DNA of 64,000 nucleotides from Hahella chejuensis KCTC 2396 (GTDB lineage Bacteria > Pseudomonadota > Gammaproteobacteria > Pseudomonadales > Oleiphilaceae), in contig NC_007645.1 of assembly GCF_000012985.1 (NCBI RefSeq), positions 2,634,501 through 2,698,500 of the forward strand. The letters are read 5' to 3'. The notes beneath the pieces were generated by a model, which worked only from the letters and a program-made list of their open reading frames with translations, ran no database searches and had not been told where the DNA came from. The translations under genes and the position numbers were made by a program. Positions 1 to 64,000 of this stretch are shown here, in pieces (within the stretch, counting starts at the first letter, position 1; each line of letters begins with the position of its first letter).

Positions 1-1
1 C

Positions 2-370
2 AACGACCATAAGCTGCTGGAAGCGACGCTGGAGTCGATTGTGGTAGAGCGTCCGGCTCCAACGGTGGAGGCGCGGCAGCATTTATGCCTGGATAAGGGG
101 TATGACAATGTGGCGAGCGAAGACGTGGCAGCCCGGCATGACTACATACCGCATATCTGCCGAATTGGCGAGGAGGCGCAGCCAGCGGACCGTCATCCAA
201 GTGGAAAGCCCCGGCGTTGGGTAGTGGAGCGCACGTTTGGTTGGCTGTCTAAGTGCCGTGCGTTACTGATTCGCTATGACAAAAAGGACAGCAACTATCT
301 GGGATTGCTGCAATTGGCATGTGGTCTGTTATGGTTTCGGCGGATGTGGCGGCTACAGGGGCGTCAATGA
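2..370 (+). CDS. IS5-family transposase, C-terminal part (cut by window edge)
   Basis: DDE transposase of the IS5 type; only the last ~122 codons lie in the window and the frame is open back to base 2, so the gene starts outside. The segment WVVERTFGWLSKCRALL supplies the catalytic Glu of the DDE triad in the family's characteristic VVERT.xWL context, followed by the basic RYDKK and an aromatic/Leu-rich C-terminal helix. It ends with a normal TGA. Nothing visible shows it is broken, but the N-terminal Asp residues cannot be checked. It marks the left side of an accessory region that contains two more insertion-sequence remnants. The terminal inverted repeat after the stop could not be assigned without the other end. 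Confidence 0.85.
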   Translation, partial: NDHKLLEATLESIVVERPAPTVEARQHLCLDKGYDNVASEDVAARHDYIPHICRIGEEAQPADRHPSGKPRRWVVERTFGWLSKCRALLIRYDKKDSNYLGLLQLACGLLWFRRMWRLQGRQ

Positions 371-471
371 GGTTATGAGATAGTTACTAAGTCTGGCGTT
401 GCCTGGGTCGATGCAGCCCTATTGCATCTAAGGCGCCACTAACAGAAATGCACTCACTTTAAAATGAGTGG

Positions 472-735
472 CTAAATTAGCTTCGTTAGCAGGTTGGCGA
501 CAATCTCTGCATAACCTGCAACATTTCTAATTTTATCTGCTTTCTCCTGATTGGATGCTGAGGTATCGTTCACAATTTGAATTAACTCTGCAAACCGCTT
601 ATGTTCAATACCGTCGGGGATAATTTCAGCTATTTCCTCATTAGTAAGTCTTACGACTTTGGATGCTTTGTTGCAAAAATCAGACAATGATTCCTGCGAT
701 GCGGTTTCTATTATATCATTTAATGATTTTTTCAT
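472..735 (-). CDS. Hypothetical small protein, last gene of Xre/lipoprotein operon
   Basis: An 87-residue protein, predicted helical and mildly acidic, without signal peptide or membrane segment; I do not recognise a family. The ATG at 735 is preferred over an in-frame TTG at 750 because it follows a weak GGA ribosome-binding core and starts with a typical MKKSL. It lies about 100 bp downstream of the putative lipoprotein gene on the same strand. That gap is filled mainly by a TTGTGG hexamer array, so its 5' untranslated region contains the repeat. Co-transcription with the two upstream genes is inferred from strand and spacing. A role in phase-variable expression is possible but unproven. 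Confidence 0.55.
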   Translation of the reverse strand: MKKSLNDIIETASQESLSDFCNKASKVVRLTNEEIAEIIPDGIEHKRFAELIQIVNDTSASNQEKADKIRNVAGYAEIVANLLTKLI

Positions 736-754
736 GATGATTGTATCCAATTTG

Positions 755-808
755 TTGTGGTTGTGGTTGTGGTTGTGGTTGTGGTTGTGGTTGTGGTTGT
801 GGTTGTGG
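755..808. repeat. Hexanucleotide tandem array, (TTGTGG)x9
   Basis: Nine perfect back-to-back copies of TTGTGG (CCACAA on the minus strand), with a partial TT after the last copy. The array sits between the putative lipoprotein gene and the small downstream gene, both on the minus strand, 20 bp before the latter's ATG. Perfect copies suggest recent slippage. Changes in copy number would alter leader length in steps of 6 without changing any reading frame. Confidence 0.95.
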
Positions 809-833
809 TTTGTGCTATTTCTATGAAGTGATA

Positions 834-1349
834 TTACTCCTGTGTAATGTTGATCGGGGAGAGGGGGGAAGTTAGGTTTTTAAGTATGTTTAGGCTGTTG
901 TATTCGATTTTTGCTTGTGAAGATAGAATCTTGGTAATAGCAGTGCTGGCTTCGGAAATTAACTTGAAGTGTTCATCTAACGATTTTTTTGATGCCTCTC
1001 TTTGGTTGACTATCTCGGATTTTTTTATATTGCTCGAATCATGTATTGATTTTATGCCATCGTAGAATGATTCTAATTCTTGATGGCCGAAGCTTTGCAA
1101 TGGATTGGTTTCTAGTTCTGAAGATACTAATGCTATATAACTTCTTATGGAGGAGTTTTCTATTTCCTCTATTTTTTCTATCTTTGAGTTGAAGAATGAA
1201 TCTGTTAAAGATTTATTTATGTCGTGTATTACTCCAACTTCTTTTAATATTTCTTGATTTAGCGTTATGGCCTCTTCTGGTATGCTTGAACAACTTAAAG
1301 GGGTTAACGAAAATGCGCTAATCAGAAGTGCTATTTGTGCTTTTCTCAT
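834..1349 (-). CDS. Hypothetical exported protein, probable lipoprotein
   Basis: A 171-residue protein with an N-terminal MRKAQ followed by a hydrophobic stretch ending in PLSCSS, which looks like a lipoprotein signal with an imperfect lipobox (Pro where Leu/Val is usual). The mature part is almost entirely helical and Glu/Lys/Ser-rich, and could form a coiled coil. The start was set at the ATG at 1349 because AAGG lies 8 bases upstream and the signal peptide begins there; the longer frame adds 24 residues with no export signal. It starts 4 bp after the stop of the Xre-type regulator gene, so they form an operon. AT-rich relative to the core genes. Function unknown. Confidence 0.6.
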   Translation of the reverse strand: MRKAQIALLISAFSLTPLSCSSIPEEAITLNQEILKEVGVIHDINKSLTDSFFNSKIEKIEEIENSSIRSYIALVSSELETNPLQSFGHQELESFYDGIKSIHDSSNIKKSEIVNQREASKKSLDEHFKLISEASTAITKILSSQAKIEYNSLNILKNLTSPLSPINITQE

Positions 1350-1353
1350 ATGT

Positions 1354-1638
1354 TTAACCTTGTGGTATTGAGGAGGGTATAATATGGTCTGAATAAATTT
1401 TTGATATGTCTGAACTAACAATTATTACTTTCATTCCATGTCCTTTAGCTATTTTGCACACCAAGTCAATTGATGGCGCCATCCTTCCGTTTTCAATTCT
1501 TTGAATTGTCGAAGTGCTAACCCCTATTTCTAGAGCTAGTTTCTCTTGAGATATATTATTTATGTATCTAATTCTTCTGCAGCTATGGCCAAATTCTTCT
1601 GAGCTGCATACCTCTATAAAGTTAATGACGTTGTCCAT
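1354..1638 (-). CDS. Xre-family helix-turn-helix transcriptional regulator
   Basis: A 94-residue DNA-binding protein. The HTH_3 domain occupies roughly residues 18-72: RRIRYINNISQEKLALEIG is helix 1-2, and GVSTSTIQRIENGRMAP is the turn, recognition helix and the family's ENG/PS loop. The C-terminal tail after about residue 75 is short and carries no effector domain. It is the first gene of a three-gene leftward operon with the putative lipoprotein and the small protein, so it probably autoregulates that operon. The arrangement recalls HipB-like or phage-type repressors, but no toxin partner is recognisable. Confidence 0.8.
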   Translation of the reverse strand: MDNVINFIEVCSSEEFGHSCRRIRYINNISQEKLALEIGVSTSTIQRIENGRMAPSIDLVCKIAKGHGMKVIIVSSDISKIYSDHIIPSSIPQG

Positions 1639-1915
1639 CGCTCAATCTCTTTCCCTATGTGACTAAGCTGGATCTTATATGTCGGATAAAATACTTTGAA
1701 AAGCAGATACGCTATTGACTTTGCGTTGAGGTTTTGCTTTTGGTCTGTTGCTCACATTTGAATTCGGAAATTGAATTATGAGCATGACTAAGATTTTTAA
1801 GGCGGATATGCTGTGGTTGGAAAAAAAATCCTGATTATTATTGGAATCGTTAGCACGGATACTGGCTAACAAAAACTCCTCAATATATTTGATGAGGATT
1901 ATTTAACTAATTTAA

Positions 1916-2230
1916 ATGGTGAATAATATGCCTGATTTAGATCTTGGCCTTGCGACAGACTGGGATGAAGGAGATACTCATGGACGAGTCAGACTGCGTC
2001 AAAATCAGAAATATCCGAGTAGTCCGAAAAAGGATGTTTTGATTAGCTCGCCGGTGAGCATTGAGCTGTGCGTGAATACGAACTATTCCACCAGTCAAGA
2101 AGCCGACAAGATTTTCTTTACCACTCATTATGGGTGTATGAAGAAAGTTATCGGTGTCCTTGATTCTCAGGGAAATCTGAGCATTTCCGGCCGGCTGATG
2201 GAGATGCAGAACAATCTTTCATACGATTGA
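1916..2230 (+). CDS. Hypothetical protein, orphan gene in accessory patch
   Basis: A 104-residue frame without recognisable motifs, signal peptide or membrane segment. The central part, around FFTTHYGCMKKVIGVL, is beta-like and may be a small sandwich domain. An internal ATG at 1928, preceded by GGTGA at 5 bp, is an equally plausible start and gives 100 residues. A GC-rich hairpin follows the stop at 2264-2303. The gene lies between remnants of insertion sequences, so horizontal origin is likely. It may not be functional. Confidence 0.4.
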   Translation: MVNNMPDLDLGLATDWDEGDTHGRVRLRQNQKYPSSPKKDVLISSPVSIELCVNTNYSTSQEADKIFFTTHYGCMKKVIGVLDSQGNLSISGRLMEMQNNLSYD

Positions 2231-2263
2231 TTCGGTAGAATCTACTTTGTAGAAAGATAGAGT

Positions 2264-2303
2264 CGCAGCCTGCGATAGTAATATAATTTTGTCGTAGGCT
2301 GCG
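2264..2303 (+). terminator. Hairpin after orphan gene, possible terminator
   Basis: Twelve-base arms (2264-2275 with 2292-2303) pair fully if one G-U is allowed, around an AT-rich 16-nt loop, followed by TTTATT. The position 34 bp after a stop codon fits rho-independent termination. The right arm sequence GTAGGCTGCGGT is repeated directly at 2651-2662, so it may instead be a mobile-element end. Confidence 0.45.
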
Positions 2304-2337
2304 GTTTATTAAAAACTCTCGTCCTGTTGGTTTTAAT

Positions 2338-2622
2338 ATGGTTTCTAAGTCATCAAAAGTTAATGATACTGAATTTACTAACAAAGCTTTAGGTTATATG
2401 CCTCGTTGGGCATGGGCATTCTGTTCTATATTGTTAGCGCTTAGTTTTTCAATTAGACAGATTGGCTTGGATGTAACTACACCATTTAATAGGATTATGA
2501 CAGCTTACGCCATTAGAATAGAGCAGCAGCAAAAATGTAGCAATGAGATAGATTATTCAGAAGTTATAAAGAGAATAGTCGAACTTGAGAAGTACTCCCA
2601 TAAGCCAAGTCATAATAAGTAG
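2338..2622 (+). CDS. Hypothetical small membrane protein
   Basis: A 94-residue protein with one clear transmembrane helix at roughly residues 22-44 (around WAWAFCSILLALSFSIRQ), a short hydrophilic N-terminus, and a charged C-terminal part that looks helical (VIKRIVELEKYSH). Typical of a single-span inner-membrane protein with the C-terminus on one face. No family recognised. It is AT-rich and lies between two copies of the 12-base sequence GTAGGCTGCGGT (2294 and 2651), beside a transposase remnant, so it may have arrived with a mobile element. Confidence 0.45.
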   Translation: MVSKSSKVNDTEFTNKALGYMPRWAWAFCSILLALSFSIRQIGLDVTTPFNRIMTAYAIRIEQQQKCSNEIDYSEVIKRIVELEKYSHKPSHNK

Positions 2623-2633
2623 TCCTGTCCAGC

Positions 2634-2885
2634 TTATATAAAATAGGAGTGTAGGCTGCGGTCCAGGCAAATCGCACTATGTGGCTGCAAAACAGCCAGC
2701 CCCGATAGAGCCTTTTTTAAGTAACCGTGGTCCCAGCCGGCACGTAGCCTCTTAGTTTTTATCCCGCCTTTGTCCGTCTTCTCATTCTTCAGTAAATTCA
2801 ACGCTATATGTCTCAACACCGCTAAATTCTCCGCGCTGTGTCCCATGCGATGCCGCGAGTCGTCCTCTTTAAACGCCACATCAAG
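2634..2885 (-). pseudogene. ISAs1-family transposase, C-terminal remnant
   Basis: The reading frame contains LDVAFKEDDSR, then ENLAVLRHIALNLLKNEK, then IKTKRLRAGWD. These are the conserved C-terminal blocks of ISAs1 (H-repeat associated) DDE transposases, including the family's xVLDVxFxEDxSR motif. The rest of the ~370-residue protein, including the first catalytic Asp residues, is absent: sequence upstream of LDVAF (beyond about 2885) no longer matches. It is therefore a truncated relic. The frame opens formally at 2942, but those first ~20 codons are not transposase-like. Confidence 0.75.
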
Positions 2886-3039
2886 CCCCCTGGCTTTTGT
2901 CGGCGCAACGCCTGCTTTGGGGGAGATAGGCTCGTTCGGCAATTGAACTATACTAAAGATGTTTCCAGAAATCTGATCATCGGGGCGGTAGTCGCCGCAT
3001 GGTTGTCTCCATTCGTTTTTTTACGCCTGGAGTTGTCGA

Positions 3040-3822
3040 ATGACGCTTGTTTCATTGCGTTGTATTGGCGCGCTGTTGTTGCTGGTGTGGAGCATTGCGC
3101 CCTTGGCGGCTAACTCTGTCGATACCCCTGACGCCGCGCAAAGTAAAACCGAGATTCGCGTCGCCATAGACGCCTGGCCGCCTTTTCGTATTTTGGACGA
3201 GGAGGAGGGTTACAGCGGGATCGATTTTGACTTGTGGGCGCGGCTCGCGAACGAATTGAAGCTCGATATCGATTATGTACGCTGTCCGTGGGTGCGTTGC
3301 TTGAAAATGATGGAGGACGGCTCCGTAGACGCTATGAGCGGTTTGGCGTTAAGGCCTGACAGGGCATTGTATATGGATTATCTGGAGCCGGCTTACTACA
3401 GCTGTTCAACGGTGTTCTATGTCAGAAAAGGGCGGGGTGAGATAGTTCAGGATTATGAAGACCTTTATCGCATTGATGTTGGCATCGTCACAGGTTCCGC
3501 TTATTTTCAGGCTTTCGATGACGATGAACGGATCAATAAGGTCGGCGTCAGCACCGAAAAGCAGCTGGTGGAAATGTTGGGGCGCTTGCGTTTGACTGCA
3601 ATTGTCGGGACAGACTGCCAGGCGGATTATGAAATCGCTCAGTCACCCTATAAAGGTCAGTTTGAGAAAGCGGAGTATCGTCCCGGTAATAGCGTTGATT
3701 TGTATTTCGCCATATCTAAAAAATCTTTTTTTCACAGCAAAAAAGATGAGTTTTCGCAGGCTCTTGCGCATATTTTGGAGGCGGGGGCCATAGAAGAAAT
3801 CACTCACCGATATTTACATTGA
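3040..3822 (+). CDS. Periplasmic solute-binding protein, SBP_bac_3 type
   Basis: A 260-residue secreted protein of the family-3 extracellular solute-binding fold (amino-acid/opine-type binding proteins). The signal peptide covers about residues 1-25 (hydrophobic core ALLLLVWSIAPLAAN). The first lobe begins at IRVAIDAWPPFRI, followed by GYSGIDFDLWARLANEL, the family's ligand-facing segment. A Cys pair, CPWVRC, follows the first lobe; this variant is common among orphan members found without ABC permeases. GGAG lies 8 bp before the ATG. No permease or ATPase genes are adjacent, so it probably acts alone or as a sensor/scavenger. The ligand cannot be predicted. Confidence 0.8.
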   Translation: MTLVSLRCIGALLLLVWSIAPLAANSVDTPDAAQSKTEIRVAIDAWPPFRILDEEEGYSGIDFDLWARLANELKLDIDYVRCPWVRCLKMMEDGSVDAMSGLALRPDRALYMDYLEPAYYSCSTVFYVRKGRGEIVQDYEDLYRIDVGIVTGSAYFQAFDDDERINKVGVSTEKQLVEMLGRLRLTAIVGTDCQADYEIAQSPYKGQFEKAEYRPGNSVDLYFAISKKSFFHSKKDEFSQALAHILEAGAIEEITHRYLH

Positions 3823-4020
3823 GCTGACTAAAAGGTCTTTGGTCTAACAACGTTGGCCACAAGCTTTGGCGTTCGCAAGGCGTCTCAGTGAGCGCTATAA
3901 ATCAGACCTCTGACTTATCCGTCGACCACAAATTCCTCAAGTTTGTTCAGGTATTGAGCGGAAGGAGGTGGATGCTGCATCATAACTCGGCTCTACACCT
4001 ATGAAACGAGGTTTGATCTC

Positions 4021-4578
4021 ATGCTTGTCGAAAGGGCGAAACTATTCGCCAGCGCCGCCCACGCCGCGATCGGTCAACGAAGGCGTTACACCGATGAACC
4101 CTACATCGTACATCCAACCGAGGTGGCTGCAATGGTTGCCTCGGTAACCGACGACGAGGAGATGATCGCCGCCGCTTACCTGCATGACGTTGTTGAAGAT
4201 ACTCAAGTCACACATGCTATGATCCTGGAGTTCTTCGGTCCTTCCGTCGCGCAATTAGTAGAGGAGGTTACCGATATCAGCCGGCCGCAGGACGGCAATC
4301 GCCGAACACGCAAGGAAATCGACAGACAGCATCTCGCTAAAGCTTCTCCCCGCGCGAAGACCATAAAACTGGCTGATTTGATCAGCAACTCAACCAATAT
4401 CATTCAACATGATCGATGGTTCGCCAAAGATTATATGCGGGAGAAAAAACTCCTGCTGGAAGTGCTGAGCGAAGGAGACTGCAGTCTCTATCAAAGAGCG
4501 CAAAACATCACCAACGAGTATTACGCTGAGCGGGAAGTCTATCGATTGTTAAGAAACGGTGAGCAAGGCATCTCATGA
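4021..4578 (+). CDS. Stand-alone HD-domain hydrolase, SpoT/MESH1-like
   Basis: A 185-residue single-domain protein resembling the (p)ppGpp hydrolase half of RelA/SpoT. The metal-binding set of the family is visible: His31 in YIVHP, His55-Asp56 in LHDVVEDT, and Asp119 in IKLADLISN; the ED pair after HDVV matches active hydrolases. No synthetase, TGS or ACT domain is present. The predicted role is Mn-dependent removal of the 3' pyrophosphate of alarmones, in the cytoplasm. GAGG precedes the ATG at 9 bp. The stop lies only 28 bp from the decayed IS3 element. The gene length is normal for small alarmone hydrolases, so it is probably intact. Confidence 0.8.
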   Translation: MLVERAKLFASAAHAAIGQRRRYTDEPYIVHPTEVAAMVASVTDDEEMIAAAYLHDVVEDTQVTHAMILEFFGPSVAQLVEEVTDISRPQDGNRRTRKEIDRQHLAKASPRAKTIKLADLISNSTNIIQHDRWFAKDYMREKKLLLEVLSEGDCSLYQRAQNITNEYYAEREVYRLLRNGEQGIS

Positions 4579-4605
4579 TTCTCTCCACAAAGATGAGACG
4601 CGTCA

Positions 4606-5278
4606 TTAAGCGATTTTCGATGTTTCATAACTCTTTGGGCTGAGATACCCATTTGTTCTGTGTAGCCGGGCCCGATTGTAATCCACTTCAATATATTCAA
4701 ACATCGCTTCGCGCATTTCTTGCAGGGTTGCATACCGCTCCCCGTGAATCGACTCAACTTTCAGGGAGTGAAAGATGCTTTCTACACAGGCATTGTCATA
4801 GCAATTGCCTTTGCCACTCATGCTGCAGCGAAGCCTATGCGCCTGGATCAGCGTCATAGGCTTCTAAGCAATACTGGGAGCCTCGATCTGAGTGGACGAT
4901 CACCCCCTTGGGTTGATGTCGACGCCACAACGCCATGCGCAAGGCGTCGCACACCAGCTCTGACTTCATGCGCGGACTCATCGCCCATCCTATGATCTGA
5001 CGGCTGAACAAGTCCAACACTACCGCCAGATACAGCCAGCCTTCTTTCGTCCACAAATAGGTGATGTCGCCCGCCCACTTCTGATTAATGGCTGTCGCCT
5101 TAAAATCCTGCTGAAGAAGATTTTCCGCCACGGGCAGATTATGCCCGGAATAAGTGGTGGCTTTAAATTTTCTGGCCACCTTTACTCTCAAACCCTGGCG
5201 TGGCATGCTCTTGGTCACCATTTTACAGTTCGCCTGGACTCCCAGTTGCGCCAAGTCTTTGGTCAGCCGGAGTAACCC
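4606..5278 (-). pseudogene. IS3-family OrfB transposase (truncated, frameshifted)
   Basis: The rve integrase core is clear: [20 protein letters not shown] with the first Asp, [12 protein letters not shown] with the second, and, in the other frame, GNCYDNACVESIFHSLKVE with the Glu. The switch of frame occurs between 4835 and 4857, where SQYCLEAYD should continue directly into [13 protein letters not shown]. The open frame begins only at about 5278 with [10 protein letters not shown], so the HTH_21-containing N-terminal third is deleted, right behind the orfA stop. Both lesions remove transposase function. Confidence 0.85.
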
Positions 5279-5298
5279 CTACGCTTTTTTAGCTTTCT

Positions 5299-5590
5299 TC
5301 ACTTCACGTATTTGGCGAAGTACGCTGCGGTTTTTTTTAACACGGCAAGCTCTTTCGTCTGGTCAGCCAACTGACGCTTCAGGCGGGCGTTTTCCTGCGC
5401 TAACTGTGGCTCTGTTTCCCCTCGCTCCTGAGTCAGTCGCTCCTTATGGCGCCAATTGGAAAGTTGTGACTCGTGGAGACCTAATTGCCTTGCAGCGGCG
5501 CTCACGCCGATACGTAGAGCTAACGCCAGGGCTTCCTCCTTGTACTCGTCGGAATAACGTTGGCGAGATTTGGAGTTTCTGTTTGCTCAT
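5299..5590 (-). pseudogene. IS3-family OrfA (helix-turn-helix protein), frameshifted
   Basis: OrfA of an IS3 element: RQRYSDEYKEEALALAL begins the HTH_Tnp_1 domain, VSAAARQLGLHESQLSNW is the helix-turn-helix, and a leucine zipper (ENARLKRQLADQTKELAVLK) follows. The natural ATG at 5590 (MSKQKLQ) is out of frame with this body by one base, and the body frame meets a stop immediately upstream. A single-base indel near codon 8 therefore breaks the gene. Only an internal GTG at 5505 could give a 68-residue fragment. Confidence 0.8.
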
Positions 5591-5863
5591 AGTTCACCTT
5601 AGTAGCGTAGTTTACTCGCTTAACAGGGTGTCTATCATTGGTGGGCAGGACCATGCCGGCTACCTTTCATGGTTTAAAAAATATGAGCTATGCCCCTGAT
5701 TATCATGAAAAATGATGCTTAATCGCTTTTCAAATTTTAACTAACTTGGCAGAATCTCCCGTAACAAGGAATCTTCCCGCCGGCATGGAGCACGCTAAAT
5801 CGTCGCCCTGTTGAAAGAGCTTGGAAGCCTTTTGAATCTGCTACTCACAAGGAGACGTTATGC

Positions 5864-6229
5864 ATGGATAAGGCTGTTTATTTTATAAGCGGTCATCTCG
5901 ATCTTACTCCACAAGAGTTCGAGCAACACTACGCACCCGCTATTGACCAGGCGCTGGAAAACCAAGCCAGCTTTGTTATCGGAGACGCCCGCGGCGCGGA
6001 CAAACTGGCGCAAGACTACCTTTACGGCAAATCCAACGCGGTCACCGTCTATCACATGTTCGACACACCCAGAAATAACCCCGGATTTCCCACCCGAAGC
6101 GGCTTCACCTCCGATAACCAACGAGATAAACAGATGACCGCCGACTCTACCTGCGACATCGCCTGGGTCAGGCCAGGGAGGGAGAAGTCAGGGACGGCTA
6201 GGAATTTGGCGCGTAGACAATGTAGATAA
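5864..6229 (+). CDS. SLOG-like nucleotide-binding protein (hypothetical)
   Basis: A 121-residue cytoplasmic protein with features of a Rossmann-like SLOG/DprA-type domain: an initial strand VYFISGHLDL, then SFVIGDARGADKLAQDYL (the glycine-rich GDARGAD loop followed by a helix), then VTVYHMF and a late DIAWVRPGREKSGTARNL with a conserved-looking Gly-Thr and Arg. Such folds bind nucleotides or nucleotide-derived ligands. AAGGAG precedes the ATG; an overlapping ATG four bases upstream stops at once. The gene stands alone after the decayed IS3 element. The family assignment is from motif shape only. Confidence 0.6.
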   Translation: MDKAVYFISGHLDLTPQEFEQHYAPAIDQALENQASFVIGDARGADKLAQDYLYGKSNAVTVYHMFDTPRNNPGFPTRSGFTSDNQRDKQMTADSTCDIAWVRPGREKSGTARNLARRQCR

Positions 6230-6553
6230 GGTACTAGATGGCGGCGAATATATCGGTTTCTAGTCATGTTATTGGTCATCGGGACCCCTAGCGCAGAAGT
6301 TTTTAGGCAGTAATGGTCGTTTTGGCATATTTAATAAAGTGAAAAAGACGACAGGCTAAGCATGATTTTCTGAAATAGACGAAACCCAAACCTATACTGC
6401 TTTAAGGTGAAGTCTAAATTTTATGGAATGACTTTGTAGTGTTGTATGTGTCGATATATGTTTTTTATATATAAGTATAATTTTATCTTCTTTTTGTGTT
6501 GAAAGAGAATTATTTGGTTGTAATTTTGTCCCGTTAAGAATGAGGTATTTATA
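6230..6553. other. Gene-free AT-rich stretch upstream of RTX operon
   Basis: No credible reading frame is seen. A perfect TATAAT occurs at 6476-6481, about 75 bp before the ATG at 6554, but the -35 region (around 6451-6458) is poor, so any promoter here may need an activator. GAGG at 6541-6544 is the ribosome-binding site of the next gene. Base composition falls sharply here compared with core genes and stays AT-rich through the first ~600 codons of the RTX gene. Confidence 0.4.
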
Positions 6554-6967
6554 ATGAACTACTTGCAAGAAGATCTTACGACAGAAGACTGTTTGATGAT
6601 ACAAGATACTATTTTAAATCATCGAGGGGATTCTAAAGGTGGAAGGATGATAACCAGGGGCGCTTTGCCAAGACAATCTTCCACGTATGCGACGCCTTTG
6701 GGTGAGATATACGAAGGAGATTATTGGGTTGTAGATAGAGAAAATGATTCTTGGCTTGTTCAGCTAGATCCGGGGATGCCAGAAATAACGGTGTTTGTGT
6801 TGTTCTATAGAGGTGGTTTATATGAGGTGAAGAGTCTTTATCGAAATGCTTCAACTCTGGAGTCCTTGGTGTATATAGAAAATATTGAGGATCGAGAGAT
6901 AGTGGAACAGGTGGTAATAAAAGCGATCGATGAGCTAGGTCGAACGATGAGTTTTAAAGGAGAGTAG
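6554..6967 (+). CDS. Hypothetical protein co-transcribed with giant RTX protein
   Basis: A 137-residue acidic protein, probably cytoplasmic: no signal peptide or membrane helix. Visible structure is a central beta-rich part (GEIYEGDYWVVDRENDSW, then ITVFVLFYRGGLYEVKSLY) and a C-terminal helix (REIVEQVVIKAIDELG). No family recognised. Its stop lies 2 bp before the ATG of the RTX gene, and the RTX ribosome-binding site (AAAGGAG) is inside its last codons, so the two are translationally coupled. Its AT-rich codon use matches the N-terminal part of the RTX gene and not the GC-rich repeats. An immunity protein or export chaperone for that N-terminal module is a reasonable guess; nothing in the sequence proves it. 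Confidence 0.6.
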   Translation: MNYLQEDLTTEDCLMIQDTILNHRGDSKGGRMITRGALPRQSSTYATPLGEIYEGDYWVVDRENDSWLVQLDPGMPEITVFVLFYRGGLYEVKSLYRNASTLESLVYIENIEDREIVEQVVIKAIDELGRTMSFKGE

Positions 6968-6969
6968 CA

Positions 6970-9900
6970 ATGAGCTTTGGATTCGAGGAAGCGAAGGAAA
7001 TAATAAAAAAAATAAATAGGGATGTTAGGGCTGGTAAGGCTGATCCATTATCTATTGAAGAAATAATGGATATAGTTGGGAAAACTTCAGGGGAGATTGT
7101 CGATAAGGTCGGTGCTGAGGGTAAGCCCTATTTACTTTATAGTGGCACTATGCCAAATGGTGAGGCCGCATATAATGTAATGTATGCTATGAGGAATGAA
7201 GGTGAGGCACTGGTCCTTTCGCAAAGCCATATTGGGAAGCTCGCGAATAATGGCGTAGTAAATAATGCTATTGAGTATGCTATTAAGAAGGAGTTGTTTA
7301 ATGATCCATTAGTTAAGGATCTGAGTGAAAGTCAAAATAAGGCTTTTAAGGAAAAGATGAATGTTCTCCTCTATGGAACAGATCTTTCCGGTGCCAGAAG
7401 GATAAATAATAGCCTGTTTGATGTAGCTTGTGCAAAATTCGTTAGTGAGGCAGACGGGGACTTTACTCTAGTTTTCCCTGAGCTGCCAAAAGAAACGAGC
7501 GTATTTTCCGTTGCAGAGCTTCCTGCGCTACTTGAAAGTGGTAAGGGCAGAAATTTTAAAGTTGATGGCGTATCTATAAAAGAGCTCATTGACTTAGATG
7601 CCTCTCAGGGTCTAGATGCAGTTAAAAGAGCTGTGACTTCTAATTCGATAGCTATATATGGGGCATCAGGATTATTTACCGGGATCACAAAGGGGGATAC
7701 TCACACTGAGCCGAACTATGATAAAAAGTATATTGAAAACTGGAAGGAGATAACTAATAAAATAAAAGATTCTGAGAGTCGTCTTCTAATAAAAAATATC
7801 GACGGTGTCGATGTTATTGTTCCGGATGGGAATATATTAATCTGGAATGAAGAGCAACTGCAGCATTATCGAGAGTTTTTAGAAAAAGCGTCGCCTGATG
7901 TTAAGGACGTTATATCTGGAAACTGGACAACACTTAAGGAGACTGGACTCAAGTTTGGAGGGAAAATACTTAAGTGTGTAGGGTTCGTTGGTGGTTTAGC
8001 AGCAAGTGGATTGGTGGCGGCGGAAGTTGGTGTTGCGATTGAGGCAGGGGACCATGAGAAAGCTCGCCAGATAATGGAAGAGTTTGCGATTGAGACTGCT
8101 GGATCGGAGGTAGGGTTTAAGATCGGAGCCATAGTTGGTGGGTTAGTGGTTGGCATCGCGGAACTATCTGGCCCATATGCAATTGCAGTCATAGGCCTGA
8201 GCGCTTTAGTCGGTGGATATTTTGGAGGTGAATATGCCGTCGAATTTCATACATGGCTAAATGAGTTGAGTGATGAATATAAAAGTGAAATTGTAAAGAG
8301 ATATTCTGAGTTATTATTTGGCCCGGACTATTCAAAGGCCCCAGAGACAGCTTTGCAAGCATTGACCTTTGAATCTATTGGGAACAGTGTTCAGCTACTA
8401 AATGCGGACGCTAATGAAGTGATAGCCAAAGCTATGAGTAGTGAAGCTTGGCGATATGCATTAGTAAAACTAAACCCTTTTATCGTTGAAGGTGCAGACT
8501 ATAAAAAACATAATGTTGATGGAATTTTAGATTTATATGACCCTAAAACAGGCTTAGGAAGTATTTCAGACGAATGGCTTAAGGTTAGAGCCAGATTTTT
8601 GACGATGAATACCCTTTATATAGAGTCCGGTGATACAGATGGAGTTTTGGACTTTGCGTTATTCGGTGGCTTCACTCATGTTGGCGGTGATTGGCACTTT
8701 GTTGACGATATGGGGAAAGAGCGGTATGAGCTTACACTGGACGGCCTGGATGGGGGCTTAAGTCCCACACGTGAATTTTATTTCAGTGGTACTGGTAATG
8801 ATACGTACTCCGGTGGAGAGGGTGATGACTACCTGTTTGGCAATGCTGGCAATGATTCTCTGTCTGGAGGAGAGGGCATTGATTATTTGGAAGGCGGCGA
8901 TGGCTCCGACACCCTCGAAGGCGGAGAAGGTTTCGACACCTATGTCTCGGATAGTTCCGATACGCTGAAAGATTCTGACGGCAAAGGAACCGTCAAACTG
9001 GAAGACACTACGCTTGTGGGTGGAACTCGCAAAGAAGATGATCCGGAGAATATTTATAAGAGTAAAGACGGCCGCTTTACTTATGAATTGAATGGATCGG
9101 TGCTTACCATCAACGGCGGCCTGACCATCAACGATTTCTCCAACGGCGATCTCGGCATTCGTTTGGAAACCGAGGAAGAGCCGGAGGAGCCGCCCGAGCA
9201 TGATCCTGATAACTCTGTTGTGCGACGTGATCCGCTGGCGTTTGACTTGGATAACAGCGGCGCGGTCGAAACCTCCGCCCTCGCGGCTTCCACTACTTAT
9301 TTCGATATCGACAGCGATGGCATCGCTGAAAGGGTCGGCTGGATCAACGCGCGGGATGGCCTGCTGGTCAATGACTTGAACGAGAATGGCTCCATTGATG
9401 ATATCAACGAGCTGTTCGGCGGCGCGAATGTAGATGGATTTGAAGCTCTGCGAGTCGCTGGCGATGAGAATGAAGACGGCGTGATCGACGCTAAGGACGC
9501 CATCTATTCCAAACTGCAGGTATGGACTGACACTAACCAGGATGGTCTGAGTCAGGAAGGCGAGCTGCACTCTTTACAAGACCTGGGGATTGAAGCGATC
9601 AAGCTCGACCATGAAACGGTCGATAAAGACAGCAACGGCAACCGCATCATTGCAGAAGGTTCGATTATCCGTAACGGTGAAGAGGCGTACGCCGCCGCAT
9701 TCGACCTGCAATTGGACAACCGCATCACCAAAGACCCCGGTTCCCACACTCTGAACCAAAGTGTATTGCAGGATTTGTTGCAGCGAGGCATTCAACTGCC
9801 GCTCCTGCGAGGTTTCGGCAGCGTCAAAGATTTACAAACGGTTTATGCACAGAACGAAACTACCTTGGCTTTGGTGCAATCGTTGGCTAATTCCGACGCT

Positions 9901-12900
9901 AAAACCGTCTACGACAACTTTGAAAAAGTGCTCGCGGACTGGTCAGGACTGACCGCACTGCGGGAGCAGGCGGGTCTGGATACCAGCAAGCCTCTGTCTA
10001 CGCCGGAAAAATTGTGGATTCTGGAAAGCTTCTCTGGCCTATCCCAGTTCAAGGAAACCATAGAAAGCCAGTTCGCAGAAGGCAAGTCGCCCTATGTGAG
10101 CCGCATCAATACCAGTTACCTGAACGAGCGTTTCCATGCTTTGAGCATGCACTTCGCCAATCGCTTTTTGGCGCAGTCTGTGCTGGCGGACGCTTTTTCC
10201 GGCGCGTTGTATTCCATCAGCAGTAACAAAATGATGGTGACTGACGGGGAAAAACTGCAGGCGTCTCTGGCTGAGTACGCCAAAAATGTTAGCTCCAAAG
10301 ACGACGCTGCGTTGCTTGCGCAGGTGTACAGCGCATTCCGCACGCAGTTGAATATTGATGAAAATGCAGTCGCAGCCCAGTTGCAGGGCCATGAAAACGC
10401 CTCCGTGTTTCATGATTTGCTGACCGGCGCGCTGCAGGACGTCAGCATTTGGAATAACAACTATTCCGGCTCGGAAGGCCACTCCTACATTATTGGTTCC
10501 GCAGGCGCAGACCGTCTGAACGGCAATGGCGGCGATGATGTACTGGAAGGTCGTGAAGGCAGTGACACGCTGACTGGCGGCAAAGGCTCAGATCGCATCG
10601 TCGGCGGCGTCGGCGACGACAACCTGCAAGGCGGTGAAGGCGATGACCGCTATGAATTCAGCGCGGGGGACGGCAGAGACGTCATCAACAATTCCAATGC
10701 AGCGGGCGAGGACCGGATTTACCTCGACGCCAGCATTGCCCAGAGTGACGTGCGCCTGACGCGTAATGGTCGCGATTTGCTGGTGCATATTGGCGAAGAT
10801 GGTCAGGTTATTCGCGTCAGCAGCTACTTCAATGAAGATGGCGCTACGGGCTACGCGGTGGATTTGATTGAGTTTGCAGATGGAACCGTCTGGGATATCG
10901 CTACGGTTAAGCAGAAAGTACAGGTTCCCACTGACGGCGCTGATGAGCTTTGGGGTTACGACGCCGTTGACGATAACCTGAAAGGGTTGAGCGGTAATGA
11001 CTCGCTGTATGGCCAGGCTGGCGCGGATACATTGAGCGGCGATGCCGGTGCAGACAGTCTCAGTGGCGGTGATGGCGACGATAAGTTGTACGGCGGCGAG
11101 GGCCTCGACACTCTCAGCGGCGATAAAGGCGATGATGTGCTGGTCGGAGGCAAAGATAATGACCGCTTATACGGCGGCGCAGGTAAGGATATTTATCAAA
11201 TCGCTAAAGGCGACGGCCATGACACAATCTCGGAAGAATATTCTGAAACAGTGGTGGACCGTGTGGTCTTTGGCGCAGGCATCCTGGCGGAAAATACCGT
11301 ATTGCTGCGTCGTGGCTGGGACCTTCTGGTCAGCATTGATGAGGGCGCGCAAACCGTTCGAATCAATAACTACTTCAATAAAGACGCCTCTACAGGATAT
11401 GCCTTGGAATTCATCGAATTTGCAGATGGAACCCTTTGGGATATCGACACAGTTAAGTCGAAGGTGCTGATTCCTACCGAAGGCCAGGATGAAATCTGGG
11501 GCTATGACGCCACTGATGACAACCTGACCGGCCTGGCGGGCAATGACGTCATCCGGGGCCAGAAAGGCAATGACGTTATCGACGCTGGCGATGGCGCGGA
11601 CAAGCTCTATGGGGATGAAGGCGATGATGTGCTGACTGGCGGCAAAGGCGACGACAGCCTTGATGGCGGCGCAGGCAGCGATACCTTCCACTTCAATCTG
11701 GGTGATGGGGCCGACACTATCATCGACCGCAATCATAGTGGTTCCGACATTAACACGCTGCAATTCGGACCGGGCATCAGCAAAGATGATTTCTGGGTGC
11801 GCCGCAGCGGCGATTCCCTGGTGCTGTTCCACAAGAATATGCAGGATCGAGTCACCGTCAGCCGATATTTCGAAAACGATGGTCTTGGCGAATACGCGTT
11901 GAGCCATATTCGTTTTGACGACGGCTCGGAACTGGACCTGGACGAGCTGAAAAAGCGCGCCATTCAGCCCACCGACGATAGCGATACCATCTATGGCTTC
12001 TCCACTAACGACGTGCTGAACGGCCTGAAAGGCAATGATGTGCTTTATGGCAAAGACGGCGACGACATCATTCTGGGTCAGGAAGGCGAAGATAGGCTGT
12101 ACGGCGAGAACGGCCAGGATGAACTACAGGGCGGACTGGGCGAAGACTCACTGTATGGCGGCGCCGATAATGACCGCCTGTTCGGGCAAGAAGGCAATGA
12201 CACCCTCTATGGCGGCGACGGTGATGATGACCTCATTGGCGGCGTCGGCGACGACCATCTGGAAGGCGGCGCCGGCGACGATAATTATTACTTCACCAAG
12301 GGCGATGGGAAGGACTCCATTTACGATAACAATGGAAAAATCACCATCTATGTCTCTGAGATCGAACTGGATGACGTGATCTTCCGACGTAATGGTCGCC
12401 ACCTGGATGTATTGTTCAAACAGACCGATACCGACAAGATCACCATTCGTGACTATTACCCAGATTTTGGCGGCATCGCTGGACGCAGCATCGGCTTCTT
12501 CCTGCCGGGTTCTGGTTTGTCGCATTTGTTTTCCGCGGAAGATATCAATGCGAAGTCCATGGAGGCCACAGAGAAGGCGGACGTGATCTACGGCGATCTG
12601 AACGATAACCGTATTGACGGCTTGCAGGGCAACGATTTGCTCAATGGCGATCGCGGTAATGACGAACTGCTTGGCGGCGCCGGCAATGACCAGCTTTTGG
12701 GCGGCCATGGCGACGATACGCTGAACGGCGGCGTGGGTGACGATACCCTGACTGGCGGCGAAGGCGCCGATACCTATCTGTTCTCCTTAGGAGACGGTAA
12801 AGATGTCATTAACAACAATGACAGCAGCGGCGTTGACGCTGTGGTCTTCGACGCCAGTGTGGCCTCTGCGGACGTCCGAGTTTCCCGCACCAGTAATAAC

Positions 12901-15900
12901 CTGCAGCTGGATTACGGCTCAGGCGATCAAGTGCTGGTGCATGACTTCTTCCGCAACGAAGGGACCACCGGCTACGCCATCGATGAAGTACGCTTTGCGG
13001 ATGGAACCGTCTGGGATAAAGAAACCCTGCTGGATATGGCGTTGATCGGCGGCGACGGCGATGAAACGCTGATCGGCTACAGCACGGACGACATCCTGAG
13101 CGGCGCCGGAGGCGCGGACACATTACTGGGTAATGATGGCGCTGATAGCCTGTCCGGTGGCGCTGGCGCGGACGACTTGCAAGGCGGGGCCGGCAATGAC
13201 GTGCTGGCCGGCGACGCTGGCGACGACAAGCTGGCGGGCGGCCTGGGCGACGACCTCTATCGCTTCTCCCGTGGCGATGGCAAAGACGTCATCACCGACG
13301 CCAACGGGACGGATCGCATTGAGTTCACCGATGTTGCCTCGACTGCCGTACGCGTGCGTCGTGAAGGCGGCAACTTGGTGATTAGCGTTCCCGGTAGCGA
13401 TGATCAAGTCACGATCACTGGCCAGTATCTTGGCGAGCAATTGACGCCAGCGGCTTCCAGTGTGGAAAGCGTGACGTTCAGCGATGGCGTGACCTGGGAT
13501 TTCACTGCATTGATGGCGCAGGCGGTTGTCGGCAGTGCGGATGCGGACGTGATTCAGGGCTTCAGTAACGGCGAAATCATCAATACGCTGGACGGAAACG
13601 ACAAGGTTCGCGCCGGCGAGGGTGATGATGAGGTCGATGGCGGCGCTGGCGATGACGAACTATACGGAGAAGGCGGCGCAGATCTGCTTAAAGGCGGCCT
13701 GGGCGCGGACCGACTCGACGGCGGCGCGGGCGAAGATCGCTTATTTGGCGGCGATGGAAACGACACCTTGTTTGGCGGTTCTGGAAGCGATGAGCTGTCG
13801 GGCGAAGTGGGCGCGGATACGCTGCATGGCGGCGACGGCCAGGATCAATTGTCCGGCGGTCTCGGTAACGATGAGCTGTTTGGCGATAGCGATGCTGATG
13901 TTCTGTCCGGCGGCGAAGGTAATGACATGTTGCACGGCGGCTCCGGCGATGACGTACTGAACGGCGACGCCGGCGATGACAAGCTGTATGGCGATGGCGG
14001 TCAGGACGAACTTTACGGCGGCGCCGGTAAGGATGAACTGTACGGCTCCGGCCAACTGTTTGGCGGCGAAGGCGAAGACTTGCTGGAAGGCCAGGGAACG
14101 CTGGACGGCGGCGACGGTAATGACGAACTGCGAGGCCAGGGTTCCGACACCCTGTTGGGCGGCGCTGGCGACGATGTGCTGATCGCCAACACTAATACCT
14201 GGACGGACACGACGAACACCCTGGCGGGTGGAGCCGGCAATGACACCCTGTACGGCTCATTTGGCGACGACACCTATCTGTTCAACCTGGGCGACGGCCG
14301 TGACACCCTGATTGAGCGCAGAGAAGGCGAGGCGTTCAACAACGTTGAGCCGTCTTCCGATATTCTGAAGTTCGGTGAAGGCGTTGAGGCGTCCGACCTG
14401 TCATTCACGCGTCGCAGTAACGATCTGATTATCGAGCATAGCAATGGCGCGGATGGGGTCACCATCAAGAACTGGTATCTGGGTTCCACTGATCATTTCA
14501 AGGTTAATCAGTTCCAGTTCGCAGATGGCGTCGTTCTCACTGACGCGGACGTTGAAGCGCGAACGGTGACGCTGGGAACCGATGCGGGCGAAACCCTGAC
14601 CGGATATCGCGACCTGAACGATGAAATCCATGCGGGCGGCGGCGATGATAAAGTCTGGGGCCGGCAAGGAAACGACGCCATCTACGGCGACGCCGGGGTG
14701 GATTACCTCGATGGCGACGAAGGCGACGACCGTTTGTTTGGCGGCGAAGGCGACGACAACCTGGTGGGTCGCATTGGCGACGACTATCTGGAAGGCGGCC
14801 TCGGCGACGACAGCCTGCAAGGTAACGAAGGCGCTGATGAGCTATATGGCCAGGACGGCGAAGACAGCCTTTTCGGCGGCGCCGGCGATGACTTGCTGGA
14901 TGGCGGCGCTGACAAGGATTACTTCGAAGCTGGAGCCGGTAATGACAAGGTGTTCGGCGGCGCCGGAAACGATCAGTTGAGCGGCGACGCCGGCGACGAT
15001 GAACTGACCGGAGGTGAGGGCGACGATAAATACGTCTATGGCCCGGGCGACGGTCATGACGTGATCTTTAATGGCGACGGCGGTTTCGACGGCGTGCTCT
15101 TTGTGGGCGGACTGAACGAAAGCCGACTGACGTTCAGTCGCGACGGCGATGATTTATTGATCGCCATTGATGACGGCGTCAATGACAGCGTGAGGGTCAA
15201 AGACCACTTCAAGGGCGGCGATTTCGCCATTGACTGGGTGCAGCCGGATGGCTCCTCCATGATTAATACCGCCAACATTAACAAGCTGGCGGCGGGTGGC
15301 GACCCTGACGACGGCGGTTCCAATGGCGAGTACGACAACGTCATGGAAGGCACGGAAGCCGGTGAACAGATTGCTGGCACCAACGGCAAGAACCTGATCC
15401 GAGGGCTGGGCGGCGGCGATACAATCTTCGCGTTCGGCGGCGATGACCGCATTGAAGGCGGCGATGGCGGCGACCACCTCTACGGCGGCAACGGTAGCGG
15501 CGTTGGATCTGGCAACGATGTGATTATCGGCGGAGACGGCAATGACGTGCTGGTAGGTGAAGACGGCGATGATCTGCTGTTTGGCGGCGCCGGGGACGAT
15601 CACTACTACTACAAGGCCGGACAAGGCGTTGACGTGATTGACGCCAGCGGCGGCGGTTCCGATTGGGTGTTCTTCCTGGATGGACTGAACCGTTCTCGTC
15701 TCAGCTACCACCAGGACGGCGACGACCTGGTGATCCTGGTCGACGGCGATCTGGCGCAACAAGTGCGAGTCAAAGATCACTTCCTGGGCGGCGAACACGC
15801 TATCGCCTATGTTCAGCCGACTGACGGCGGCAACGCCATCAGAGCCAGCAGCCTGGTCGGTATGCTGACGCCAATGCCTGACGGCTCTGGCGGCGATAAC

Positions 15901-17421
15901 GGCGACGGAACGGACAATGGAGGTGGAACCGATACCGGCGGTGATAATGGCGGTACTGACAACAATGGTGGAACTGACAACAACGGCGGAGACTCAGGAA
16001 ACGGCGACGGAGAGACACCGCAGCCGCAACTGGGCGAAGACGACGTGATCAATGGCTCCGACGCTGACGACACCCTGATTGGCGGCTCCGGCGACGACAC
16101 ATTGTCCGGCGGTGCGGGCGACGATCTCCTGTTGGGCGGCGTCGGCGACGATGTCTATGTCTACACCGGCGGTCAGGATGTGCTGCGCGACGCCGCCGGC
16201 GTGGATACGCTGCGCTTTGGCGGCGGCATCACGTTCGGACAGGTGTCTTCCGGTCTGACTAAGGCAGGCAATGATCTGGTACTGAAAGTCAGTGGCGGCG
16301 GTCAGGTCACGTTGACGGATTTCTTCCTGGGTGGCGACGCTTTGGTGGAAAACATCGAGTTCGAAACCGGCGGCCAGATTTCGGCGCAGCAGATCTTTGG
16401 CGTGTTCGGCCTGTCCATACCCGCCGCCAGCGTCTACGACCAAACAGTGGACGGCACGCAGAATGGCGACAGCGCCTTGACGGCGGGAGACGGTCGCGAT
16501 CTGGTTCGCGGTTTCAACGGTAACGACACTCTCAATGGCGGCAAAGGCGATGATTTGCTGATCGGCGGACGCGGCGACGATGTCTATGTGTTCAACGCTG
16601 GCGGCGGCAAGGACGTCATCGACAACACCGGCGGCGGCTTCGACACCCTGCGCTTTGAGGGAATCAGCTTTGGCCAGGTTTCCAGTGGGCTGCAGCGTAA
16701 CGGCGATCACTTGACGCTAAATGTGAGCGGCGGATCGGATTCCGTCACCTTGAAGAACTTCTTCAAGGGCGGCGACCATGCGATCGACCGTATTGAGTTC
16801 GCCAGCGGCGGCCAAATCACCGGTGACCAGATCTTTGGCGTGTTCGGGATGAGCAATCCTGATTCGGACGGCTCTCCGAATTATTCCGGACTACCTGACG
16901 AGCGCGGGTTTGGCACAGTGACGATCGCGGAAGCGGGCGCGGACGTGATATTCGGCTCCTCTGACGGCGACCTCATCGACGGCGGCGCGGGAGATGATCA
17001 TCTCACCGGCGGACGCGGCGATGACTACCTGATTGGCGGAGCTGGAAATGACACCTACCACTTCGCCGCCGGCGATGGTCGCGACACTATCAACGACTAC
17101 GCGGGAGCAGGTGAGGATCAACTGCAGTTCGCTGCGGGCGTGGACGAGCAGAACCTTTGGTTCTCACGCGATGGCGAGGATCTGGTGATGGACCTGCTGG
17201 GATCGCAGGACCAAGTGCGGGTTCAGAGCTGGTTTGCGGATAATTCGCAGCAACTGGAAATGGTGCGCACTGACGATGCAGTGATTGATGCAGGGCGGAT
17301 CGAGCAGTTGGTGTCGGCGATGGCCGCATTCGACGCGCCGGTCGGTGGTGAAATCACGCTGTCTGAAGAGCAGCAGAGTCAGGTGAACGCGGCGATCGCC
17401 GCGTCCTGGCAAAGCGCTTAA
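6970..17421 (+). CDS. Giant RTX calcium-binding protein with FrpC-like self-processing module
   Basis: A 3483-residue type I secretion substrate. Layout: residues 1-330, unrecognised mixed fold (LLYSGTMPNGEAAY near 55, SVFSVAELPALLESG near 180); about 334-425, two Gly/Ala/Val-rich hydrophobic stretches; 607-660, first RTX nonapeptides; 754-930, FrpC-type self-processing module beginning at Asp754-Pro755; 930-1170, helical region; 1175-3420, about a dozen blocks of GGxGxDxLx nonapeptides alternating with the calcium-binding-related domain ending FADGTVWD; a Gly/Asn/Asp linker near 2970-3020; C-terminus LVSAMAAF...IAASWQSA, as in RTX secretion signals. No N-terminal signal peptide. AAAGGAG lies 7 bp before the ATG. 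No ABC transporter, adaptor or acyltransferase gene is present in the window. Base composition changes near 8700-8890, from AT-rich to GC-rich. Secreted toxin or adhesin are both possible. Confidence 0.9.
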   Translation: MSFGFEEAKEIIKKINRDVRAGKADPLSIEEIMDIVGKTSGEIVDKVGAEGKPYLLYSGTMPNGEAAYNVMYAMRNEGEALVLSQSHIGKLANNGVVNNAIEYAIKKELFNDPLVKDLSESQNKAFKEKMNVLLYGTDLSGARRINNSLFDVACAKFVSEADGDFTLVFPELPKETSVFSVAELPALLESGKGRNFKVDGVSIKELIDLDASQGLDAVKRAVTSNSIAIYGASGLFTGITKGDTHTEPNYDKKYIENWKEITNKIKDSESRLLIKNIDGVDVIVPDGNILIWNEEQLQHYREFLEKASPDVKDVISGNWTTLKETGLKFGGKILKCVGFVGGLAASGLVAAEVGVAIEAGDHEKARQIMEEFAIETAGSEVGFKIGAIVGGLVVGIAELSGPYAIAVIGLSALVGGYFGGEYAVEFHTWLNELSDEYKSEIVKRYSELLFGPDYSKAPETALQALTFESIGNSVQLLNADANEVIAKAMSSEAWRYALVKLNPFIVEGADYKKHNVDGILDLYDPKTGLGSISDEWLKVRARFLTMNTLYIESGDTDGVLDFALFGGFTHVGGDWHFVDDMGKERYELTLDGLDGGLSPTREFYFSGTGNDTYSGGEGDDYLFGNAGNDSLSGGEGIDYLEGGDGSDTLEGGEGFDTYVSDSSDTLKDSDGKGTVKLEDTTLVGGTRKEDDPENIYKSKDGRFTYELNGSVLTINGGLTINDFSNGDLGIRLETEEEPEEPPEHDPDNSVVRRDPLAFDLDNSGAVETSALAASTTYFDIDSDGIAERVGWINARDGLLVNDLNENGSIDDINELFGGANVDGFEALRVAGDENEDGVIDAKDAIYSKLQVWTDTNQDGLSQEGELHSLQDLGIEAIKLDHETVDKDSNGNRIIAEGSIIRNGEEAYAAAFDLQLDNRITKDPGSHTLNQSVLQDLLQRGIQLPLLRGFGSVKDLQTVYAQNETTLALVQSLANSDAKTVYDNFEKVLADWSGLTALREQAGLDTSKPLSTPEKLWILESFSGLSQFKETIESQFAEGKSPYVSRINTSYLNERFHALSMHFANRFLAQSVLADAFSGALYSISSNKMMVTDGEKLQASLAEYAKNVSSKDDAALLAQVYSAFRTQLNIDENAVAAQLQGHENASVFHDLLTGALQDVSIWNNNYSGSEGHSYIIGSAGADRLNGNGGDDVLEGREGSDTLTGGKGSDRIVGGVGDDNLQGGEGDDRYEFSAGDGRDVINNSNAAGEDRIYLDASIAQSDVRLTRNGRDLLVHIGEDGQVIRVSSYFNEDGATGYAVDLIEFADGTVWDIATVKQKVQVPTDGADELWGYDAVDDNLKGLSGNDSLYGQAGADTLSGDAGADSLSGGDGDDKLYGGEGLDTLSGDKGDDVLVGGKDNDRLYGGAGKDIYQIAKGDGHDTISEEYSETVVDRVVFGAGILAENTVLLRRGWDLLVSIDEGAQTVRINNYFNKDASTGYALEFIEFADGTLWDIDTVKSKVLIPTEGQDEIWGYDATDDNLTGLAGNDVIRGQKGNDVIDAGDGADKLYGDEGDDVLTGGKGDDSLDGGAGSDTFHFNLGDGADTIIDRNHSGSDINTLQFGPGISKDDFWVRRSGDSLVLFHKNMQDRVTVSRYFENDGLGEYALSHIRFDDGSELDLDELKKRAIQPTDDSDTIYGFSTNDVLNGLKGNDVLYGKDGDDIILGQEGEDRLYGENGQDELQGGLGEDSLYGGADNDRLFGQEGNDTLYGGDGDDDLIGGVGDDHLEGGAGDDNYYFTKGDGKDSIYDNNGKITIYVSEIELDDVIFRRNGRHLDVLFKQTDTDKITIRDYYPDFGGIAGRSIGFFLPGSGLSHLFSAEDINAKSMEATEKADVIYGDLNDNRIDGLQGNDLLNGDRGNDELLGGAGNDQLLGGHGDDTLNGGVGDDTLTGGEGADTYLFSLGDGKDVINNNDSSGVDAVVFDASVASADVRVSRTSNNLQLDYGSGDQVLVHDFFRNEGTTGYAIDEVRFADGTVWDKETLLDMALIGGDGDETLIGYSTDDILSGAGGADTLLGNDGADSLSGGAGADDLQGGAGNDVLAGDAGDDKLAGGLGDDLYRFSRGDGKDVITDANGTDRIEFTDVASTAVRVRREGGNLVISVPGSDDQVTITGQYLGEQLTPAASSVESVTFSDGVTWDFTALMAQAVVGSADADVIQGFSNGEIINTLDGNDKVRAGEGDDEVDGGAGDDELYGEGGADLLKGGLGADRLDGGAGEDRLFGGDGNDTLFGGSGSDELSGEVGADTLHGGDGQDQLSGGLGNDELFGDSDADVLSGGEGNDMLHGGSGDDVLNGDAGDDKLYGDGGQDELYGGAGKDELYGSGQLFGGEGEDLLEGQGTLDGGDGNDELRGQGSDTLLGGAGDDVLIANTNTWTDTTNTLAGGAGNDTLYGSFGDDTYLFNLGDGRDTLIERREGEAFNNVEPSSDILKFGEGVEASDLSFTRRSNDLIIEHSNGADGVTIKNWYLGSTDHFKVNQFQFADGVVLTDADVEARTVTLGTDAGETLTGYRDLNDEIHAGGGDDKVWGRQGNDAIYGDAGVDYLDGDEGDDRLFGGEGDDNLVGRIGDDYLEGGLGDDSLQGNEGADELYGQDGEDSLFGGAGDDLLDGGADKDYFEAGAGNDKVFGGAGNDQLSGDAGDDELTGGEGDDKYVYGPGDGHDVIFNGDGGFDGVLFVGGLNESRLTFSRDGDDLLIAIDDGVNDSVRVKDHFKGGDFAIDWVQPDGSSMINTANINKLAAGGDPDDGGSNGEYDNVMEGTEAGEQIAGTNGKNLIRGLGGGDTIFAFGGDDRIEGGDGGDHLYGGNGSGVGSGNDVIIGGDGNDVLVGEDGDDLLFGGAGDDHYYYKAGQGVDVIDASGGGSDWVFFLDGLNRSRLSYHQDGDDLVILVDGDLAQQVRVKDHFLGGEHAIAYVQPTDGGNAIRASSLVGMLTPMPDGSGGDNGDGTDNGGGTDTGGDNGGTDNNGGTDNNGGDSGNGDGETPQPQLGEDDVINGSDADDTLIGGSGDDTLSGGAGDDLLLGGVGDDVYVYTGGQDVLRDAAGVDTLRFGGGITFGQVSSGLTKAGNDLVLKVSGGGQVTLTDFFLGGDALVENIEFETGGQISAQQIFGVFGLSIPAASVYDQTVDGTQNGDSALTAGDGRDLVRGFNGNDTLNGGKGDDLLIGGRGDDVYVFNAGGGKDVIDNTGGGFDTLRFEGISFGQVSSGLQRNGDHLTLNVSGGSDSVTLKNFFKGGDHAIDRIEFASGGQITGDQIFGVFGMSNPDSDGSPNYSGLPDERGFGTVTIAEAGADVIFGSSDGDLIDGGAGDDHLTGGRGDDYLIGGAGNDTYHFAAGDGRDTINDYAGAGEDQLQFAAGVDEQNLWFSRDGEDLVMDLLGSQDQVRVQSWFADNSQQLEMVRTDDAVIDAGRIEQLVSAMAAFDAPVGGEITLSEEQQSQVNAAIAASWQSA
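9229..9760 (+). other. Encoded FrpC-type self-processing module (Asp754-Pro755)
   Basis: RRDPLAFDLDNSG opens the module with the Asp-Pro pair that is cut autocatalytically in FrpC of Neisseria when calcium binds. Then come calcium-loop-like segments DIDSDGIAERVGW, DLNENGSIDDINELFG, DENEDGVIDAKDAIY and VWTDTNQDGLSQEGEL, in the same order as in FrpC. Start is placed at the Asp codon (9229-9231); the downstream limit is approximate. Cleavage would release residues 1-754. Confidence 0.75.
10480..17100 (+). repeat. RTX nonapeptide repeat region (DNA-level repetitive)
   Basis: Dozens of copies of a 27-bp coding unit for GGxGxDxLx, grouped into about twelve blocks. Most blocks are followed by a diverged ~55-residue domain of the haemolysin-type calcium-binding related family (for example around 10740-10915 and 11290-11465). 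Each block should fold as a parallel beta-roll with calcium between turns. The longest uninterrupted run is about 13600-14270. The high copy similarity makes recombination and assembly errors likely here. Confidence 0.9.
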
Positions 17422-17898
17422 TGGCTTAAGACGGAGGGGGCGGCTGAGTTTGCCCCTGACGTCGAACGCCTCCAGCATTGCTATGATAAAACCGCGGCGC
17501 AACGCCGCGGTTTGTTTATGCGTCTGATTAATATAATGGCTTTCCCCTGTGACATCGTCATTGTCGTAGGAGCCGCCGCAGTTAAACGCGGCTGCCGCAA
17601 CTGAATCCTCACTATCGCCATCCTCACTATCGCCTTTAATTACGATCTTCGCCGAAGTTTCCTCAATGGATGAGTTGCCTTTACAGATTAACGCAGCCAC
17701 AACTTCCTTGCTGCGCGGGGAACGCTATCTATGTTCTTGTGCTGGCATGAGCAATAGTGCTTTTTACCGAAAAGTGCGCGAATACGCTGAATTTCACCGT
17801 GTTTGTGGCGCCTAAATGCTACGCTTATGGTATAGTTGCGCAGATTTTTTTGCGCCATGCGGCGCGATATTTAACGACGATGCAGGAGTAGATGAACA
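17422..17898. other. Intergenic region after RTX gene
   Basis: Apart from the terminator, no convincing gene. A minus-strand frame opening at a GTG at 17700 after AAGGA encodes about 60 plausible residues (ALICKGNSSIEETSAKIVI, then an acidic part with two copies of GDSED). It then runs through the terminator into the RTX gene, so it may be the eroded end of a lost gene. AGGAG at 17884-17888 serves the next gene. Confidence 0.4.
17489..17513 (+). terminator. Rho-independent-type terminator after RTX gene
   Basis: Perfect 11-bp stem, AAACCGCGGCG (17489-17499) with its complement (17503-17513), a 3-nt loop, then GTTTATG. It lies about 70 bp after the RTX stop. The A-run on the left and T-run on the right would let it work in both directions. 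Confidence 0.8.
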
Positions 17899-18309
17899 AT
17901 GAAAGGCGCTGGCGGAACCTCCGGTGGAGTAGGGCAGTTTTTTATCGGATTAATCATGCTGTGCGGCGGGTTGTACATGTTGTTCAACTCTATCGTCGTC
18001 TCATCAAGCTTCGGCATGGGCATGCGTTTGTACGGCTTCAATGCGTTTGGCGGCCACTGGGGCATTACCTCCGGCATAGTGATGATTCCTTTCATGTTCG
18101 GCGTAGGTCTGATCTTTTTCAGCGCGAAAAACATTCTTGGCTGGATTTTAACGATAGGCTCGCTGACGGCGCTGGTGTTTGGCGTTATTTCCTCCATCCA
18201 CTTCAGCATGCGCTCCATGACAGCGTTTGAATTGATTGTGATACTGGTTTTGGCGGTGGGTGGATTGGGATTGTTTTTGCGCTCTTTGCGTAATCTGGGC
18301 GGGGATTGA
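17899..18309 (+). CDS. Conserved-type integral membrane protein, unknown function
   Basis: A 136-residue protein with four predicted transmembrane helices: around FFIGLIMLCGGLYMLF, IVMIPFMFGVGLIFF, WILTIGSLTALVFGV and LIVILVLAVGGLGLFL. The N-terminus is short and Gly-rich and a basic C-terminus ends in RSLRNLGGD. The start at 17899 is supported by AGGAG 10 bp upstream; an ATG at 17892 opens a different, unlikely frame. It is a single-gene unit: a terminator precedes it and another follows at 18346. No family name can be given. Confidence 0.65.
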   Translation: MKGAGGTSGGVGQFFIGLIMLCGGLYMLFNSIVVSSSFGMGMRLYGFNAFGGHWGITSGIVMIPFMFGVGLIFFSAKNILGWILTIGSLTALVFGVISSIHFSMRSMTAFELIVILVLAVGGLGLFLRSLRNLGGD

Positions 18310-18345
18310 TTCCCGCAAACAGAACTCGTTATACCCAATGTAAGG

Positions 18346-18369
18346 CGTCTCAATAGAGGCGTTTTTTTT
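18346..18369 (+). terminator. Rho-independent terminator after membrane-protein gene
   Basis: Six-base stem (18346-18351 with 18356-18361, one G-U pair), 4-nt loop AATA, followed immediately by a run of eight T. It is 37 bp beyond the stop codon. Confidence 0.75.
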
Positions 18370-18466
18370 ATTGTCCGTCCAAATTTAGAGCCTGTAGATT
18401 CCCATCTTAATTTCCTTAGCCTGCTAATAGCTATTAACATGGCAATGATATTGGCATGTTAATAAA

Positions 18467-18569
18467 AAGGCGCATGGATGCGCCTTCGCGGCGGCGAGCC
18501 GCGGGAGACAGGGACTGACATGTGCAGGCCCTGTCGTTGCAGACAAATAGAAGGAAGCTATTTGTCTGC
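18467..18569. repeat. Four consecutive hairpins in a non-coding stretch
   Basis: In 103 bases there are four separate inverted repeats: 18467-18475/18478-18486 (9 bp, 2-nt loop), 18487-18492/18498-18503 (6 bp), 18508-18513/18529-18534 (ACAGGG/CCCTGT with an inner CTG/CAG) and 18539-18550/18558-18569 (12 bp perfect, 7-nt loop). None is followed by a T-run. They lie between the terminator of the previous gene and the chemoreceptor gene, in an otherwise gene-free 360-bp stretch (18370-18731). REP-like DNA elements or a structured RNA leader are possible. Confidence 0.75.
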
Positions 18570-18731
18570 CTGATTAATACCTTCCTGAGCTTGTGCGTCG
18601 GCGCGTAAATTTCATGATGCGGATCAAGCCGCTAACACTTATTAAGATTCTGTTACAGCATAAAAATGGTTGATATTTAACCGGTGATCTATGCTTTTAA
18701 TGGGTTTGACAGGCGTTAGTAGGTGTTATTT

Positions 18732-20783
18732 ATGGCGGTTGGCGCTTTTTCCCGCTTCTTCTCCTTTCGTTTTAACAGCATCGGTTTCCGGGTTGCGGCT
18801 TTGCTATTGGTCACCGCCGTCATTGTGTCCGGCGCCTTTTCTTTTACCCGGAGCGGCATGTCGTCGGTGCGAGACCGGTTTTCGCACCTGATAGAAACCG
18901 TTAATCGTTCCGGCGATCTTGCTGATGAGTTGGCGGTTAACTATCTCATTACTACCAAAGGCGTAAACAACATTCTGTCCGTTAACCAGGTGAACGAGGT
19001 GCGCGCCAAGCACGAGACGATCAAAGCGCTTACGCCCGGTTTTATGGAGAATGCGTCGCTACTGGCGGAGTTGTCGCCCTCCACGCGGGAACAAGTGGGC
19101 TTACTGATAGCTCATCGTAACGAGCTGGACAGGTTGGTGGACAGTATCGTCAAGCGTCAGATCGACGCGATTGAGCTGGAACAGCGCAATGTGGCCGCTC
19201 TCGCTGCGTTCCGGGCGGAAGGGGACAAGATTTCCAAAATGCTGGCGGACATGATTTCTCTTATCAACATGTTTGAAAGCGACTATCCGGTGGTGATTGA
19301 AGCGCAGAATTTGAAGCAGACGATTTTGAGTTTGCAGATAGCGGTGACGCGATACACATCGGAGAAAGACCGCAGTGTGATGAAAAAGCTGCAGGTTGAG
19401 TTCGACGATGGCGTCAAAGAGGGAGTCGCGACGTTAGAGACCCTCAAACGCATGGTGGAGGACGAAGCGACCTTGGCGGATATCGATGATATCTATCGGG
19501 AATATGACGCCTGGATCAAAAAGCTGCAGGAGGAAAATGATATCTTTAATGCATACCTGCTGCGTCTCAATAATCGGGATCAGGCCATCAAACTCGCCAA
19601 CGACAGTGATGCGATCATCACTGACATGAACTCGGCGATTACCCGGATTAATCAGATCACTGGAGATCTGGTGGCTCAATCCAGCGAGGAGACCAATCAG
19701 GTCGTGGACAGGGTGAATCGCGCCATTGGCTTCGGCGCTATCGGCTCCCTGATATCCTTTGTGCTGGTGTCGATCATTATTCTTAATGTGGTGATTAAAC
19801 CTATCAAGGCTATTACGCGGCGTGTAATGGATATCGCCGAAGGAGAGGGCGACCTGACGCAACGGGTAGAGGTTGGCAGCAAGGGAGAGATCGCGGTGCT
19901 GGCGTCTTATTTCAATGCGTTTATCTGCAAGATACAGGATGTCATCGTCAGCATTCAGTCCGCCAGCGAGAGCATGAAGGACAACATCAGCGAGCTGGAT
20001 AAATGCGCGCACAACACCTCTGACGTCAGTCAGCGTCAGCGTAATGAATCCGTATTATTGCGGGAGGATATGGAATCTCTGTCGCAATCGGTGGATACGG
20101 TTTCGAAGTTTTCGCAAGACTCCATCCAACTCGCGGAACAGGCCAATCAGATCGGCGAAAAAACCAAAAACCTGGTGGTGGACTCCATAGAGTCTATCGA
20201 AGGACTGGCTACGGATATCAGCCAGGGCGCTGAAATTATCAAGGAGCTGGGTTCCGAAATTGAGCAAATCGACTCGGTCGTCAGCGTAATTCGCGCTATC
20301 GCGGAGCAAACCAACTTGCTGGCGCTCAATGCCGCTATCGAAGCGGCAAGGGCGGGAGAACAGGGTAGAGGTTTCGCCGTGGTGGCGGACGAAGTGCGCT
20401 CTCTCGCCTCGCGGACTCAGGACAGCACGGCGGATATTCAGGCGATGACGGAGAAGCTGCAGGAAGGCTCAAAAAAAGCCATCAGTTTTATGAATAAAAG
20501 CCAAGTGAAAGGGGGCGCCACGGTGGAAGAAGCCCGCGCCACCGGCGCACATTTGGATGAAATGGCGCAGGCCATTGAGCGAGTACGGAACATGAACAGC
20601 GAAATCAGCACGGCGGCGATTGCTCAGATGAAGCTTGCCCTGGGCGTAAATGATCGTATTCGGCTGGTGGATGAGATAAGCCTGGAAACCGACAAGGAAG
20701 CCCACCGTAGCGCCGAAAACAGCGAACGTCTGAGCAACTTGAGTGAACAGCTGACGCAATTGGTGCGTAAGTTTCGCATCTAG
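18732..20783 (+). CDS. Methyl-accepting chemotaxis protein
   Basis: Transmembrane chemoreceptor, 683 residues, which reports ligand binding to CheA/CheW. TM1 lies at about residues 19-36; a long helical periplasmic sensor follows; TM2 at about 330-354; then HAMP ([20 protein letters not shown]) and the cytoplasmic helical hairpin. The invariant tip, [20 protein letters not shown] followed by [15 protein letters not shown], is intact. The ATG at 18732 was chosen over a GTG 9 bp upstream since AGG precedes it. The segment after the tip, [18 protein letters not shown], departs from the usual STAAEEQ methylation helix. No NWETF-type CheR tether is seen at the C-terminus. The sensor is all-helical, so the ligand cannot be guessed. 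Confidence 0.92.
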
Positions 20784-20861
20784 AATGTTATTGCGGATTG
20801 CTTAAAAGGAAAGATATTAAATATGTTTATCTCCTCTTTCAGAGGGGGTAGGGAGGCTTAT

Positions 20862-21320
20862 ATGTTCAACTTATTTAAAAGCTGGCGCGAAAAGCATGAG
20901 TCGGAATTTGAGAAGCATCATCCTTACCTAAAACAAATATATATAGGGGTGGCGTTGACAAAGTTTCGTGTAAATGAATTGAGGGAAAATCTGAATATTC
21001 CAAGGTTTGGAGAAAAGAATAGGAAAGTTAATGCTTTTTACTTGGGCTCCATTGAGGGGGATATTCGAAAGTATTTTGATATGACTAATATATCCATGCC
21101 TCAGCTTATGGAGCTTATGATTCTGAGCGCGGGTTACTCTGCGATAAGAGATAGGGAGGTTAACAGTGACGCTGAATGGGGGGCTATGATAAAAGAGCTT
21201 CAAGAGGCTTTTGAAAATGAACTGGATTGGTATCGAAAAAGAGGCTTGGGGTTTTCAGGCCTATTTGATGAAGATCCTGAAGAAAACTGGGATAAATTTG
21301 TTGATAGGATATCAGAGTGA
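20862..21320 (+). CDS. Hypothetical AT-rich orphan protein
   Basis: A 152-residue soluble, mostly helical protein with a very acidic C-terminus (FDEDPEENWDKFVDRISE). No motif or family recognised. The start at 20862 is chosen for GGGAGG 5 bp upstream; an in-frame ATG at 20823 would add 13 residues. Codon use is clearly AT-richer than the flanking chemoreceptor and apbE genes, similar to the 6554 gene, suggesting transfer. Size, acidity and composition resemble orphan immunity proteins, but no toxin is adjacent. Confidence 0.5.
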   Translation: MFNLFKSWREKHESEFEKHHPYLKQIYIGVALTKFRVNELRENLNIPRFGEKNRKVNAFYLGSIEGDIRKYFDMTNISMPQLMELMILSAGYSAIRDREVNSDAEWGAMIKELQEAFENELDWYRKRGLGFSGLFDEDPEENWDKFVDRISE

Positions 21321-21660
21321 GCATTTTGGATATGATTTTTTAATAGTGGCACCACATAGATTTTGCGCATGGGAAGCATGCAAATGAAATTTTTTTGGAA
21401 TTAGTTCTGATCTTAATATGACTAGATATATCCTTATGGAGAGTGATAGCGAAAATCTTCAGTTTCCCCTGTCCTAATGGATTGTACTAGAATTTTTTGT
21501 CGGTGCATATAAACCCAATAAGGAATAGTCAAGGGAGACTGTATCTAATAGTTTTCCTCTATATTATATAGTGCGCTTGCTCGCATGTTGAGGTCGTATG
21601 TTGTAATCGCTCGCCGGCTGGGGTATATCTCTGCGTCAAATCCGCCTCGGTAGTCAATCC
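21321..21660. other. Gene-free AT-rich spacer before apbE-like gene
   Basis: No reading frame of note on either strand and no strong terminator after the orphan gene. The last ~100 bases regain the GC level of the core genes and probably carry the apbE promoter. No -35/-10 pair could be fixed with confidence. Confidence 0.4.
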
Positions 21661-22653
21661 ATGAAGAAACTTCTTGCTCTGATGAGCGGCGTTTTGCTGC
21701 TTGCCTCTTTTGTTCAATCCGCTTCCGCCGAATGGTTCAGTAAAGACTGGAATGGCATGGGTACAAAAATTCGCGCGGAGGTCTGGGTGGAAGAAGGCGG
21801 CTCCGCTGAAGCGGAAAAAGCCTTTGCGGCGGTAGATCAGGAATTTGATCGTATTGAAGCATTGATGAGCGTGTACATCGACAGCAGCGAAGTGTCCAAG
21901 GTGAATCGGCTTGCTGCTAAACAGGCGGTGGTTATCACGCCGGAACTGTTTCATTTGATTGAAAAAGCGCAGCGGGTGTCTGAGCTGAGCGATGGCGCTT
22001 TTGATATTACTTTCGCTTCCATCGGCAAGTTCTATAACTATCGCGAAGGACAGGCCCCAGACGATAAGCAAATTGAAGAAAACCTGCCAGCCATCAACTA
22101 CCGATGGATAGAAATGGACCCGGCGGCGCTCAGCATTCATTTTAAAGATCCCAGAGTCACCATTGATCTGGGGGGGATCGCCAAGGGCTACGCCGTAGAT
22201 AAGGCGATCGAAAAGCTTGCGGGCCTGGGCGTTCAATATGCGCTGGTGAGCGCGGGAGGGGACAGTCGTCTTTTGGGGGACAAGCATGGCCGGCCATGGA
22301 TCGTCGGGGTGAAAGACCCGCGTCTGGAGGAGAAAAACGCTGTCCTTATACCTCTGGAAAACACGGCAATGTCCACTTCTGGGGACTATGAGCGTTTTTT
22401 TATTCATGATGGCGTGCGGGTGCACCACATCATTTCTCCCAAAACCGGTAAGTCTGCGGAGGAATCTCAAAGCGTGACCGTTATCGGCCCGGACGCCACC
22501 ACTACCGATGCGCTTTCCACTACGGTTTTCATTCTTGGTGCGAAAAAGGGGCTGGAGTTGATTGAAAAGCTGCCAGGAATTGATGCGATTATTATCGACC
22601 GTCATCGCAAAATGCATTATTCATCGGAACTGCAACCGCCGACAGCTGAATAG
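21661..22653 (+). CDS. apbE: FAD:protein FMN transferase (ApbE family)
   Basis: Attaches FMN from FAD to a Thr/Ser of exported flavoproteins, with Mg, in the periplasm. The 330-residue length is typical. A Sec signal (MKKLLALMSGVLLLASFVQ, cut near SASA) has no lipobox Cys, so it is soluble periplasmic and not a lipoprotein. Family motifs: DLGGIAKGYAVDKA, ALVSAGGDSRLLG, TSGDYERFF and HHIISPKTGKSAE, plus the C-terminal TTDALSTTVFILG helix. No recognisable flavoprotein target (RnfG/NqrC-like or flavocytochrome) lies in the window. ApbE genes often accompany DUF4266/DUF3570 genes, which occur 11 kb downstream. A terminator follows at 22696. Confidence 0.92.
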   Translation: MKKLLALMSGVLLLASFVQSASAEWFSKDWNGMGTKIRAEVWVEEGGSAEAEKAFAAVDQEFDRIEALMSVYIDSSEVSKVNRLAAKQAVVITPELFHLIEKAQRVSELSDGAFDITFASIGKFYNYREGQAPDDKQIEENLPAINYRWIEMDPAALSIHFKDPRVTIDLGGIAKGYAVDKAIEKLAGLGVQYALVSAGGDSRLLGDKHGRPWIVGVKDPRLEEKNAVLIPLENTAMSTSGDYERFFIHDGVRVHHIISPKTGKSAEESQSVTVIGPDATTTDALSTTVFILGAKKGLELIEKLPGIDAIIIDRHRKMHYSSELQPPTAE

Positions 22654-22695
22654 TCGCTGGAAATACGCCGCCGGAATGACGGCCGGTCATCATAA

Positions 22696-22718
22696 AAAAG
22701 GGCCCATTGGGCCCTTTT
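22696..22718. terminator. Bidirectional terminator between convergent genes
   Basis: Perfect 10-bp stem AAAAGGGCCC/GGGCCCTTTT with a 3-nt ATT loop. It sits between the stops of the rightward apbE-like gene (22653) and the leftward DUF1501-like gene (22745). The A-run and T-run sides serve the two directions. Confidence 0.85.
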
Positions 22719-22744
22719 GCGCATACCGTCCGGTAATGATGAAC

Positions 22745-24334
22745 TTAGCCGATAGTGCCGTTCACGATGGGTTGAAACGCAGTCAAACGGTCCAGGTCGG
22801 AAGATGAGCCAAGGCCGTGCTGCTGAAAGCCCGGGGTGGAGGAGAACTGGTTTTGCTCGTCATGTAACGCCATATAGTTAAGCACCACAGTGTTCACCAG
22901 CAGGTTCACGTTATTGGCGGCTGGGCTGGAGGCGGTTTCCACAGAGGCGTCAGCACGCATATGGCCAATCTGGCGATGCCTCTCCTGTTGCTCTATCGAG
23001 GACCCCAACAGCGTGGGACGGCCGTTCGGGTTGTAAACCAGGAAAAACGACGCAGCGGTGGAAGAGTTGTCGCCGGTCCATTCGCCTTTACCGCGTCCAT
23101 CCGCAGAGTCGTCAATACGGCCGTTACTGGCCACTGATCCGTCACTGAATACATACATCATCAGAGGGATACCCAGACGCGCAGCGTACTCCAGACAGGC
23201 TCCCATGCAGCGTCCTGCGCGTAGGTCGCGTCGTTCGCCCGTGGCGCGATCGCCGGTGTGATAGTCAAAGCCGCCCATGGTGATGGTGCCGGCGCCAGCA
23301 TAACCGTTCAGCACCATCTTCATTACTGAAGCGGTTTTTCTGAACTCGCCGTCGCTATCGAATTCAGCCTGGGAGAATATGCCGGACGGGCCGACAATAT
23401 CAGTATCAAGCGCTGGATTCAGCGAAGCGGGGTTGCCAAAGCGATCCGCCAGATCGGCGCTTTTCAAGTAGCCGCAGTCCACCAGTTTCTTTACAACCTC
23501 ATCGGTGGTGACTACGCCGGTTTTCTGATCGCTGATACGGTATATGGCTTCCATCACCGCTACCGCGTCGGACTGGTCCAATAGACCGACAAGATCGCCC
23601 ACATCCACCAAGCCTGTTACATCGCTGGGGCGGTCCACTTTGGTTGGGCGCACTTTGGGATTCATCAGCATCGCCGGGGCCATGGAGTTGCCGCCGGAAT
23701 CGGAGCTGCTGGAGCCAATCAGCGAGACCAGCGAACCATCCGCGCCGGCGTTGTAGATCCCATACATGGGATTGTGCGGGTTGTTGCCGGTATCGTTGTC
23801 CGAACGCGCAGGAATGACCGCGCCGTTGACAAAGCCGCGAGTAGTGGCCTGGGTTTTCTCCAGAATGCCGCGCAAAAATGCGCTGTCGGAGTGAAACGCC
23901 AGTCCCAGTTCCTGGTTGACGAAGCCGCCAGGAATGCCGGGAGAGCTACCGATGGCGGGGGTTATGTCGCCGGGTAGGCCGAGTTTGCTGTAACCCGCCG
24001 TGCTGAGAAAGTCCAACTGACCGCCCTGCTGTCCGACCAGGACGTTGGAGCCGGAAATGTTGGCGCCTCCCGCAAGATCGAAGCAGATGAATGGAATTTT
24101 TCCTGCGCCTTGTACCGCGATGCCGCAGGAAGATTTCAGCGACTCCAAATCCGAAGACAGTGCTGCGTGCGCCGCTTTTGGATTGGCGAAGAGACCCAGT
24201 ATGGAAGTGCCAAACATGGTTCCGGCGCCGGCCATAAAGCCCTGGGCGATAAAGTCCCTGCGGGTGACCGGGCGTTTGTGATCCGGATGAAACAGCGGCT
24301 CGTCGAGGCCGTAAGGTCCACGTCTTCTTGCCAT
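22745..24334 (-). CDS. Tat-exported DUF1501-like protein
   Basis: A 529-residue protein with a twin-arginine signal: TRRDFIAQGFMAGAGTMFG, then a hydrophobic stretch ending at AAHA. The body has the look of the DUF1501/sulfatase-like exported family: FICFDLAGGANISGSNV near residue 85, conserved Gly/Asp-rich loops, and GGFDYHTGD in the second half, where metal ligands would be expected. Such proteins usually sit next to cytochrome-like partners, as here: two CxxCH proteins precede it in the same leftward operon (gaps of 44 and 49 bp). It folds before export, so a cofactor is likely. The reaction is unknown. Confidence 0.75.
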   Translation of the reverse strand: MARRRGPYGLDEPLFHPDHKRPVTRRDFIAQGFMAGAGTMFGTSILGLFANPKAAHAALSSDLESLKSSCGIAVQGAGKIPFICFDLAGGANISGSNVLVGQQGGQLDFLSTAGYSKLGLPGDITPAIGSSPGIPGGFVNQELGLAFHSDSAFLRGILEKTQATTRGFVNGAVIPARSDNDTGNNPHNPMYGIYNAGADGSLVSLIGSSSSDSGGNSMAPAMLMNPKVRPTKVDRPSDVTGLVDVGDLVGLLDQSDAVAVMEAIYRISDQKTGVVTTDEVVKKLVDCGYLKSADLADRFGNPASLNPALDTDIVGPSGIFSQAEFDSDGEFRKTASVMKMVLNGYAGAGTITMGGFDYHTGDRATGERRDLRAGRCMGACLEYAARLGIPLMMYVFSDGSVASNGRIDDSADGRGKGEWTGDNSSTAASFFLVYNPNGRPTLLGSSIEQQERHRQIGHMRADASVETASSPAANNVNLLVNTVVLNYMALHDEQNQFSSTPGFQQHGLGSSSDLDRLTAFQPIVNGTIG

Positions 24335-24378
24335 GATAAAACCACCTCTATCGAAATGTTTGCCGTTGATCGTTTAAC

Positions 24379-26859
24379 TTATTGCACCAGCATCGTTGCG
24401 CTACCCAGTACGGCGGCGCAGCTTGCTTTGACAACTGTTTCGGTTCTGTCTGCGGAGCATCCGCCGCCGCATGCAACCAGTTTGTCGATCAACTGATTCA
24501 ATTCGGCTCTAACATCGGCGCCGTCCGGTTGTGACGCCAAGTTTACACCCATGCCTTTATCCAACAGTGGGTCAATGACCAAGTCTCTTCCCGCGCCGGA
24601 GAAAGCGCTGGAGGCGCTGGCGTTGAAATCAAAGCCAGGGAAGAACGCGCTGCGCAGTGTGCTGTTCTCCACCAGGGCGTCGCAATACTGGATCGCCAAC
24701 TGGGTGACTCCCATTTGATGCGACGCCAGGAACGTGTTGATGTTCTCGACAGTGGGCAACTGCTGCTTCACCGTTTCAAAGGTAGATCGTACACCAGGGT
24801 TGGAGGTGCTGACGCCGGTGATAGCGGACATGGTTGCGTTGATTTCGTCGAAGTTACGCAGGCCGATTTCAGGAACTGGATCGCCGTCGGCAGGAGCCCC
24901 GGGCGGTGTTGGTTCGGCTTCAAGAAACACGTGACTGTTAGACCCTAACAACTCGAAGGTCAGGAAGAACTCATCTTCTTCTGGCCCTTTTTCCAGGGCG
25001 ATGATGGTGCCTCTGTCGGACATGACCTGCCCGTTGTCTGGGGTATAGCTGGTTTCGTTCAGCGAAATGTCCATGTTCTTATAGGCTTGTCCAACGGTGA
25101 CTTCACGGCCGTTCATGCCAAGGCGCATGCCTTTGACGGGAATGTTTGAAGGCTCTACGTCCGGGTCAAGGCTGATAAAGAACGGCGCGTTGAACAGATA
25201 ACTGTAGCTGTCGAACTGGCTGACTTCGAACACGACATAGCTTTGCGGTACATCGATAAGGTGAGAGGTTCCAAACAGCAGGTAGAATTTCTGGCCGACG
25301 CCAGCGTCAAAATTCTGCGAAATCTGATCCTGCGTTAAGGCGCGATTATGCACCGCCACCATTCGGATGGTTCCTTGCCAGGGGCGATTATTGGAGGCTT
25401 CATTGCCCAGTACGAAGGCGAAGGTATCGTCCCAGTCGTTCAAGTTTCCTGAGGTCGTCATGTCCTCGTCGTCAGTGAACTCGCCGTTTACATAGATGCG
25501 GCGTCCGTTAGCCGGGCTGTAAGTGGCGACCACATGTTGCAATGTGGCCTGCAGGTCTTCGTCATTGTTGTCTGTGACCAGAGCGGGTTCGCCATTCTGA
25601 TCTGTCTCGCTGGTGCGGTTCAGGAAGCTGTAACTGTACAGAACCTGTCCCAACGTAAAGTTACGGGCGTTGACGCCGGCGGAATAACTGATGATGCGCG
25701 CAGGACCTTCCTGTGTAACGTTGCCGGGCGCGACCCAGGCTTCTATCGTGTATTCGCCGGTCGCTTTGATCAGGTCGTGCAGCTTCTTGCTATTAGAGGT
25801 GGCGCCTTGCGCCTTACCGCCGTTAAGCTTGATGCCCCAGCCGCCGACCCACTCTACGTCGTTGCTCAAAGTCAGGTTCAGTGCGGGCTCAATACCACTG
25901 GTGTCATAGGCGGTGACGCCTTCACCAGTTTTGAATTCGTACAAGGCGATAACATTTTGCTCGTAACGGCCGCCGCTGTTCGCCGCCAGACCATCCGTCA
26001 GGTTGAGCGCCTTACTGGCGACCAATTGCGGATCAATCTGGTCAGGGTCGATGGCGCTGGACAATGCGTTTACGGCCTCCAGCATTTGCGCTGCGTCATT
26101 GGCGCAGGAGCCGGACCAGCAGTTGTGGAACTCGTCGCGCAAACGCACTACGAAGCGTGAGTTGGCTGGTGTGCCCAGATCAATTTTGCTTTTCGCTGCG
26201 GCATAGGCGGAATCCACTTCAGCGGCTGCGAAGTAGGGGGATTGCGGAATCGCTGCGCTTTCCCGGTGACAACCTGCGCAATTCGCGGTCAGCAGTGGGT
26301 AAAGGGTAGAACTGAACAGTGCGGAGTCAGAGGGGAAGTTCTTGGTTTCGCCGGGATCTTTGTCCGCAGGGGCGATCAGATCAATTTTCTTGGTGTCGCC
26401 GGAAGCGCCGCCAGCCCAGTCGCTAATGTACTTGGTGATCAGCTCGCCGCAGATCTGTACGCTGCTTTCCCAGCAATTGTGGCCTTCGAGCACTTTCGAG
26501 ACCATGCGGGATTGCGAGGGGTCGCTGAGATTGACGACTTTATTCGCTTCAGAGTAAGCGATATTTATGTCGTCTTTGTGCACGAACATCGGGGTCTGAC
26601 CGCCAGAAGTATGACAGCCGCCGCACCGGTTGGTGGGAGAAAGTTTGTCCCACAGACCGAGCTTAAACTGTTGCACGTCGTCCGTCGCTGGGGCTGGGCC
26701 GCTATAGTTGCCGCCTTGCCCGGGACGATTTGTATTTGGCAGGTTCTCATTGGAAGCTCCGCTATTGCCGCCGCAACCGCTGAGCAGAATGCTGACCGCG
26801 GCGATCGCAATGGCGACCGCTCTTATTATCTGCTGTTGTATTGAGCTCATGGTATTCAC
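24379..26859 (-). CDS. Lipoprotein with two CxxCH heme motifs and LamG domain
   Basis: An 826-residue surface or periplasmic lipoprotein (lipobox LLSGC, Cys29). Two heme c-binding motifs are visible: CGGCH at 79-83 and CAGCH at 194-198, each in a small cytochrome-like unit followed by a disulfide-rich HNCW segment. Residues of about 300-530 form a LamG/concanavalin-like jelly roll (IALYEFKTGEGV, YTIEAWVAPGN, ATLQHVVATYS, GRRIYVNGEF, FVLGNEASNNRPWQG). The final part contains a Cys-rich tail. Second gene of the leftward operon with the DUF1501-like and DUF1585-like partners. LamG suggests binding of a carbohydrate or surface ligand. An electron-transfer role is inferred from the heme motifs. 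Confidence 0.8.
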   Translation of the reverse strand: MNTMSSIQQQIIRAVAIAIAAVSILLSGCGGNSGASNENLPNTNRPGQGGNYSGPAPATDDVQQFKLGLWDKLSPTNRCGGCHTSGGQTPMFVHKDDINIAYSEANKVVNLSDPSQSRMVSKVLEGHNCWESSVQICGELITKYISDWAGGASGDTKKIDLIAPADKDPGETKNFPSDSALFSSTLYPLLTANCAGCHRESAAIPQSPYFAAAEVDSAYAAAKSKIDLGTPANSRFVVRLRDEFHNCWSGSCANDAAQMLEAVNALSSAIDPDQIDPQLVASKALNLTDGLAANSGGRYEQNVIALYEFKTGEGVTAYDTSGIEPALNLTLSNDVEWVGGWGIKLNGGKAQGATSNSKKLHDLIKATGEYTIEAWVAPGNVTQEGPARIISYSAGVNARNFTLGQVLYSYSFLNRTSETDQNGEPALVTDNNDEDLQATLQHVVATYSPANGRRIYVNGEFTDDEDMTTSGNLNDWDDTFAFVLGNEASNNRPWQGTIRMVAVHNRALTQDQISQNFDAGVGQKFYLLFGTSHLIDVPQSYVVFEVSQFDSYSYLFNAPFFISLDPDVEPSNIPVKGMRLGMNGREVTVGQAYKNMDISLNETSYTPDNGQVMSDRGTIIALEKGPEEDEFFLTFELLGSNSHVFLEAEPTPPGAPADGDPVPEIGLRNFDEINATMSAITGVSTSNPGVRSTFETVKQQLPTVENINTFLASHQMGVTQLAIQYCDALVENSTLRSAFFPGFDFNASASSAFSGAGRDLVIDPLLDKGMGVNLASQPDGADVRAELNQLIDKLVACGGGCSADRTETVVKASCAAVLGSATMLVQ

Positions 26860-26908
26860 AGTCGTAATCCGATTAAGAATTCTTGTTTAGTGAAACAGGC
26901 AGCCTGTT

Positions 26909-28147
26909 TCACTCGCCCATGCAATATGCGGCTGATTCAGCGAACACTCGCTTCATTTTGTAGCCGCTGGCTTTGAATGAAGAAACCATTGTGCTGATCT
27001 GATTTCTGTCTGCGCTGTTAATCGGCGACCGCAGGCAAACGGTGCGGAAGACGTTTTTGACTTGGCACTGAGCAAAGGCCTCTGAATGCGCAAGCTCCAT
27101 ACCCATGCTTTTCGCTCCCTGGCCTGATCCGCTCAGACTACCGTCCCAGCCCAGCAGGCTGTTTTGTCCTGCGCGCCAGTAGTTGTCCCAATGATCGTCC
27201 GGGGTGACGTAACCGTACTCGAAGGTAGTGGAGTTGATATGATACTTGCCTTGTACGCGAGTGCCCGTATCCGGGTCCGTCATGCCTTCTGCGTTATATA
27301 ACAGCACTCCGTTTTCGCCGTCGGGGTCGGCGTCCATATCATATTCGTACTCATAATAAGCGAAGGCCTGCGCCATAGGATCCATGCCGCTGTGACAGCC
27401 TACGCAGTTGTTAAGGAATATTCGGCTGTCTCCGCCGGGGCTGCGCGATACATCCTGGCGAATACGGTCAGGAGAACGGGTGATATCTTTTACTTGCTCC
27501 AGATCGTTGCAAAGATGATTCATCAAGGTGAATCGGAACATGGCGCGGTTGGTGCCGCCGCTGAAGAAAGCCTTGGCCGCTGCGCGAGTGGTCATGACGC
27601 CAGCAGTGGCGTCGGCGGGCAGCGCTTGAGTTGTATGCACTAAGTCGTCTTTCAGGCTGGCGCCCTGAATTTCCAGAAATTCGTAATGAGCGTTATTCGC
27701 TAAAGAGTAGGCGGGCGCTCCCAGACTGCTTTTTCCGACATAAAGGTGATTGCCGTACAGCACTTCCCGAAAGTCTATCCCCAGAACCTCTTCATCCCGA
27801 ATCATTCCGACGACGGTGGCGGTATAGTCGTTCAGCGGCACAAATAATGACTGCGCCTCATTGGTCCAGGGCGCAACCATGTTTTTCAGAGTCACGTCAT
27901 AAAAATTTTTGTTTTCCATTGCTGTGTAAGCGGCGGCGATGGGGTCGCCGGAGGTTATATCACTGGCCATGTCGTTAAGGACCGCTTCGCTGGGCGGCAC
28001 TCCTGCTATACGGTCATGGATTCTCTTGGCCTGTTCCCTGGGGCCTGCCTCTGCTGCAGTAGATAGGGTTAAAGCCAGTGAGAGTAGAGATATAACGCAA
28101 CGCTTAACCTGTCTGCGCTTATTATCTATGGGAGTTAGACTACTCAT
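26909..28147 (-). CDS. Exported c-type cytochrome-like protein (DUF1588/1585-like)
   Basis: A 412-residue protein with a Sec signal (basic start, LLSLALTLSTAAEA) and one heme motif, CVGCH at 248-252, in the context LNNCVGCHSGMDPMAQAF. That layout, a cytochrome motif followed by xDPxxxAF, is typical of the DUF1588/DUF1585 group found beside DUF1501-type proteins. The region before it (FFSGGTNRAMFRFTLMNHLC) also fits. It is the first gene of the leftward three-gene operon and its start faces the divergent HZS-alpha-like gene. Probable periplasmic electron carrier or oxidase subunit; the substrate is unknown. Confidence 0.75.
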   Translation of the reverse strand: MSSLTPIDNKRRQVKRCVISLLSLALTLSTAAEAGPREQAKRIHDRIAGVPPSEAVLNDMASDITSGDPIAAAYTAMENKNFYDVTLKNMVAPWTNEAQSLFVPLNDYTATVVGMIRDEEVLGIDFREVLYGNHLYVGKSSLGAPAYSLANNAHYEFLEIQGASLKDDLVHTTQALPADATAGVMTTRAAAKAFFSGGTNRAMFRFTLMNHLCNDLEQVKDITRSPDRIRQDVSRSPGGDSRIFLNNCVGCHSGMDPMAQAFAYYEYEYDMDADPDGENGVLLYNAEGMTDPDTGTRVQGKYHINSTTFEYGYVTPDDHWDNYWRAGQNSLLGWDGSLSGSGQGAKSMGMELAHSEAFAQCQVKNVFRTVCLRSPINSADRNQISTMVSSFKASGYKMKRVFAESAAYCMGE

Positions 28148-28582
28148 ATTTTATATTCTCCTGCAGCTCTCGTGCAGTGCGCTTAAAGGAATGGTTAGGT
28201 GATAATTAATATTAATTGATAAAACGACAAATATTAAATGTTCATATGTTCTATGAAAAATGGCCTATACACAGAACTGGTCATAATTCTTTATAAAATA
28301 GTGTAGTAGAAGTGGCTAACGTGGTTTTGTGCTGGCCCGCACGGTATTACACTTACTTACAAATCCGTTCTGGCTTCTATAATTGTCCAAGACATAATTC
28401 AGAAGGGAGGGATATTAAGTATTTTCCACTTAGTATCTGCTCAAGGCCTTATAACTAAACAAGCGTTTGAATGGAATGCGTCGAAATTATTGGCGCCGGG
28501 CTGGGGATAAATTAAGCTCATCGGCTTGTAACATTAATTTAAAATAATTGGTCTGATGGCCATTTGGCATTACTGACTGTGA
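28148..28582. other. Divergent control region between two cytochrome operons
   Basis: A 435-bp AT-rich gap between the leftward cytochrome/DUF1501 operon and the rightward series starting with the two-heme lipoprotein. No gene is visible. It must contain both promoters; several TTGATA- and TATTAA-like hexamers occur near 28215-28240 but at unsuitable spacing, so no single promoter is called. No riboswitch-like structure was seen. Confidence 0.5.
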
Positions 28583-31294
28583 ATGCTTATGAATAAAACA
28601 ATGACGCCGCCCAATAAATTATGCGTATCTGGATATAAACGATTTGGTCGGATATTTCCTTTATCTGCGTTGTCTGTAGCCCTTGCCGCCTGTGGCGGCG
28701 GTATCGGAGGCGCTAATCAGGACCCTGATCCTGTCATTCAGGATATTCCTATCGCCTACGTGAAACGCCCTTTGCTGGCTGATGAAGACAACAATCTGCT
28801 GAGCCTGGATGCTCGTGCGCCGCTCGATTTCCTCCCAGGGGGAGTGCTCTATCTGAGAAGCCAGGCTTCACCCAGCGCTCCGGAGCGGGACATTAGCTCC
28901 CAGGCGTTTCAGGGAGCGGAATACCTTAACGATGAAGGTCAGCTTCTGTACGACGTAAGAGACGTCGACGTCTCCTCCGATGGCTCCAAAATCGTCTTCG
29001 CCATGCGCGCGCCGGTGATCGAGGATGCGGATGAAGACGAGCAGCCAACCTGGAATATCTGGGAATACGACGTCGCATCTCGCAGTCTGGAGCGGGTGAT
29101 TGCGTCGGATAACGTAGCGGAGGCGGGGCACGATATAGGTCCGCATTACCTTCCTGACGGGCGTATTGTCTTTGCATCCACTCGGCAGCGGCAGTCTCAG
29201 GCGATATTGCTGGATGAAGGCAAGCCGCAGTTTGAAGCTTTGAATGAAGACCGTCGCGACCCGGCTCTGGCTCTCCATGTGATTAGTCCGGATACAGATG
29301 AGATCACGCAGATCACCTTCAACCAAAGTAGTGACCTGGACCCGTTTGTCGCCCAGAACGGCAAGATAGTCTTCACGCGCTGGGACAACATGGGCGGCAA
29401 TAACTCCATGAACCTGTATCAGGTGAATCCTGATGGAACCGGCCTGGAATATCTGTATGGACGCCATAGCCATGACACGGGCTCCAGTAATGAGGCGGTA
29501 CAGTTTCTCAAGCCTGTAGAGCTGGAGGACGGCCGTATTATGGTGAGTCTGCGTCCTTATCAAAGCAGTCGTTATGGCGGGGCGCTGGTTGCTATAGATG
29601 TGGAAAATTTCACAGAACATGATCAGCCCACCTATGAAAACCGGGGCCTGTTGACGAACGGCCAGTCCCGGCTGACGCCCAATGACGTCTCCACGGATGA
29701 TGATGTCCAGACGCTCGCCGGAACCTTCAATTCCGCCTATCCCATGTTGGATGGAACCGGTCGACTGTTGGTGAGCTGGAGTCAGTGTCGTTTGGTAGAC
29801 TCTGATAACGATATTGTGCCTTGCACCAAAGATCGCCTGGAAGACTCCGACTATCAGGCGGCGGCGCCTTTGTACGGGCTGTGGATCTATAATGCGGCGG
29901 ACGGCACGCAGTTGCCTGTGGTCATTCCCACTGAATTTACCTTGTACACCGATGCGGTGGTGCTGCAGAATCGCACCCGGCCGGACTTTATTCCTGACGG
30001 AGACGGTCTTGACGCTGATCTGGGCGATGCCGGGTATGGCGTGGTGCATATCCGAAGCGTCTACGATATTGACGGCGTGGACACAACCCCCGCGGGCGTA
30101 AGCGCCATGGCTGACCCTGTGCAGACGTCGGCGGATGATCGACCCGCTCGCTTCCTGCGAGTGGTTAAAGCGGTTTCTATGCCTGACGATGATATTATCG
30201 ATGTGCCCGGAACTGCATTCGGCGCCAGTGCGGGTCAATTAATGCGCGAAATACTTGGATATGTTCCCATTGAACCCGATGGCTCAGTGAAGTTCGCTGT
30301 GCCGGCGAATGTGGCGTTTGCGGTCAGCATCGTGGACAAGTCCGGTAAGCGCTCCAGCCCGCGGCATCAAAACTGGTTGCAAGTACGGCCGGGAGAGACG
30401 ATGGAATGCGTCGGCTGTCATACGGCTAACAGCGAATTGCCTCATGGACGCCCAGGCGCCCAGGCGCCATCTATCAATGTCGGCGCGGCCACCACCGGAC
30501 AGCCTTTCCCGAATACGGCCCCTGCGTTGTTCACCGATATGGGCGAAACGATGGCGGAAACCTACGCCCGAATTAACGGGTTGCGTTACCTGAATCCAGA
30601 CATTGTATTTGACGATGAGTGGACCGACGCTAATATTACTGCAAAAGCGGAGAGTTTCAGTTACGCCTATGCCGATTTGGCTGGTAGTGCGCCTATAACA
30701 AGCGCATGCGCCTCCCCTAAGGATGCGAAATGTCGTGTGGTGATTAATTACGAGACCCATATTCATCCTCTATGGGGTAAAAATCGTCAGGTCTTGGATG
30801 ATGACGGAACTACTGTGTTGGCGGATAACACTTGTAACACATGCCACGGACTCACCGACGCCATGACGATGGTTCAAGTTCCCGCAGCACAATTGGATTT
30901 AGGCGATGGGCCTTCTACAGATCAGGCGGACCACTTTAAATCGTATCGTGAACTGCTGTTCAACGATGCGGAGCAGGAGCTTATCGAAGGAGTGCTTGTG
31001 GACCGTCAGGTTCCTGTCCTGGACAATGAAGGCAACCCAGTATTTGAGACGAATGGCGACGGCGATCTGATTCTGGATGACGATGGCAATCCAATCCCGG
31101 TGACGACCACTGTCGCTGTCAATCGCTCGATGACGCCGCAGGGAGCTGTCGCCAGCACTCGCTTTTTCGCGCCTTTCCAGACAGGGGGAAGCCATGAAGG
31201 ATGGCTTGACCCGGTCGAGTTGAAGTTGATATCCGAGTGGCTGGATATTGGAGCGCAGTACTATAACAACCCATTTGACGTTCCACAGGACTAA
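28583..31294 (+). CDS. Lipoprotein with beta-propeller-like body and two CxxCH motifs (HZS-alpha-like)
   Basis: A 903-residue lipoprotein (lipobox ALAAC). The N-terminal ~500 residues look like a TolB/propeller fold, with repeated blocks such as VDVSSDGSKIVFAMRAP, HYLPDGRIVFASTRQ and DPFVAQNGKIVFTRWDN. This layout is shared with proteins annotated as hydrazine synthase alpha-subunit middle domain, which are common outside anammox bacteria. Two heme motifs follow: CVGCH near 609-613 and CNTCH near 751-755. The ATG at 28583 is followed by another at 28589. It leads the rightward series; the next gene starts 6 bp after its stop. There is no reason to expect hydrazine chemistry here; a surface redox enzyme is more likely. 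Confidence 0.75.
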   Translation: MLMNKTMTPPNKLCVSGYKRFGRIFPLSALSVALAACGGGIGGANQDPDPVIQDIPIAYVKRPLLADEDNNLLSLDARAPLDFLPGGVLYLRSQASPSAPERDISSQAFQGAEYLNDEGQLLYDVRDVDVSSDGSKIVFAMRAPVIEDADEDEQPTWNIWEYDVASRSLERVIASDNVAEAGHDIGPHYLPDGRIVFASTRQRQSQAILLDEGKPQFEALNEDRRDPALALHVISPDTDEITQITFNQSSDLDPFVAQNGKIVFTRWDNMGGNNSMNLYQVNPDGTGLEYLYGRHSHDTGSSNEAVQFLKPVELEDGRIMVSLRPYQSSRYGGALVAIDVENFTEHDQPTYENRGLLTNGQSRLTPNDVSTDDDVQTLAGTFNSAYPMLDGTGRLLVSWSQCRLVDSDNDIVPCTKDRLEDSDYQAAAPLYGLWIYNAADGTQLPVVIPTEFTLYTDAVVLQNRTRPDFIPDGDGLDADLGDAGYGVVHIRSVYDIDGVDTTPAGVSAMADPVQTSADDRPARFLRVVKAVSMPDDDIIDVPGTAFGASAGQLMREILGYVPIEPDGSVKFAVPANVAFAVSIVDKSGKRSSPRHQNWLQVRPGETMECVGCHTANSELPHGRPGAQAPSINVGAATTGQPFPNTAPALFTDMGETMAETYARINGLRYLNPDIVFDDEWTDANITAKAESFSYAYADLAGSAPITSACASPKDAKCRVVINYETHIHPLWGKNRQVLDDDGTTVLADNTCNTCHGLTDAMTMVQVPAAQLDLGDGPSTDQADHFKSYRELLFNDAEQELIEGVLVDRQVPVLDNEGNPVFETNGDGDLILDDDGNPIPVTTTVAVNRSMTPQGAVASTRFFAPFQTGGSHEGWLDPVELKLISEWLDIGAQYYNNPFDVPQD

Positions 31295-31300
31295 AGACAC

Positions 31301-32047
31301 TTGTTAGCGGTAAGAATATTCCCGGTTTGGTTGATTATCCTTTGTTGCTTTTCACTGAAGAGTTTTGCTGAAGACGATTATCAGACAGTAGATGTCGCCG
31401 AGCCCTACCTTGAGTTCCGTACGGGACCAGGTCGGGGCTACCCGGTGTTTTTCGTCGTCGAGCAAGGCGAGCAAATTGAAATTCTCAAACGGAAAACCGA
31501 ATGGTTCAAAGTGCGCAACGCCAAAGGGCAGGAAGGCTGGGCCAGCCGTGCGCAGATGGAAATGACTCTGGATGGAAGCGGCGAACAGGTCGCTTTCAGC
31601 GAGCCGCGCTTTGACGACTTTTCCTCACGTAGCTGGGAGGGCGGCGTCGCTACCGGCGACTTTGGCGGCGCAGCGGTGAACTCCATGTATGTGGGTTACC
31701 TCTTCACTCCCAATTTATCAACAGAGCTTTGGGCTTCTCAGGTGTTGGGCGACTTTTCCCAGATCATGATCGCGGACCTGAATATTGTGCACCAGCCTTT
31801 CCCTCACTGGCGTATTTCTCCTTTCTTCACGTTGGGAACCGGCGCCGCGTTCATCAAGCCGAAAGCGACGCTGGTGAATGAAGACAACAGGGTTGAGGAA
31901 GCCGTACATTACGGGCTCGGGGTCAGATGGTACATGACCAACCGTTATTTTATCCGGATGGAATACAAAGACTACGTGGTCTTCACAGACCGCGACGAAA
32001 ACGAAGAAGCAGAAGAATGGAAAATTGGATTAAGCGTATTTTTCTAA
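31301..32047 (+). CDS. SH3 domain plus outer-membrane beta-barrel protein
   Basis: A 248-residue exported protein. The signal peptide is at about 1-23 (VWLIILCCFSLKSFA). A bacterial SH3 domain follows (about 28-85: LEFRTGPGRGYPVFFVVEQG, then KVRNAKGQEGWASRAQ), then an eight-strand-type barrel ending in Phe (EEWKIGLSVFF), the usual outer-membrane insertion signature. The start codon is TTG, with AGGA 10 bp upstream. It sits 6 bp after the two-heme lipoprotein gene and overlaps the next barrel gene by 31 bp, so all three are co-translated. The periplasmic SH3 may contact peptidoglycan or a partner protein. Confidence 0.75.
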   Translation: MLAVRIFPVWLIILCCFSLKSFAEDDYQTVDVAEPYLEFRTGPGRGYPVFFVVEQGEQIEILKRKTEWFKVRNAKGQEGWASRAQMEMTLDGSGEQVAFSEPRFDDFSSRSWEGGVATGDFGGAAVNSMYVGYLFTPNLSTELWASQVLGDFSQIMIADLNIVHQPFPHWRISPFFTLGTGAAFIKPKATLVNEDNRVEEAVHYGLGVRWYMTNRYFIRMEYKDYVVFTDRDENEEAEEWKIGLSVFF

Positions 32048-32712
32048 CCAACGGCCGGCGCCCGGTCGCCGGCGCCGCACTGGCGTGCGCGATAGCGGCG
32101 GCGGGCGCCGGGCAGGCGTTTGCGGAGGAAGCGGATGCGGAGTCGGAGCCAGTTGTTAAACCGCTGATTGAGCCAGAAGTGACGCCGCGCCGCGTTCAGG
32201 AAGACCTGATTGACACGGAAGACTTTGAAGTCGGCGTATACACTGGCCTGATGAGTGTGGAGGACTTCGGCGTTAACTTCGTGATAGGCGCGCGCGTGGC
32301 TTACCATATTAATGAAGACCTGTTCGTTGAGGGCAACTATGGCTTTACCGACACCAGCGAGACCAGCTATGAAAAGCTGAGCGGCTCCGCCAAATTGCTG
32401 AAAGACGATGAGCGCGACCTGACTTATTACAACCTTTCTCTCGGATATAACATTTTTCCTGGGGAAATATTCCTGGGCAGTAAATACGCCTTCAATACCA
32501 ATTTCTATGTCGTGGGTGGGTTGGGCAGCACTCAGTTCGCCGGCGATGATCGCTTGACGGCCAACTTCGGCTGGGGGTTTCAGGTGTTGGGGACTGACTG
32601 GTTGTCCCTGCATCTGGGCATGAGAGACCACATTTTCGACACCGATATCCTGGGCGAGGACAAGAAAACCCATAACCTGGAAATGACTACAGGCCTGTCT
32701 GTTTTCTTCTAG
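32017..32712 (+). CDS. Outer-membrane beta-barrel protein
   Basis: A 231-residue protein starting at the ATG at 32017 inside the end of the previous gene. Signal peptide with a basic start and Ala-rich core (AGAALACAIAAAGAGQAFA), then an acidic linker, then alternating amphipathic strands and a terminal LEMTTGLSVFF, again with C-terminal Phe. The last motif nearly repeats that of the preceding gene, so the two barrels are probably distant paralogues. The longer frame from 31927 adds 30 Arg-rich residues that block a signal peptide, so it was rejected. Confidence 0.75.
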   Translation: MENWIKRIFLTNGRRPVAGAALACAIAAAGAGQAFAEEADAESEPVVKPLIEPEVTPRRVQEDLIDTEDFEVGVYTGLMSVEDFGVNFVIGARVAYHINEDLFVEGNYGFTDTSETSYEKLSGSAKLLKDDERDLTYYNLSLGYNIFPGEIFLGSKYAFNTNFYVVGGLGSTQFAGDDRLTANFGWGFQVLGTDWLSLHLGMRDHIFDTDILGEDKKTHNLEMTTGLSVFF

Positions 32713-32766
32713 AAAGAGACTGGGAAGGATGGCGTCGTAGAAAGATTTGTTTGAGGAGTTAATGCA

Positions 32767-33276
32767 ATGAAAACGAAATTCTTTAAAAGTGTGGCGGCGC
32801 TCTGCTTTGTGCTCTCCGCTTCCGTTTTGTCTCTGGGCGCGGGCGCTGCGGAGATCAAAGGACCGGCGGCGGACTTTACGCTGAAAAGCTCACTGGGCAA
32901 GAATCTGCGCCTGCAGGAATATCGCGGCCAAGTGGTGCTGATCAATTTTTGGGCTTCCTGGTGCGGCCCCTGTCGTCAGGAAATGCCGATACTGGAAGAT
33001 ATTTACAAGAAGTACGAAAAATTCGGCTTCACCATTTTCGCAGTGAATGTGGATGAAGATTCTTCTCTGGCTAACGAGTTCCTGAAAGACACCAAGGTCA
33101 CTTTCCCGATTCTCTACGACAACCAGAATAAGGTCAGCCGCTTGTATGACGTAAAAGCGATGCCGACAACGGTCATCGTGGATAGAAACGGCAATATGCG
33201 ATACCTGCACAAAGGCTACCAGCCAGGTACGGAAGATCATTACGTCAAAGAAGTCAAAGCGCTGATTCGCGAGTAA
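32767..33276 (+). CDS. TlpA-family periplasmic thioredoxin
   Basis: A 169-residue thiol-disulfide protein. Signal peptide to about residue 28 (AGAA cut), then AADFTLKSSLGKNLRLQEY, the TlpA/AhpC-type entry, with the active site WCGPC at 65-69 and the cis-Pro loop KAMPTTVIVD. Works in the periplasm on cysteine pairs; in TlpA/ResA relatives the target is the CxxCH of apocytochromes. This neighbourhood holds three CxxCH proteins and a Cys-tailed micro-lipoprotein 7 bp downstream, so either could be its client. Confidence 0.9.
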   Translation: MKTKFFKSVAALCFVLSASVLSLGAGAAEIKGPAADFTLKSSLGKNLRLQEYRGQVVLINFWASWCGPCRQEMPILEDIYKKYEKFGFTIFAVNVDEDSSLANEFLKDTKVTFPILYDNQNKVSRLYDVKAMPTTVIVDRNGNMRYLHKGYQPGTEDHYVKEVKALIRE

Positions 33277-33283
33277 AACAACA

Positions 33284-33505
33284 ATGAAAAAGTGGCTATT
33301 CCTGCTGTGGGCTCCCATGATTTTGGGAGGCTGCAGCAGTATCGAACCCTGGGTCATGCCTTATGAGCGTAATAACCTCGCCGACCCGATTATGAGCTTT
33401 GGCCGCATAGGCATTGCCGGCTCTTATATGCATCACGTCTATCAGGCCCGGGAGGGCGCGCGCGGCGCTGAAGGCGGTTCCGGCGGAGGCTGTGGCTGTA
33501 ACTGA
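33284..33505 (+). CDS. Micro-lipoprotein with C-terminal GGGCGCN (DUF4266-like)
   Basis: A 73-residue lipoprotein: signal with lipobox ILGGC (Cys17), a conserved-looking core (PWVMPYERNNLADPIM, then HHVYQAREGARG), and a Gly-rich tail ending GGSGGGCGCN. Core and tail match what I recall of the DUF4266 family. The two tail cysteines and Asn form a potential modification or metal site. The gene is 7 bp after the TlpA-type thioredoxin and 1 bp before the DUF3570-like gene. The function of the family is unknown to me; its steady pairing with DUF3570, TlpA and ApbE suggests a maturation product. Confidence 0.85.
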   Translation: MKKWLFLLWAPMILGGCSSIEPWVMPYERNNLADPIMSFGRIGIAGSYMHHVYQAREGARGAEGGSGGGCGCN

Positions 33506-33506
33506 T

Positions 33507-34643
33507 ATGAGAAACCTACACCGCATTGTAGCGATATTCAGTTTATTGGCGACGGCGTTATCCGCCGGCGCCGCCGTATTGCCTGAAGAGAAAGCGGAAG
33601 CGATGTATCACCGCTACGAAGGCGGGGGTATGGAGATCGACGGTCCATCCGTCCTGGTAAGAAAGAACTTCGACGCCAGCTTCTCTTTGAGCGCCAATTA
33701 TTATGTCGACTCAGTCAGCTCCGCATCCGTGGACGTACTGGCGCGGGCGACTCCCTATGAAGAAGAGCGGACGGAAGGCGGCCTGGGCGTGGACTATTTG
33801 TACAACAAGTCCATCATGAGCTTCGCTTATACCAACAGTCAGGAAAATGATTTCGACGCTGAGTCTATCCACTTCAATATCAGTCAGGACTTTTTCGGCG
33901 ATCTGACCACCCTGTCAATGGGCTATTCGAAAGGGTGGGATAACGTACGGAGCAAACTGGACCCGTCTCTAAATGAGGAAGTGGATCGGCAACATTACCG
34001 TCTTGGCGTCACGCAGGTGCTGACCAAGAATGCGCTGCTCAACCTGGATATTGAGACGGTTACGGATGAAGGCTATTTGAATAACCCATACCGGGTATAC
34101 CGTTTCCTGGATAGCAGCAGCCCGAAAGGCTACGAGTACCGAATAGAGAAGTACCCGAAAACGCGCACCAGCAACGCCGTGGCGCTGCGAGGCATGTACT
34201 ACCTGCCATATCGGGCGGCTATCAAAGGCGAATTCCGGTATTTTTCCGACTCATGGAACATCAAGGGCTACAACTATGAATTGGCGTACGTACACCCGTT
34301 CGGCGATCAATTCATTACCGAATTCAAGTTCCGCCACTATGAGCAAACCAAAGCGGAGTTCTACGACGACCTGTTCGAAGGCGAAGACGTCCGTACTTTT
34401 ATGGGGCGCGACAAGGAACTGAGTACGTATAGCGGCGACAGCGTCGGCGTTGGTCTGACTTATGAATTCAATAAAGGTTTCTCCTTTATCGAAAAAGGCA
34501 GCATCAACCTGTTTGTCGACTTTATGAAATTTGAATATGAGGACTTCCGCGACGTGACGCGAACCGGCTTTGCGCCTGGGGAAGAGCCTTTGTACGAATT
34601 TGACGCCACCGTGATTCGCTTTTTCGTCACCGCTTCCTACTGA
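33507..34643 (+). CDS. DUF3570-like outer-membrane protein
   Basis: A 378-residue protein starting at the ATG just after the micro-lipoprotein stop. Signal peptide to about residue 22 (SLLATALSAGAA). The body alternates amphipathic strands (FSLSANYYVDSVSSASVDV near the start, typical for DUF3570) and ends DATVIRFFVTASY with an aromatic C-terminus, as in outer-membrane barrels. The longer frame starting at 33414 lies inside the preceding gene and has no signal peptide. Partner of the DUF4266-like protein; it may be its outer-membrane receptor or exporter. Confidence 0.8.
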   Translation: MRNLHRIVAIFSLLATALSAGAAVLPEEKAEAMYHRYEGGGMEIDGPSVLVRKNFDASFSLSANYYVDSVSSASVDVLARATPYEEERTEGGLGVDYLYNKSIMSFAYTNSQENDFDAESIHFNISQDFFGDLTTLSMGYSKGWDNVRSKLDPSLNEEVDRQHYRLGVTQVLTKNALLNLDIETVTDEGYLNNPYRVYRFLDSSSPKGYEYRIEKYPKTRTSNAVALRGMYYLPYRAAIKGEFRYFSDSWNIKGYNYELAYVHPFGDQFITEFKFRHYEQTKAEFYDDLFEGEDVRTFMGRDKELSTYSGDSVGVGLTYEFNKGFSFIEKGSINLFVDFMKFEYEDFRDVTRTGFAPGEEPLYEFDATVIRFFVTASY

Positions 34644-34697
34644 TAGCGGCGATGTTATCCATTACAGGATGCGATCAATTAAATTGGGATTGAAAGT

Positions 34698-35294
34698 ATG
34701 AATTACAAAAACAGCCTGGCCCATGCATTGTTCCTGATTTTGCTGCTGTTGTCGGTCATGGCCCGGGCGGAGGAGGGCGCTGAAGACGCCGTCCCCGCTG
34801 ACGCGATGCAGCTAGCGGATGACGCCGGCATGGCCTCCGTGGACCCCGACACGCCTATCGTGGATCAGGTGCAGTCGCTCAAACAGAAAGCGATTGAGTT
34901 GAACCGCGACCTGTTCATTCTTGAGGAAGACCTGCTGTTTCCCGCCAGTACGCAGTTTGTCGTGTTTCTTTCCGTCGACGTTGGCGAGTTTTTCCAGCTG
35001 GATGCGGTGGAAGTCAAAATCGATGGCGAAACGGTGGCCAGTCACCTCTATACCCAACGTCAGGCCAAGGCTCTGTACAAAGGCGGTATGCAGCGTTTGC
35101 ACATTGGCAACCTGAAGACCGGTGAACATGAAATTACCGCATTTTTCACTGGAGTAGGGCCCGATAACCGCGATTATAAGCGCGGCGCCACACAAAAATT
35201 CGCAAAGGGCTCAGACATCAAAACGCTGGAGTTGCGCATTACCGACTCGACCAAGAAGTACCAACCTGAATTCACCGTCGTCGAATGGGAATAA
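34698..35294 (+). CDS. Exported protein of TPR cassette 1 (paralogue of 59860 gene)
   Basis: A 198-residue periplasmic protein: signal peptide to about 24, a short acidic spacer, a coiled-coil-like helix (SLKQKAIELNRDLFILEEDL) and a beta-sandwich-like part (VVFLSVDVGEFFQLDAVEV, then GGMQRLHIGNLKTGEH). The gene at 59860 encodes the same order of blocks (ALKQRVIELNRELYKLQEE, VVFFLAVDENVGFELDSVEL, GGVQRLFMGNLPAGAH). It is the first gene of a cassette with two large TPR proteins. No named domain recognised; the sandwich may be an Ig-like protein-binding fold. Confidence 0.75.
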   Translation: MNYKNSLAHALFLILLLLSVMARAEEGAEDAVPADAMQLADDAGMASVDPDTPIVDQVQSLKQKAIELNRDLFILEEDLLFPASTQFVVFLSVDVGEFFQLDAVEVKIDGETVASHLYTQRQAKALYKGGMQRLHIGNLKTGEHEITAFFTGVGPDNRDYKRGATQKFAKGSDIKTLELRITDSTKKYQPEFTVVEWE

Positions 35295-35331
35295 CTTTAA
35301 CTGCGTCTGGTAGCCGGTAGTCACTGAGGCA

Positions 35332-37254
35332 ATGAAAAGAATACTTAGAAAAACAATACCGTCTCTTCTCGTTCTGGCGAGCCTGGGGCAAAGCGTTTTC
35401 GCTGCGGATGAGAAGAAGCCTGAGCGGGCGCTGGATCTGCAGTACGGTAAAGTGCTGTTCGAGTTCTATCAGCAGCGTTATTACGGCGCGCTCACGGATT
35501 TATCGATCGGTGAGCTGCGTAACAATATCATCCATCATGGCGATCATCCTCAGGTGCTGAAAGGCGGCATGCTGCTTTCTTACGGCATGGTGGATGAAGC
35601 CAAGCGTATTTTTGAGAGTCTGCTGGAAGGCAAGGTGACCCCGGAAGTCCGGAACCAGGCCTGGTTTTATCTTGGTAAAGTGTATTACCAGATGCGGAAA
35701 TGGGAGAACGCCAAGTTTTCATTTCAGCGCGTTGATCGCGAATTGTTAGAGGATTCCGACTCGGAGTTGCTGGAAGAGTATTTTTACCTTCAGGGACAAA
35801 CCGCACTGGGGCTGGAGGATTTGAAGGCGGCGGAAGCGTTTTTACAGCCGTTGCCGAAAGACTCATACTGGCGCGCCTATTTGGAATACAACCTGGCTCT
35901 GAATCAAAGAAAAGCTGGTGATCTGGATGCGGCGCTGCGCCGATTGGCGAGGGTTAGCGCGCCGACGCCTCAGGAGGAGGACGACCCCAACGAGTTTTAC
36001 GCGTTGCGCGACAGAATCAGCCTGACTACTGGCGTGCTCAGAATGGAGCAAAACGACTACGCCGGCGCCATGACGGAGTTTCGCAAGGTGCGCATCAATG
36101 GTCCCTGGTCGGATCAGGCTCTGTTCGGATACGCCCTGGCGGCCTCCAACTCCGGCGAATTCGGTCTGGCGATCCAGTCACTGCAGACTTTGAGCAGCAA
36201 GCAAGCCGCTAACCCCATCATTCAAGAATCTCACTTCGCCATTGGTTACGTCTATGAACAGCTTGGGCAGAAAGTAAAAGCGCTCAATGCCTACGCCAAT
36301 GCCGTCACTCAGTATCAGGAAAGTCTGCGCCTGCTGGAAACCAATATCGCTGAGCTGGATGAAGATCGCTTGTTTGACAGTCTCGAATTTGGCGGAAATC
36401 CGGAGTTGCATATTACCCGCCTGGACGATGACAACATCCGCGTAGATGAATACGGGCGTCTTGATGTGCGCCCGGCTACCTACAGTCTGGCTCATCTGGT
36501 CGCCCAGGAAGAATTCCAGCGCGTGCTCAAAGAGTTGCGTGAACTGACCTTGTTGCAAAACACCCTGAACGAATGGCTGCGCAAGGTGGACAACTTTGAC
36601 GTGATGATTGATACCCGCAAAATCGCCAGGGAAGAGCGCATACGGGAAACCCGGGAAAAAATGGCTTCACTGGACGCTGACCGCATTCGCGCTGAGCGCG
36701 ACGCATTGGCGCAGGTCATTGCAGAAGGCGAGGCTGCTGGCGATGGCGCCTATTTCCTTACAGAAGATCAGCTGGGTTATAAGGCTATTATTGAGCGCTC
36801 CAGACGCACAATCGAATTGATGCGCCAAGATCCCGACTGGGTTGAAGATGTACCGGAATATGAAGAGAAGTTGCGTCGTATGGAAGGTTTCCTGAACTGG
36901 ACCGTCAGCGAAGAGTTTCCCGAGCGGCTATGGGGAGCGAAGCAGGAGCTGGCGGCGCTGGATACGGCGCTGAAGGAATATTCGCTGCGTAGTGTGAGAA
37001 TCAACAACCTTATCGCCAAGTCAGAGCAGTTGGAAACCCTTGAACAAAGGGTGGATAGCGCCAAGCCCCGCCTGCAGGAGTTGAGCGATCAGGTGCGCCG
37101 CGCGCTTACCCGGGCGAAAACTACTGTCAGCGACATGGCGAGAGATGAATTGTTGCGGCAGCGAGATCAGGTCAACTATTACATGACTTCCGCAAAACTG
37201 GCGCGCACTCGTCTGTCCGATGAACTTCTCGACGGAGAAGGGGGCGGCTTATGA
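35332..37254 (+). CDS. Exported tetratricopeptide-repeat protein, cassette 1
   Basis: A 640-residue periplasmic protein with signal peptide (LVLASLGQSVFA) followed by helical TPR-type repeats (VRNQAWFYLGKVYYQMRKW, ESHFAIGYVYEQLGQKVK) to about residue 340. A long coiled-coil-rich C-terminal half follows (KIAREERIRETREKMASLD, LSDQVRRALTRAKTTVSDM). Same order of parts in the paralogue at 60419. Its last four bases (ATGA) contain the start of the next gene, giving translational coupling. Likely scaffold in an envelope complex. Similar TPR genes accompany TolQ/TolR-type motors in gliding and transport systems, but no motor gene is in the window. Confidence 0.8.
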   Translation: MKRILRKTIPSLLVLASLGQSVFAADEKKPERALDLQYGKVLFEFYQQRYYGALTDLSIGELRNNIIHHGDHPQVLKGGMLLSYGMVDEAKRIFESLLEGKVTPEVRNQAWFYLGKVYYQMRKWENAKFSFQRVDRELLEDSDSELLEEYFYLQGQTALGLEDLKAAEAFLQPLPKDSYWRAYLEYNLALNQRKAGDLDAALRRLARVSAPTPQEEDDPNEFYALRDRISLTTGVLRMEQNDYAGAMTEFRKVRINGPWSDQALFGYALAASNSGEFGLAIQSLQTLSSKQAANPIIQESHFAIGYVYEQLGQKVKALNAYANAVTQYQESLRLLETNIAELDEDRLFDSLEFGGNPELHITRLDDDNIRVDEYGRLDVRPATYSLAHLVAQEEFQRVLKELRELTLLQNTLNEWLRKVDNFDVMIDTRKIAREERIRETREKMASLDADRIRAERDALAQVIAEGEAAGDGAYFLTEDQLGYKAIIERSRRTIELMRQDPDWVEDVPEYEEKLRRMEGFLNWTVSEEFPERLWGAKQELAALDTALKEYSLRSVRINNLIAKSEQLETLEQRVDSAKPRLQELSDQVRRALTRAKTTVSDMARDELLRQRDQVNYYMTSAKLARTRLSDELLDGEGGGL

Positions 37255-40142
37255 GGGCGTTGACGTTAACCGCCATCGCGGTCGTGGTGAGCGGCTGTTC
37301 GCTGTTTTCCGGTTCTGAGGAAAGTCGTCGCGCTGCGGATCAGCCGACAATCGCCGATTTGAAGCCTGCGATCATTGAGGATCAGGGCGAAGAAACGGTG
37401 AACATCAATATTGATGAAGTCATCGCCAATTACACAGATCTGCTGACCGTTGTCGAAGATCCGGAAACCCGCACCAAGATTCTCTACCGACTGGCGGATT
37501 TGCAGATGATCCGCAATGAAGAGTCTTCCGTGACGCAGGAAGTGGTGGACTACTCGGAAGGCTCGGCGGCTTATTTCGCTGTGGCCATTTCCGCGTATGA
37601 AGGGTTGTTGAAGAAATATCCTAATCGGGCGGAAAACGACCAGGTGTTGTACCAGTTGGCGAAAGCCTATGACCTGGAAGGGCGTCGCGATGACTCCTTC
37701 AACGCGCTGAACCGCTTGGTGAAAGAGTACCCGCGTTCATCTTACTTCCATGAAGCGCAGTTCCGGCGCGGCGAGATACTGTTCACTAATGGCGACTATG
37801 ACGCCTCTCAGCGGGCTTTTGAGTCGGTCATTCGCGGCGGCGCCAAAACCGGCTTTGAGCAACAGGCGCTCTACATGCATGGGTGGAGTCTGTTCAAGCA
37901 GGGGGAGTACGAGACCTCTCTGGACAGCTTTGTCAAAGTGCTGGATCTGGTGATGCCGGAATCGGATGACTTGGACGCGTTGTCTAAAGAGTCCCGTACT
38001 CTGGTGGAGGATCAGCTGCGGGTAATGGGCTTCGCCTTCAATTATCTGGATGGGGTGGATACCGTTACGAGTCTGTTTGCGAGAGTCGGCGCGCGTAGCT
38101 ATGAACACCTGATTTATCAGCAATACGGCGAGCTGCTGGTCAAAGAGGAGCGTTATACGGATGCGGTTTCCGTCTATCGACGCTTTATCGAACTGCATCC
38201 ACTCAGCAAATGGTCGCCTTATTACCAGGAGCGCGTCATTCAAACGCTCATCGTGGCGGGCTTCGGCAGCTCGGTGCTGCCGGAAAAGGCGGCGTTTGTG
38301 AAAAACTATGGCGTCACCAGCGATTTTTATTGGCGGCAGCAGGACGAGAAGGTTAAAGCCTTCACCGCCGACAAATTGCGCGTATATATCGACGAATTGG
38401 CGACGCATCATCACGCCGCCGCACAGACGCTGGACAGAAATGTTGCTGCAGGCCGCAATGGCAGAGCGAAAGGGCTGGACGGTAAGGAAATAAGCGCACA
38501 GCAGGCGCGTACGGCCATGCGCGATGAGTACGCCAGCGCCGCCGCCTATTATCAGGAGTTTGTGGATACCTTCCCGCAAGATCCGAAAGCGCCCCAGATG
38601 GTGTTCCTGCGTGGCGAAACCTTATTCGCTGTGCAGCGATACGAAGAAGCGATAGTCGCCTACGAAAAAGCGGCGTATGAATACCAGGGCTTCGCCAAAG
38701 GCGCAGAGGCGGGGTATGCGGCGATCACTGCTTTTGATGAATTGGCGTCCGGCTCTGCTGAAGCTGAGCGCGCGCAGATTGAACTGCGCAAAATTGAAAG
38801 CCAGATTCGCTTCGCCCAATCCTATGCGTCTGATCCTAGAGCAGGGGCCGTAATGGCGTCGGCGGCGGAGAAGCTGTTCGCCATGAAGGATTACCCCCGC
38901 GCGATCGACGTGGCGCAAAGGCTGACGCAACGCACGCCGCCGCCGGATAATGCGTCATTGCTGGGCGCCTGGTTGATCATCAGCCACAGCCAATTTGAAC
39001 TCAAGCAATATGCGGAAGCGGAAAAATCCTATTCCCGCGTATTGGCGCTGATGCCGGCGAACGACAAGCGTCGCGGCGAGATCGCAGAACTGCTCGCCGC
39101 CAGTATTTATAAACAAGGCGAACTGATGCTGGCCGCCAATGACGTCAATGGCGCGATTGATCAGTTTTTGCGTGTTGGACAGGCGGCTCCCACAGCGTCA
39201 GTGCGCGCGAATGCGGATTATGACGCCGCCACCTACATGCTGCAGCAGGGCCAGTGGGATAGAGCGATCTCTGTGTTGAATGGTTTCCGCCAGCGTTATC
39301 CGCAGCATGAACTGGCGAAAGACGTACCCGCCAAGTTGGCGATGGCTTATCGCAATACCGAACAATGGGATGCGGCGGCAGGTGAGTTGGCGGTGATATC
39401 GCAGAGTCATCCTGACGGCGAAACCCGACGAGAGTCGCTGCTGTTGTCGGCGGAACTGTATGAAAAGAGCGGTCAGACTCAGAAAGCCATAGACACCTAC
39501 CGGGATTATGCTAACAGCTACCCGGAGCCGGCGGATATGGCGGCGGAGGCGGGCTACACGTTGAGCGAGCTGTACGCCAAGGCGAATGACCCTATCAAGC
39601 AGCGTTTCTGGCTGCAGAAGGTGGTGCAAGGGTACGACGCAGCCGGGTCGAAAGGCTCTGATCGTATGCGCTATCTCGCGGCGAAGTCCTCCAGCGTCCT
39701 GGCGGATGACGCTTTCATACAGTTCAAGAGCATCAAGCTGACGGCGCCGCTGCAAAATTCTTTGCGCTCCAAACAGGAGGCGATGAAACGGGCGATGGCG
39801 GCTTACAAGAAAACAGCGAATTATCGTATTGCGGAATTCACGACACGTTCATCCTTCCGCTTGGGAGAAATCTATTCTCAGCTCAGCCGCGACTTGCTGG
39901 ACTCTGAACGTCCCCGCAATCTCAATGAGCTGGAATTGGAGCAGTACCAGCTATTGCTGGAGGAGCAGGCGTATCCCTTCGAGGAAAACGCAATTGAACT
40001 GCATGAGGCGAACGCGCAGCGGAGCTGGAGCGGAACCTACGATGAATGGGTGAAAAACAGCTTTGAAGCGTTGAAAAAACTGTTCCCCGCACGCTATAAA
40101 AAATCGGAAGAGATCCCAGAGTTCAGTGAAAACATTCTTTAG
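37251..40142 (+). CDS. Giant TPR lipoprotein, cassette 1
   Basis: A 963-residue lipoprotein (lipobox VVSGC, Cys16) made almost wholly of TPR-like helix pairs, clear in DQVLYQLAKAYDLEGRRDD, EAQFRRGEILFTNGDYDAS, QQALYMHGWSLFKQGEYET and SLLGAWLIISHSQFELKQY. Probably anchored in the outer membrane and facing the periplasm. It overlaps the previous gene by 4 bp and the next by 17 bp. Its paralogue begins at 62170 and shares the blocks NDxVLYQLAxA and VxxYPRSxY. The repeat architecture resembles the TPR components of Myxococcus Agl-Glt-like envelope machines; this comparison is from memory. Confidence 0.82.
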   Translation: MRALTLTAIAVVVSGCSLFSGSEESRRAADQPTIADLKPAIIEDQGEETVNINIDEVIANYTDLLTVVEDPETRTKILYRLADLQMIRNEESSVTQEVVDYSEGSAAYFAVAISAYEGLLKKYPNRAENDQVLYQLAKAYDLEGRRDDSFNALNRLVKEYPRSSYFHEAQFRRGEILFTNGDYDASQRAFESVIRGGAKTGFEQQALYMHGWSLFKQGEYETSLDSFVKVLDLVMPESDDLDALSKESRTLVEDQLRVMGFAFNYLDGVDTVTSLFARVGARSYEHLIYQQYGELLVKEERYTDAVSVYRRFIELHPLSKWSPYYQERVIQTLIVAGFGSSVLPEKAAFVKNYGVTSDFYWRQQDEKVKAFTADKLRVYIDELATHHHAAAQTLDRNVAAGRNGRAKGLDGKEISAQQARTAMRDEYASAAAYYQEFVDTFPQDPKAPQMVFLRGETLFAVQRYEEAIVAYEKAAYEYQGFAKGAEAGYAAITAFDELASGSAEAERAQIELRKIESQIRFAQSYASDPRAGAVMASAAEKLFAMKDYPRAIDVAQRLTQRTPPPDNASLLGAWLIISHSQFELKQYAEAEKSYSRVLALMPANDKRRGEIAELLAASIYKQGELMLAANDVNGAIDQFLRVGQAAPTASVRANADYDAATYMLQQGQWDRAISVLNGFRQRYPQHELAKDVPAKLAMAYRNTEQWDAAAGELAVISQSHPDGETRRESLLLSAELYEKSGQTQKAIDTYRDYANSYPEPADMAAEAGYTLSELYAKANDPIKQRFWLQKVVQGYDAAGSKGSDRMRYLAAKSSSVLADDAFIQFKSIKLTAPLQNSLRSKQEAMKRAMAAYKKTANYRIAEFTTRSSFRLGEIYSQLSRDLLDSERPRNLNELELEQYQLLLEEQAYPFEENAIELHEANAQRSWSGTYDEWVKNSFEALKKLFPARYKKSEEIPEFSENIL

Positions 40143-40737
40143 TCGTATAAGCAGTCTTCGCGTCGGTTGTCTGGCATTGACTCTGTTGCTGGCGGCCTGT
40201 TCCGGCGCGCCTCAGAAACCGTCGAACAACGGCGGGGCGACAGGGGGGGCGGACCTCTCTCAGGTTCCCGAAGGCGCCCGCAATCAGTACGCCGCCGCAT
40301 TGCGTGATCAAAAAGCCCGTAATTTCGGCTCCGCCCTGAAGAAATTTCAGACGGTCAGCGAAGACTATCCGCAGTTGTCCGGCCCGTACATCAATATGGG
40401 CATCATCTATATGAATACCGACGCGCCGGATCAGGCGCAGGCGATGTTCGAAAAGGCAGTCAGCGTGAACGGACTGAACCCGGAAGGGTATACCCTGTTG
40501 GGATATCTGGCCCGTCGTCAGGGGAAGTTCACGGAGGCGGAAGAATATTACCGCAAAGCGATCGCCGTTGACGGTTCCTATGCGCCCGCCCGGTTGAATC
40601 TGGGCATTACCTATGATTTGTACATGGGCAAACTGAAGGAAGCATTGGAGCAATATCAGATTTATCAAAGCCTGCAGGCGCAACCCGACGATGAAGTGAA
40701 TCGTTGGATTGTCGATCTGCAGAGCCGACTACAGTGA
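40126..40737 (+). CDS. Small TPR lipoprotein, cassette 1
   Basis: A 203-residue lipoprotein (lipobox LLAAC, Cys25) with a Gly/Asn-rich spacer and three to four TPRs: YAAALRDQKARNFGSALKKF, PYINMGIIYMNTDAPDQAQ, GYTLLGYLARRQGKFTEAEE, ARLNLGITYDLYMGKLKEA. It starts inside the last codons of the giant TPR lipoprotein gene, so it is coupled to it. It resembles PilF/NlpI-size helpers, but its context ties it to the cassette. The window ends before it could show whether cassette 2 has a counterpart. Confidence 0.82.
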   Translation: MKTFFSRISSLRVGCLALTLLLAACSGAPQKPSNNGGATGGADLSQVPEGARNQYAAALRDQKARNFGSALKKFQTVSEDYPQLSGPYINMGIIYMNTDAPDQAQAMFEKAVSVNGLNPEGYTLLGYLARRQGKFTEAEEYYRKAIAVDGSYAPARLNLGITYDLYMGKLKEALEQYQIYQSLQAQPDDEVNRWIVDLQSRLQ

Positions 40738-40751
40738 CAGGAGGGCAGGGT

Positions 40752-41078
40752 ATGAGTCGTCAATCCCAGCCTAAGAACGTTTTTATCAGTCTGGCTCTGG
40801 TCGCCTCAGTCTGGGCGGTGAGCCCGGCGGCGCAGGCGGAGACAGAAGTGATTACCGTGGATGGCGCAACATTGCGTGGCAATCAGGAGCAGCCTCAGGT
40901 GCTTTATATTGTGCCCTGGAGGAAGCCCCGTAAGCTTGCGGGGTTAGGCGACTCCGCCGCGTCGTTGATCAACGATGAAGTATTGAAGCCGATTGACCGC
41001 GAAGAATTCGTGCGGCAGGTGGATTACTACGAACTGTTCAAAGACGATGCCTCCGCGCCGTCCGAAACGCCTAAGTAA
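40752..41078 (+). CDS. Short exported protein ending cassette 1
   Basis: A 108-residue protein with a signal peptide (VFISLALVASVWAVSPAAQA) and a short mature chain containing ATLRGNQEQPQVLYIVPWRK and an acidic tail. The VLYIVPWR segment is familiar from small proteins near TPR/TolQR clusters, but I cannot name the family. The ATG at 40752 has GGAGGGCAGGG upstream; the longer frame from 40704 would overlap the TPR gene and lacks an export signal. Last gene of the rightward series; a large hairpin at 41139 follows. Confidence 0.65.
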   Translation: MSRQSQPKNVFISLALVASVWAVSPAAQAETEVITVDGATLRGNQEQPQVLYIVPWRKPRKLAGLGDSAASLINDEVLKPIDREEFVRQVDYYELFKDDASAPSETPK

Positions 41079-41138
41079 GCTGACGTCCCCTAAGAGTTTT
41101 CCCCTGCCTCTTTTCTTTAAGTTGTCGCATCTGCCGAT

Positions 41139-41171
41139 AAGCGCCCGCCCATAATGATTGGGCGGGCGCTT
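41139..41171. terminator. Strong hairpin between convergent genes
   Basis: Perfect 13-bp stem AAGCGCCCGCCCA/TGGGCGGGCGCTT around a 7-nt loop, between the end of the TPR cassette (41078) and the stop of the leftward transglycosylase gene (41174). There is no long T-run on either side, but stem strength and position fit a shared terminator. Confidence 0.7.
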
Positions 41172-41173
41172 GC

Positions 41174-42388
41174 TCAGGACTCCGACTGAATCTTGATATC
41201 CAGCGCCTGCAGGACTTCCGGGTTAGGGTAGCCGTCTGCAATCATGCCCTGTTTTTCCTGAAATGCGCGGATGGCGTCTCGGGTGGCCGGGCCCATAATG
41301 CCGTCGGATTTACCCGCATCGAAACCTTTGTCTGTAAGCTTCTGCTGCAAGTCTGCGACGGCGGTTAAAGGCAGGCGCGGCAACTCAGGCGGCGTTTGCC
41401 GCAAACGACCTGCGCCGGCGATGCGGTCTGCGAGGTGGCCTACCGCGATGGCGTAGGATTCAGAGCGGTTCCAGCGCATGATGACTTTGAAGTTATCGTA
41501 AACCAGGAACTTGGGGCCAAGGTGGCCGGAGGGAATGATCAGAGCCGCCTGTAGGTCCAGATTCGGCATTTCGCGACCATCCGCATCAAGAACGCCTAAT
41601 TCACGCCACTCGGACAAAGTTTTGCTGCGCTTCAGGCCTGCCTCGCCATAAGCGAAATTTTCCGGCAGCTTGACCTCGCGCCCCCAGCGAAAGCCGTTCT
41701 GCCAGCCTAAGCCATTCAGAAACAAGCCGGCGGAGGCGGCGGCGTCAGGCAGACTGCCCCATAGGTCGCGCTTACCGTCGCCGTCTCTGTCAGTCGCGTA
41801 TTGGAGATAGACGGAAGGCATGAACTGGAAGTTACCCATGGCGCCGGCCCAGGAGCCAAGCATCTTGTCCACCGTCACATCGCCTTTCTCGATGATTTTC
41901 AACGCCGCCATTAATTCGCCGGTGAAATAGCCGCTGCGACGTGGATCACAGGCGAGCGTGGCGAGTGAGTCAAGAATGGGCATCTTGCCGGTGTAACCGC
42001 CATAGTTGGTTTCCAATCCCCAGAATGCGACCAGGTATTGAGCGGGGACGCCAGACTCTTTGGCGATCTGGTCGAGCAGGGGGGCGTGTTTGGCCAGCAT
42101 TTCGCGGCCTTTGTTCACCCGTTCATCCGTAACGCGGCGATTAAGGTAGTTGGTGAAAGTGTCGATAAATTCAGGTTGCTTGCCGTCAAGTTCTATGACG
42201 CGCTCACTGAGCTTTACCTGACCTAACGCTTCGTCGACGATTTTCTCGGAAATCCCTTCCTGTTTCGCTTTTTCCTGCAGCCCCGCCACACATTCTGCGA
42301 AGTCAGCGTGGGCGGTATATGGCAGGGCAAGACCAATAGTAAGTAATAATAGACGGGATTGTTTGCAGAACCGGGTTACTGCAGGCAT
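41174..42388 (-). CDS. Lytic murein transglycosylase, MltB family, with peptidoglycan-binding domain
   Basis: Cleaves the MurNAc-GlcNAc bond of peptidoglycan, forming 1,6-anhydro ends. The 404-residue form starts at the ATG at 42388 after GAAGGATG. Signal peptide to about 28 (LLLLTIGLALPYTAHA), no lipobox, so it is soluble periplasmic. The catalytic segment is YLVAFWGLETNYGGYTGKM with Glu126; GSWAGAMGNFQFMPSVYLQY is the second family signature. The C-terminal ~60 residues form a PG_binding_1 domain (LQQKLTDKGFDAGKSDGIMG, ATRDAIRAFQ). The start codon 63 bp upstream adds a Pro-rich segment unlike a signal peptide. Confidence 0.9.
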   Translation of the reverse strand: MPAVTRFCKQSRLLLLTIGLALPYTAHADFAECVAGLQEKAKQEGISEKIVDEALGQVKLSERVIELDGKQPEFIDTFTNYLNRRVTDERVNKGREMLAKHAPLLDQIAKESGVPAQYLVAFWGLETNYGGYTGKMPILDSLATLACDPRRSGYFTGELMAALKIIEKGDVTVDKMLGSWAGAMGNFQFMPSVYLQYATDRDGDGKRDLWGSLPDAAASAGLFLNGLGWQNGFRWGREVKLPENFAYGEAGLKRSKTLSEWRELGVLDADGREMPNLDLQAALIIPSGHLGPKFLVYDNFKVIMRWNRSESYAIAVGHLADRIAGAGRLRQTPPELPRLPLTAVADLQQKLTDKGFDAGKSDGIMGPATRDAIRAFQEKQGMIADGYPNPEVLQALDIKIQSES

Positions 42389-42532
42389 AGGACATCCTTC
42401 ATCGGGAACTGGAGAAAGCAAAACTTTCGCAAGTGGCGCAGAGGGAGTCAATAGTTGCGGCCCGGGGCGATGCGCGCCAGGCCGTTAAATATAATTTAGA
42501 AAGGAATTTAAAGCGTGAAGATCTTGGATTGA

Positions 42533-42712
42533 TTAGCGCTTACCGCACTCACGGGTGACGAAGTTGACTTGCAGCGCATCCGTGGCGCTCATACCCCATT
42601 GTCCGGTCAGGTCCCGTGGATCAACATCTTTGACTGCTTTACGGCTGTAGTTGGACTCAGTTTCCTCAGCGGGTTTGGCGCTGAGCTTTTGCAGCATTTT
42701 GATAAGTTTCAT
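42533..42712 (-). CDS. Small hypothetical protein, 59 residues
   Basis: A short frame, MKLIKMLQKLSAKPAEETES... ending VTRECGKR, with the strong ribosome-binding core GGGGGATC a few bases before the ATG at 42712. It has a basic helical start and an acidic, polar middle; no signal or membrane segment and no known family. It is a separate unit between the transglycosylase gene and the YbjN-like gene. The good start signals and core-like codon use argue that it is real; homologues were not checked. Confidence 0.55.
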   Translation of the reverse strand: MKLIKMLQKLSAKPAEETESNYSRKAVKDVDPRDLTGQWGMSATDALQVNFVTRECGKR

Positions 42713-42936
42713 GGTTTGATCCCCCGAATCACTGTCTTTAACGCAGTGGTATCAATGAAAGCGGCGTGCGGTTGCAAACCCCGTCAGAGAAATTGATTGC
42801 GTATTGACCGGGTTACCTTGTGTGTAATCGAGCGCCGGGGGCGATATAGGCTGCTAAGGTCTACTCATATAGGGATGGTTACTTTATAATCCGCGGCTTT
42901 GAAGGTCACCGCGTTAAGCGTAAGAGTAGTGTTTAC

Positions 42937-43410
42937 ATGCCCCATATTCAGTTTATTAATAGTGATAGCCTGCTTAAATGGCTAAAAGACCTGGAAGTTG
43001 ATCACTACCTTTGCGGGCAGTGTCAGGGTGTGCACATCGCCGACCTGCAAAGTCAGGAAGGGGTGTTGGAAAGTCGGGTGTTTCTGGAACAGGAGTGTCT
43101 GATATTTACTACCGAAGTGGAGTTGCGGGCGTCCGCTCTGTTGAATCTGGTTGCTGAATTGCCGCGTTTGAATGGCGCTTACGCCAATATCAAGACATTC
43201 GCTGACTTGGCGGATGATGGCGCTCCCCGGGTGATCATGTGCGATACCTTATGGGTGTCCGCAGGCGTCACCAAAGAGCAGTTGGGGGTTTTTCTGAGAA
43301 ACGCCCTGGAAGCCAAGCAGGATATTCTTCGCGAGTGTCTCGACTGCGGATTTATCGCCACGGCGGATGCTGGCGCGCCCTCTGCGCCGATGGAACGCGC
43401 ACTGCATTGA
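42937..43410 (+). CDS. YbjN-domain protein
   Basis: A 157-residue cytoplasmic protein matching the YbjN (DUF1790) layout: a short N-terminal helix (LLKWLKDLEVDHY), strands around VFLEQECLIFTTEVELRAS, the NGAYANIKTF segment, and a C-terminal helix after LWVSAGVTKEQLGVFL. The fold resembles type III secretion chaperones, and YbjN members are linked to stress and regulatory roles without a fixed reaction. A TATAAT at 42885-42890 lies 47 bp before the start, but its -35 is poor. Monocistronic, converging on the TlyA-type gene. Confidence 0.75.
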   Translation: MPHIQFINSDSLLKWLKDLEVDHYLCGQCQGVHIADLQSQEGVLESRVFLEQECLIFTTEVELRASALLNLVAELPRLNGAYANIKTFADLADDGAPRVIMCDTLWVSAGVTKEQLGVFLRNALEAKQDILRECLDCGFIATADAGAPSAPMERALH

Positions 43411-43470
43411 TCCTTTCTCCGCGCAGTCCCGGCGTCGTCGGGTGCAGGAGCGCGGTTGCACTGTCCGTCG

Positions 43471-44280
43471 TCAGGAATTTGCCGCTTTACGGGCGAAGAC
43501 GAAGAACTCCCGATTACCGTCTCCCCCTGTGATGGAGCTAGGAAAGTAATCCATCACTCTAAGTCCTGCGTCCGCGCAAGCCATTTTGATCTTCTCTTCC
43601 ACTTCAGTATAAAGACTTGCGTCTTTCACGATGCCGCCTTTACCCAGACCGGCCGGGCCGACTTCAAACTGCGGTTTGACCAGACTGATCAGCGCGCCGT
43701 CATTGGCGAGCAGCGCAGCGACAGACTTCAACACCAGCGTTTGCGAGATAAAACTCAGGTCCATGACTGCAAAGTCATAACCCGCTCCATCATCAGTTAA
43801 TTCGAGCAGGGAGAGGGGAATCTCTTTGGCGTTGATCCCTTCAAATACCCGGACTTGAGGGTGGTCCCTCAAGGATTGCGTCAACTGCCCGTGTCCGACT
43901 TCCACGCCCACCACCAGGGCGGCTCCTTGCTTGAGCGCGCAATCCGTGAATCCGCCGGTGGACTGGCCCACGTCCAGCACGGTTTTACCCTTAAATTCGG
44001 CTCCGACCTGCGCAATGGCTCCGGCCAGTTTAAGCCCGCCTCGGGAGACGTATTCTTGCAACTCGTTATCGAGAATTTTTATTTTGACGTCGCTGAGTAC
44101 GGTCTGGCTGGGTTTGGTTACGGCCTCCCAGCCAGCGCCGACTTGCAACATGATTTTTCCGAGACTGATCAGCTCTCTGGCCTGATTGCGCGAGCGACAG
44201 TAACCCTGATCCACCAATAGTTTGTCGATTCGGCTCGCTTGCACGGTGGAGGTGGGGAAGCGTTCTGAAATATCAGGCAT
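43471..44280 (-). CDS. tlyA: TlyA-type rRNA 2'-O-methyltransferase (S4 + FtsJ)
   Basis: Methylates a cytidine 2'-O in ribosomal RNA using SAM (in actinobacteria C1409 of 16S and C1920 of 23S; the proteobacterial form is presumed similar). 269 residues: S4 RNA-binding domain at about 15-75 (SRIDKLLVDQGYCRSRNQAR) and a FtsJ-like methylase after it, with SAM loop TVLDVGQSTGGFTDC, FAVMDLSFISQTLVL and SLVKPQFEVGP. TlyA homologues are sometimes annotated as haemolysins; no such activity is implied here. It overlaps the upstream GNAT-C39 gene by 8 bp. Confidence 0.9.
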   Translation of the reverse strand: MPDISERFPTSTVQASRIDKLLVDQGYCRSRNQARELISLGKIMLQVGAGWEAVTKPSQTVLSDVKIKILDNELQEYVSRGGLKLAGAIAQVGAEFKGKTVLDVGQSTGGFTDCALKQGAALVVGVEVGHGQLTQSLRDHPQVRVFEGINAKEIPLSLLELTDDGAGYDFAVMDLSFISQTLVLKSVAALLANDGALISLVKPQFEVGPAGLGKGGIVKDASLYTEVEEKIKMACADAGLRVMDYFPSSITGGDGNREFFVFARKAANS

Positions 44281-45439
44281 TTTTCCGTCTTGTACGTTTA
44301 GGGCGTTGTGAAATGATCACACCTGTGCGCAGACGATTCTGTCCGAACTGGGACATGCGGTCGAACTGGGCGCGGGCGATGGGGATGTACTGGTTGTCGA
44401 TGGCGAGACGGTGCGACTCTTCATCCACATCCGGGTCATGAATATATACGAAATCTGAGTCGACGGCGCTGATCATCACCCAATGCGGCGCTTTTTTCTG
44501 GTCGAAGTGGTAGGTGCTGATCAGCACCAAGGCCAGTTTGCCTTGCTTGATTTCCCGTTCCAGGATTTCCTGAGTCAATACAGTGTTGTGAATGACGACA
44601 TCGGTTTCGTCGAGCTGATGCATAAAGTCTTTGTGCACCAGCTTTAATACTTCTTTTTTCTCCGTGCGTCTGACGCCCTCGAGAAATAGCGGGCCTTCGT
44701 AATTGACGTAAATCTCCGCATTGAAACCGCGCTTATGAGCGGCCAGCGCGAGCCCATGGGGGCCGCAACCGCCGTGCCCGGAGGTCATGAATATGGTGGT
44801 GGCCTCGCGCCAGATCTGTATCTCTTCCCAGTTGCGGGGAATATATTCCGTATTCAGGGTCGCCATGGCCATCATCAACGACGCCGGGCCGCAAGTGAAA
44901 TCCGTGCTTTGGCTATAGTAAGGGATCTGCAGCGTCTGATTCAGCGGCGCGAAACGAATGATCTGTTTCTGGAAACGATAGGCGTCCCGGTGATCTTCGT
45001 AATAATCGTGATAAACCCCAAACTGGCGATAACCGAGCTTCTTATATAAGCCGATCGCTTCCTGGTTATCGGTGCGTACTTCCAGGCGCATAAAAATACA
45101 GCGGCGCGATATCGCCGACTGCTCCGCCATATCCATCAGCGCCCGCGCGACGCCCTTGCCGCGGGACTCCGGAGCGATGGCGATGGAGTAGAGGCGGGCG
45201 AGACTGGTGCCGCGATGGAATAACGTAATCGCATAGCCGCACAGCTTCTCATCCATCTCACACAACACCACCGAAGCGGATTCGGATTTGATCATGTGGC
45301 GAAAACTTCTGCGGCTGAGCCGATCCGTCGTAAAGCATGATTCTTCAAGCTCCACCAGCTCGTCAAGATCTTCCATATGGGCTTCCCGATAGTGGGGCGC
45401 CAAAGAGCGAATTACGGTTTGCGGCTGGTTTTTATTCAT
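44273..45439 (-). CDS. GNAT acetyltransferase-C39-like peptidase fusion
   Basis: A 388-residue two-domain cytoplasmic protein. Residues of about 15-160 are a RimI-like GNAT domain, with the acetyl-CoA loop IAPESRGKGVARAL near 90-100 and the LYKKLGY motif near 130. Residues of about 165-370 form a papain-like C39 domain: DFTCGPASLMM with catalytic Cys183, and HWVMISAVDSDFVYIHDPD with the His and Asp. No signal peptide. The start faces the RLAN/ATP-grasp gene across 158 bp. This divergent pair recurs in many gammaproteobacteria as I recall, and suggests linked peptide ligation, trimming and acetylation. Confidence 0.85.
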   Translation of the reverse strand: MNKNQPQTVIRSLAPHYREAHMEDLDELVELEESCFTTDRLSRRSFRHMIKSESASVVLCEMDEKLCGYAITLFHRGTSLARLYSIAIAPESRGKGVARALMDMAEQSAISRRCIFMRLEVRTDNQEAIGLYKKLGYRQFGVYHDYYEDHRDAYRFQKQIIRFAPLNQTLQIPYYSQSTDFTCGPASLMMAMATLNTEYIPRNWEEIQIWREATTIFMTSGHGGCGPHGLALAAHKRGFNAEIYVNYEGPLFLEGVRRTEKKEVLKLVHKDFMHQLDETDVVIHNTVLTQEILEREIKQGKLALVLISTYHFDQKKAPHWVMISAVDSDFVYIHDPDVDEESHRLAIDNQYIPIARAQFDRMSQFGQNRLRTGVIISQRPKRTRRKNA

Positions 45440-45597
45440 GCTTCTGAAATAGTTGGGGGTAAGTTCAAATATGTAGTGGACAGGCTAATTAAGTTAAGCA
45501 AGACTTAGCAGAGATGCGCAAGTCTAAAGTGAACGCTCGTCATTTAATAGCGCTATAACTCCCTATCCCCAATGCTCCCGGAGGAATCCCAAGCCGT

Positions 45598-47070
45598 ATG
45601 TCTCGTCTTTACATAGTCGTTGAGTCTTTAAAGGATTGGACCCCCTATTATCCAAGTGAAGACGTAATATCATTTGAAGACTACCTGGCTCTACCCATCA
45701 ACAAAAATGACCGCGTCAGACTGATCAACCTTTGTCGCAGTTATAAGTATCTCAGCAAAGGCTACTACTGCTCATTGCTTGCCGAGGCGCGGGGACATCA
45801 TGTCATTCCTTCCGTGCGCACGCTGAACGAAATTGAAAAGCGCTCGTTGTATTCGCTGATTCTCGACCTGGATGACGACACTGCGCTGTCGGCGCTGAAG
45901 AAGCTGGCTAACAAACCGGATCAGGAATTGACGTTCCGCTGTTTCTTCGGCAAAACCAGTGATCCGGATCTGGAGCCATTGGGCGCGCTAGTATTTGAGA
46001 AACTGCCTTGCCCGGTGGTGGAAGTGGAGATTGAGCAGAAAGGCGGCTGGAAATTGTCCGCTATGCGTCCAATCAGCCATAAAGGCTTTGACGATCAAGA
46101 GCAGACGCTGTTCGCCAATTCATTGGACGCCTTTAGCCGCAAAGTCTGGCGCAAGCCCAAAGAACGTAAGAAATATCGCTATGACATGGCGGTATTGGTT
46201 AATCCTAAAGAGGAAATGCCGCCCAGCGACAAAGGCGCGCTGAAGAAGCTGGCGAAAGTGGGCAAACAGCTCGGTGTGGCGGTGGACCTGATCGAACCCA
46301 AGGATTATCAGCGCATTCCTGAATACGATATGTTGTTCATCCGTGAAACCACCGCGATTGATCATCACACCTTCAAGTTTTCCAAGAAGGCGGAAGCGGA
46401 AGGTCTGATCGTAATGGATGACTCCACTTCCATCATGCGCTGCACCAACAAAGTGTATCTGGCGGATTTGTTGCGGGCCAATAGAGTGCCGACGCCCAAG
46501 ACTTTGATAGTCAGCAAGGGCGACAAACAGCAGTTGCTGGCGGCGGCGCAGGAACTGGGCCTGCCTATGGTGTTGAAAATCCCGGACGGCTCGTTTTCTC
46601 GCGGCGTGGTAAAGGTTGAGTCGCCGGAAGAGTTGGAGCAAAAAGCGCATACGCTGTTCAAGCAATCGGCGCTGTTGTTGGCGCAGGAGTTCATGTACAC
46701 CGATTATGATTGGCGGATCGGCGTGCTGAACGGCAAGCCTTTTTACGCCTGCAAATATTTCATGGCTCGTAACCACTGGCAGATTTATAAGCACGGCGAA
46801 GGTTCCACTGCCGCTGGCGCCTGGGCTACGCTGCCGACTTATGAAGTGCCCAAAGTCGTATTGAATGCGGCGGTGAAGGCCGCGGGGCTGATTGGCGATG
46901 GTCTGTATGGCGTCGATGTTAAGCAGAAAGGCAATCGGGCGGCGGTTATCGAAGTCAACGATAATCCGAGCATCGAGTCTGGCGTAGAAGATAAATATCT
47001 GGGGGACGAGTTATACCGTATTATCCTCGAAGAGTTTATCCGTCGAGCGGAAAAGAAACACAATTCCTAA
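45598..47070 (+). CDS. RLAN-domain ATP-grasp ligase (RimK-like)
   Basis: A 490-residue cytoplasmic protein. The N-terminal ~180 residues form the RLAN domain typical of RimK-like fusions (VIPSVRTLNEIEKRSLYSLI). About 280-485 is an ATP-grasp carboxylate-amine ligase: VMDDSTSIMRCTNKVYLAD, RVPTPKTLIVS, LPMVLKIPDGSFSRGVVKV (ATP-binding Lys and loop), DWRIGVLNGKPFYAC, and VIEVNDNPSIESGVED with the metal-binding Glu/Asn. Such enzymes add amino acids to a protein or peptide C-terminus. It is divergent from the GNAT-C39 gene, its likely functional partner. Substrate unknown. Confidence 0.88.
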   Translation: MSRLYIVVESLKDWTPYYPSEDVISFEDYLALPINKNDRVRLINLCRSYKYLSKGYYCSLLAEARGHHVIPSVRTLNEIEKRSLYSLILDLDDDTALSALKKLANKPDQELTFRCFFGKTSDPDLEPLGALVFEKLPCPVVEVEIEQKGGWKLSAMRPISHKGFDDQEQTLFANSLDAFSRKVWRKPKERKKYRYDMAVLVNPKEEMPPSDKGALKKLAKVGKQLGVAVDLIEPKDYQRIPEYDMLFIRETTAIDHHTFKFSKKAEAEGLIVMDDSTSIMRCTNKVYLADLLRANRVPTPKTLIVSKGDKQQLLAAAQELGLPMVLKIPDGSFSRGVVKVESPEELEQKAHTLFKQSALLLAQEFMYTDYDWRIGVLNGKPFYACKYFMARNHWQIYKHGEGSTAAGAWATLPTYEVPKVVLNAAVKAAGLIGDGLYGVDVKQKGNRAAVIEVNDNPSIESGVEDKYLGDELYRIILEEFIRRAEKKHNS

Positions 47071-47097
47071 GCGACGGAATTTCTGTCATTTTCATGC

Positions 47098-47126
47098 TTG
47101 AGCCCGCCATCTGACTTTGTTATGAT
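47098..47126 (+). promoter_or_regulatory. Sigma70-type promoter of 4.5S RNA
   Basis: TTGAGC at 47098-47103 and TATGAT at 47121-47126 with an optimal 17-bp spacer. Transcription would start near 47133, leaving a 5' leader of about 34 bases before the mature RNA. The leader contains a perfect palindrome, AAGAACAGCTGTTCTT (47140-47155). 4.5S RNA is made as a 5'-extended precursor trimmed by RNase P in E. coli. Confidence 0.7.
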
Positions 47127-47166
47127 GCGCGCCACTTGTGAAGAACAGCTGTTCTTGACTTGCTAT

Positions 47167-47280
47167 GGTGGCTCTGCCGGTCCCCTCGCAACAAGAAACC
47201 GTGAACCTGGTCAGGCCCGGAAGGGAGCAGCCACAGCGGTGGATCTGTGTGCCGGGGTGTGGCTGGTAGGGCTACCTCCA
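47167..47280 (+). ncRNA. ffs: 4.5S signal recognition particle RNA
   Basis: The conserved SRP domain-IV core is present: CAGGCCCGGAAGGGAGCAGCC with the GGAA tetraloop near 47219-47222 and the symmetric loop bases for Ffh binding, followed by GTGTGCCGGGGTGTGGCTGG. The ends GGTGGCTCTGCC and GGTAGGGCTACC pair to close the hairpin, giving about 111-114 nt. It works with Ffh to target ribosomes to the membrane. It lies upstream of dnaX, as in pseudomonads. The exact 3' end is approximate. Confidence 0.95.
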
Positions 47281-47499
47281 ACTCCTCCCTCACGTATCTA
47301 ATTTCCCCGTTGATTTCACGATTCCTGCGATGGTTTTCCTGCGTCTGCGCAAAGTCGTTTCGGTGACAGAAAACCCCTTGCATGCTAATGTATGCGTTTG
47401 AATTTTCCGTTCTTCCAAAGAGAGCGCCGTATAGGCTATGGCGGGCCGGGTGAGCAATTTGAAGCAATATCGTAATCGCTATGAATCGATAGGAGTGGC

Positions 47500-49707
47500 A
47501 TGGCATATCAGGTTCTAGCCAGAAAATGGCGTCCCGGCAATTTCGCGGAAATGGCGGGGCAGGAGCATGTTCTCAAAGCGCTGACCAACGCCCTGAATCA
47601 GGACCGTCTGCACCACGCGTATCTATTCACCGGTACTCGCGGCGTTGGTAAGACCACGGTTGCGAGAATTTTCGCCAAATGCCTCAATTGTGAACAAGGC
47701 GTTAGCGCTATTCCTTGTGGAGAGTGCGGGGTGTGCCGGGAAATCGCCGAAGGCAGATTCGTTGATCTGATTGAAATCGACGCGGCGTCGCGCACCAAGG
47801 TTGAAGACATGCGTGAGCTGCTGGACAATGTCCAGTACGCGCCTACCCGCAGCCGTTATAAAATCTATCTCATTGACGAAGTGCACATGCTCTCCAATTC
47901 CAGCTTCAACGCCCTGTTGAAGACCCTGGAAGAGCCGCCGCCTCACGTTAAGTTTCTGCTGGCCACCACTGATCCGCAAAAACTACCGGTTACTATCCTG
48001 TCGCGCTGTTTGCAGTTCAATCTCAAGAATCTGTCGCCGCAACGTATCGTTAGCCACTTGACCCATGTGTTGCAGGCGGAGAATGTGCCTGCGGAAGAAG
48101 CGGCCTTGTGGGAACTGGCGCGTGCGGCGGAAGGCAGCATGCGGGACGCAATGAGTCTTACTGACCAGGCCATCGCTTTTGGCGATGGCAAGCTGGAGGC
48201 GAAAGACGTCATTGAAATGCTGGGGACGATTGAGAAGCATGTAGTCATTGACTTGTTGCGCACCATCGCCGCGCAGGACTGTGCTGCGATGCTGGCGCAA
48301 GTCAATCATATGGCCCAGTTCGCGCCGGATTACGCCTATGTGCTGCAGGCGCTGGCGGAACTGCTGCATCGCGTGGCGGTGGAGCAGGCGGTGCCTGGCG
48401 GCGTCGACAACAGCTTTGGCGATCAGCAGCAAGTCTCCGAACTGGCGCAAACGCTGACGGCGGAAGATACCCAGCTTTATTACCAGATTGCCTTGATGGG
48501 GCGTAAAGATCTGGCCCTGGCGCCTGATCCGCGTACGGGATTTGAGATGGCCTTGTTGCGGATGATCGCCTTCCGCCCGAACATCAAATCAGCAAGGCAG
48601 ATTCAAGCGCCTTCCGCTGCTTCGTCCGCAGCCTCGGCTGACGACGATAAGGAAAGCGCTCAACCCGGGCCATCCCAGACTGAGACGGCTGTAGCGGCGC
48701 AGCCGGCTCCAGCTGTAGAAGCCACGCCTGAGCCCAGGCAAGAGATTGCAGCGCCGCAGCCGGAACCGCCGCAGCAGGTTGCGGAAAAACGCGATACGCC
48801 GTCGCCGCAAGAGCCGCCCCGCCAGGGGCTCTCACAACAAGGGCCACAGAAGCAAGAGCCGTCTAATCAGGGGGAAGCGCCGGTCATTGACGCTGCGCCT
48901 GTAACGCCTGCTCAACCCATAGAGCGGCCACCCCCCGGGCATTCTGAAGCAGAACCGCCGCCAGTAGATGATTACGATGCGTACTTCGCCGATGATCCAG
49001 GGCCTTCCGACGCGGACTATGGTTTTTCTGGCTATCCAGCGGAAACCGGTTATCCCGACGATGGAAGTCATGCCGCGCCAGTGGCGAACCCGCAGCCAAA
49101 AGAGGAGAGACCTCAGGCGGCTGCGCCAGCCCGGGAGCCACAGGGAAGGGAGGCAATAGCCCCGCCCCCAAAGTCAGTAACTGAGTCTGTTCCAGGCCTG
49201 CACCCAGGACCTGGGGAGGCTGGGTCGGTGAATACGACCCCTCCCGTTGTCGCCGCGAATAGCGTTAAGAAGTCCCCGGCGGGTCCGCTGACGCCGCCAT
49301 TGGAGGGCGAGCCTACCATGCAGGGAATGGTCTGGAAGGATGCGGTCAAACGCCTCGCCATTAGCGGAATGACCGCCACTCTGGCGCAGCGCTGCGCACT
49401 GGAGGCGGTGACCCCGGGCCTGGTCATATTCACGATTGATCGCGAGCATCTCGACTTTTTCAATGAGGCGCAACGCGAGCGCTTGCGCGCAGCGGTGTCG
49501 GAATTCATGGGCGAAGCGGTTAAAATCGAAGTTTCAGCCGGCGAATCGAAATGGTTGACGCCGCTGCAGTATGCGGAGCGACGCAGGGCGGAGCTGCAAC
49601 AGCAGGCGGAGACGGCCATTCGCAATGACCCCAATATTCAGATGATGGCGGGGCGTTTCGGCGCAGCGGTCATCGAAAACAGTATTGAGCCTATTATTCA
49701 GGAGTAG
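47500..49707 (+). CDS. dnaX: DNA polymerase III subunits gamma/tau
   Basis: Clamp-loader ATPase and organiser of the replicative polymerase, 735 residues. AAA+ module: GTRGVGKT at 45-52 (Walker A), zinc cysteines at 64, 73, 76 and 79, [10 protein letters not shown] (Walker B) and the sensor segment TILSRCLQF. Domain III ends near 365; a Pro/Gln/Glu-rich, low-complexity linker spans about 370-600; the final ~130 residues are the tau C-terminal domain that binds DnaE and DnaB. No A-AAA-AAG slippery heptamer was found in the linker, so production of a short gamma by the E. coli frameshift is not supported. First gene of the dnaX-ybaB-recR-rnd series. Confidence 0.97.
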
Positions 49708-49711
49708 ACAT

Positions 49712-50038
49712 ATGATTAAAGGTAACATGGGCGACTTGATGAAACAGGCCCAAAAGATTCAGGAACAGATGCAGAAAGCCCAGGAAGAACTGGCTAACGC
49801 GGAAGTGAGCGGAGAGTCCGGCGGCGGTTTGATCAAAATTGTCATGAATGGTCGCCATGATGTGAAAAAAGTGGAGATCGACGCCAGTTTGATGCAGGAA
49901 GAGAAAGAAATCCTGGAAGATCTGCTGGCGGCGGCTGTGAATGACGCCGTGCGTAAAGTGGAAAAGAACAACCAGGATAAGATGTCCAACATGACTGCAG
50001 GTCTGGGCATTCCTCCTAATTTCAAAATGCCGTTTTAA
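49712..50038 (+). CDS. ybaB: Nucleoid-associated protein YbaB/EbfC
   Basis: A 108-residue DNA-binding dimer protein. The start is the ATG at 49712 with AGGAG upstream, 4 bp after the dnaX stop; the frame extending to 49685 overlaps dnaX. Typical sequence: [20 protein letters not shown] coiled coil, a VKIVxNG-like central sheet ([19 protein letters not shown]), and C-terminal [16 protein letters not shown]. Always between dnaX and recR in this lineage. Confidence 0.95.
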
Positions 50039-50058
50039 TGACGGAGTAGCATCCATAT

Positions 50059-50664
50059 ATGTCTTCCAGTCTGACGCCCGCCATTGATCAGTTGGTCCGT
50101 TGTCTGCGATATCTTCCCGGGGTGGGGGCGAAGACCGCCACTCGTATGGCGCTTAATCTACTGGAAAGAGATCAGGGTAGAGCGGCGGATTTGGCCATTG
50201 CCATCAGCGATGCGCTTACCAGAGTGAAACGCTGCTCGCGCTGCCAGAATTTTTGCGAAGCGGAATTGTGTTCAATCTGCGAAAGTCCTAAGCGGGATGA
50301 TCGCGTGCTCTGTGTAGTGGAGTCGCCGACAGACGTGCTGGCGATTGAGCAGACATCGGACTATAGCGGTCGTTACTTCGTGCTGATGGGGCATTTGTCG
50401 CCGATAGACGGCATTGGCCCTGAAGACATTGGCGTCGATAAGCTTAAGCAGCTATTGCAGGAAAGCGCCGTCAGCGAGCTGATCCTTGCCACCAACCCCA
50501 CTGTGGAGGGCGAAGCGACAGCGCATTTTATCGCCCACATCGCCAAAGACTTGAACATTCCTGTGTCCCGCATCGCCCACGGCATCCCCCTTGGAGGAGA
50601 GCTGGGCATGATTGACAGCGGCACGTTAAGTCACGCACTGCAAGGTCGAAAACCTTTTGCCTAA
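50059..50664 (+). CDS. recR: Recombination mediator RecR
   Basis: Loads RecA at gaps together with RecO (RecFOR pathway), as a ring-shaped complex on DNA. 201 residues, standard length. HhH motif in LRYLPGVGAKTATRMA, zinc finger cysteines 59, 62, 71 and 74 (CSRC...CSIC), Toprim domain from VLCVVESPTDVLAIEQ through LILATNPTVEGEATA, and C-terminal Walker-like RIAHGIPLGGELGMID. 20 bp after ybaB; its last codons contain the TTG start of the RNase D gene. Confidence 0.97.
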   Translation: MSSSLTPAIDQLVRCLRYLPGVGAKTATRMALNLLERDQGRAADLAIAISDALTRVKRCSRCQNFCEAELCSICESPKRDDRVLCVVESPTDVLAIEQTSDYSGRYFVLMGHLSPIDGIGPEDIGVDKLKQLLQESAVSELILATNPTVEGEATAHFIAHIAKDLNIPVSRIAHGIPLGGELGMIDSGTLSHALQGRKPFA

Positions 50665-51853
50665 CGATACGCCTCTCTCCGCTATATATCCGCCGGATTA
50701 TGAAAGTCGCTGGATAGATACTCCCGCTGCGTTGCAGGAAGCATTGCTGCGCCTGGAAAAGACCGACTGGCTGGCGGTGGATACGGAATTTATCCGTGGA
50801 ACCACGTTTTATCCCGCGCCGGCGTTGCTGCAGCTCTATGATCGCCAGTGCGTGTATCTGGTGGACATGCTGAAAATCACCGATTGGAGCGGTGTCAGTC
50901 GACTGTTCGAGAGTCGCGACATTCTTAAAGTAGTGCATGCCTGCAGTGAGGATTTGGAGTTATTTAACTGTGTTGGCTTATCCCAGCCATGCGGCTTGAT
51001 CGATACACAGGTCGCCAATGCGTTGCTTGATGGTGAGCTGAACGAAGGGTTGCAGTCGCTGGTGCGACAGAATCTGGGTATTGAGCTGGAGAAGCACGCC
51101 ACGCGTTCAGACTGGACGCAAAGACCGCTTACAGACAAGCAAATTCAATATGCTCAGGAAGATGTGGTGGTGTTGTGGCCGCTCTATCAGAAACTGGCGG
51201 AAGCGTTGCGTCTGTCCGGCAAGTATGAAATTGCGTTGGAAGAGGGCGAAGCCATGCGTCTGGCGGCGGCCGGCGTGCAGGATATGGGACGCTATTACTT
51301 GAAGTTGCGTGGCGGGTGGCGTTTGCGCAAAGGCGCTCAGCAATTATTGGCGAAGCTGGCGGCATGGCGTGAGCAGGAAGCAAGAGGAAGAGATATCCCG
51401 CGTAAGAAAATCTGCCCTGACGATGAGTTAATCGCAATCGCTCAACGCCGGCCCCGAACCTTGGGACAGCTGACTGAAATTACTTCCATCCAGGGCGCAG
51501 GCCTGCGTCGTTATGGGGCGGAGCTGGTGGGGATGGTGCGTGAGCATATGAAGGCCGATGGCGATGAGCCTGAGACTGGTTTTGAAATGATACGTCCGCC
51601 GATTCCGCGGGAATATCAGGACTTGGTAAAGAAAGTAAAAAAACTGACGCAAAAGCTGGCGCGAGAGCATCGCATCAACGTGGGTCTGCTCGCCAGTCGG
51701 GGATTGCTGGAAGAGTTTGTTTATTGGCATATCCAGGGCGGCGCGGGAACGCAACCGCAGTTGCTGCAAGGCTGGCGCGGTCGGATTTGCAGTGCGCCGC
51801 TCGAACGCTGGCTGCAGGACGACAGGTCGGTCCCACCACGGCAATCACCGTAA
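50657..51853 (+). CDS. rnd: Ribonuclease D
   Basis: 3'-to-5' exonuclease that trims tRNA and small RNA 3' ends. 398 residues: the DEDDy active site is visible in LAVDTEFIRGTTFYPAPALL (Asp42, Glu44), VVHACSEDLELF, and YAQEDVVVLWPLY with the Tyr. It is followed by one or two HRDC domains (RDIPRKKICPDDELIAIA, then the C-terminal helical part near LLASRGLLEEF). The start is TTG, overlapping recR by 8 bp, consistent with coupling and low expression; no better ATG or GTG fits the N-terminal domain boundary. Confidence 0.92.
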   Translation: MPNDTPLSAIYPPDYESRWIDTPAALQEALLRLEKTDWLAVDTEFIRGTTFYPAPALLQLYDRQCVYLVDMLKITDWSGVSRLFESRDILKVVHACSEDLELFNCVGLSQPCGLIDTQVANALLDGELNEGLQSLVRQNLGIELEKHATRSDWTQRPLTDKQIQYAQEDVVVLWPLYQKLAEALRLSGKYEIALEEGEAMRLAAAGVQDMGRYYLKLRGGWRLRKGAQQLLAKLAAWREQEARGRDIPRKKICPDDELIAIAQRRPRTLGQLTEITSIQGAGLRRYGAELVGMVREHMKADGDEPETGFEMIRPPIPREYQDLVKKVKKLTQKLAREHRINVGLLASRGLLEEFVYWHIQGGAGTQPQLLQGWRGRICSAPLERWLQDDRSVPPRQSP

Positions 51854-51907
51854 GACCCCGGTTATTCGCGTAAGGCGTAAAGTTAGTTATTGAGGTAAAA
51901 ACAGATT

Positions 51908-52228
51908 ATGACTCCGGATCGCAGACTGATTTCTATCTTCAGAAGCTCCAAAAAAGAGGAAATGTATGTCTATGTAGATAAGAAACAGGGCGTCGGCGCA
52001 TTGCCGGAAGCGCTGTTGCAACTTTTTGGCAAGCCGCAGCATGTTTTTGACCTGTTGCTGACGAAGGAAAAGCCGTTGGCCAGAGCAGACGCGGCGGAAG
52101 TCATGAGCGCCATCGATGAAAAGGGGTTTTATCTGCAGATGCCGCCCGTCCAGGACGATTACATGATGGATGTAGTGCGTGCGCGTGAACAAACTCCAGC
52201 TGTAGGACGCAAGGATCTTGATGACTGA
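51908..52228 (+). CDS. ycgL: YcgL-family protein
   Basis: A 106-residue cytoplasmic protein with the YcgL signature: ISIFRSSKKEEMYVYVDKK at the start, LPEALLQLFGKPQHVFDLLL in the middle and GFYLQMPP near the C-terminus, a small alpha/beta fold of unknown biochemistry. It overlaps the downstream ycgN-like gene by 8 bp (start at 52221). The rnd-ycgL-ycgN order is conserved in pseudomonads and relatives. Confidence 0.9.
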   Translation: MTPDRRLISIFRSSKKEEMYVYVDKKQGVGALPEALLQLFGKPQHVFDLLLTKEKPLARADAAEVMSAIDEKGFYLQMPPVQDDYMMDVVRAREQTPAVGRKDLDD

Positions 52229-52664
52229 GGCGCGCTGGTGGGAACAGCCGCTGGATAGGCTGAGCCACGCGCAATGGGAGTCGCTCTGCGACGGCTGCGG
52301 CAAGTGCTGTCTGCATAAGTTGCAGGATGAGGACAGCGACGAGCTATACTTCACCGCCGTGGCCTGCCGTTATCTGGATGCTGAAAGGGTGCAGTGTAGT
52401 TGCTATACTGCGCGCGCATCGAAGAATCCGGACTGCCTGATTATCTCGCCGGAGAATCTTCCCAAAATTAGCGACTGGTTGCCAAAGACATGCGCTTATC
52501 GTCTGCGTTTTGAAAACCAGACGTTGCCAGCCTGGCATCCCTTGATCAGTGGGGGTCCGCGTTCTGTAGAAGCTGCGGGGCAGTCCGTGCGACATAGAAC
52601 GATAAGCGAAGACGATATCGACCCGGATGATTGGGAAGAACTGATTCTTATCGATATGATTTGA
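52221..52664 (+). CDS. ycgN: YcgN-family cysteine-cluster protein
   Basis: A 147-residue protein of the UPF0260/YkgJ-type zinc or iron-binding group. The Cys cluster CDGCGKCC occupies residues 23-30; further Cys lie in AVACRYLDAERVQCSCY. Its start was placed at the ATG at 52221 since AAGGA lies 5 bp upstream; a TTG one codon earlier is less likely. The conserved WHPLISG motif is present. Function unknown, probably metal-binding and cytoplasmic. Confidence 0.9.
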   Translation: MTEARWWEQPLDRLSHAQWESLCDGCGKCCLHKLQDEDSDELYFTAVACRYLDAERVQCSCYTARASKNPDCLIISPENLPKISDWLPKTCAYRLRFENQTLPAWHPLISGGPRSVEAAGQSVRHRTISEDDIDPDDWEELILIDMI

Positions 52665-52700
52665 ACGCTTGAAGCAACTGTTATTGAAAAGTAGAAAATT

Positions 52701-53072
52701 ATGCTGACAGATTTTGGTTATATCGCCGGTTGGGTTGCTTATCTCGTAGCGGCGCTGGCTTTATACGCATTAATGATGCCGTTGTTCAATTGTTGTGGTC
52801 CCCGTCCCGTGCAACTTTTCCTGCGCAGCCTGTTGGCGGTGGTGCTGTTTACGCCAGCGATGTCCGTTCCCAAAGACGGTCTGTGGGCGCCCGCCCATAT
52901 TGTCGCCGCCTACAACTGGCTCCAGCATGATGATAACGCCGCCTTGCAAGCGGGCCTGCTGATGTTGGCCGCCTGGTGCGTCATCGGTCTGCTGTTCGCG
53001 CTGCAAGTGGTGCTTGGCAAGCTCTTCGTCACCGCCAAACCCGCGCCAGCTAAGCCTAGACGGCGTACATAA
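52701..53072 (+). CDS. Small integral membrane protein
   Basis: A 123-residue protein with three predicted membrane helices (around IAGWVAYLVAALALYALMM, LRSLLAVVLFTPAMSV and GLLMLAAWCVIGLLFALQVV) and a basic tail KPAPAKPRRRT on the cytoplasmic side. It follows ycgN by 36 bp and may be the last gene of the operon. It is similar in size and position to unnamed membrane proteins beside rnd-ycgLN in related genomes, as I recall. Function unknown. Confidence 0.7.
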   Translation: MLTDFGYIAGWVAYLVAALALYALMMPLFNCCGPRPVQLFLRSLLAVVLFTPAMSVPKDGLWAPAHIVAAYNWLQHDDNAALQAGLLMLAAWCVIGLLFALQVVLGKLFVTAKPAPAKPRRRT

Positions 53073-53274
53073 TTACTTTAAAATCAATTAAATCCCTTCG
53101 CTTTTTTAAGCAATTCCTGCGTATTTTATTGTTGTTGCAACAAAACCTGCTATAACTTGAAGTAAGGATGGCCGCGGGCACGGCCGCGCTGCGCCCGCCA
53201 GCGGTCGATATTTCCAGCGGAGACGGCTGCTGAGCGGCTTCATTCGCCTGCGCCAACTTGGAATACGCTCGAAT

Positions 53275-55524
53275 ATGACATTGCTTTTCCGCCAGATTCT
53301 CGTTTGCCTGTGTTGTAGCTTGATGCTGTGGCGAGTCGCTGCTGCGCAGATGGAGTTGCCTCCGCCTGCGGATGTGCGTGTGCTCATCGATGTTTCCGGC
53401 AGCATGAAGAAGAATGATCCGAAAAATCTGCGGCGTCCGGCCCTGAATCTGGTGACGGAGCTGTTGCCTGAGGGTGACTCAGCGGGGGTGTGGACATTCG
53501 GGCAGTATGTCAATGAGCTGGCGCCTCATCAGGTTGTCGATCCTGGCTGGCGTCGCCTGGCTAAAGATAAAGCCAGGGAAATCAGCTCGACGGCGCTATA
53601 CACCAATATCGGTGCGGCGCTGGAGAAAGCCTCTGAGGACTTTGTGGAAGGCAAGGATTATAGCAACACGCATTTCATTCTGCTCACCGACGGCGTGGTG
53701 GATATCTCGCAAAAGCCGGGAGAAAACGTAGCGGAGCGTGACCGTGTTCTGACCCAGGTGTTGAAAAGAGTCGCGGGCTTCGGCGCCAAGATTCATACCA
53801 TCGCGCTTTCCAGGAATGCGGATCAGATGTTGCTGCAACGGCTTTCCATCGGCAGTAACGGCATCAACGCCATTGCCGAAAACTCCGAACAGTTGAGTCG
53901 TGTCTTTCTGCAAGCCTTTGAGCGTGCGGCCCCTGCCGAAGAAGTGCCTCTGGAAGATAATGCGTTTGATGTGGATTCCAGTATTGAAGAATTCACAGCA
54001 CTGGTGTTTCGCGCCAAAGAGAACGCCGAAACCGCCATCATAGAACCCACAGGCAAACGCTTTACGGAAAAAGATCGACCTGAGTACGTAAAGTGGTTCA
54101 AAGAGGCTGGCTATGACCTGATTACTGTCCAAAGACCATTGGAGGGCGAGTGGAAGCTGGATGCGGAGCTGGCTCCGGGTAGCCGGGTGACGGTAGTGAG
54201 CAACCTGAAAATGGTGGTGGACCCGCTTCCGGCTAATTTTTACGCCGGAGATCACCTGGAGCTCAAGATCGGCTTTTTTGAAGACGGGGAGTTGGTGCGG
54301 AACAGGACTTTTCTGGATCTTGTGGCGGTGGATGTCACCATTCGCACGGAGGACAACAAGTCCGGCACCAAACGTATTTCCAAGGAAAGCGAGCCTCCAG
54401 CCGACGGCGTATTTCGCGAAAGCATCACCAAGCTCAAGCAGGTCGGCAGGTACGAAGTGCTGGTGCAGGCCGACGGCCGCACGTTCAAGCGGCAGTCGCG
54501 GCAATTGATCACCCTTAATGCGCCGATGGCGGTGGATCTTGAAGCCACTGGAGCCGGTGTGGATACCCGCTACAAAATTGTCATCAGTCCCCTCAGTCCA
54601 AACATCAACGAGGCGAAAACCTCGATTATCGCCAAGATAAAAGGGCCGGATGGCGGCAATCTGATTAAGTCCATTCCGTTTACCCAGGAAACGGGACGCT
54701 GGGAGTTAGAGGTCGACGCTACCCGGGGCGATGGCGTGTATGAAGTCATGTTGCGAGTGGAGGGGGAAACCCGTTCCGGCTCCGCTTTCCGTTTCGAGCC
54801 TGACAGCGTTATGGCTGAGTTTCCGCGCCAGGAGGCGTCGCCGAATGAATATCGCTCGCTGGTGAACGACAGCAGCGTTGAGCAAATGAATGAGACCCTG
54901 GTCGAAGAAGCCGCCAAAGCGCCAGAGCCTCCGAAGCAGCCTGAAGAAAATGCCATTGCGCCGCCCATCACGCCGGAAATGCAGGATCAAGCGGCGGCAG
55001 AGCAGCAGGATGCGGTGGTGCAGGAAGAGAGCGGCACCAACGCCATGTTGTGGATTATCATCGCCGCCGGCGGCGCTTCCATACTGTTGCTGGCTGTGGG
55101 AGGCGGTTACTGGATTTATCGTAAACGCCGAATTGAAAAAGAAGTTCGGGAGCCTGTAGATACCACCAAGCTGGATGACTCTGACGACGTTCCTTCTCTG
55201 GAAGAGTCCGGGCACGATCTGGAGGACGAGATCGAACAGTTGGAGCAGCCTATTGATGTCGCTGAAGAACCCTCTATGATGAGTGAGGCGGACGACATGG
55301 AATTCGGCATGGAGGAAGAAGCGGAGCCGAAAAAAGAGGAGGATGCGGAACCGCCCATGAGTTCATCCGACTCTGAAGAGACCGATGCCGAGGCGCTCGC
55401 TGACGAGATCCTGGCTTCCAATGAAAAAGCTAAAGACATGGATGACGAGTTCAACCTGGAAGATTTTGATATATCCGATACCGATGACCTCCCCGCCGGA
55501 TCGGAAGACGAAGACAAAAAGTAG
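53275..55524 (+). CDS. VWA-domain membrane protein (TIGR03503-like)
   Basis: A 749-residue protein. The signal peptide (about 1-24) is followed by a von Willebrand A domain with MIDAS residues Asp39, Ser41 and Ser43 (VLIDVSGSMKK) and FILLTDGVVDIS; then beta-sandwich domains to about 520; a Pro/Glu/Gln linker; a transmembrane helix near 592-612 (LWIIIAAGGASILLLAVGGG); and a highly acidic cytoplasmic tail of about 130 residues. Topology: periplasmic VWA, cytoplasmic tail. No strong ribosome-binding site is seen before the ATG. It matches what I recall of the TIGR03503 family. Role unknown; metal-dependent protein binding is expected. Confidence 0.82.
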   Translation: MTLLFRQILVCLCCSLMLWRVAAAQMELPPPADVRVLIDVSGSMKKNDPKNLRRPALNLVTELLPEGDSAGVWTFGQYVNELAPHQVVDPGWRRLAKDKAREISSTALYTNIGAALEKASEDFVEGKDYSNTHFILLTDGVVDISQKPGENVAERDRVLTQVLKRVAGFGAKIHTIALSRNADQMLLQRLSIGSNGINAIAENSEQLSRVFLQAFERAAPAEEVPLEDNAFDVDSSIEEFTALVFRAKENAETAIIEPTGKRFTEKDRPEYVKWFKEAGYDLITVQRPLEGEWKLDAELAPGSRVTVVSNLKMVVDPLPANFYAGDHLELKIGFFEDGELVRNRTFLDLVAVDVTIRTEDNKSGTKRISKESEPPADGVFRESITKLKQVGRYEVLVQADGRTFKRQSRQLITLNAPMAVDLEATGAGVDTRYKIVISPLSPNINEAKTSIIAKIKGPDGGNLIKSIPFTQETGRWELEVDATRGDGVYEVMLRVEGETRSGSAFRFEPDSVMAEFPRQEASPNEYRSLVNDSSVEQMNETLVEEAAKAPEPPKQPEENAIAPPITPEMQDQAAAEQQDAVVQEESGTNAMLWIIIAAGGASILLLAVGGGYWIYRKRRIEKEVREPVDTTKLDDSDDVPSLEESGHDLEDEIEQLEQPIDVAEEPSMMSEADDMEFGMEEEAEPKKEEDAEPPMSSSDSEETDAEALADEILASNEKAKDMDDEFNLEDFDISDTDDLPAGSEDEDKK

Positions 55525-55537
55525 TTAACTTCTGAAC

Positions 55538-56341
55538 ATGTGCCAACTTCTTGGAATGAGCGCGAATGCGCCGACGGATATTTGTTTTTCCTGGACCGGT
55601 CTGATGTTTCGCGGCGGTCAGACCGGGCCGCATAAAGACGGCTGGGGCATCGCCTTTTATGAAGGCAAGGGGCTGCGTGAGTTTCGTGACCCCAATCCCA
55701 GCGCCACCTCGGAAATTGCGCGGTTTATCAGTCAGTATCCGATTAAAAGCCGCACGGTCATCAGCCACATCCGGCAAGCCAACGTCGGCGACATCAGCCT
55801 GGAAAACACCCATCCCTTTATTCGCGAACTGGGCGGTTATTACTGGTGCTTCGCCCATAACGGCCAGCTGAAATCCTATCAGGACCTGCCGCTGGGACGT
55901 TTTCGTCCGGTGGGAGAAACCGACAGCGAGCATGCGTTTTGCTGGCTGCTGGAGGATGTCGCCAGCGGCTGCAATGACTTCTCCAGCCTGGAATGCCTGG
56001 GGGGAAGGTTGTATCGGAACTGCCTGGAGTTGACGTCGAGAGGCGTGTTCAACATGCTTTTCACCAACTCGGAGTACCTGTTTGCCTACTGCTCAACCAA
56101 ATTGCATTGGATCACCCGACAGGCTCCTTTCGGCTGCGCTTCCCTGGAGGATGGTGAGATTCGGGTGAACTTCGAAGAACATACCAACCCCACCGACAAA
56201 GTCACTATGATCGTCACGGAGCCGTTGACCGTCGATGAAGAATGGCGACAAATGCGCCCCGGGGAATTAATCGCTTTTAGAGATGGCGAAGTCGCCGCCA
56301 GATGGTATGAAGAAGGGGCGGTTAAGCTTGCTGATACTTGA
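55538..56341 (+). CDS. Class II glutamine amidotransferase, YafJ-like
   Basis: A 267-residue Ntn-hydrolase-fold amidotransferase. The N-terminal nucleophile is Cys2 (MCQLLGMSANAP), exposed after Met removal; RTVISHIRQANVGD, NTHPFIRELGGYYWCFAHNG and GETDSEHAFCWLLE are family landmarks. No synthase domain is fused, so the acceptor substrate is unknown. The start lies 13 bp after the VWA gene. A terminator follows at 56385. Confidence 0.9.
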   Translation: MCQLLGMSANAPTDICFSWTGLMFRGGQTGPHKDGWGIAFYEGKGLREFRDPNPSATSEIARFISQYPIKSRTVISHIRQANVGDISLENTHPFIRELGGYYWCFAHNGQLKSYQDLPLGRFRPVGETDSEHAFCWLLEDVASGCNDFSSLECLGGRLYRNCLELTSRGVFNMLFTNSEYLFAYCSTKLHWITRQAPFGCASLEDGEIRVNFEEHTNPTDKVTMIVTEPLTVDEEWRQMRPGELIAFRDGEVAARWYEEGAVKLADT

Positions 56342-56384
56342 GCGTGTTGTCTCGCTAAGAGTGAACCCGCCAAGAAAGTTATAA

Positions 56385-56412
56385 CGCCGGCGCAAAGGCC
56401 GGCGCTTGTTGT
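56385..56412 (+). terminator. Terminator after glutamine amidotransferase gene
   Basis: Seven-base GC stem CGCCGGC/GCCGGCG (56385-56391 with 56398-56404), 6-nt loop, then CTTGTTGTTT. It lies between convergent stops, so it may also serve cysK weakly. Confidence 0.65.
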
Positions 56413-57378
56413 TTACTGCACGTTTTCCGCTTCAGTAAAGAAGTTGTCGAATAAAGCAGTGGACAGATAACGCTCAGCGCTGTCCGGCAGGATAACCACG
56501 ATATTCTTGTCTTTGAATTCGTCACGCTCCGCCAAACGGACCGCAACGGCCGCCGCTGCGCCACAGGAGATACCGCAGAGGATGCCTTCTTCACGCATCA
56601 GGCGGTGAGCCATTTCCATCGCTTCTTCGTTGGTGACCTGCTCAACGAGGTCAACCATGTCCAGATCCAGGTTTTTCGGTACGAAACCTGCGCCTATGCC
56701 CTGGATTTTGTGAGGGGCGGGTTGTAATTCCTGACCTTTGATGGTCTGGGTGATAACGGGAGAAGCGGTAGGTTCGACGGCTACGGAAGTGATGTTTTTA
56801 CCCATGGCGTTCTTGATGTAGCGGGATACGCCGGTAATCGTGCCCCCGGTGCCGACGCCTGCGACCAGAACATCGATTGCCCCTTCCAGGTCCCGCCAGA
56901 TTTCCGGCCCGGTGGTCTTTTCATGAATTTCCGGGTTGGCGGGGTTGTCGAACTGTTGCAGCATCAGGTGTTGCTGCGGGTCCTGAGAGACGATTTCCGC
57001 TGCTTTCTCAATCGCGCCTTTCATGCCTTTGGGACCTTCGGTCAATACGATTTCCGCGCCCAGGGCTTTCATCGCCTTGCGGCGCTCCAGACTCATGGTG
57101 GCGGGCATGGTCAGGATCAGTTTATAGCCCCGCGCGGCGGCGACGAAGGCGAGAGCGATGCCGGTGTTGCCGCTGGTAGGCTCAACCAGCGTCATGCCTG
57201 GCTTGAGGCGACCGGATTTCTCCGCATCCCATACCATGTTGGCGCCGATACGGCATTTCACGGAGTAGGCCGGGTTGCGGCCTTCAATTTTGGCGAACAC
57301 GTTGCCTTTGGTGACGCGATTCAGCTTCACCAGCGGCGTGTTGCCGATGGACATGGAGTTGTCTTCGTAGACGTTCAT
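56413..57378 (-). CDS. cysK: Cysteine synthase A (O-acetylserine sulfhydrylase)
   Basis: Makes cysteine from O-acetylserine and sulfide with PLP. 321 residues. The PLP lysine is Lys41 in [15 protein letters not shown]; the substrate loop is [16 protein letters not shown]; the phosphate-binding loop is [14 protein letters not shown]; the late [11 protein letters not shown] segment is typical. It ends in ENVQ and lacks the C-terminal Ile that would bind serine acetyltransferase insertion in the classical way. Single gene, divergent from the MoxR gene. Confidence 0.95.
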
Positions 57379-57541
57379 TATTTATCTCCTTGCAGATTAA
57401 GTAGATTTCCCCGGCCATAACATTGCGAGCGTGAGAGATAGCTTAGCGGCTGGCATGAAATATTTGAATGTTTTCGGGTAATATATCCGCTTATAACTCC
57501 TCTAATAATGACGCATTCACACAACTAACAAGGTTTCACAC

Positions 57542-58384
57542 ATGAAGTTTTCCGGCACCAAGAACTATGTCGCCACTGACGATCTGCAATTGGCGGTGAA
57601 CGCCGCCATTCGATTACAGCGGCCGCTTCTCATCAAAGGCGAACCGGGCACAGGCAAAACCATGCTGGCGGAAGAGCTGGCGGAAGCCCTGGGCGCGCCG
57701 TTGATTCAATGGCACATCAAGTCCACCACCAAGGCCCAGCAAGGATTGTACGAGTACGACGCGGTTTCGCGCCTGCGCGACTCCCAGTTGGGCGATGACC
57801 GCGTTCACGACATTCGCAATTACATCAAGAAAGGCAAGCTGTGGGAGGCGTTTGTGTCCGAGCAGCAATCGGTGCTGTTGATTGATGAAATTGATAAAGC
57901 GGATATCGAGTTCCCCAACGACCTGTTGCTGGAACTGGATAAGATGGAGTTCTACGTTTACGAGACTCAGGAGCGAATCCGCGCCACTACCCGGCCTATC
58001 GTCATCATCACCAGCAATAACGAAAAAGAGTTGCCTGACGCTTTCTTGCGACGCTGCTTCTTCCACTACATCAACTTTCCCGACAAAGACACCATGGAGT
58101 CGATCATCGACGTGCATTACCCAGGCATACAGCGCTCGCTGGTGAAGGATGCATTGGATGTTTTCTTTGACGTACGCAAAGTGCCGGGGCTGAAGAAAAA
58201 ACCTTCCACCTCTGAACTGATCGACTGGCTCAAACTGCTGATGGCGGACAATCTGCCTGAAGACGTATTGCGCAACCACGATCCCAGCCAGGCGATTCCT
58301 CCTCTGTATGGCGCGCTGGTGAAGAACGAGCAGGACGTCCACCTTTTGCAGAAACTGGCGTTCATGACGCGCAGAAAAGGCTGA
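57542..58384 (+). CDS. MoxR-family AAA+ ATPase
   Basis: A 280-residue ATPase that acts as a chaperone, usually together with a VWA protein encoded next to it, for activating or inserting metal cofactors. Walker A GEPGTGKT at 33-40, Walker B VLLIDEIDKAD at 111-121, sensor 1 PIVIITSNNEKELPDAFLRR, and the MoxR lid at the C-terminus. The next gene, 55 bp on, encodes its CoxE-like VWA partner. Which complex it serves cannot be read from the window. Confidence 0.9.
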   Translation: MKFSGTKNYVATDDLQLAVNAAIRLQRPLLIKGEPGTGKTMLAEELAEALGAPLIQWHIKSTTKAQQGLYEYDAVSRLRDSQLGDDRVHDIRNYIKKGKLWEAFVSEQQSVLLIDEIDKADIEFPNDLLLELDKMEFYVYETQERIRATTRPIVIITSNNEKELPDAFLRRCFFHYINFPDKDTMESIIDVHYPGIQRSLVKDALDVFFDVRKVPGLKKKPSTSELIDWLKLLMADNLPEDVLRNHDPSQAIPPLYGALVKNEQDVHLLQKLAFMTRRKG

Positions 58385-58439
58385 TTGCGGCAATGAACGG
58401 ACGCAATCATTGCGGCCCCGAGCAGAGGAGGACACCTAT

Positions 58440-59618
58440 ATGTTGATTGATTTCTTCCTGACGTTGCGCAAGAACAAAGTGCCGGCTTCCCTGCGGGAGC
58501 TGCTCGACCTGCTGGAGGCTCTGCAGCAGGGACTGGCGTTTGCGGATATGGATGACTTTTACTATCTGAGCCGCGCCTGTCTGGTGAAGGATGAGAAGCA
58601 CTATGACAAATTCGACCAGGCGTTTGGCGTCTACTTCAAAGGACTGGAAGACCTGAATGCGGTGCTGGAGGCGCTGATCCCCGAAGATTGGCTGCGCGCG
58701 GAATTTGAAAAGCAGCTCACCGATGAGGAAAAGGCCAAGATTGAATCCCTGGGAGGCCTGGAGGAGCTGATCGAGGCGTTCAAGAAACGCCTGGAAGAGC
58801 AAAAAGAGCGTCATCAGGGCGGCAATAGATGGATCGGAACTGGCGGCACGTCGCCATTCGGTGCAAACGGCTATAACCCGGAAGGCTTTCGCATTGGCCA
58901 GAACGGCTCCCGTAATCGTCGCGCAGTGAAAGTGTGGGAGCAACGCACTTATAAGGATCTGGATGATTCCATCACCCTTGGCATTCGCAATATCAAGGTG
59001 GCGTTACGTCGTCTGCGCAAATTCGCGCGTCAGGGCGCGGCGGAAGAGTTGGACATGCCCGATACCATCCGCAGCACGGCCAACAACGCGGGATACCTGG
59101 ATATCAAGATGGTGCCGGAGCGTCATAACTCGGTAAAAGTACTGCTGTTTTTCGACATCGGCGGCTCCATGGACCCGCATATTCGCGTGTGCGAGGAGTT
59201 ATTCTCCGCTGCGCGCACTGAGTTCAAGCACATGGAATACTACTACTTCCACAACTTCATCTACGAAGGCGTTTGGAAGAACAATATCCGTCGTGTCAGC
59301 GAAACTATTCCAACCTGGGACATCCTGCACAAATACGCGTCGGACTACCGGGTGATTTTCGTAGGCGACGCCAGTATGGCGCCTTATGAGATCACCCATC
59401 CCGGTGGCAGTATTGAGCACTGGAACGAAGAAGCCGGCGCGGTCTGGATGCAGCGGGTGACGGACAAGTTCGACAAAGTGATCTGGCTGAATCCGTATCC
59501 CAAAGACTACTGGGGCATGGGCGGCTCTCTGGAGATCACCCGTCAGTTGGTCAACCAGCACATGTATCCGCTCACCATCGACGGGCTTGAGCAGGGCATG
59601 AAGTACCTGAGCAAGTAA
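58440..59618 (+). CDS. CoxE-like VWA protein, MoxR partner
   Basis: A 392-residue cytoplasmic protein starting at the ATG at 58440 behind GAGGAGG. The N-terminal helical part (LIDFFLTLRKNKVPASLREL) is typical of the CoxE/YeiQ group. The C-terminal half is a VWA domain with an altered MIDAS, LLFFDIGGSM (Asp239-x-Gly-Gly-Ser243), in which the usual first Ser is Gly. VIFVGDASMAPYEI supplies the later Asp. It forms a two-gene unit with the MoxR ATPase; together they resemble pairs that mature metalloenzymes. Confidence 0.88.
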   Translation: MLIDFFLTLRKNKVPASLRELLDLLEALQQGLAFADMDDFYYLSRACLVKDEKHYDKFDQAFGVYFKGLEDLNAVLEALIPEDWLRAEFEKQLTDEEKAKIESLGGLEELIEAFKKRLEEQKERHQGGNRWIGTGGTSPFGANGYNPEGFRIGQNGSRNRRAVKVWEQRTYKDLDDSITLGIRNIKVALRRLRKFARQGAAEELDMPDTIRSTANNAGYLDIKMVPERHNSVKVLLFFDIGGSMDPHIRVCEELFSAARTEFKHMEYYYFHNFIYEGVWKNNIRRVSETIPTWDILHKYASDYRVIFVGDASMAPYEITHPGGSIEHWNEEAGAVWMQRVTDKFDKVIWLNPYPKDYWGMGGSLEITRQLVNQHMYPLTIDGLEQGMKYLSK

Positions 59619-59638
59619 TCTTTTTTCGCTTTTCTATA

Positions 59639-59660
59639 CGCGCCGTCGCTGGGCGGCGCG
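59639..59660 (+). terminator. GC hairpin after MoxR-VWA unit
   Basis: Seven-base stem CGCGCCG/CGGCGCG with an 8-nt loop, 20 bp after the VWA stop. A T-run precedes it and none follows, so factor-independent termination is uncertain. Confidence 0.4.
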
Positions 59661-59859
59661 CCTTCATGGCTTATTTCTGAGGAACCTCTGAAAAACGTTG
59701 GCGTGGCCGCCAGCGCGAACGCTAACTATGTCTCGTTTTGTAAACATTTGTGTAGTTTGGTGAATCGAGTTCACACTATCGCCGGCGACCCGGTGCTACC
59801 ATGGCCTTCGTCTCTTTCTGCGTTCACCCGAGAGTTCGGTTCTCATAAGGGTATAGAGG

Positions 59860-60393
59860 ATGAAGGCTTTGCGAATAATTCCAAGAATAATCATCACAGC
59901 GTTGCACATACTGACATTCGTCATTTCCACTCAAGTCCATAGCGCCGCCGACAATGCGTCCGCGAAGGATATGGAGGCGCTCAAGCAGCGCGTCATCGAG
60001 CTCAACCGTGAGCTTTATAAGCTGCAGGAAGAAGTCCTGTATCCCATCGACACCCAAGTGGTGTTTTTTCTGGCCGTAGATGAAAACGTCGGTTTTGAGC
60101 TGGATTCCGTCGAGTTGACGCTGGATGGAGATATGGCGACCACCTACCTTTACTCTGCGCGTGAATTGCAGGCATTGCAGCGCGGCGGCGTGCAGCGTTT
60201 GTTCATGGGTAACCTGCCTGCGGGCGCCCATAAAGCCGTGGCTGTTTTCAACGGACGCAGCGCTGGAGATAAATACCTGCGCAAGGCGGCGACGCTGTCT
60301 TTCAACAAAGAAAACGGCTCCAAATATCTGGAGCTACGGGTGCAGGGCGATGGCGCCCGGCCGCCCCGTTTTCTGATCAGAGAGCTGCGCTAA
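59860..60393 (+). CDS. Exported protein of TPR cassette 2 (paralogue of 34698 gene)
   Basis: A 177-residue periplasmic protein: signal peptide to about 29, coiled-coil segment ALKQRVIELNRELYKLQEE, then the sandwich-like part with VVFFLAVDENVGFELDSVEL and GGVQRLFMGNLPAGAH. All blocks align by eye with the cassette 1 protein, without its acidic spacer. The C-terminus PPRFLIRELR differs. First gene of the second cassette; 25 bp before the TPR gene. Confidence 0.75.
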   Translation: MKALRIIPRIIITALHILTFVISTQVHSAADNASAKDMEALKQRVIELNRELYKLQEEVLYPIDTQVVFFLAVDENVGFELDSVELTLDGDMATTYLYSARELQALQRGGVQRLFMGNLPAGAHKAVAVFNGRSAGDKYLRKAATLSFNKENGSKYLELRVQGDGARPPRFLIRELR

Positions 60394-60418
60394 GCGCCGC
60401 GGGCTAAGGTCGAACGCC

Positions 60419-62173
60419 ATGAAAGGGGATGTAACGTCAACCATGCATCGAATGTGCGCTCTGTTGTTGGTTATGGCTTGTCTGGGTGGGCTCGTCAACG
60501 CCGCGCGGGCGGAAGAGGGCGCAGATGAGTTGTTGCACAGGGAGGCGTTGTTTCACTACTACACCAATGACTTTCTGCAATCTCTCGTGTTATTGGAAAA
60601 CGAGCATGTCGGGTCCAACCATGTCGGCAATCAATATCACAACCTGAACCATATCCTCGCCATTGAATCCAGTCTGGAGTTTGGTCTGCGCCGCAATGCG
60701 GAAACGCTTCTGGAGCATTTGCAATTCACCGCCAGAGAGGCGGAAGTCAAGCAGCAGGCGCAGATGATCAAAGGACGTCTCGCCTATCGCGACGAGGAGT
60801 GGGGAACAGCGGTGGAGCTGTTTGAGGGAGCCATGAAGGGAATGAGCCGGGATAAAAAAGATGAAGCCCTCTATTACATGGCGAACAGTTACCTGCAGCT
60901 GCGCCGTCCTCAGGAGGCAGCCAAGGTGCTTGGCGACGCTTCCAAGGGAAGCTTGTGGGCCGCTCATGGCTATTACAACCTGGGCGTGAACTACGCCGCA
61001 GATGATCCGGATTCCTCCCGCGCTTTGGTGGCGTTGCGGATCGCCGCAGCCATGACCGACGACAGCTACGAAGGAAAGGAGTTAAGCGATCGCATCCTGC
61101 TGGCGGCGGGACATATCGCCTTGCTGGACAAGGACTACAACAAGGCCCTGTCATTCCTGAAAAATGTCCACGCTTCCGGTCCGGGAGCGCCGGCGGCGAT
61201 CTATGACTACGGCATGGCGTTCGCGGGACTGGGGCGTTATCGCACCGCCATTCAGTCCTGGCATCGGGCCAAGAAGTTCGCACTCACGTCTTCCGGCGTA
61301 GCGGAGACTTTTCAGGCGATCGCCTATGGTTACGAACAGGAAAAACTGCGCGCAACCGCCCTTGACGCCTATCTGGAAGCGATCGCCGTGTATGAGAAGG
61401 AAAAGCGCCAGATTGACGAGGTTGTGGCCGAAATCAACGAGAAAGGCGTATTGGACTTGCTGTTGCAAGCGCCTTTGCAACATGGCGAAGTGGAATGGTA
61501 TCTGGCCACAGATCTGCTCACTAACACGCCAAAGATCGCCTTTGTTCACTATTTGATGGATAAGCCGGACTTCTTTCCCTTCGCTAAAGAATTGCTGCAG
61601 ATGCACGGGCTCTTGCAGTCCCTGCGCAATGGCGCGCAACGTATGGATATATTCGCCGATGCATTGGAGCAACGGTCGCGTCAGGCGAAACGCGACGCCG
61701 CTGGAGCGCTTGAGAGGATGCGCCCGCAACAGCTTAATCAACTGGTCTCTGAGCGCAATGCGTTAGCCAGGTCCGCCGCTCAAGCTCCCGACGAACAACG
61801 GGCGCTGCAACTGCTGGCGCTACGCGACCTGGATGAGGCGTTGACCCGGCTGAAAGAAAATTTTGTCAGCGCTCAGGGTGATCTGAGTCAGGGCGGAAAC
61901 CTCTACAAGACGCAATTGCGCAAAGTTGAGTCTCTACAAAAAGAGTTCTCCTCTATGCAGCGAGAACTTGCAGGAAAAATCGATGACTATGACAAGAAGT
62001 TATCGCAACTGGCGGTCAAATTATTGCAGCGGCACTGGCGTGAAATAGACGGCTACCACGTGCGCAGCCAACTGGCCTTGGTGAATTTGTATGACGACTT
62101 GGCTGTGGCGGAGCTACGCAAGAAACAGCCTGTTTCGCCAGAGGCGGCGACAGCCGGGGAGGGGGCGTTATGA
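60419..62173 (+). CDS. Exported tetratricopeptide-repeat protein, cassette 2
   Basis: A 584-residue periplasmic protein, paralogue of the 35332 gene: signal peptide (CALLLVMACLGGLVNAARA), TPR-like helices (DEALYYMANSYLQLRRPQE, WAAHGYYNLGVNYAADDPD, VAETFQAIAYGYEQEKLRA), and a C-terminal coiled coil (LRKVESLQKEFSSMQREL). An ATG at 60443 is an alternative start nearer the hydrophobic core. Its stop overlaps the next start (ATGA), exactly as in cassette 1. The protein is about 56 residues shorter than its counterpart. Confidence 0.8.
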   Translation: MKGDVTSTMHRMCALLLVMACLGGLVNAARAEEGADELLHREALFHYYTNDFLQSLVLLENEHVGSNHVGNQYHNLNHILAIESSLEFGLRRNAETLLEHLQFTAREAEVKQQAQMIKGRLAYRDEEWGTAVELFEGAMKGMSRDKKDEALYYMANSYLQLRRPQEAAKVLGDASKGSLWAAHGYYNLGVNYAADDPDSSRALVALRIAAAMTDDSYEGKELSDRILLAAGHIALLDKDYNKALSFLKNVHASGPGAPAAIYDYGMAFAGLGRYRTAIQSWHRAKKFALTSSGVAETFQAIAYGYEQEKLRATALDAYLEAIAVYEKEKRQIDEVVAEINEKGVLDLLLQAPLQHGEVEWYLATDLLTNTPKIAFVHYLMDKPDFFPFAKELLQMHGLLQSLRNGAQRMDIFADALEQRSRQAKRDAAGALERMRPQQLNQLVSERNALARSAAQAPDEQRALQLLALRDLDEALTRLKENFVSAQGDLSQGGNLYKTQLRKVESLQKEFSSMQRELAGKIDDYDKKLSQLAVKLLQRHWREIDGYHVRSQLALVNLYDDLAVAELRKKQPVSPEAATAGEGAL

Positions 62174-64000
62174 GAGCTGCGGCCCTGGTGCTCAGTGTGA
62201 GTCTTCTTGGCTTTATTTCTCTGCGAGTGATGGCGGACACGCTGGCGCCTATCGTCATCGTAGAGAAGGACGAGGCGGACAAAACAATCGGCGAATTAAA
62301 GCCCGCTTACATCGATTTCAGCTATCGAGTGGCGCCGCGAACGCCGCTGAATGAGGTGGCGTTGCGTTACAGTCGTCTGATTCGTGAAGCTTCCGATCCG
62401 GAAGTACGCATAAAAGCGTTGCATCGACTGATCAATCTGGAGGAACTTTTCTACGACGCCAAGCCTCAGGGACTGATCGACGATGACATCTGGAACATCG
62501 CGATAGAGAGCTACGAAGCCCTGTTGCAGCGTCAACCGGGGGACAAAGGCAACGACCGCGTTCTCTATCAGCTGGCTCGGGCCAACGGCATGCTGGGGCA
62601 AACGGACAAAGCGCTGATAAGCCTGGAGCGGTTGGTGGGGCAGTATCCGCGTTCGGGATACGCCACTGAGGCGTGGTTCAGAATAGGTGAATTGCGATAC
62701 AGCGCGGGCGAGTATGTCAAAGCGCAATCCGCCTACAGTCGTGTGCTGGCGGATCGGAGCGCTGGCGATCTGTCGTCCAAGGCGCGTTATATGTTGGGGT
62801 GGACGCAGTTTAAACAGGAAAACTTCAGCGCGTCACTGCAGACTTTTTTGCAGGTGCTGTCGCATTTGGAGTCCAACGCCAACCCAACCGGAGAGGAAGA
62901 GCCCGGCGTACGCGAAGCGGGCGATGACGCTTTGCGCATTATCAGTATCATGGCCAGCTATGGCAAAGGGCCGGAAACTCTGAAAGCGGCCATTGCCTTG
63001 GGCGACTATCGTTCATTAGCCCCTAAATTGTATGCGGCTTTGTACAACTACTACCTGCAGCGCGAGCGCTATCAGGACGCCTCCGCCAGCGCGCAGGCTT
63101 ACATCGCCGCCTATCCGGCGGCCACGGATCGCAGCGATTTCCATGATCGCATAATCGCGGCATACGAGCAGGGCGGTCTGCCTTCGCTGGCATGGGAAGA
63201 GAAAGCGCGTTTCACCCGCGAACTGGGGCTTGCCTCAAACTATTGGCGATCGCAACAAGAAACCGCCAAAACCCGTTTACGTCCCTCTCTCTATCAATAT
63301 CTGGATGATCTGGGACAAAGAGAATATGCCCTTGGCCTGAAGGCGGCGGGGGTCGAGCGTCGGACTCATTTGCAGAATGCGGTGGCGTATTTTGACGGCA
63401 TGGAGGAGATCTTTCCCTCTGAAGGGAAAACCGCAGAGGCCTTATATCTGCAGGGTGAAGCCTATTTTCTGCTGGAGGAATGGGAGCTTGCGGTGAGGGC
63501 TTATGACAAGGCGGGCTATTTCTATCCTGACTTCCCCAAACGCAGTGAAGCCGCCTATGCCAGCGTGAACGCGTTGAGCAAAGCGGTGGACGCCAATCTG
63601 AAAGATTCGGCGTTGCGAAGCCGTCGTGTGGATGCGCTGCTGCGGTTTGCGAAAACTTTCCCCCGAGACTCGCGCGCCACTGAGAGTCTGCTATTCGCCG
63701 CCAATGAACTCTACGCCATGGAGCAATACGGCGCTGCGCTGGATGCAGCCACGCAGACTGCTTCCTTTACGGAAGATAAGGCGATTCGTAACGCAGCATG
63801 GACCATCGCCGGCCATTCCGCTTTTGCGTTGAGCCGATATCAGGGCTCTGAGCACGCTTATCGGCAAGCGTTATCGTTGCGCTCCCGCAAAGCGTCGGAT
63901 TATGACGTGTTGATGGAAAATTTCGCCGCCAGTATCTATAGCCAGGGCGAGCAGGCGGAGGCGCGCGGGGAGATTGCAGCGGCGTTTATGGAATATAAAA
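62170..64000 (+). CDS. Giant TPR protein, cassette 2 (cut by window edge)
   Basis: Open for 610 codons to the end of the window without a stop. It begins at the ATG overlapping the preceding stop. The signal peptide is about MRAAALVLSVSLLGFISL through VMA, with no lipobox Cys, so unlike its paralogue at 37251 it seems not to be lipidated. TPR-like blocks include DRVLYQLARANGMLGQTDK, EAWFRIGELRYSAGEYVKA, KARYMLGWTQFKQENFSAS and EALYLQGEAYFLLEEWELA. By analogy with cassette 1, further small TPR genes should follow outside the window. Confidence 0.85.
   Translation, partial: MRAAALVLSVSLLGFISLRVMADTLAPIVIVEKDEADKTIGELKPAYIDFSYRVAPRTPLNEVALRYSRLIREASDPEVRIKALHRLINLEELFYDAKPQGLIDDDIWNIAIESYEALLQRQPGDKGNDRVLYQLARANGMLGQTDKALISLERLVGQYPRSGYATEAWFRIGELRYSAGEYVKAQSAYSRVLADRSAGDLSSKARYMLGWTQFKQENFSASLQTFLQVLSHLESNANPTGEEEPGVREAGDDALRIISIMASYGKGPETLKAAIALGDYRSLAPKLYAALYNYYLQRERYQDASASAQAYIAAYPAATDRSDFHDRIIAAYEQGGLPSLAWEEKARFTRELGLASNYWRSQQETAKTRLRPSLYQYLDDLGQREYALGLKAAGVERRTHLQNAVAYFDGMEEIFPSEGKTAEALYLQGEAYFLLEEWELAVRAYDKAGYFYPDFPKRSEAAYASVNALSKAVDANLKDSALRSRRVDALLRFAKTFPRDSRATESLLFAANELYAMEQYGAALDAATQTASFTEDKAIRNAAWTIAGHSAFALSRYQGSEHAYRQALSLRSRKASDYDVLMENFAASIYSQGEQAEARGEIAAAFMEYK

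Follow-up and report, generated by a model that had tools for sequence, protein, structure and literature searches.

The locus described here raises the question of what a lipoprotein of only 73 residues, ending in a glycine-rich Cys-Gly-Cys tail, does between a thioredoxin and a DUF3570 beta-barrel. It lies in a 64,000-nucleotide stretch of the Hahella chejuensis KCTC 2396 genome (hereafter the window), whose features are collected in Table 1. The initial annotation of this DNA had described the gene order thioredoxin, lipoprotein, DUF3570, with the lipoprotein ending in GGGCGCN, an ApbE gene in the same locus and a DUF4266-like family, and all of this is borne out by the gene positions, by the reading frame with its lipobox, and by a match to PF14086 (DUF4266) over the full model length (E 2.6e-21, 76.7 bits against a cut-off of 27). 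A single base separates the DUF4266 gene from the DUF3570 gene, and a divergent gene block stands between the ApbE gene and the DUF4266 operon, such that ApbE lies about 11 kb upstream and is not adjacent. Display of the lipoprotein at the outer membrane, also proposed in that annotation, agrees with our survey; sorting of lipoproteins depends on the residue after the lipidated cysteine, and only 1 of 123 DUF4266 proteins (loose pattern) has an aspartate at this position, as predicted for the outer membrane type.

Table 1. Features of the window, with positions counted from its first letter.
Feature	Position	Strand	Evidence or remark
ApbE, FAD:protein FMN transferase	21661..22653	+	PF02424 E 6.2e-83
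Secreted protein, twin-arginine-like start	22745..24334	-	no Pfam or NCBIfam match
LamG-domain lipoprotein-like protein, two CxxCH	24379..26859	-	PF13385 E 1.5e-22
Protein with one CxxCH, weak PSD2 (DUF1585) match	26909..28147	-	PF07624 E 5.4e-4, under cut-off
Hydrazine-synthase-alpha-like (HzsA-like) protein, lipoprotein-like N-terminus	28583..31294	+	PF18582 E 3.7e-15
SH3 and OMP-barrel-like protein	31301..32047	+	PF08239 E 4.6e-11; OMP_b-brl 27.6 bits, just under cut-off 28.7
OMP beta-barrel (TIGR04565 OMP_myx_plus)	32017..32712	+	E 1.1e-50, 171.8 bits, cut-off 60; searched from 32020, ATG at 32017 read from sequence
TlpA/ResA-type thioredoxin, WCGPC, cleavable-signal-like N-terminus	32767..33276	+	Redoxin E 6.3e-31; AhpC-TSA E 7e-31
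DUF4266 micro-lipoprotein, 73 aa	33284..33505	+	ORF; lipid Cys17, lipobox GGC; PF14086
GGGCGCN tail, residues 67-73, Cys70-Gly71-Cys72	33482..33502	+	C-terminal; read from sequence
DUF3570 beta-barrel, putative flavin carrier	33507..34643	+	PF12094 E 4.9e-41
Relaxed ApbE motif D-S-V-S-S-A-S, residues 68-74	33708..33728	+	Ser74 the expected FMN acceptor
Secreted protein of about 200 aa, AMIN35 (arbitrary label)	34698..35294	+	no Pfam or NCBIfam match
TPR protein, 640 aa	35332..37254	+	
TPR lipoprotein-like protein, 963 aa	37251..40142	+	
TPR lipoprotein, weakly GltE-like	40126..40737	+	NF033758 E 2.2e-9, 36.8 bits, cut-off 225
Small conserved secreted protein	40752..41078	+	no Pfam or NCBIfam match

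Predicted structures contributed little to this picture. The model of the DUF4266 protein (pLDDT 50) is too poor to show tail flexibility or to serve for a structure search, the DUF3570 model is strand-rich with low confidence (pLDDT 61.7), and both are too weak to place the flavin motif on the periplasmic side. Searches of solved structures with seven-sequence profiles gave no match for DUF4266 and weak matches only for DUF3570 (E 0.42 or worse). The window thioredoxin matches solved ResA structures (E 3e-24) and scores 132 bits against the ResA model, under its cut-off of 170. Elsewhere in the window, positions 6970-17421 encode a protein of 3483 residues that contains numerous RTX calcium-binding repeats and has a prefix match of BapA-like type, and transposase-like fragments, judged from reading frames, occur at 41-370 and 4606-5254.

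Part of the answer is already in print. Meheust et al. (2021; PMC8238504) described clusters of ApbE, DUF3570, thioredoxin and DUF4266, with DsbD in some of them, demonstrated that the Chlorobium luteolum DUF3570 protein is flavinylated by its ApbE at two [ST]GA[ST] motifs, and suggested that the CXC motif of DUF4266 may undergo redox cycling. The gene set is thus published, as is the proposal of redox cycling, which the initial annotation overlooked in stating that it knew of no function for the family. The C-terminal CXC of the family is present in the window protein. The additions of the present work are a second type of locus (type II), a relaxed flavin motif, and a joint loss of tail and motif, no description of which was found in the literature searched.

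Co-occurrence of DUF4266 with DUF3570 in other genomes had been put forward as the first check, and it is nearly complete. DUF4266 is found in 90 of 369 genomes of the class and DUF3570 in 95, all 90 lying within the 95 (lists matched by hand; the Fisher p of 1e-80 ignores relatedness). In the order of G318 (196 genomes), 122 genomes have DUF3570, 117 have DUF4266 and 116 have both by hand comparison, and in a sample of the phylum DUF4266 occurs in 21 of 299 genomes. Gene assignment in the fetched loci used profiles built up from the proteins of the window; as a single-sequence query in a scan of named genomes the window DUF3570 protein recovers only six relatives, and an Aliiglaciecola strain is one marine isolate that carries the locus. 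For 114 of the 136 DUF4266 genes a co-oriented TlpA gene is present within 1.7 kb, with CxxC found in 110 of the 114, and none was detected within that distance of the other 22, some of which are on short contigs. These 136 include nine divergent DUF4266 places that were fetched later and stand outside the 127 typed loci; a further nine (G628:C14, G449:C19, G349:C112, G471:C23, G375:C351, G336:C66, G607:C32, G507:C80 and G506:C54) were not fetched. L055 (G018, a match under the cut-off) holds no DUF4266 by the grown profile and was left out, and L144 and one L140 copy, with no DUF3570 within 1.7 kb downstream, are not evaluable. Among genomes with DUF3570 and no DUF4266, G433 gives a weak match (43.6 bits) and the places in G479 and G797 are truncated at the end of the contig; such places in G751, G754, G802 and G832 were left unfetched. 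G506 (C54:56365-57138) seems to carry a second copy in decay, in which the DUF4266 match covers only model positions 1-25 and the adjoining DUF3570 frame is interrupted by a stop.

Classification of the surrounding genes revealed two types of locus, of which the compact type I typically runs TlpA-DUF4266-DUF3570-ApbE, and type II, to which the window locus belongs, has TlpA-DUF4266-DUF3570 preceded by genes for an HzsA-like protein and a pair of barrel proteins. A locus counted as type II when two or more of five genes (those for the HzsA-like protein, both extra barrels, AMIN35 and the long TPR protein) lay within 6.5 kb, and the 127 entries (130 minus three duplicates) comprise 54 type II and 73 type I loci, or 55 and 72 with L078 assigned by tree, this locus having first been typed I because of its short contig. 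Upstream sequence of at least 6 kb and downstream sequence of at least 6.7 kb is available for 47 type II loci; both barrels are present in all 47, HzsA-like and TlpA proteins in 46 each, and AMIN35 and two TPR genes each in 28 or 29 (AMIN35 in 29, same strand and no more than 7.5 kb away). A protein with at least two CxxCH motifs lies within 6 kb of 49 of 51 type II loci versus 3 of 53 type I loci. There is some circularity in these counts, as the HzsA-like and barrel genes helped to define the type. Independent support comes from a DUF3570 tree (quick method), since it was built without the type-defining genes, in which 57 type II rows and one row labelled type I form a single group (SH-aLRT 100). 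In a second tree, which combines the type II rows with L078 and five type I rows, L078 falls within type II.

The window HzsA-like protein carries two CxxCH motifs, at residues 609 and 751 (the motif scan itself counts from 0). The divergent block at 22745-28147 encodes three secreted proteins, two with CxxCH and one with a LamG domain, and resembles planctomycete genes of the PSD/PSCyt type; relatives of the protein with the twin-arginine-like start lie upstream on the opposite strand in many type II loci. A third arrangement was observed in L169-L172 (G590, G337, G607 and G399), where DUF4266 ends in GCGCEQ and DUF3570 follows 1.7-1.9 kb further on; in L170 a lipoprotein-like protein of 530 residues lies between them.

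The two types also differ at the flavin site. In type I, 61 of 70 DUF3570 proteins carry [ST]GA[ST] within their first 300 residues, and the nine without the canonical motif mostly have close variants such as TGSS. At the aligned type II site we find SSAS in 29, SGAS in 13, TSAS in nine, and SNAS, SSAT, TAAS and SAAS in one each, and the pattern D..[ST].A[ST] is kept in all 55 type II DUF3570 proteins beside a tailed DUF4266. A review gives the ApbE consensus as D-x-x-[ST]-G-A-[ST] and reports that a model substrate with alanine in place of the glycine is flavinylated about half as much (PMC12052999). From this tolerance, and from four type II loci (L073, L080, L090 and L095) where ApbE directly follows an SSAS barrel, we think that the window DUF3570 protein is probably still flavinylated. 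A loss of flavinylation in SSAS proteins was considered and dropped on the same grounds and on the retention of the acceptor serine.

Of the covered loci, 44 of 50 in type I have ApbE itself within 6.5 kb and 17 of 33 in type II have it within 13 kb, with none inside that distance in the other 16; ApbE is present somewhere in all 29 genomes checked, mostly ones with type II loci. An expectation that motif type would track the presence of ApbE in the locus was only partly borne out in these 33 type II loci (SGAS 5/5, SSAS 10/22, TSAS 1/5, TAAS 1/1). The H. chejuensis genome has one other ApbE match, which follows the nqr genes, and the window ApbE is therefore not the nqr copy. Two proteins near that second copy, with DGFSGAT and DALSGAS, we take by position and motif to be NqrB and NqrC.

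The evidence that bears most directly on the tail comes from its conservation and its natural losses. GCGC followed by one or two residues ends all 136 distinct DUF4266 proteins in the fetched loci (GCGCN 122, GCGCY 7, GCGCEQ 4, and GCGCS, GCGCE and GCGCD one each), a count that is biased because the search profile includes the tail. For this reason tail-less relatives were sought, and four turned up in the search. In G318 and G820 a DUF4266-like N-terminus without the tail is fused to DUF3570. A reading-frame scan of G318 found no other frame that holds the tail, and its fused part, for which Pfam reports nothing even at E 10, was recognised with our own DUF4266 profile (E 8.7e-7 in a small set) and by inspection; the G820 match is weak (E 0.0015). 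G788 encodes a separate DUF4266 protein of 72 residues without the tail, and in G356 and G486 no TlpA or DUF4266 gene stands in the interval from the barrel gene to DUF3570.

In all five of these evaluable type II relatives without the tail (G318, G356, G486, G788 and G820) the flavin motif of DUF3570 is gone as well. As a set, the motif sites of the five read EQVNDDS, EQVRESS, ESIRGLP, EQISGLP and DQVRAPD, the losses in G788 and G820 being read by eye; a serine is still near or at the acceptor column in G318 and G820, and an SGAT in the signal peptide of G486 is a chance occurrence. G808, of the same genus as G788, has both the tail and DQVTGAS. The first three tail-less relatives (G318, G356 and G486) compared with 54 give a Fisher p of 3.4e-5, and on the tree the joint loss amounts to only two independent events (sign test p 0.5); the position of G788 is unsure because its very long branch attaches beside G318 and G820, away from G808. 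G318 and G788 still have a TlpA with CGPC; in G820 none was detected. G318 has no HzsA-like gene in the 19.9 kb read, and in G356 a three-CxxCH HzsA-like protein remains without TlpA, DUF4266 or the flavin motif, which argues that the heme part is independent of the shuttle proposed below. One exception stands outside type II: in G822, a type I draft genome, DUF4266 is fused to DUF3570 and the tail is absent, but DTLTGAT is kept. Whether loss of both cysteines is tolerated had been named at the outset as a decisive point, and the outcome is divided, as in type II the tail is lost only together with the flavin motif (5/5), whereas the type I case retains it.

We lean, at somewhat better than an even chance, towards a model in which the DUF4266 tail is a lipid-tethered thiol-disulfide shuttle between the thioredoxin and the flavin of the barrel. 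The lipid would anchor DUF4266 on the periplasmic face of the outer membrane, with a mostly hydrophilic, glycine-rich stretch bearing the free C-terminal Cys-Gly-Cys. The TlpA-type thioredoxin would exchange its disulfide with this Cys-Gly-Cys, ApbE would attach FMN to the DUF3570 barrel (at Ser74 in the window, provided that SSAS is flavinylated), and the tail could then trade two electrons with this FMN through a presumed contact with the flavin. In type II loci electrons may further pass to, or come from, the c-type hemes of the HzsA-like protein. The presence of DsbD in some published clusters (PMC8238504) suggests that the flow would be outward. If this model is correct, the natural losses make the coupling of tail and motif testable with simple mutants. 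A bare Cys-Gly-Cys tail on a lipoprotein would then be a dedicated carrier from the periplasmic thiol pool to an outer membrane flavin, a step for which we know of no established carrier.

Other functions for the tail have to be weighed against this shuttle. ResA and CcmG keep the cysteines of c-type cytochromes reduced for heme attachment, and TlpA and DUF4266 could do likewise, given that the thioredoxin is ResA-like and that proteins with at least two CxxCH motifs accompany nearly all type II loci, partly by definition. The same DUF4266 tail, however, is found in type I loci, where such proteins are rare, and the three-CxxCH protein of G356 persists with neither TlpA nor DUF4266 in its locus, and we regard a role in cytochrome maturation as quite unlikely. 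The tail could instead bind a metal such as Cu(I), with the lipoprotein delivering or buffering it at the outer membrane in the manner of copper-chaperone CXC tails; CXC motifs do occur in the literature on the copper chaperone Ccs, and metal binding would equally account for an invariant tail. The coupling that we find is nevertheless to DUF3570 and its flavin motif, and no copper gene was recognised among the annotated window genes; we regard metal binding as an unlikely explanation.

A purely structural lipoprotein, acting as partner or plug of the DUF3570 barrel and required for the barrel to fold or insert, would suit the near-perfect co-occurrence of the two families and their fusion in G318, G820 and G822. 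Since the barrel persists in fusions without the tail, and a plug would leave two invariant cysteines unexplained, we consider this role improbable to a considerable degree. Modification of the peptide itself, as the initial annotation had envisaged, would make the tail the substrate of a peptide-modifying enzyme and the lipoprotein a means of displaying the product, in keeping with a short, precursor-like protein and an invariant Gly/Cys C-terminus. A motif scan found no ApbE motif in the window DUF4266 protein, the ApbE-type motif sits in DUF3570, and the published ApbE substrate is likewise DUF3570 (PMC8238504). Modification by an MNIO-type enzyme is also unsupported in the 30 DUF4266 genomes searched, as MNIO is absent from seven and has no gene near the locus in the other 23, the nearest on the same contig being about 96 kb away. 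The idea of a modified tail is not supported by these searches for ApbE motifs and MNIO genes, and we judge it very improbable.

The lipid-tethered shuttle may also bear on the remainder of the type II operon, which in the window ends in TPR proteins and a TPR lipoprotein. The series AMIN35, TPR, TPR and TPR lipoprotein recurs as a second copy that starts at 59860, fills 59860-64000 and continues past the window (L157:361-9053), where it is joined by a TolQ/ExbB protein (PF01618, E 1.9e-29), two TolR/ExbD proteins (PF02472, E 1.9e-11 and 1.3e-23) and a GltG-like protein. This TolQ, TolR and GltG-like set is absent from the window's own type II operon, and it stands by the type II locus itself in L158-L160 (G267, G345 and G379) and in G318 (L161). 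Each of the four downstream regions fetched (L157-L160) has a relative of the small conserved secreted protein at 40752..41078. Scores against the GltE and GltG models are far under their cut-offs (54.8 of 225 and 39.8 of 650 bits), and the likeness to Glt/Agl is for that reason one of resemblance and not of membership, although the AgmX/PglI C-terminal domain model scores 53.7 bits against a cut-off of 40. The clustering of TPR proteins with a TPR lipoprotein, TolQ, a pair of TolR proteins and a GltG-like protein recalls the Glt/Agl core of Luciano et al. (2011; PMC3169522), who reported the gammaproteobacterial core complex to be of unknown function; the likeness here comes from profile models, and the word thioredoxin is absent from the main text of that paper. 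A wider and rather doubtful proposal is that type II constitutes an outer membrane relay, running from thioredoxin thiols through the Cys-Gly-Cys arm and the covalent FMN barrel to the c-hemes of an HzsA-like surface protein, and built into a Glt/Agl-like envelope machine driven by the proton motive force. If true, this would be the first activity for the gammaproteobacterial core complex. The type II locus would in that case link the coupling of tail and motif to HzsA-like cytochromes outside anammox bacteria and to a Glt/Agl-like core, both of which are unexplained.

In the Erv/ALR sulfhydryl oxidases the flavoenzyme itself carries the tail, and its flavin is a non-covalent FAD, unlike the arrangement proposed here, in which tail and flavin would sit on separate proteins. 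The functional analogy, with no homology claimed, lies in a mobile cysteine pair that carries electrons between thiols and flavin, as in these oxidases and in the Mia40-Erv1 relay with the CPC motif of Mia40; the shuttle disulfides on mobile tails of the Erv family include Cys-X-Cys (PMC3509050), a motif that is present in the window DUF4266 tail. Relative to the clusters of Meheust et al. (PMC8238504), the window locus has all four families, ApbE, DUF3570, thioredoxin and DUF4266, and since SSAS replaces [ST]GA[ST] in its DUF3570 protein it is a variant and not a typical member. It further differs from the clusters as published there in its larger size, in an ApbE gene 11 kb away, and in the addition of an HzsA-like multiheme protein, extra barrels and a TPR/Glt-like set.
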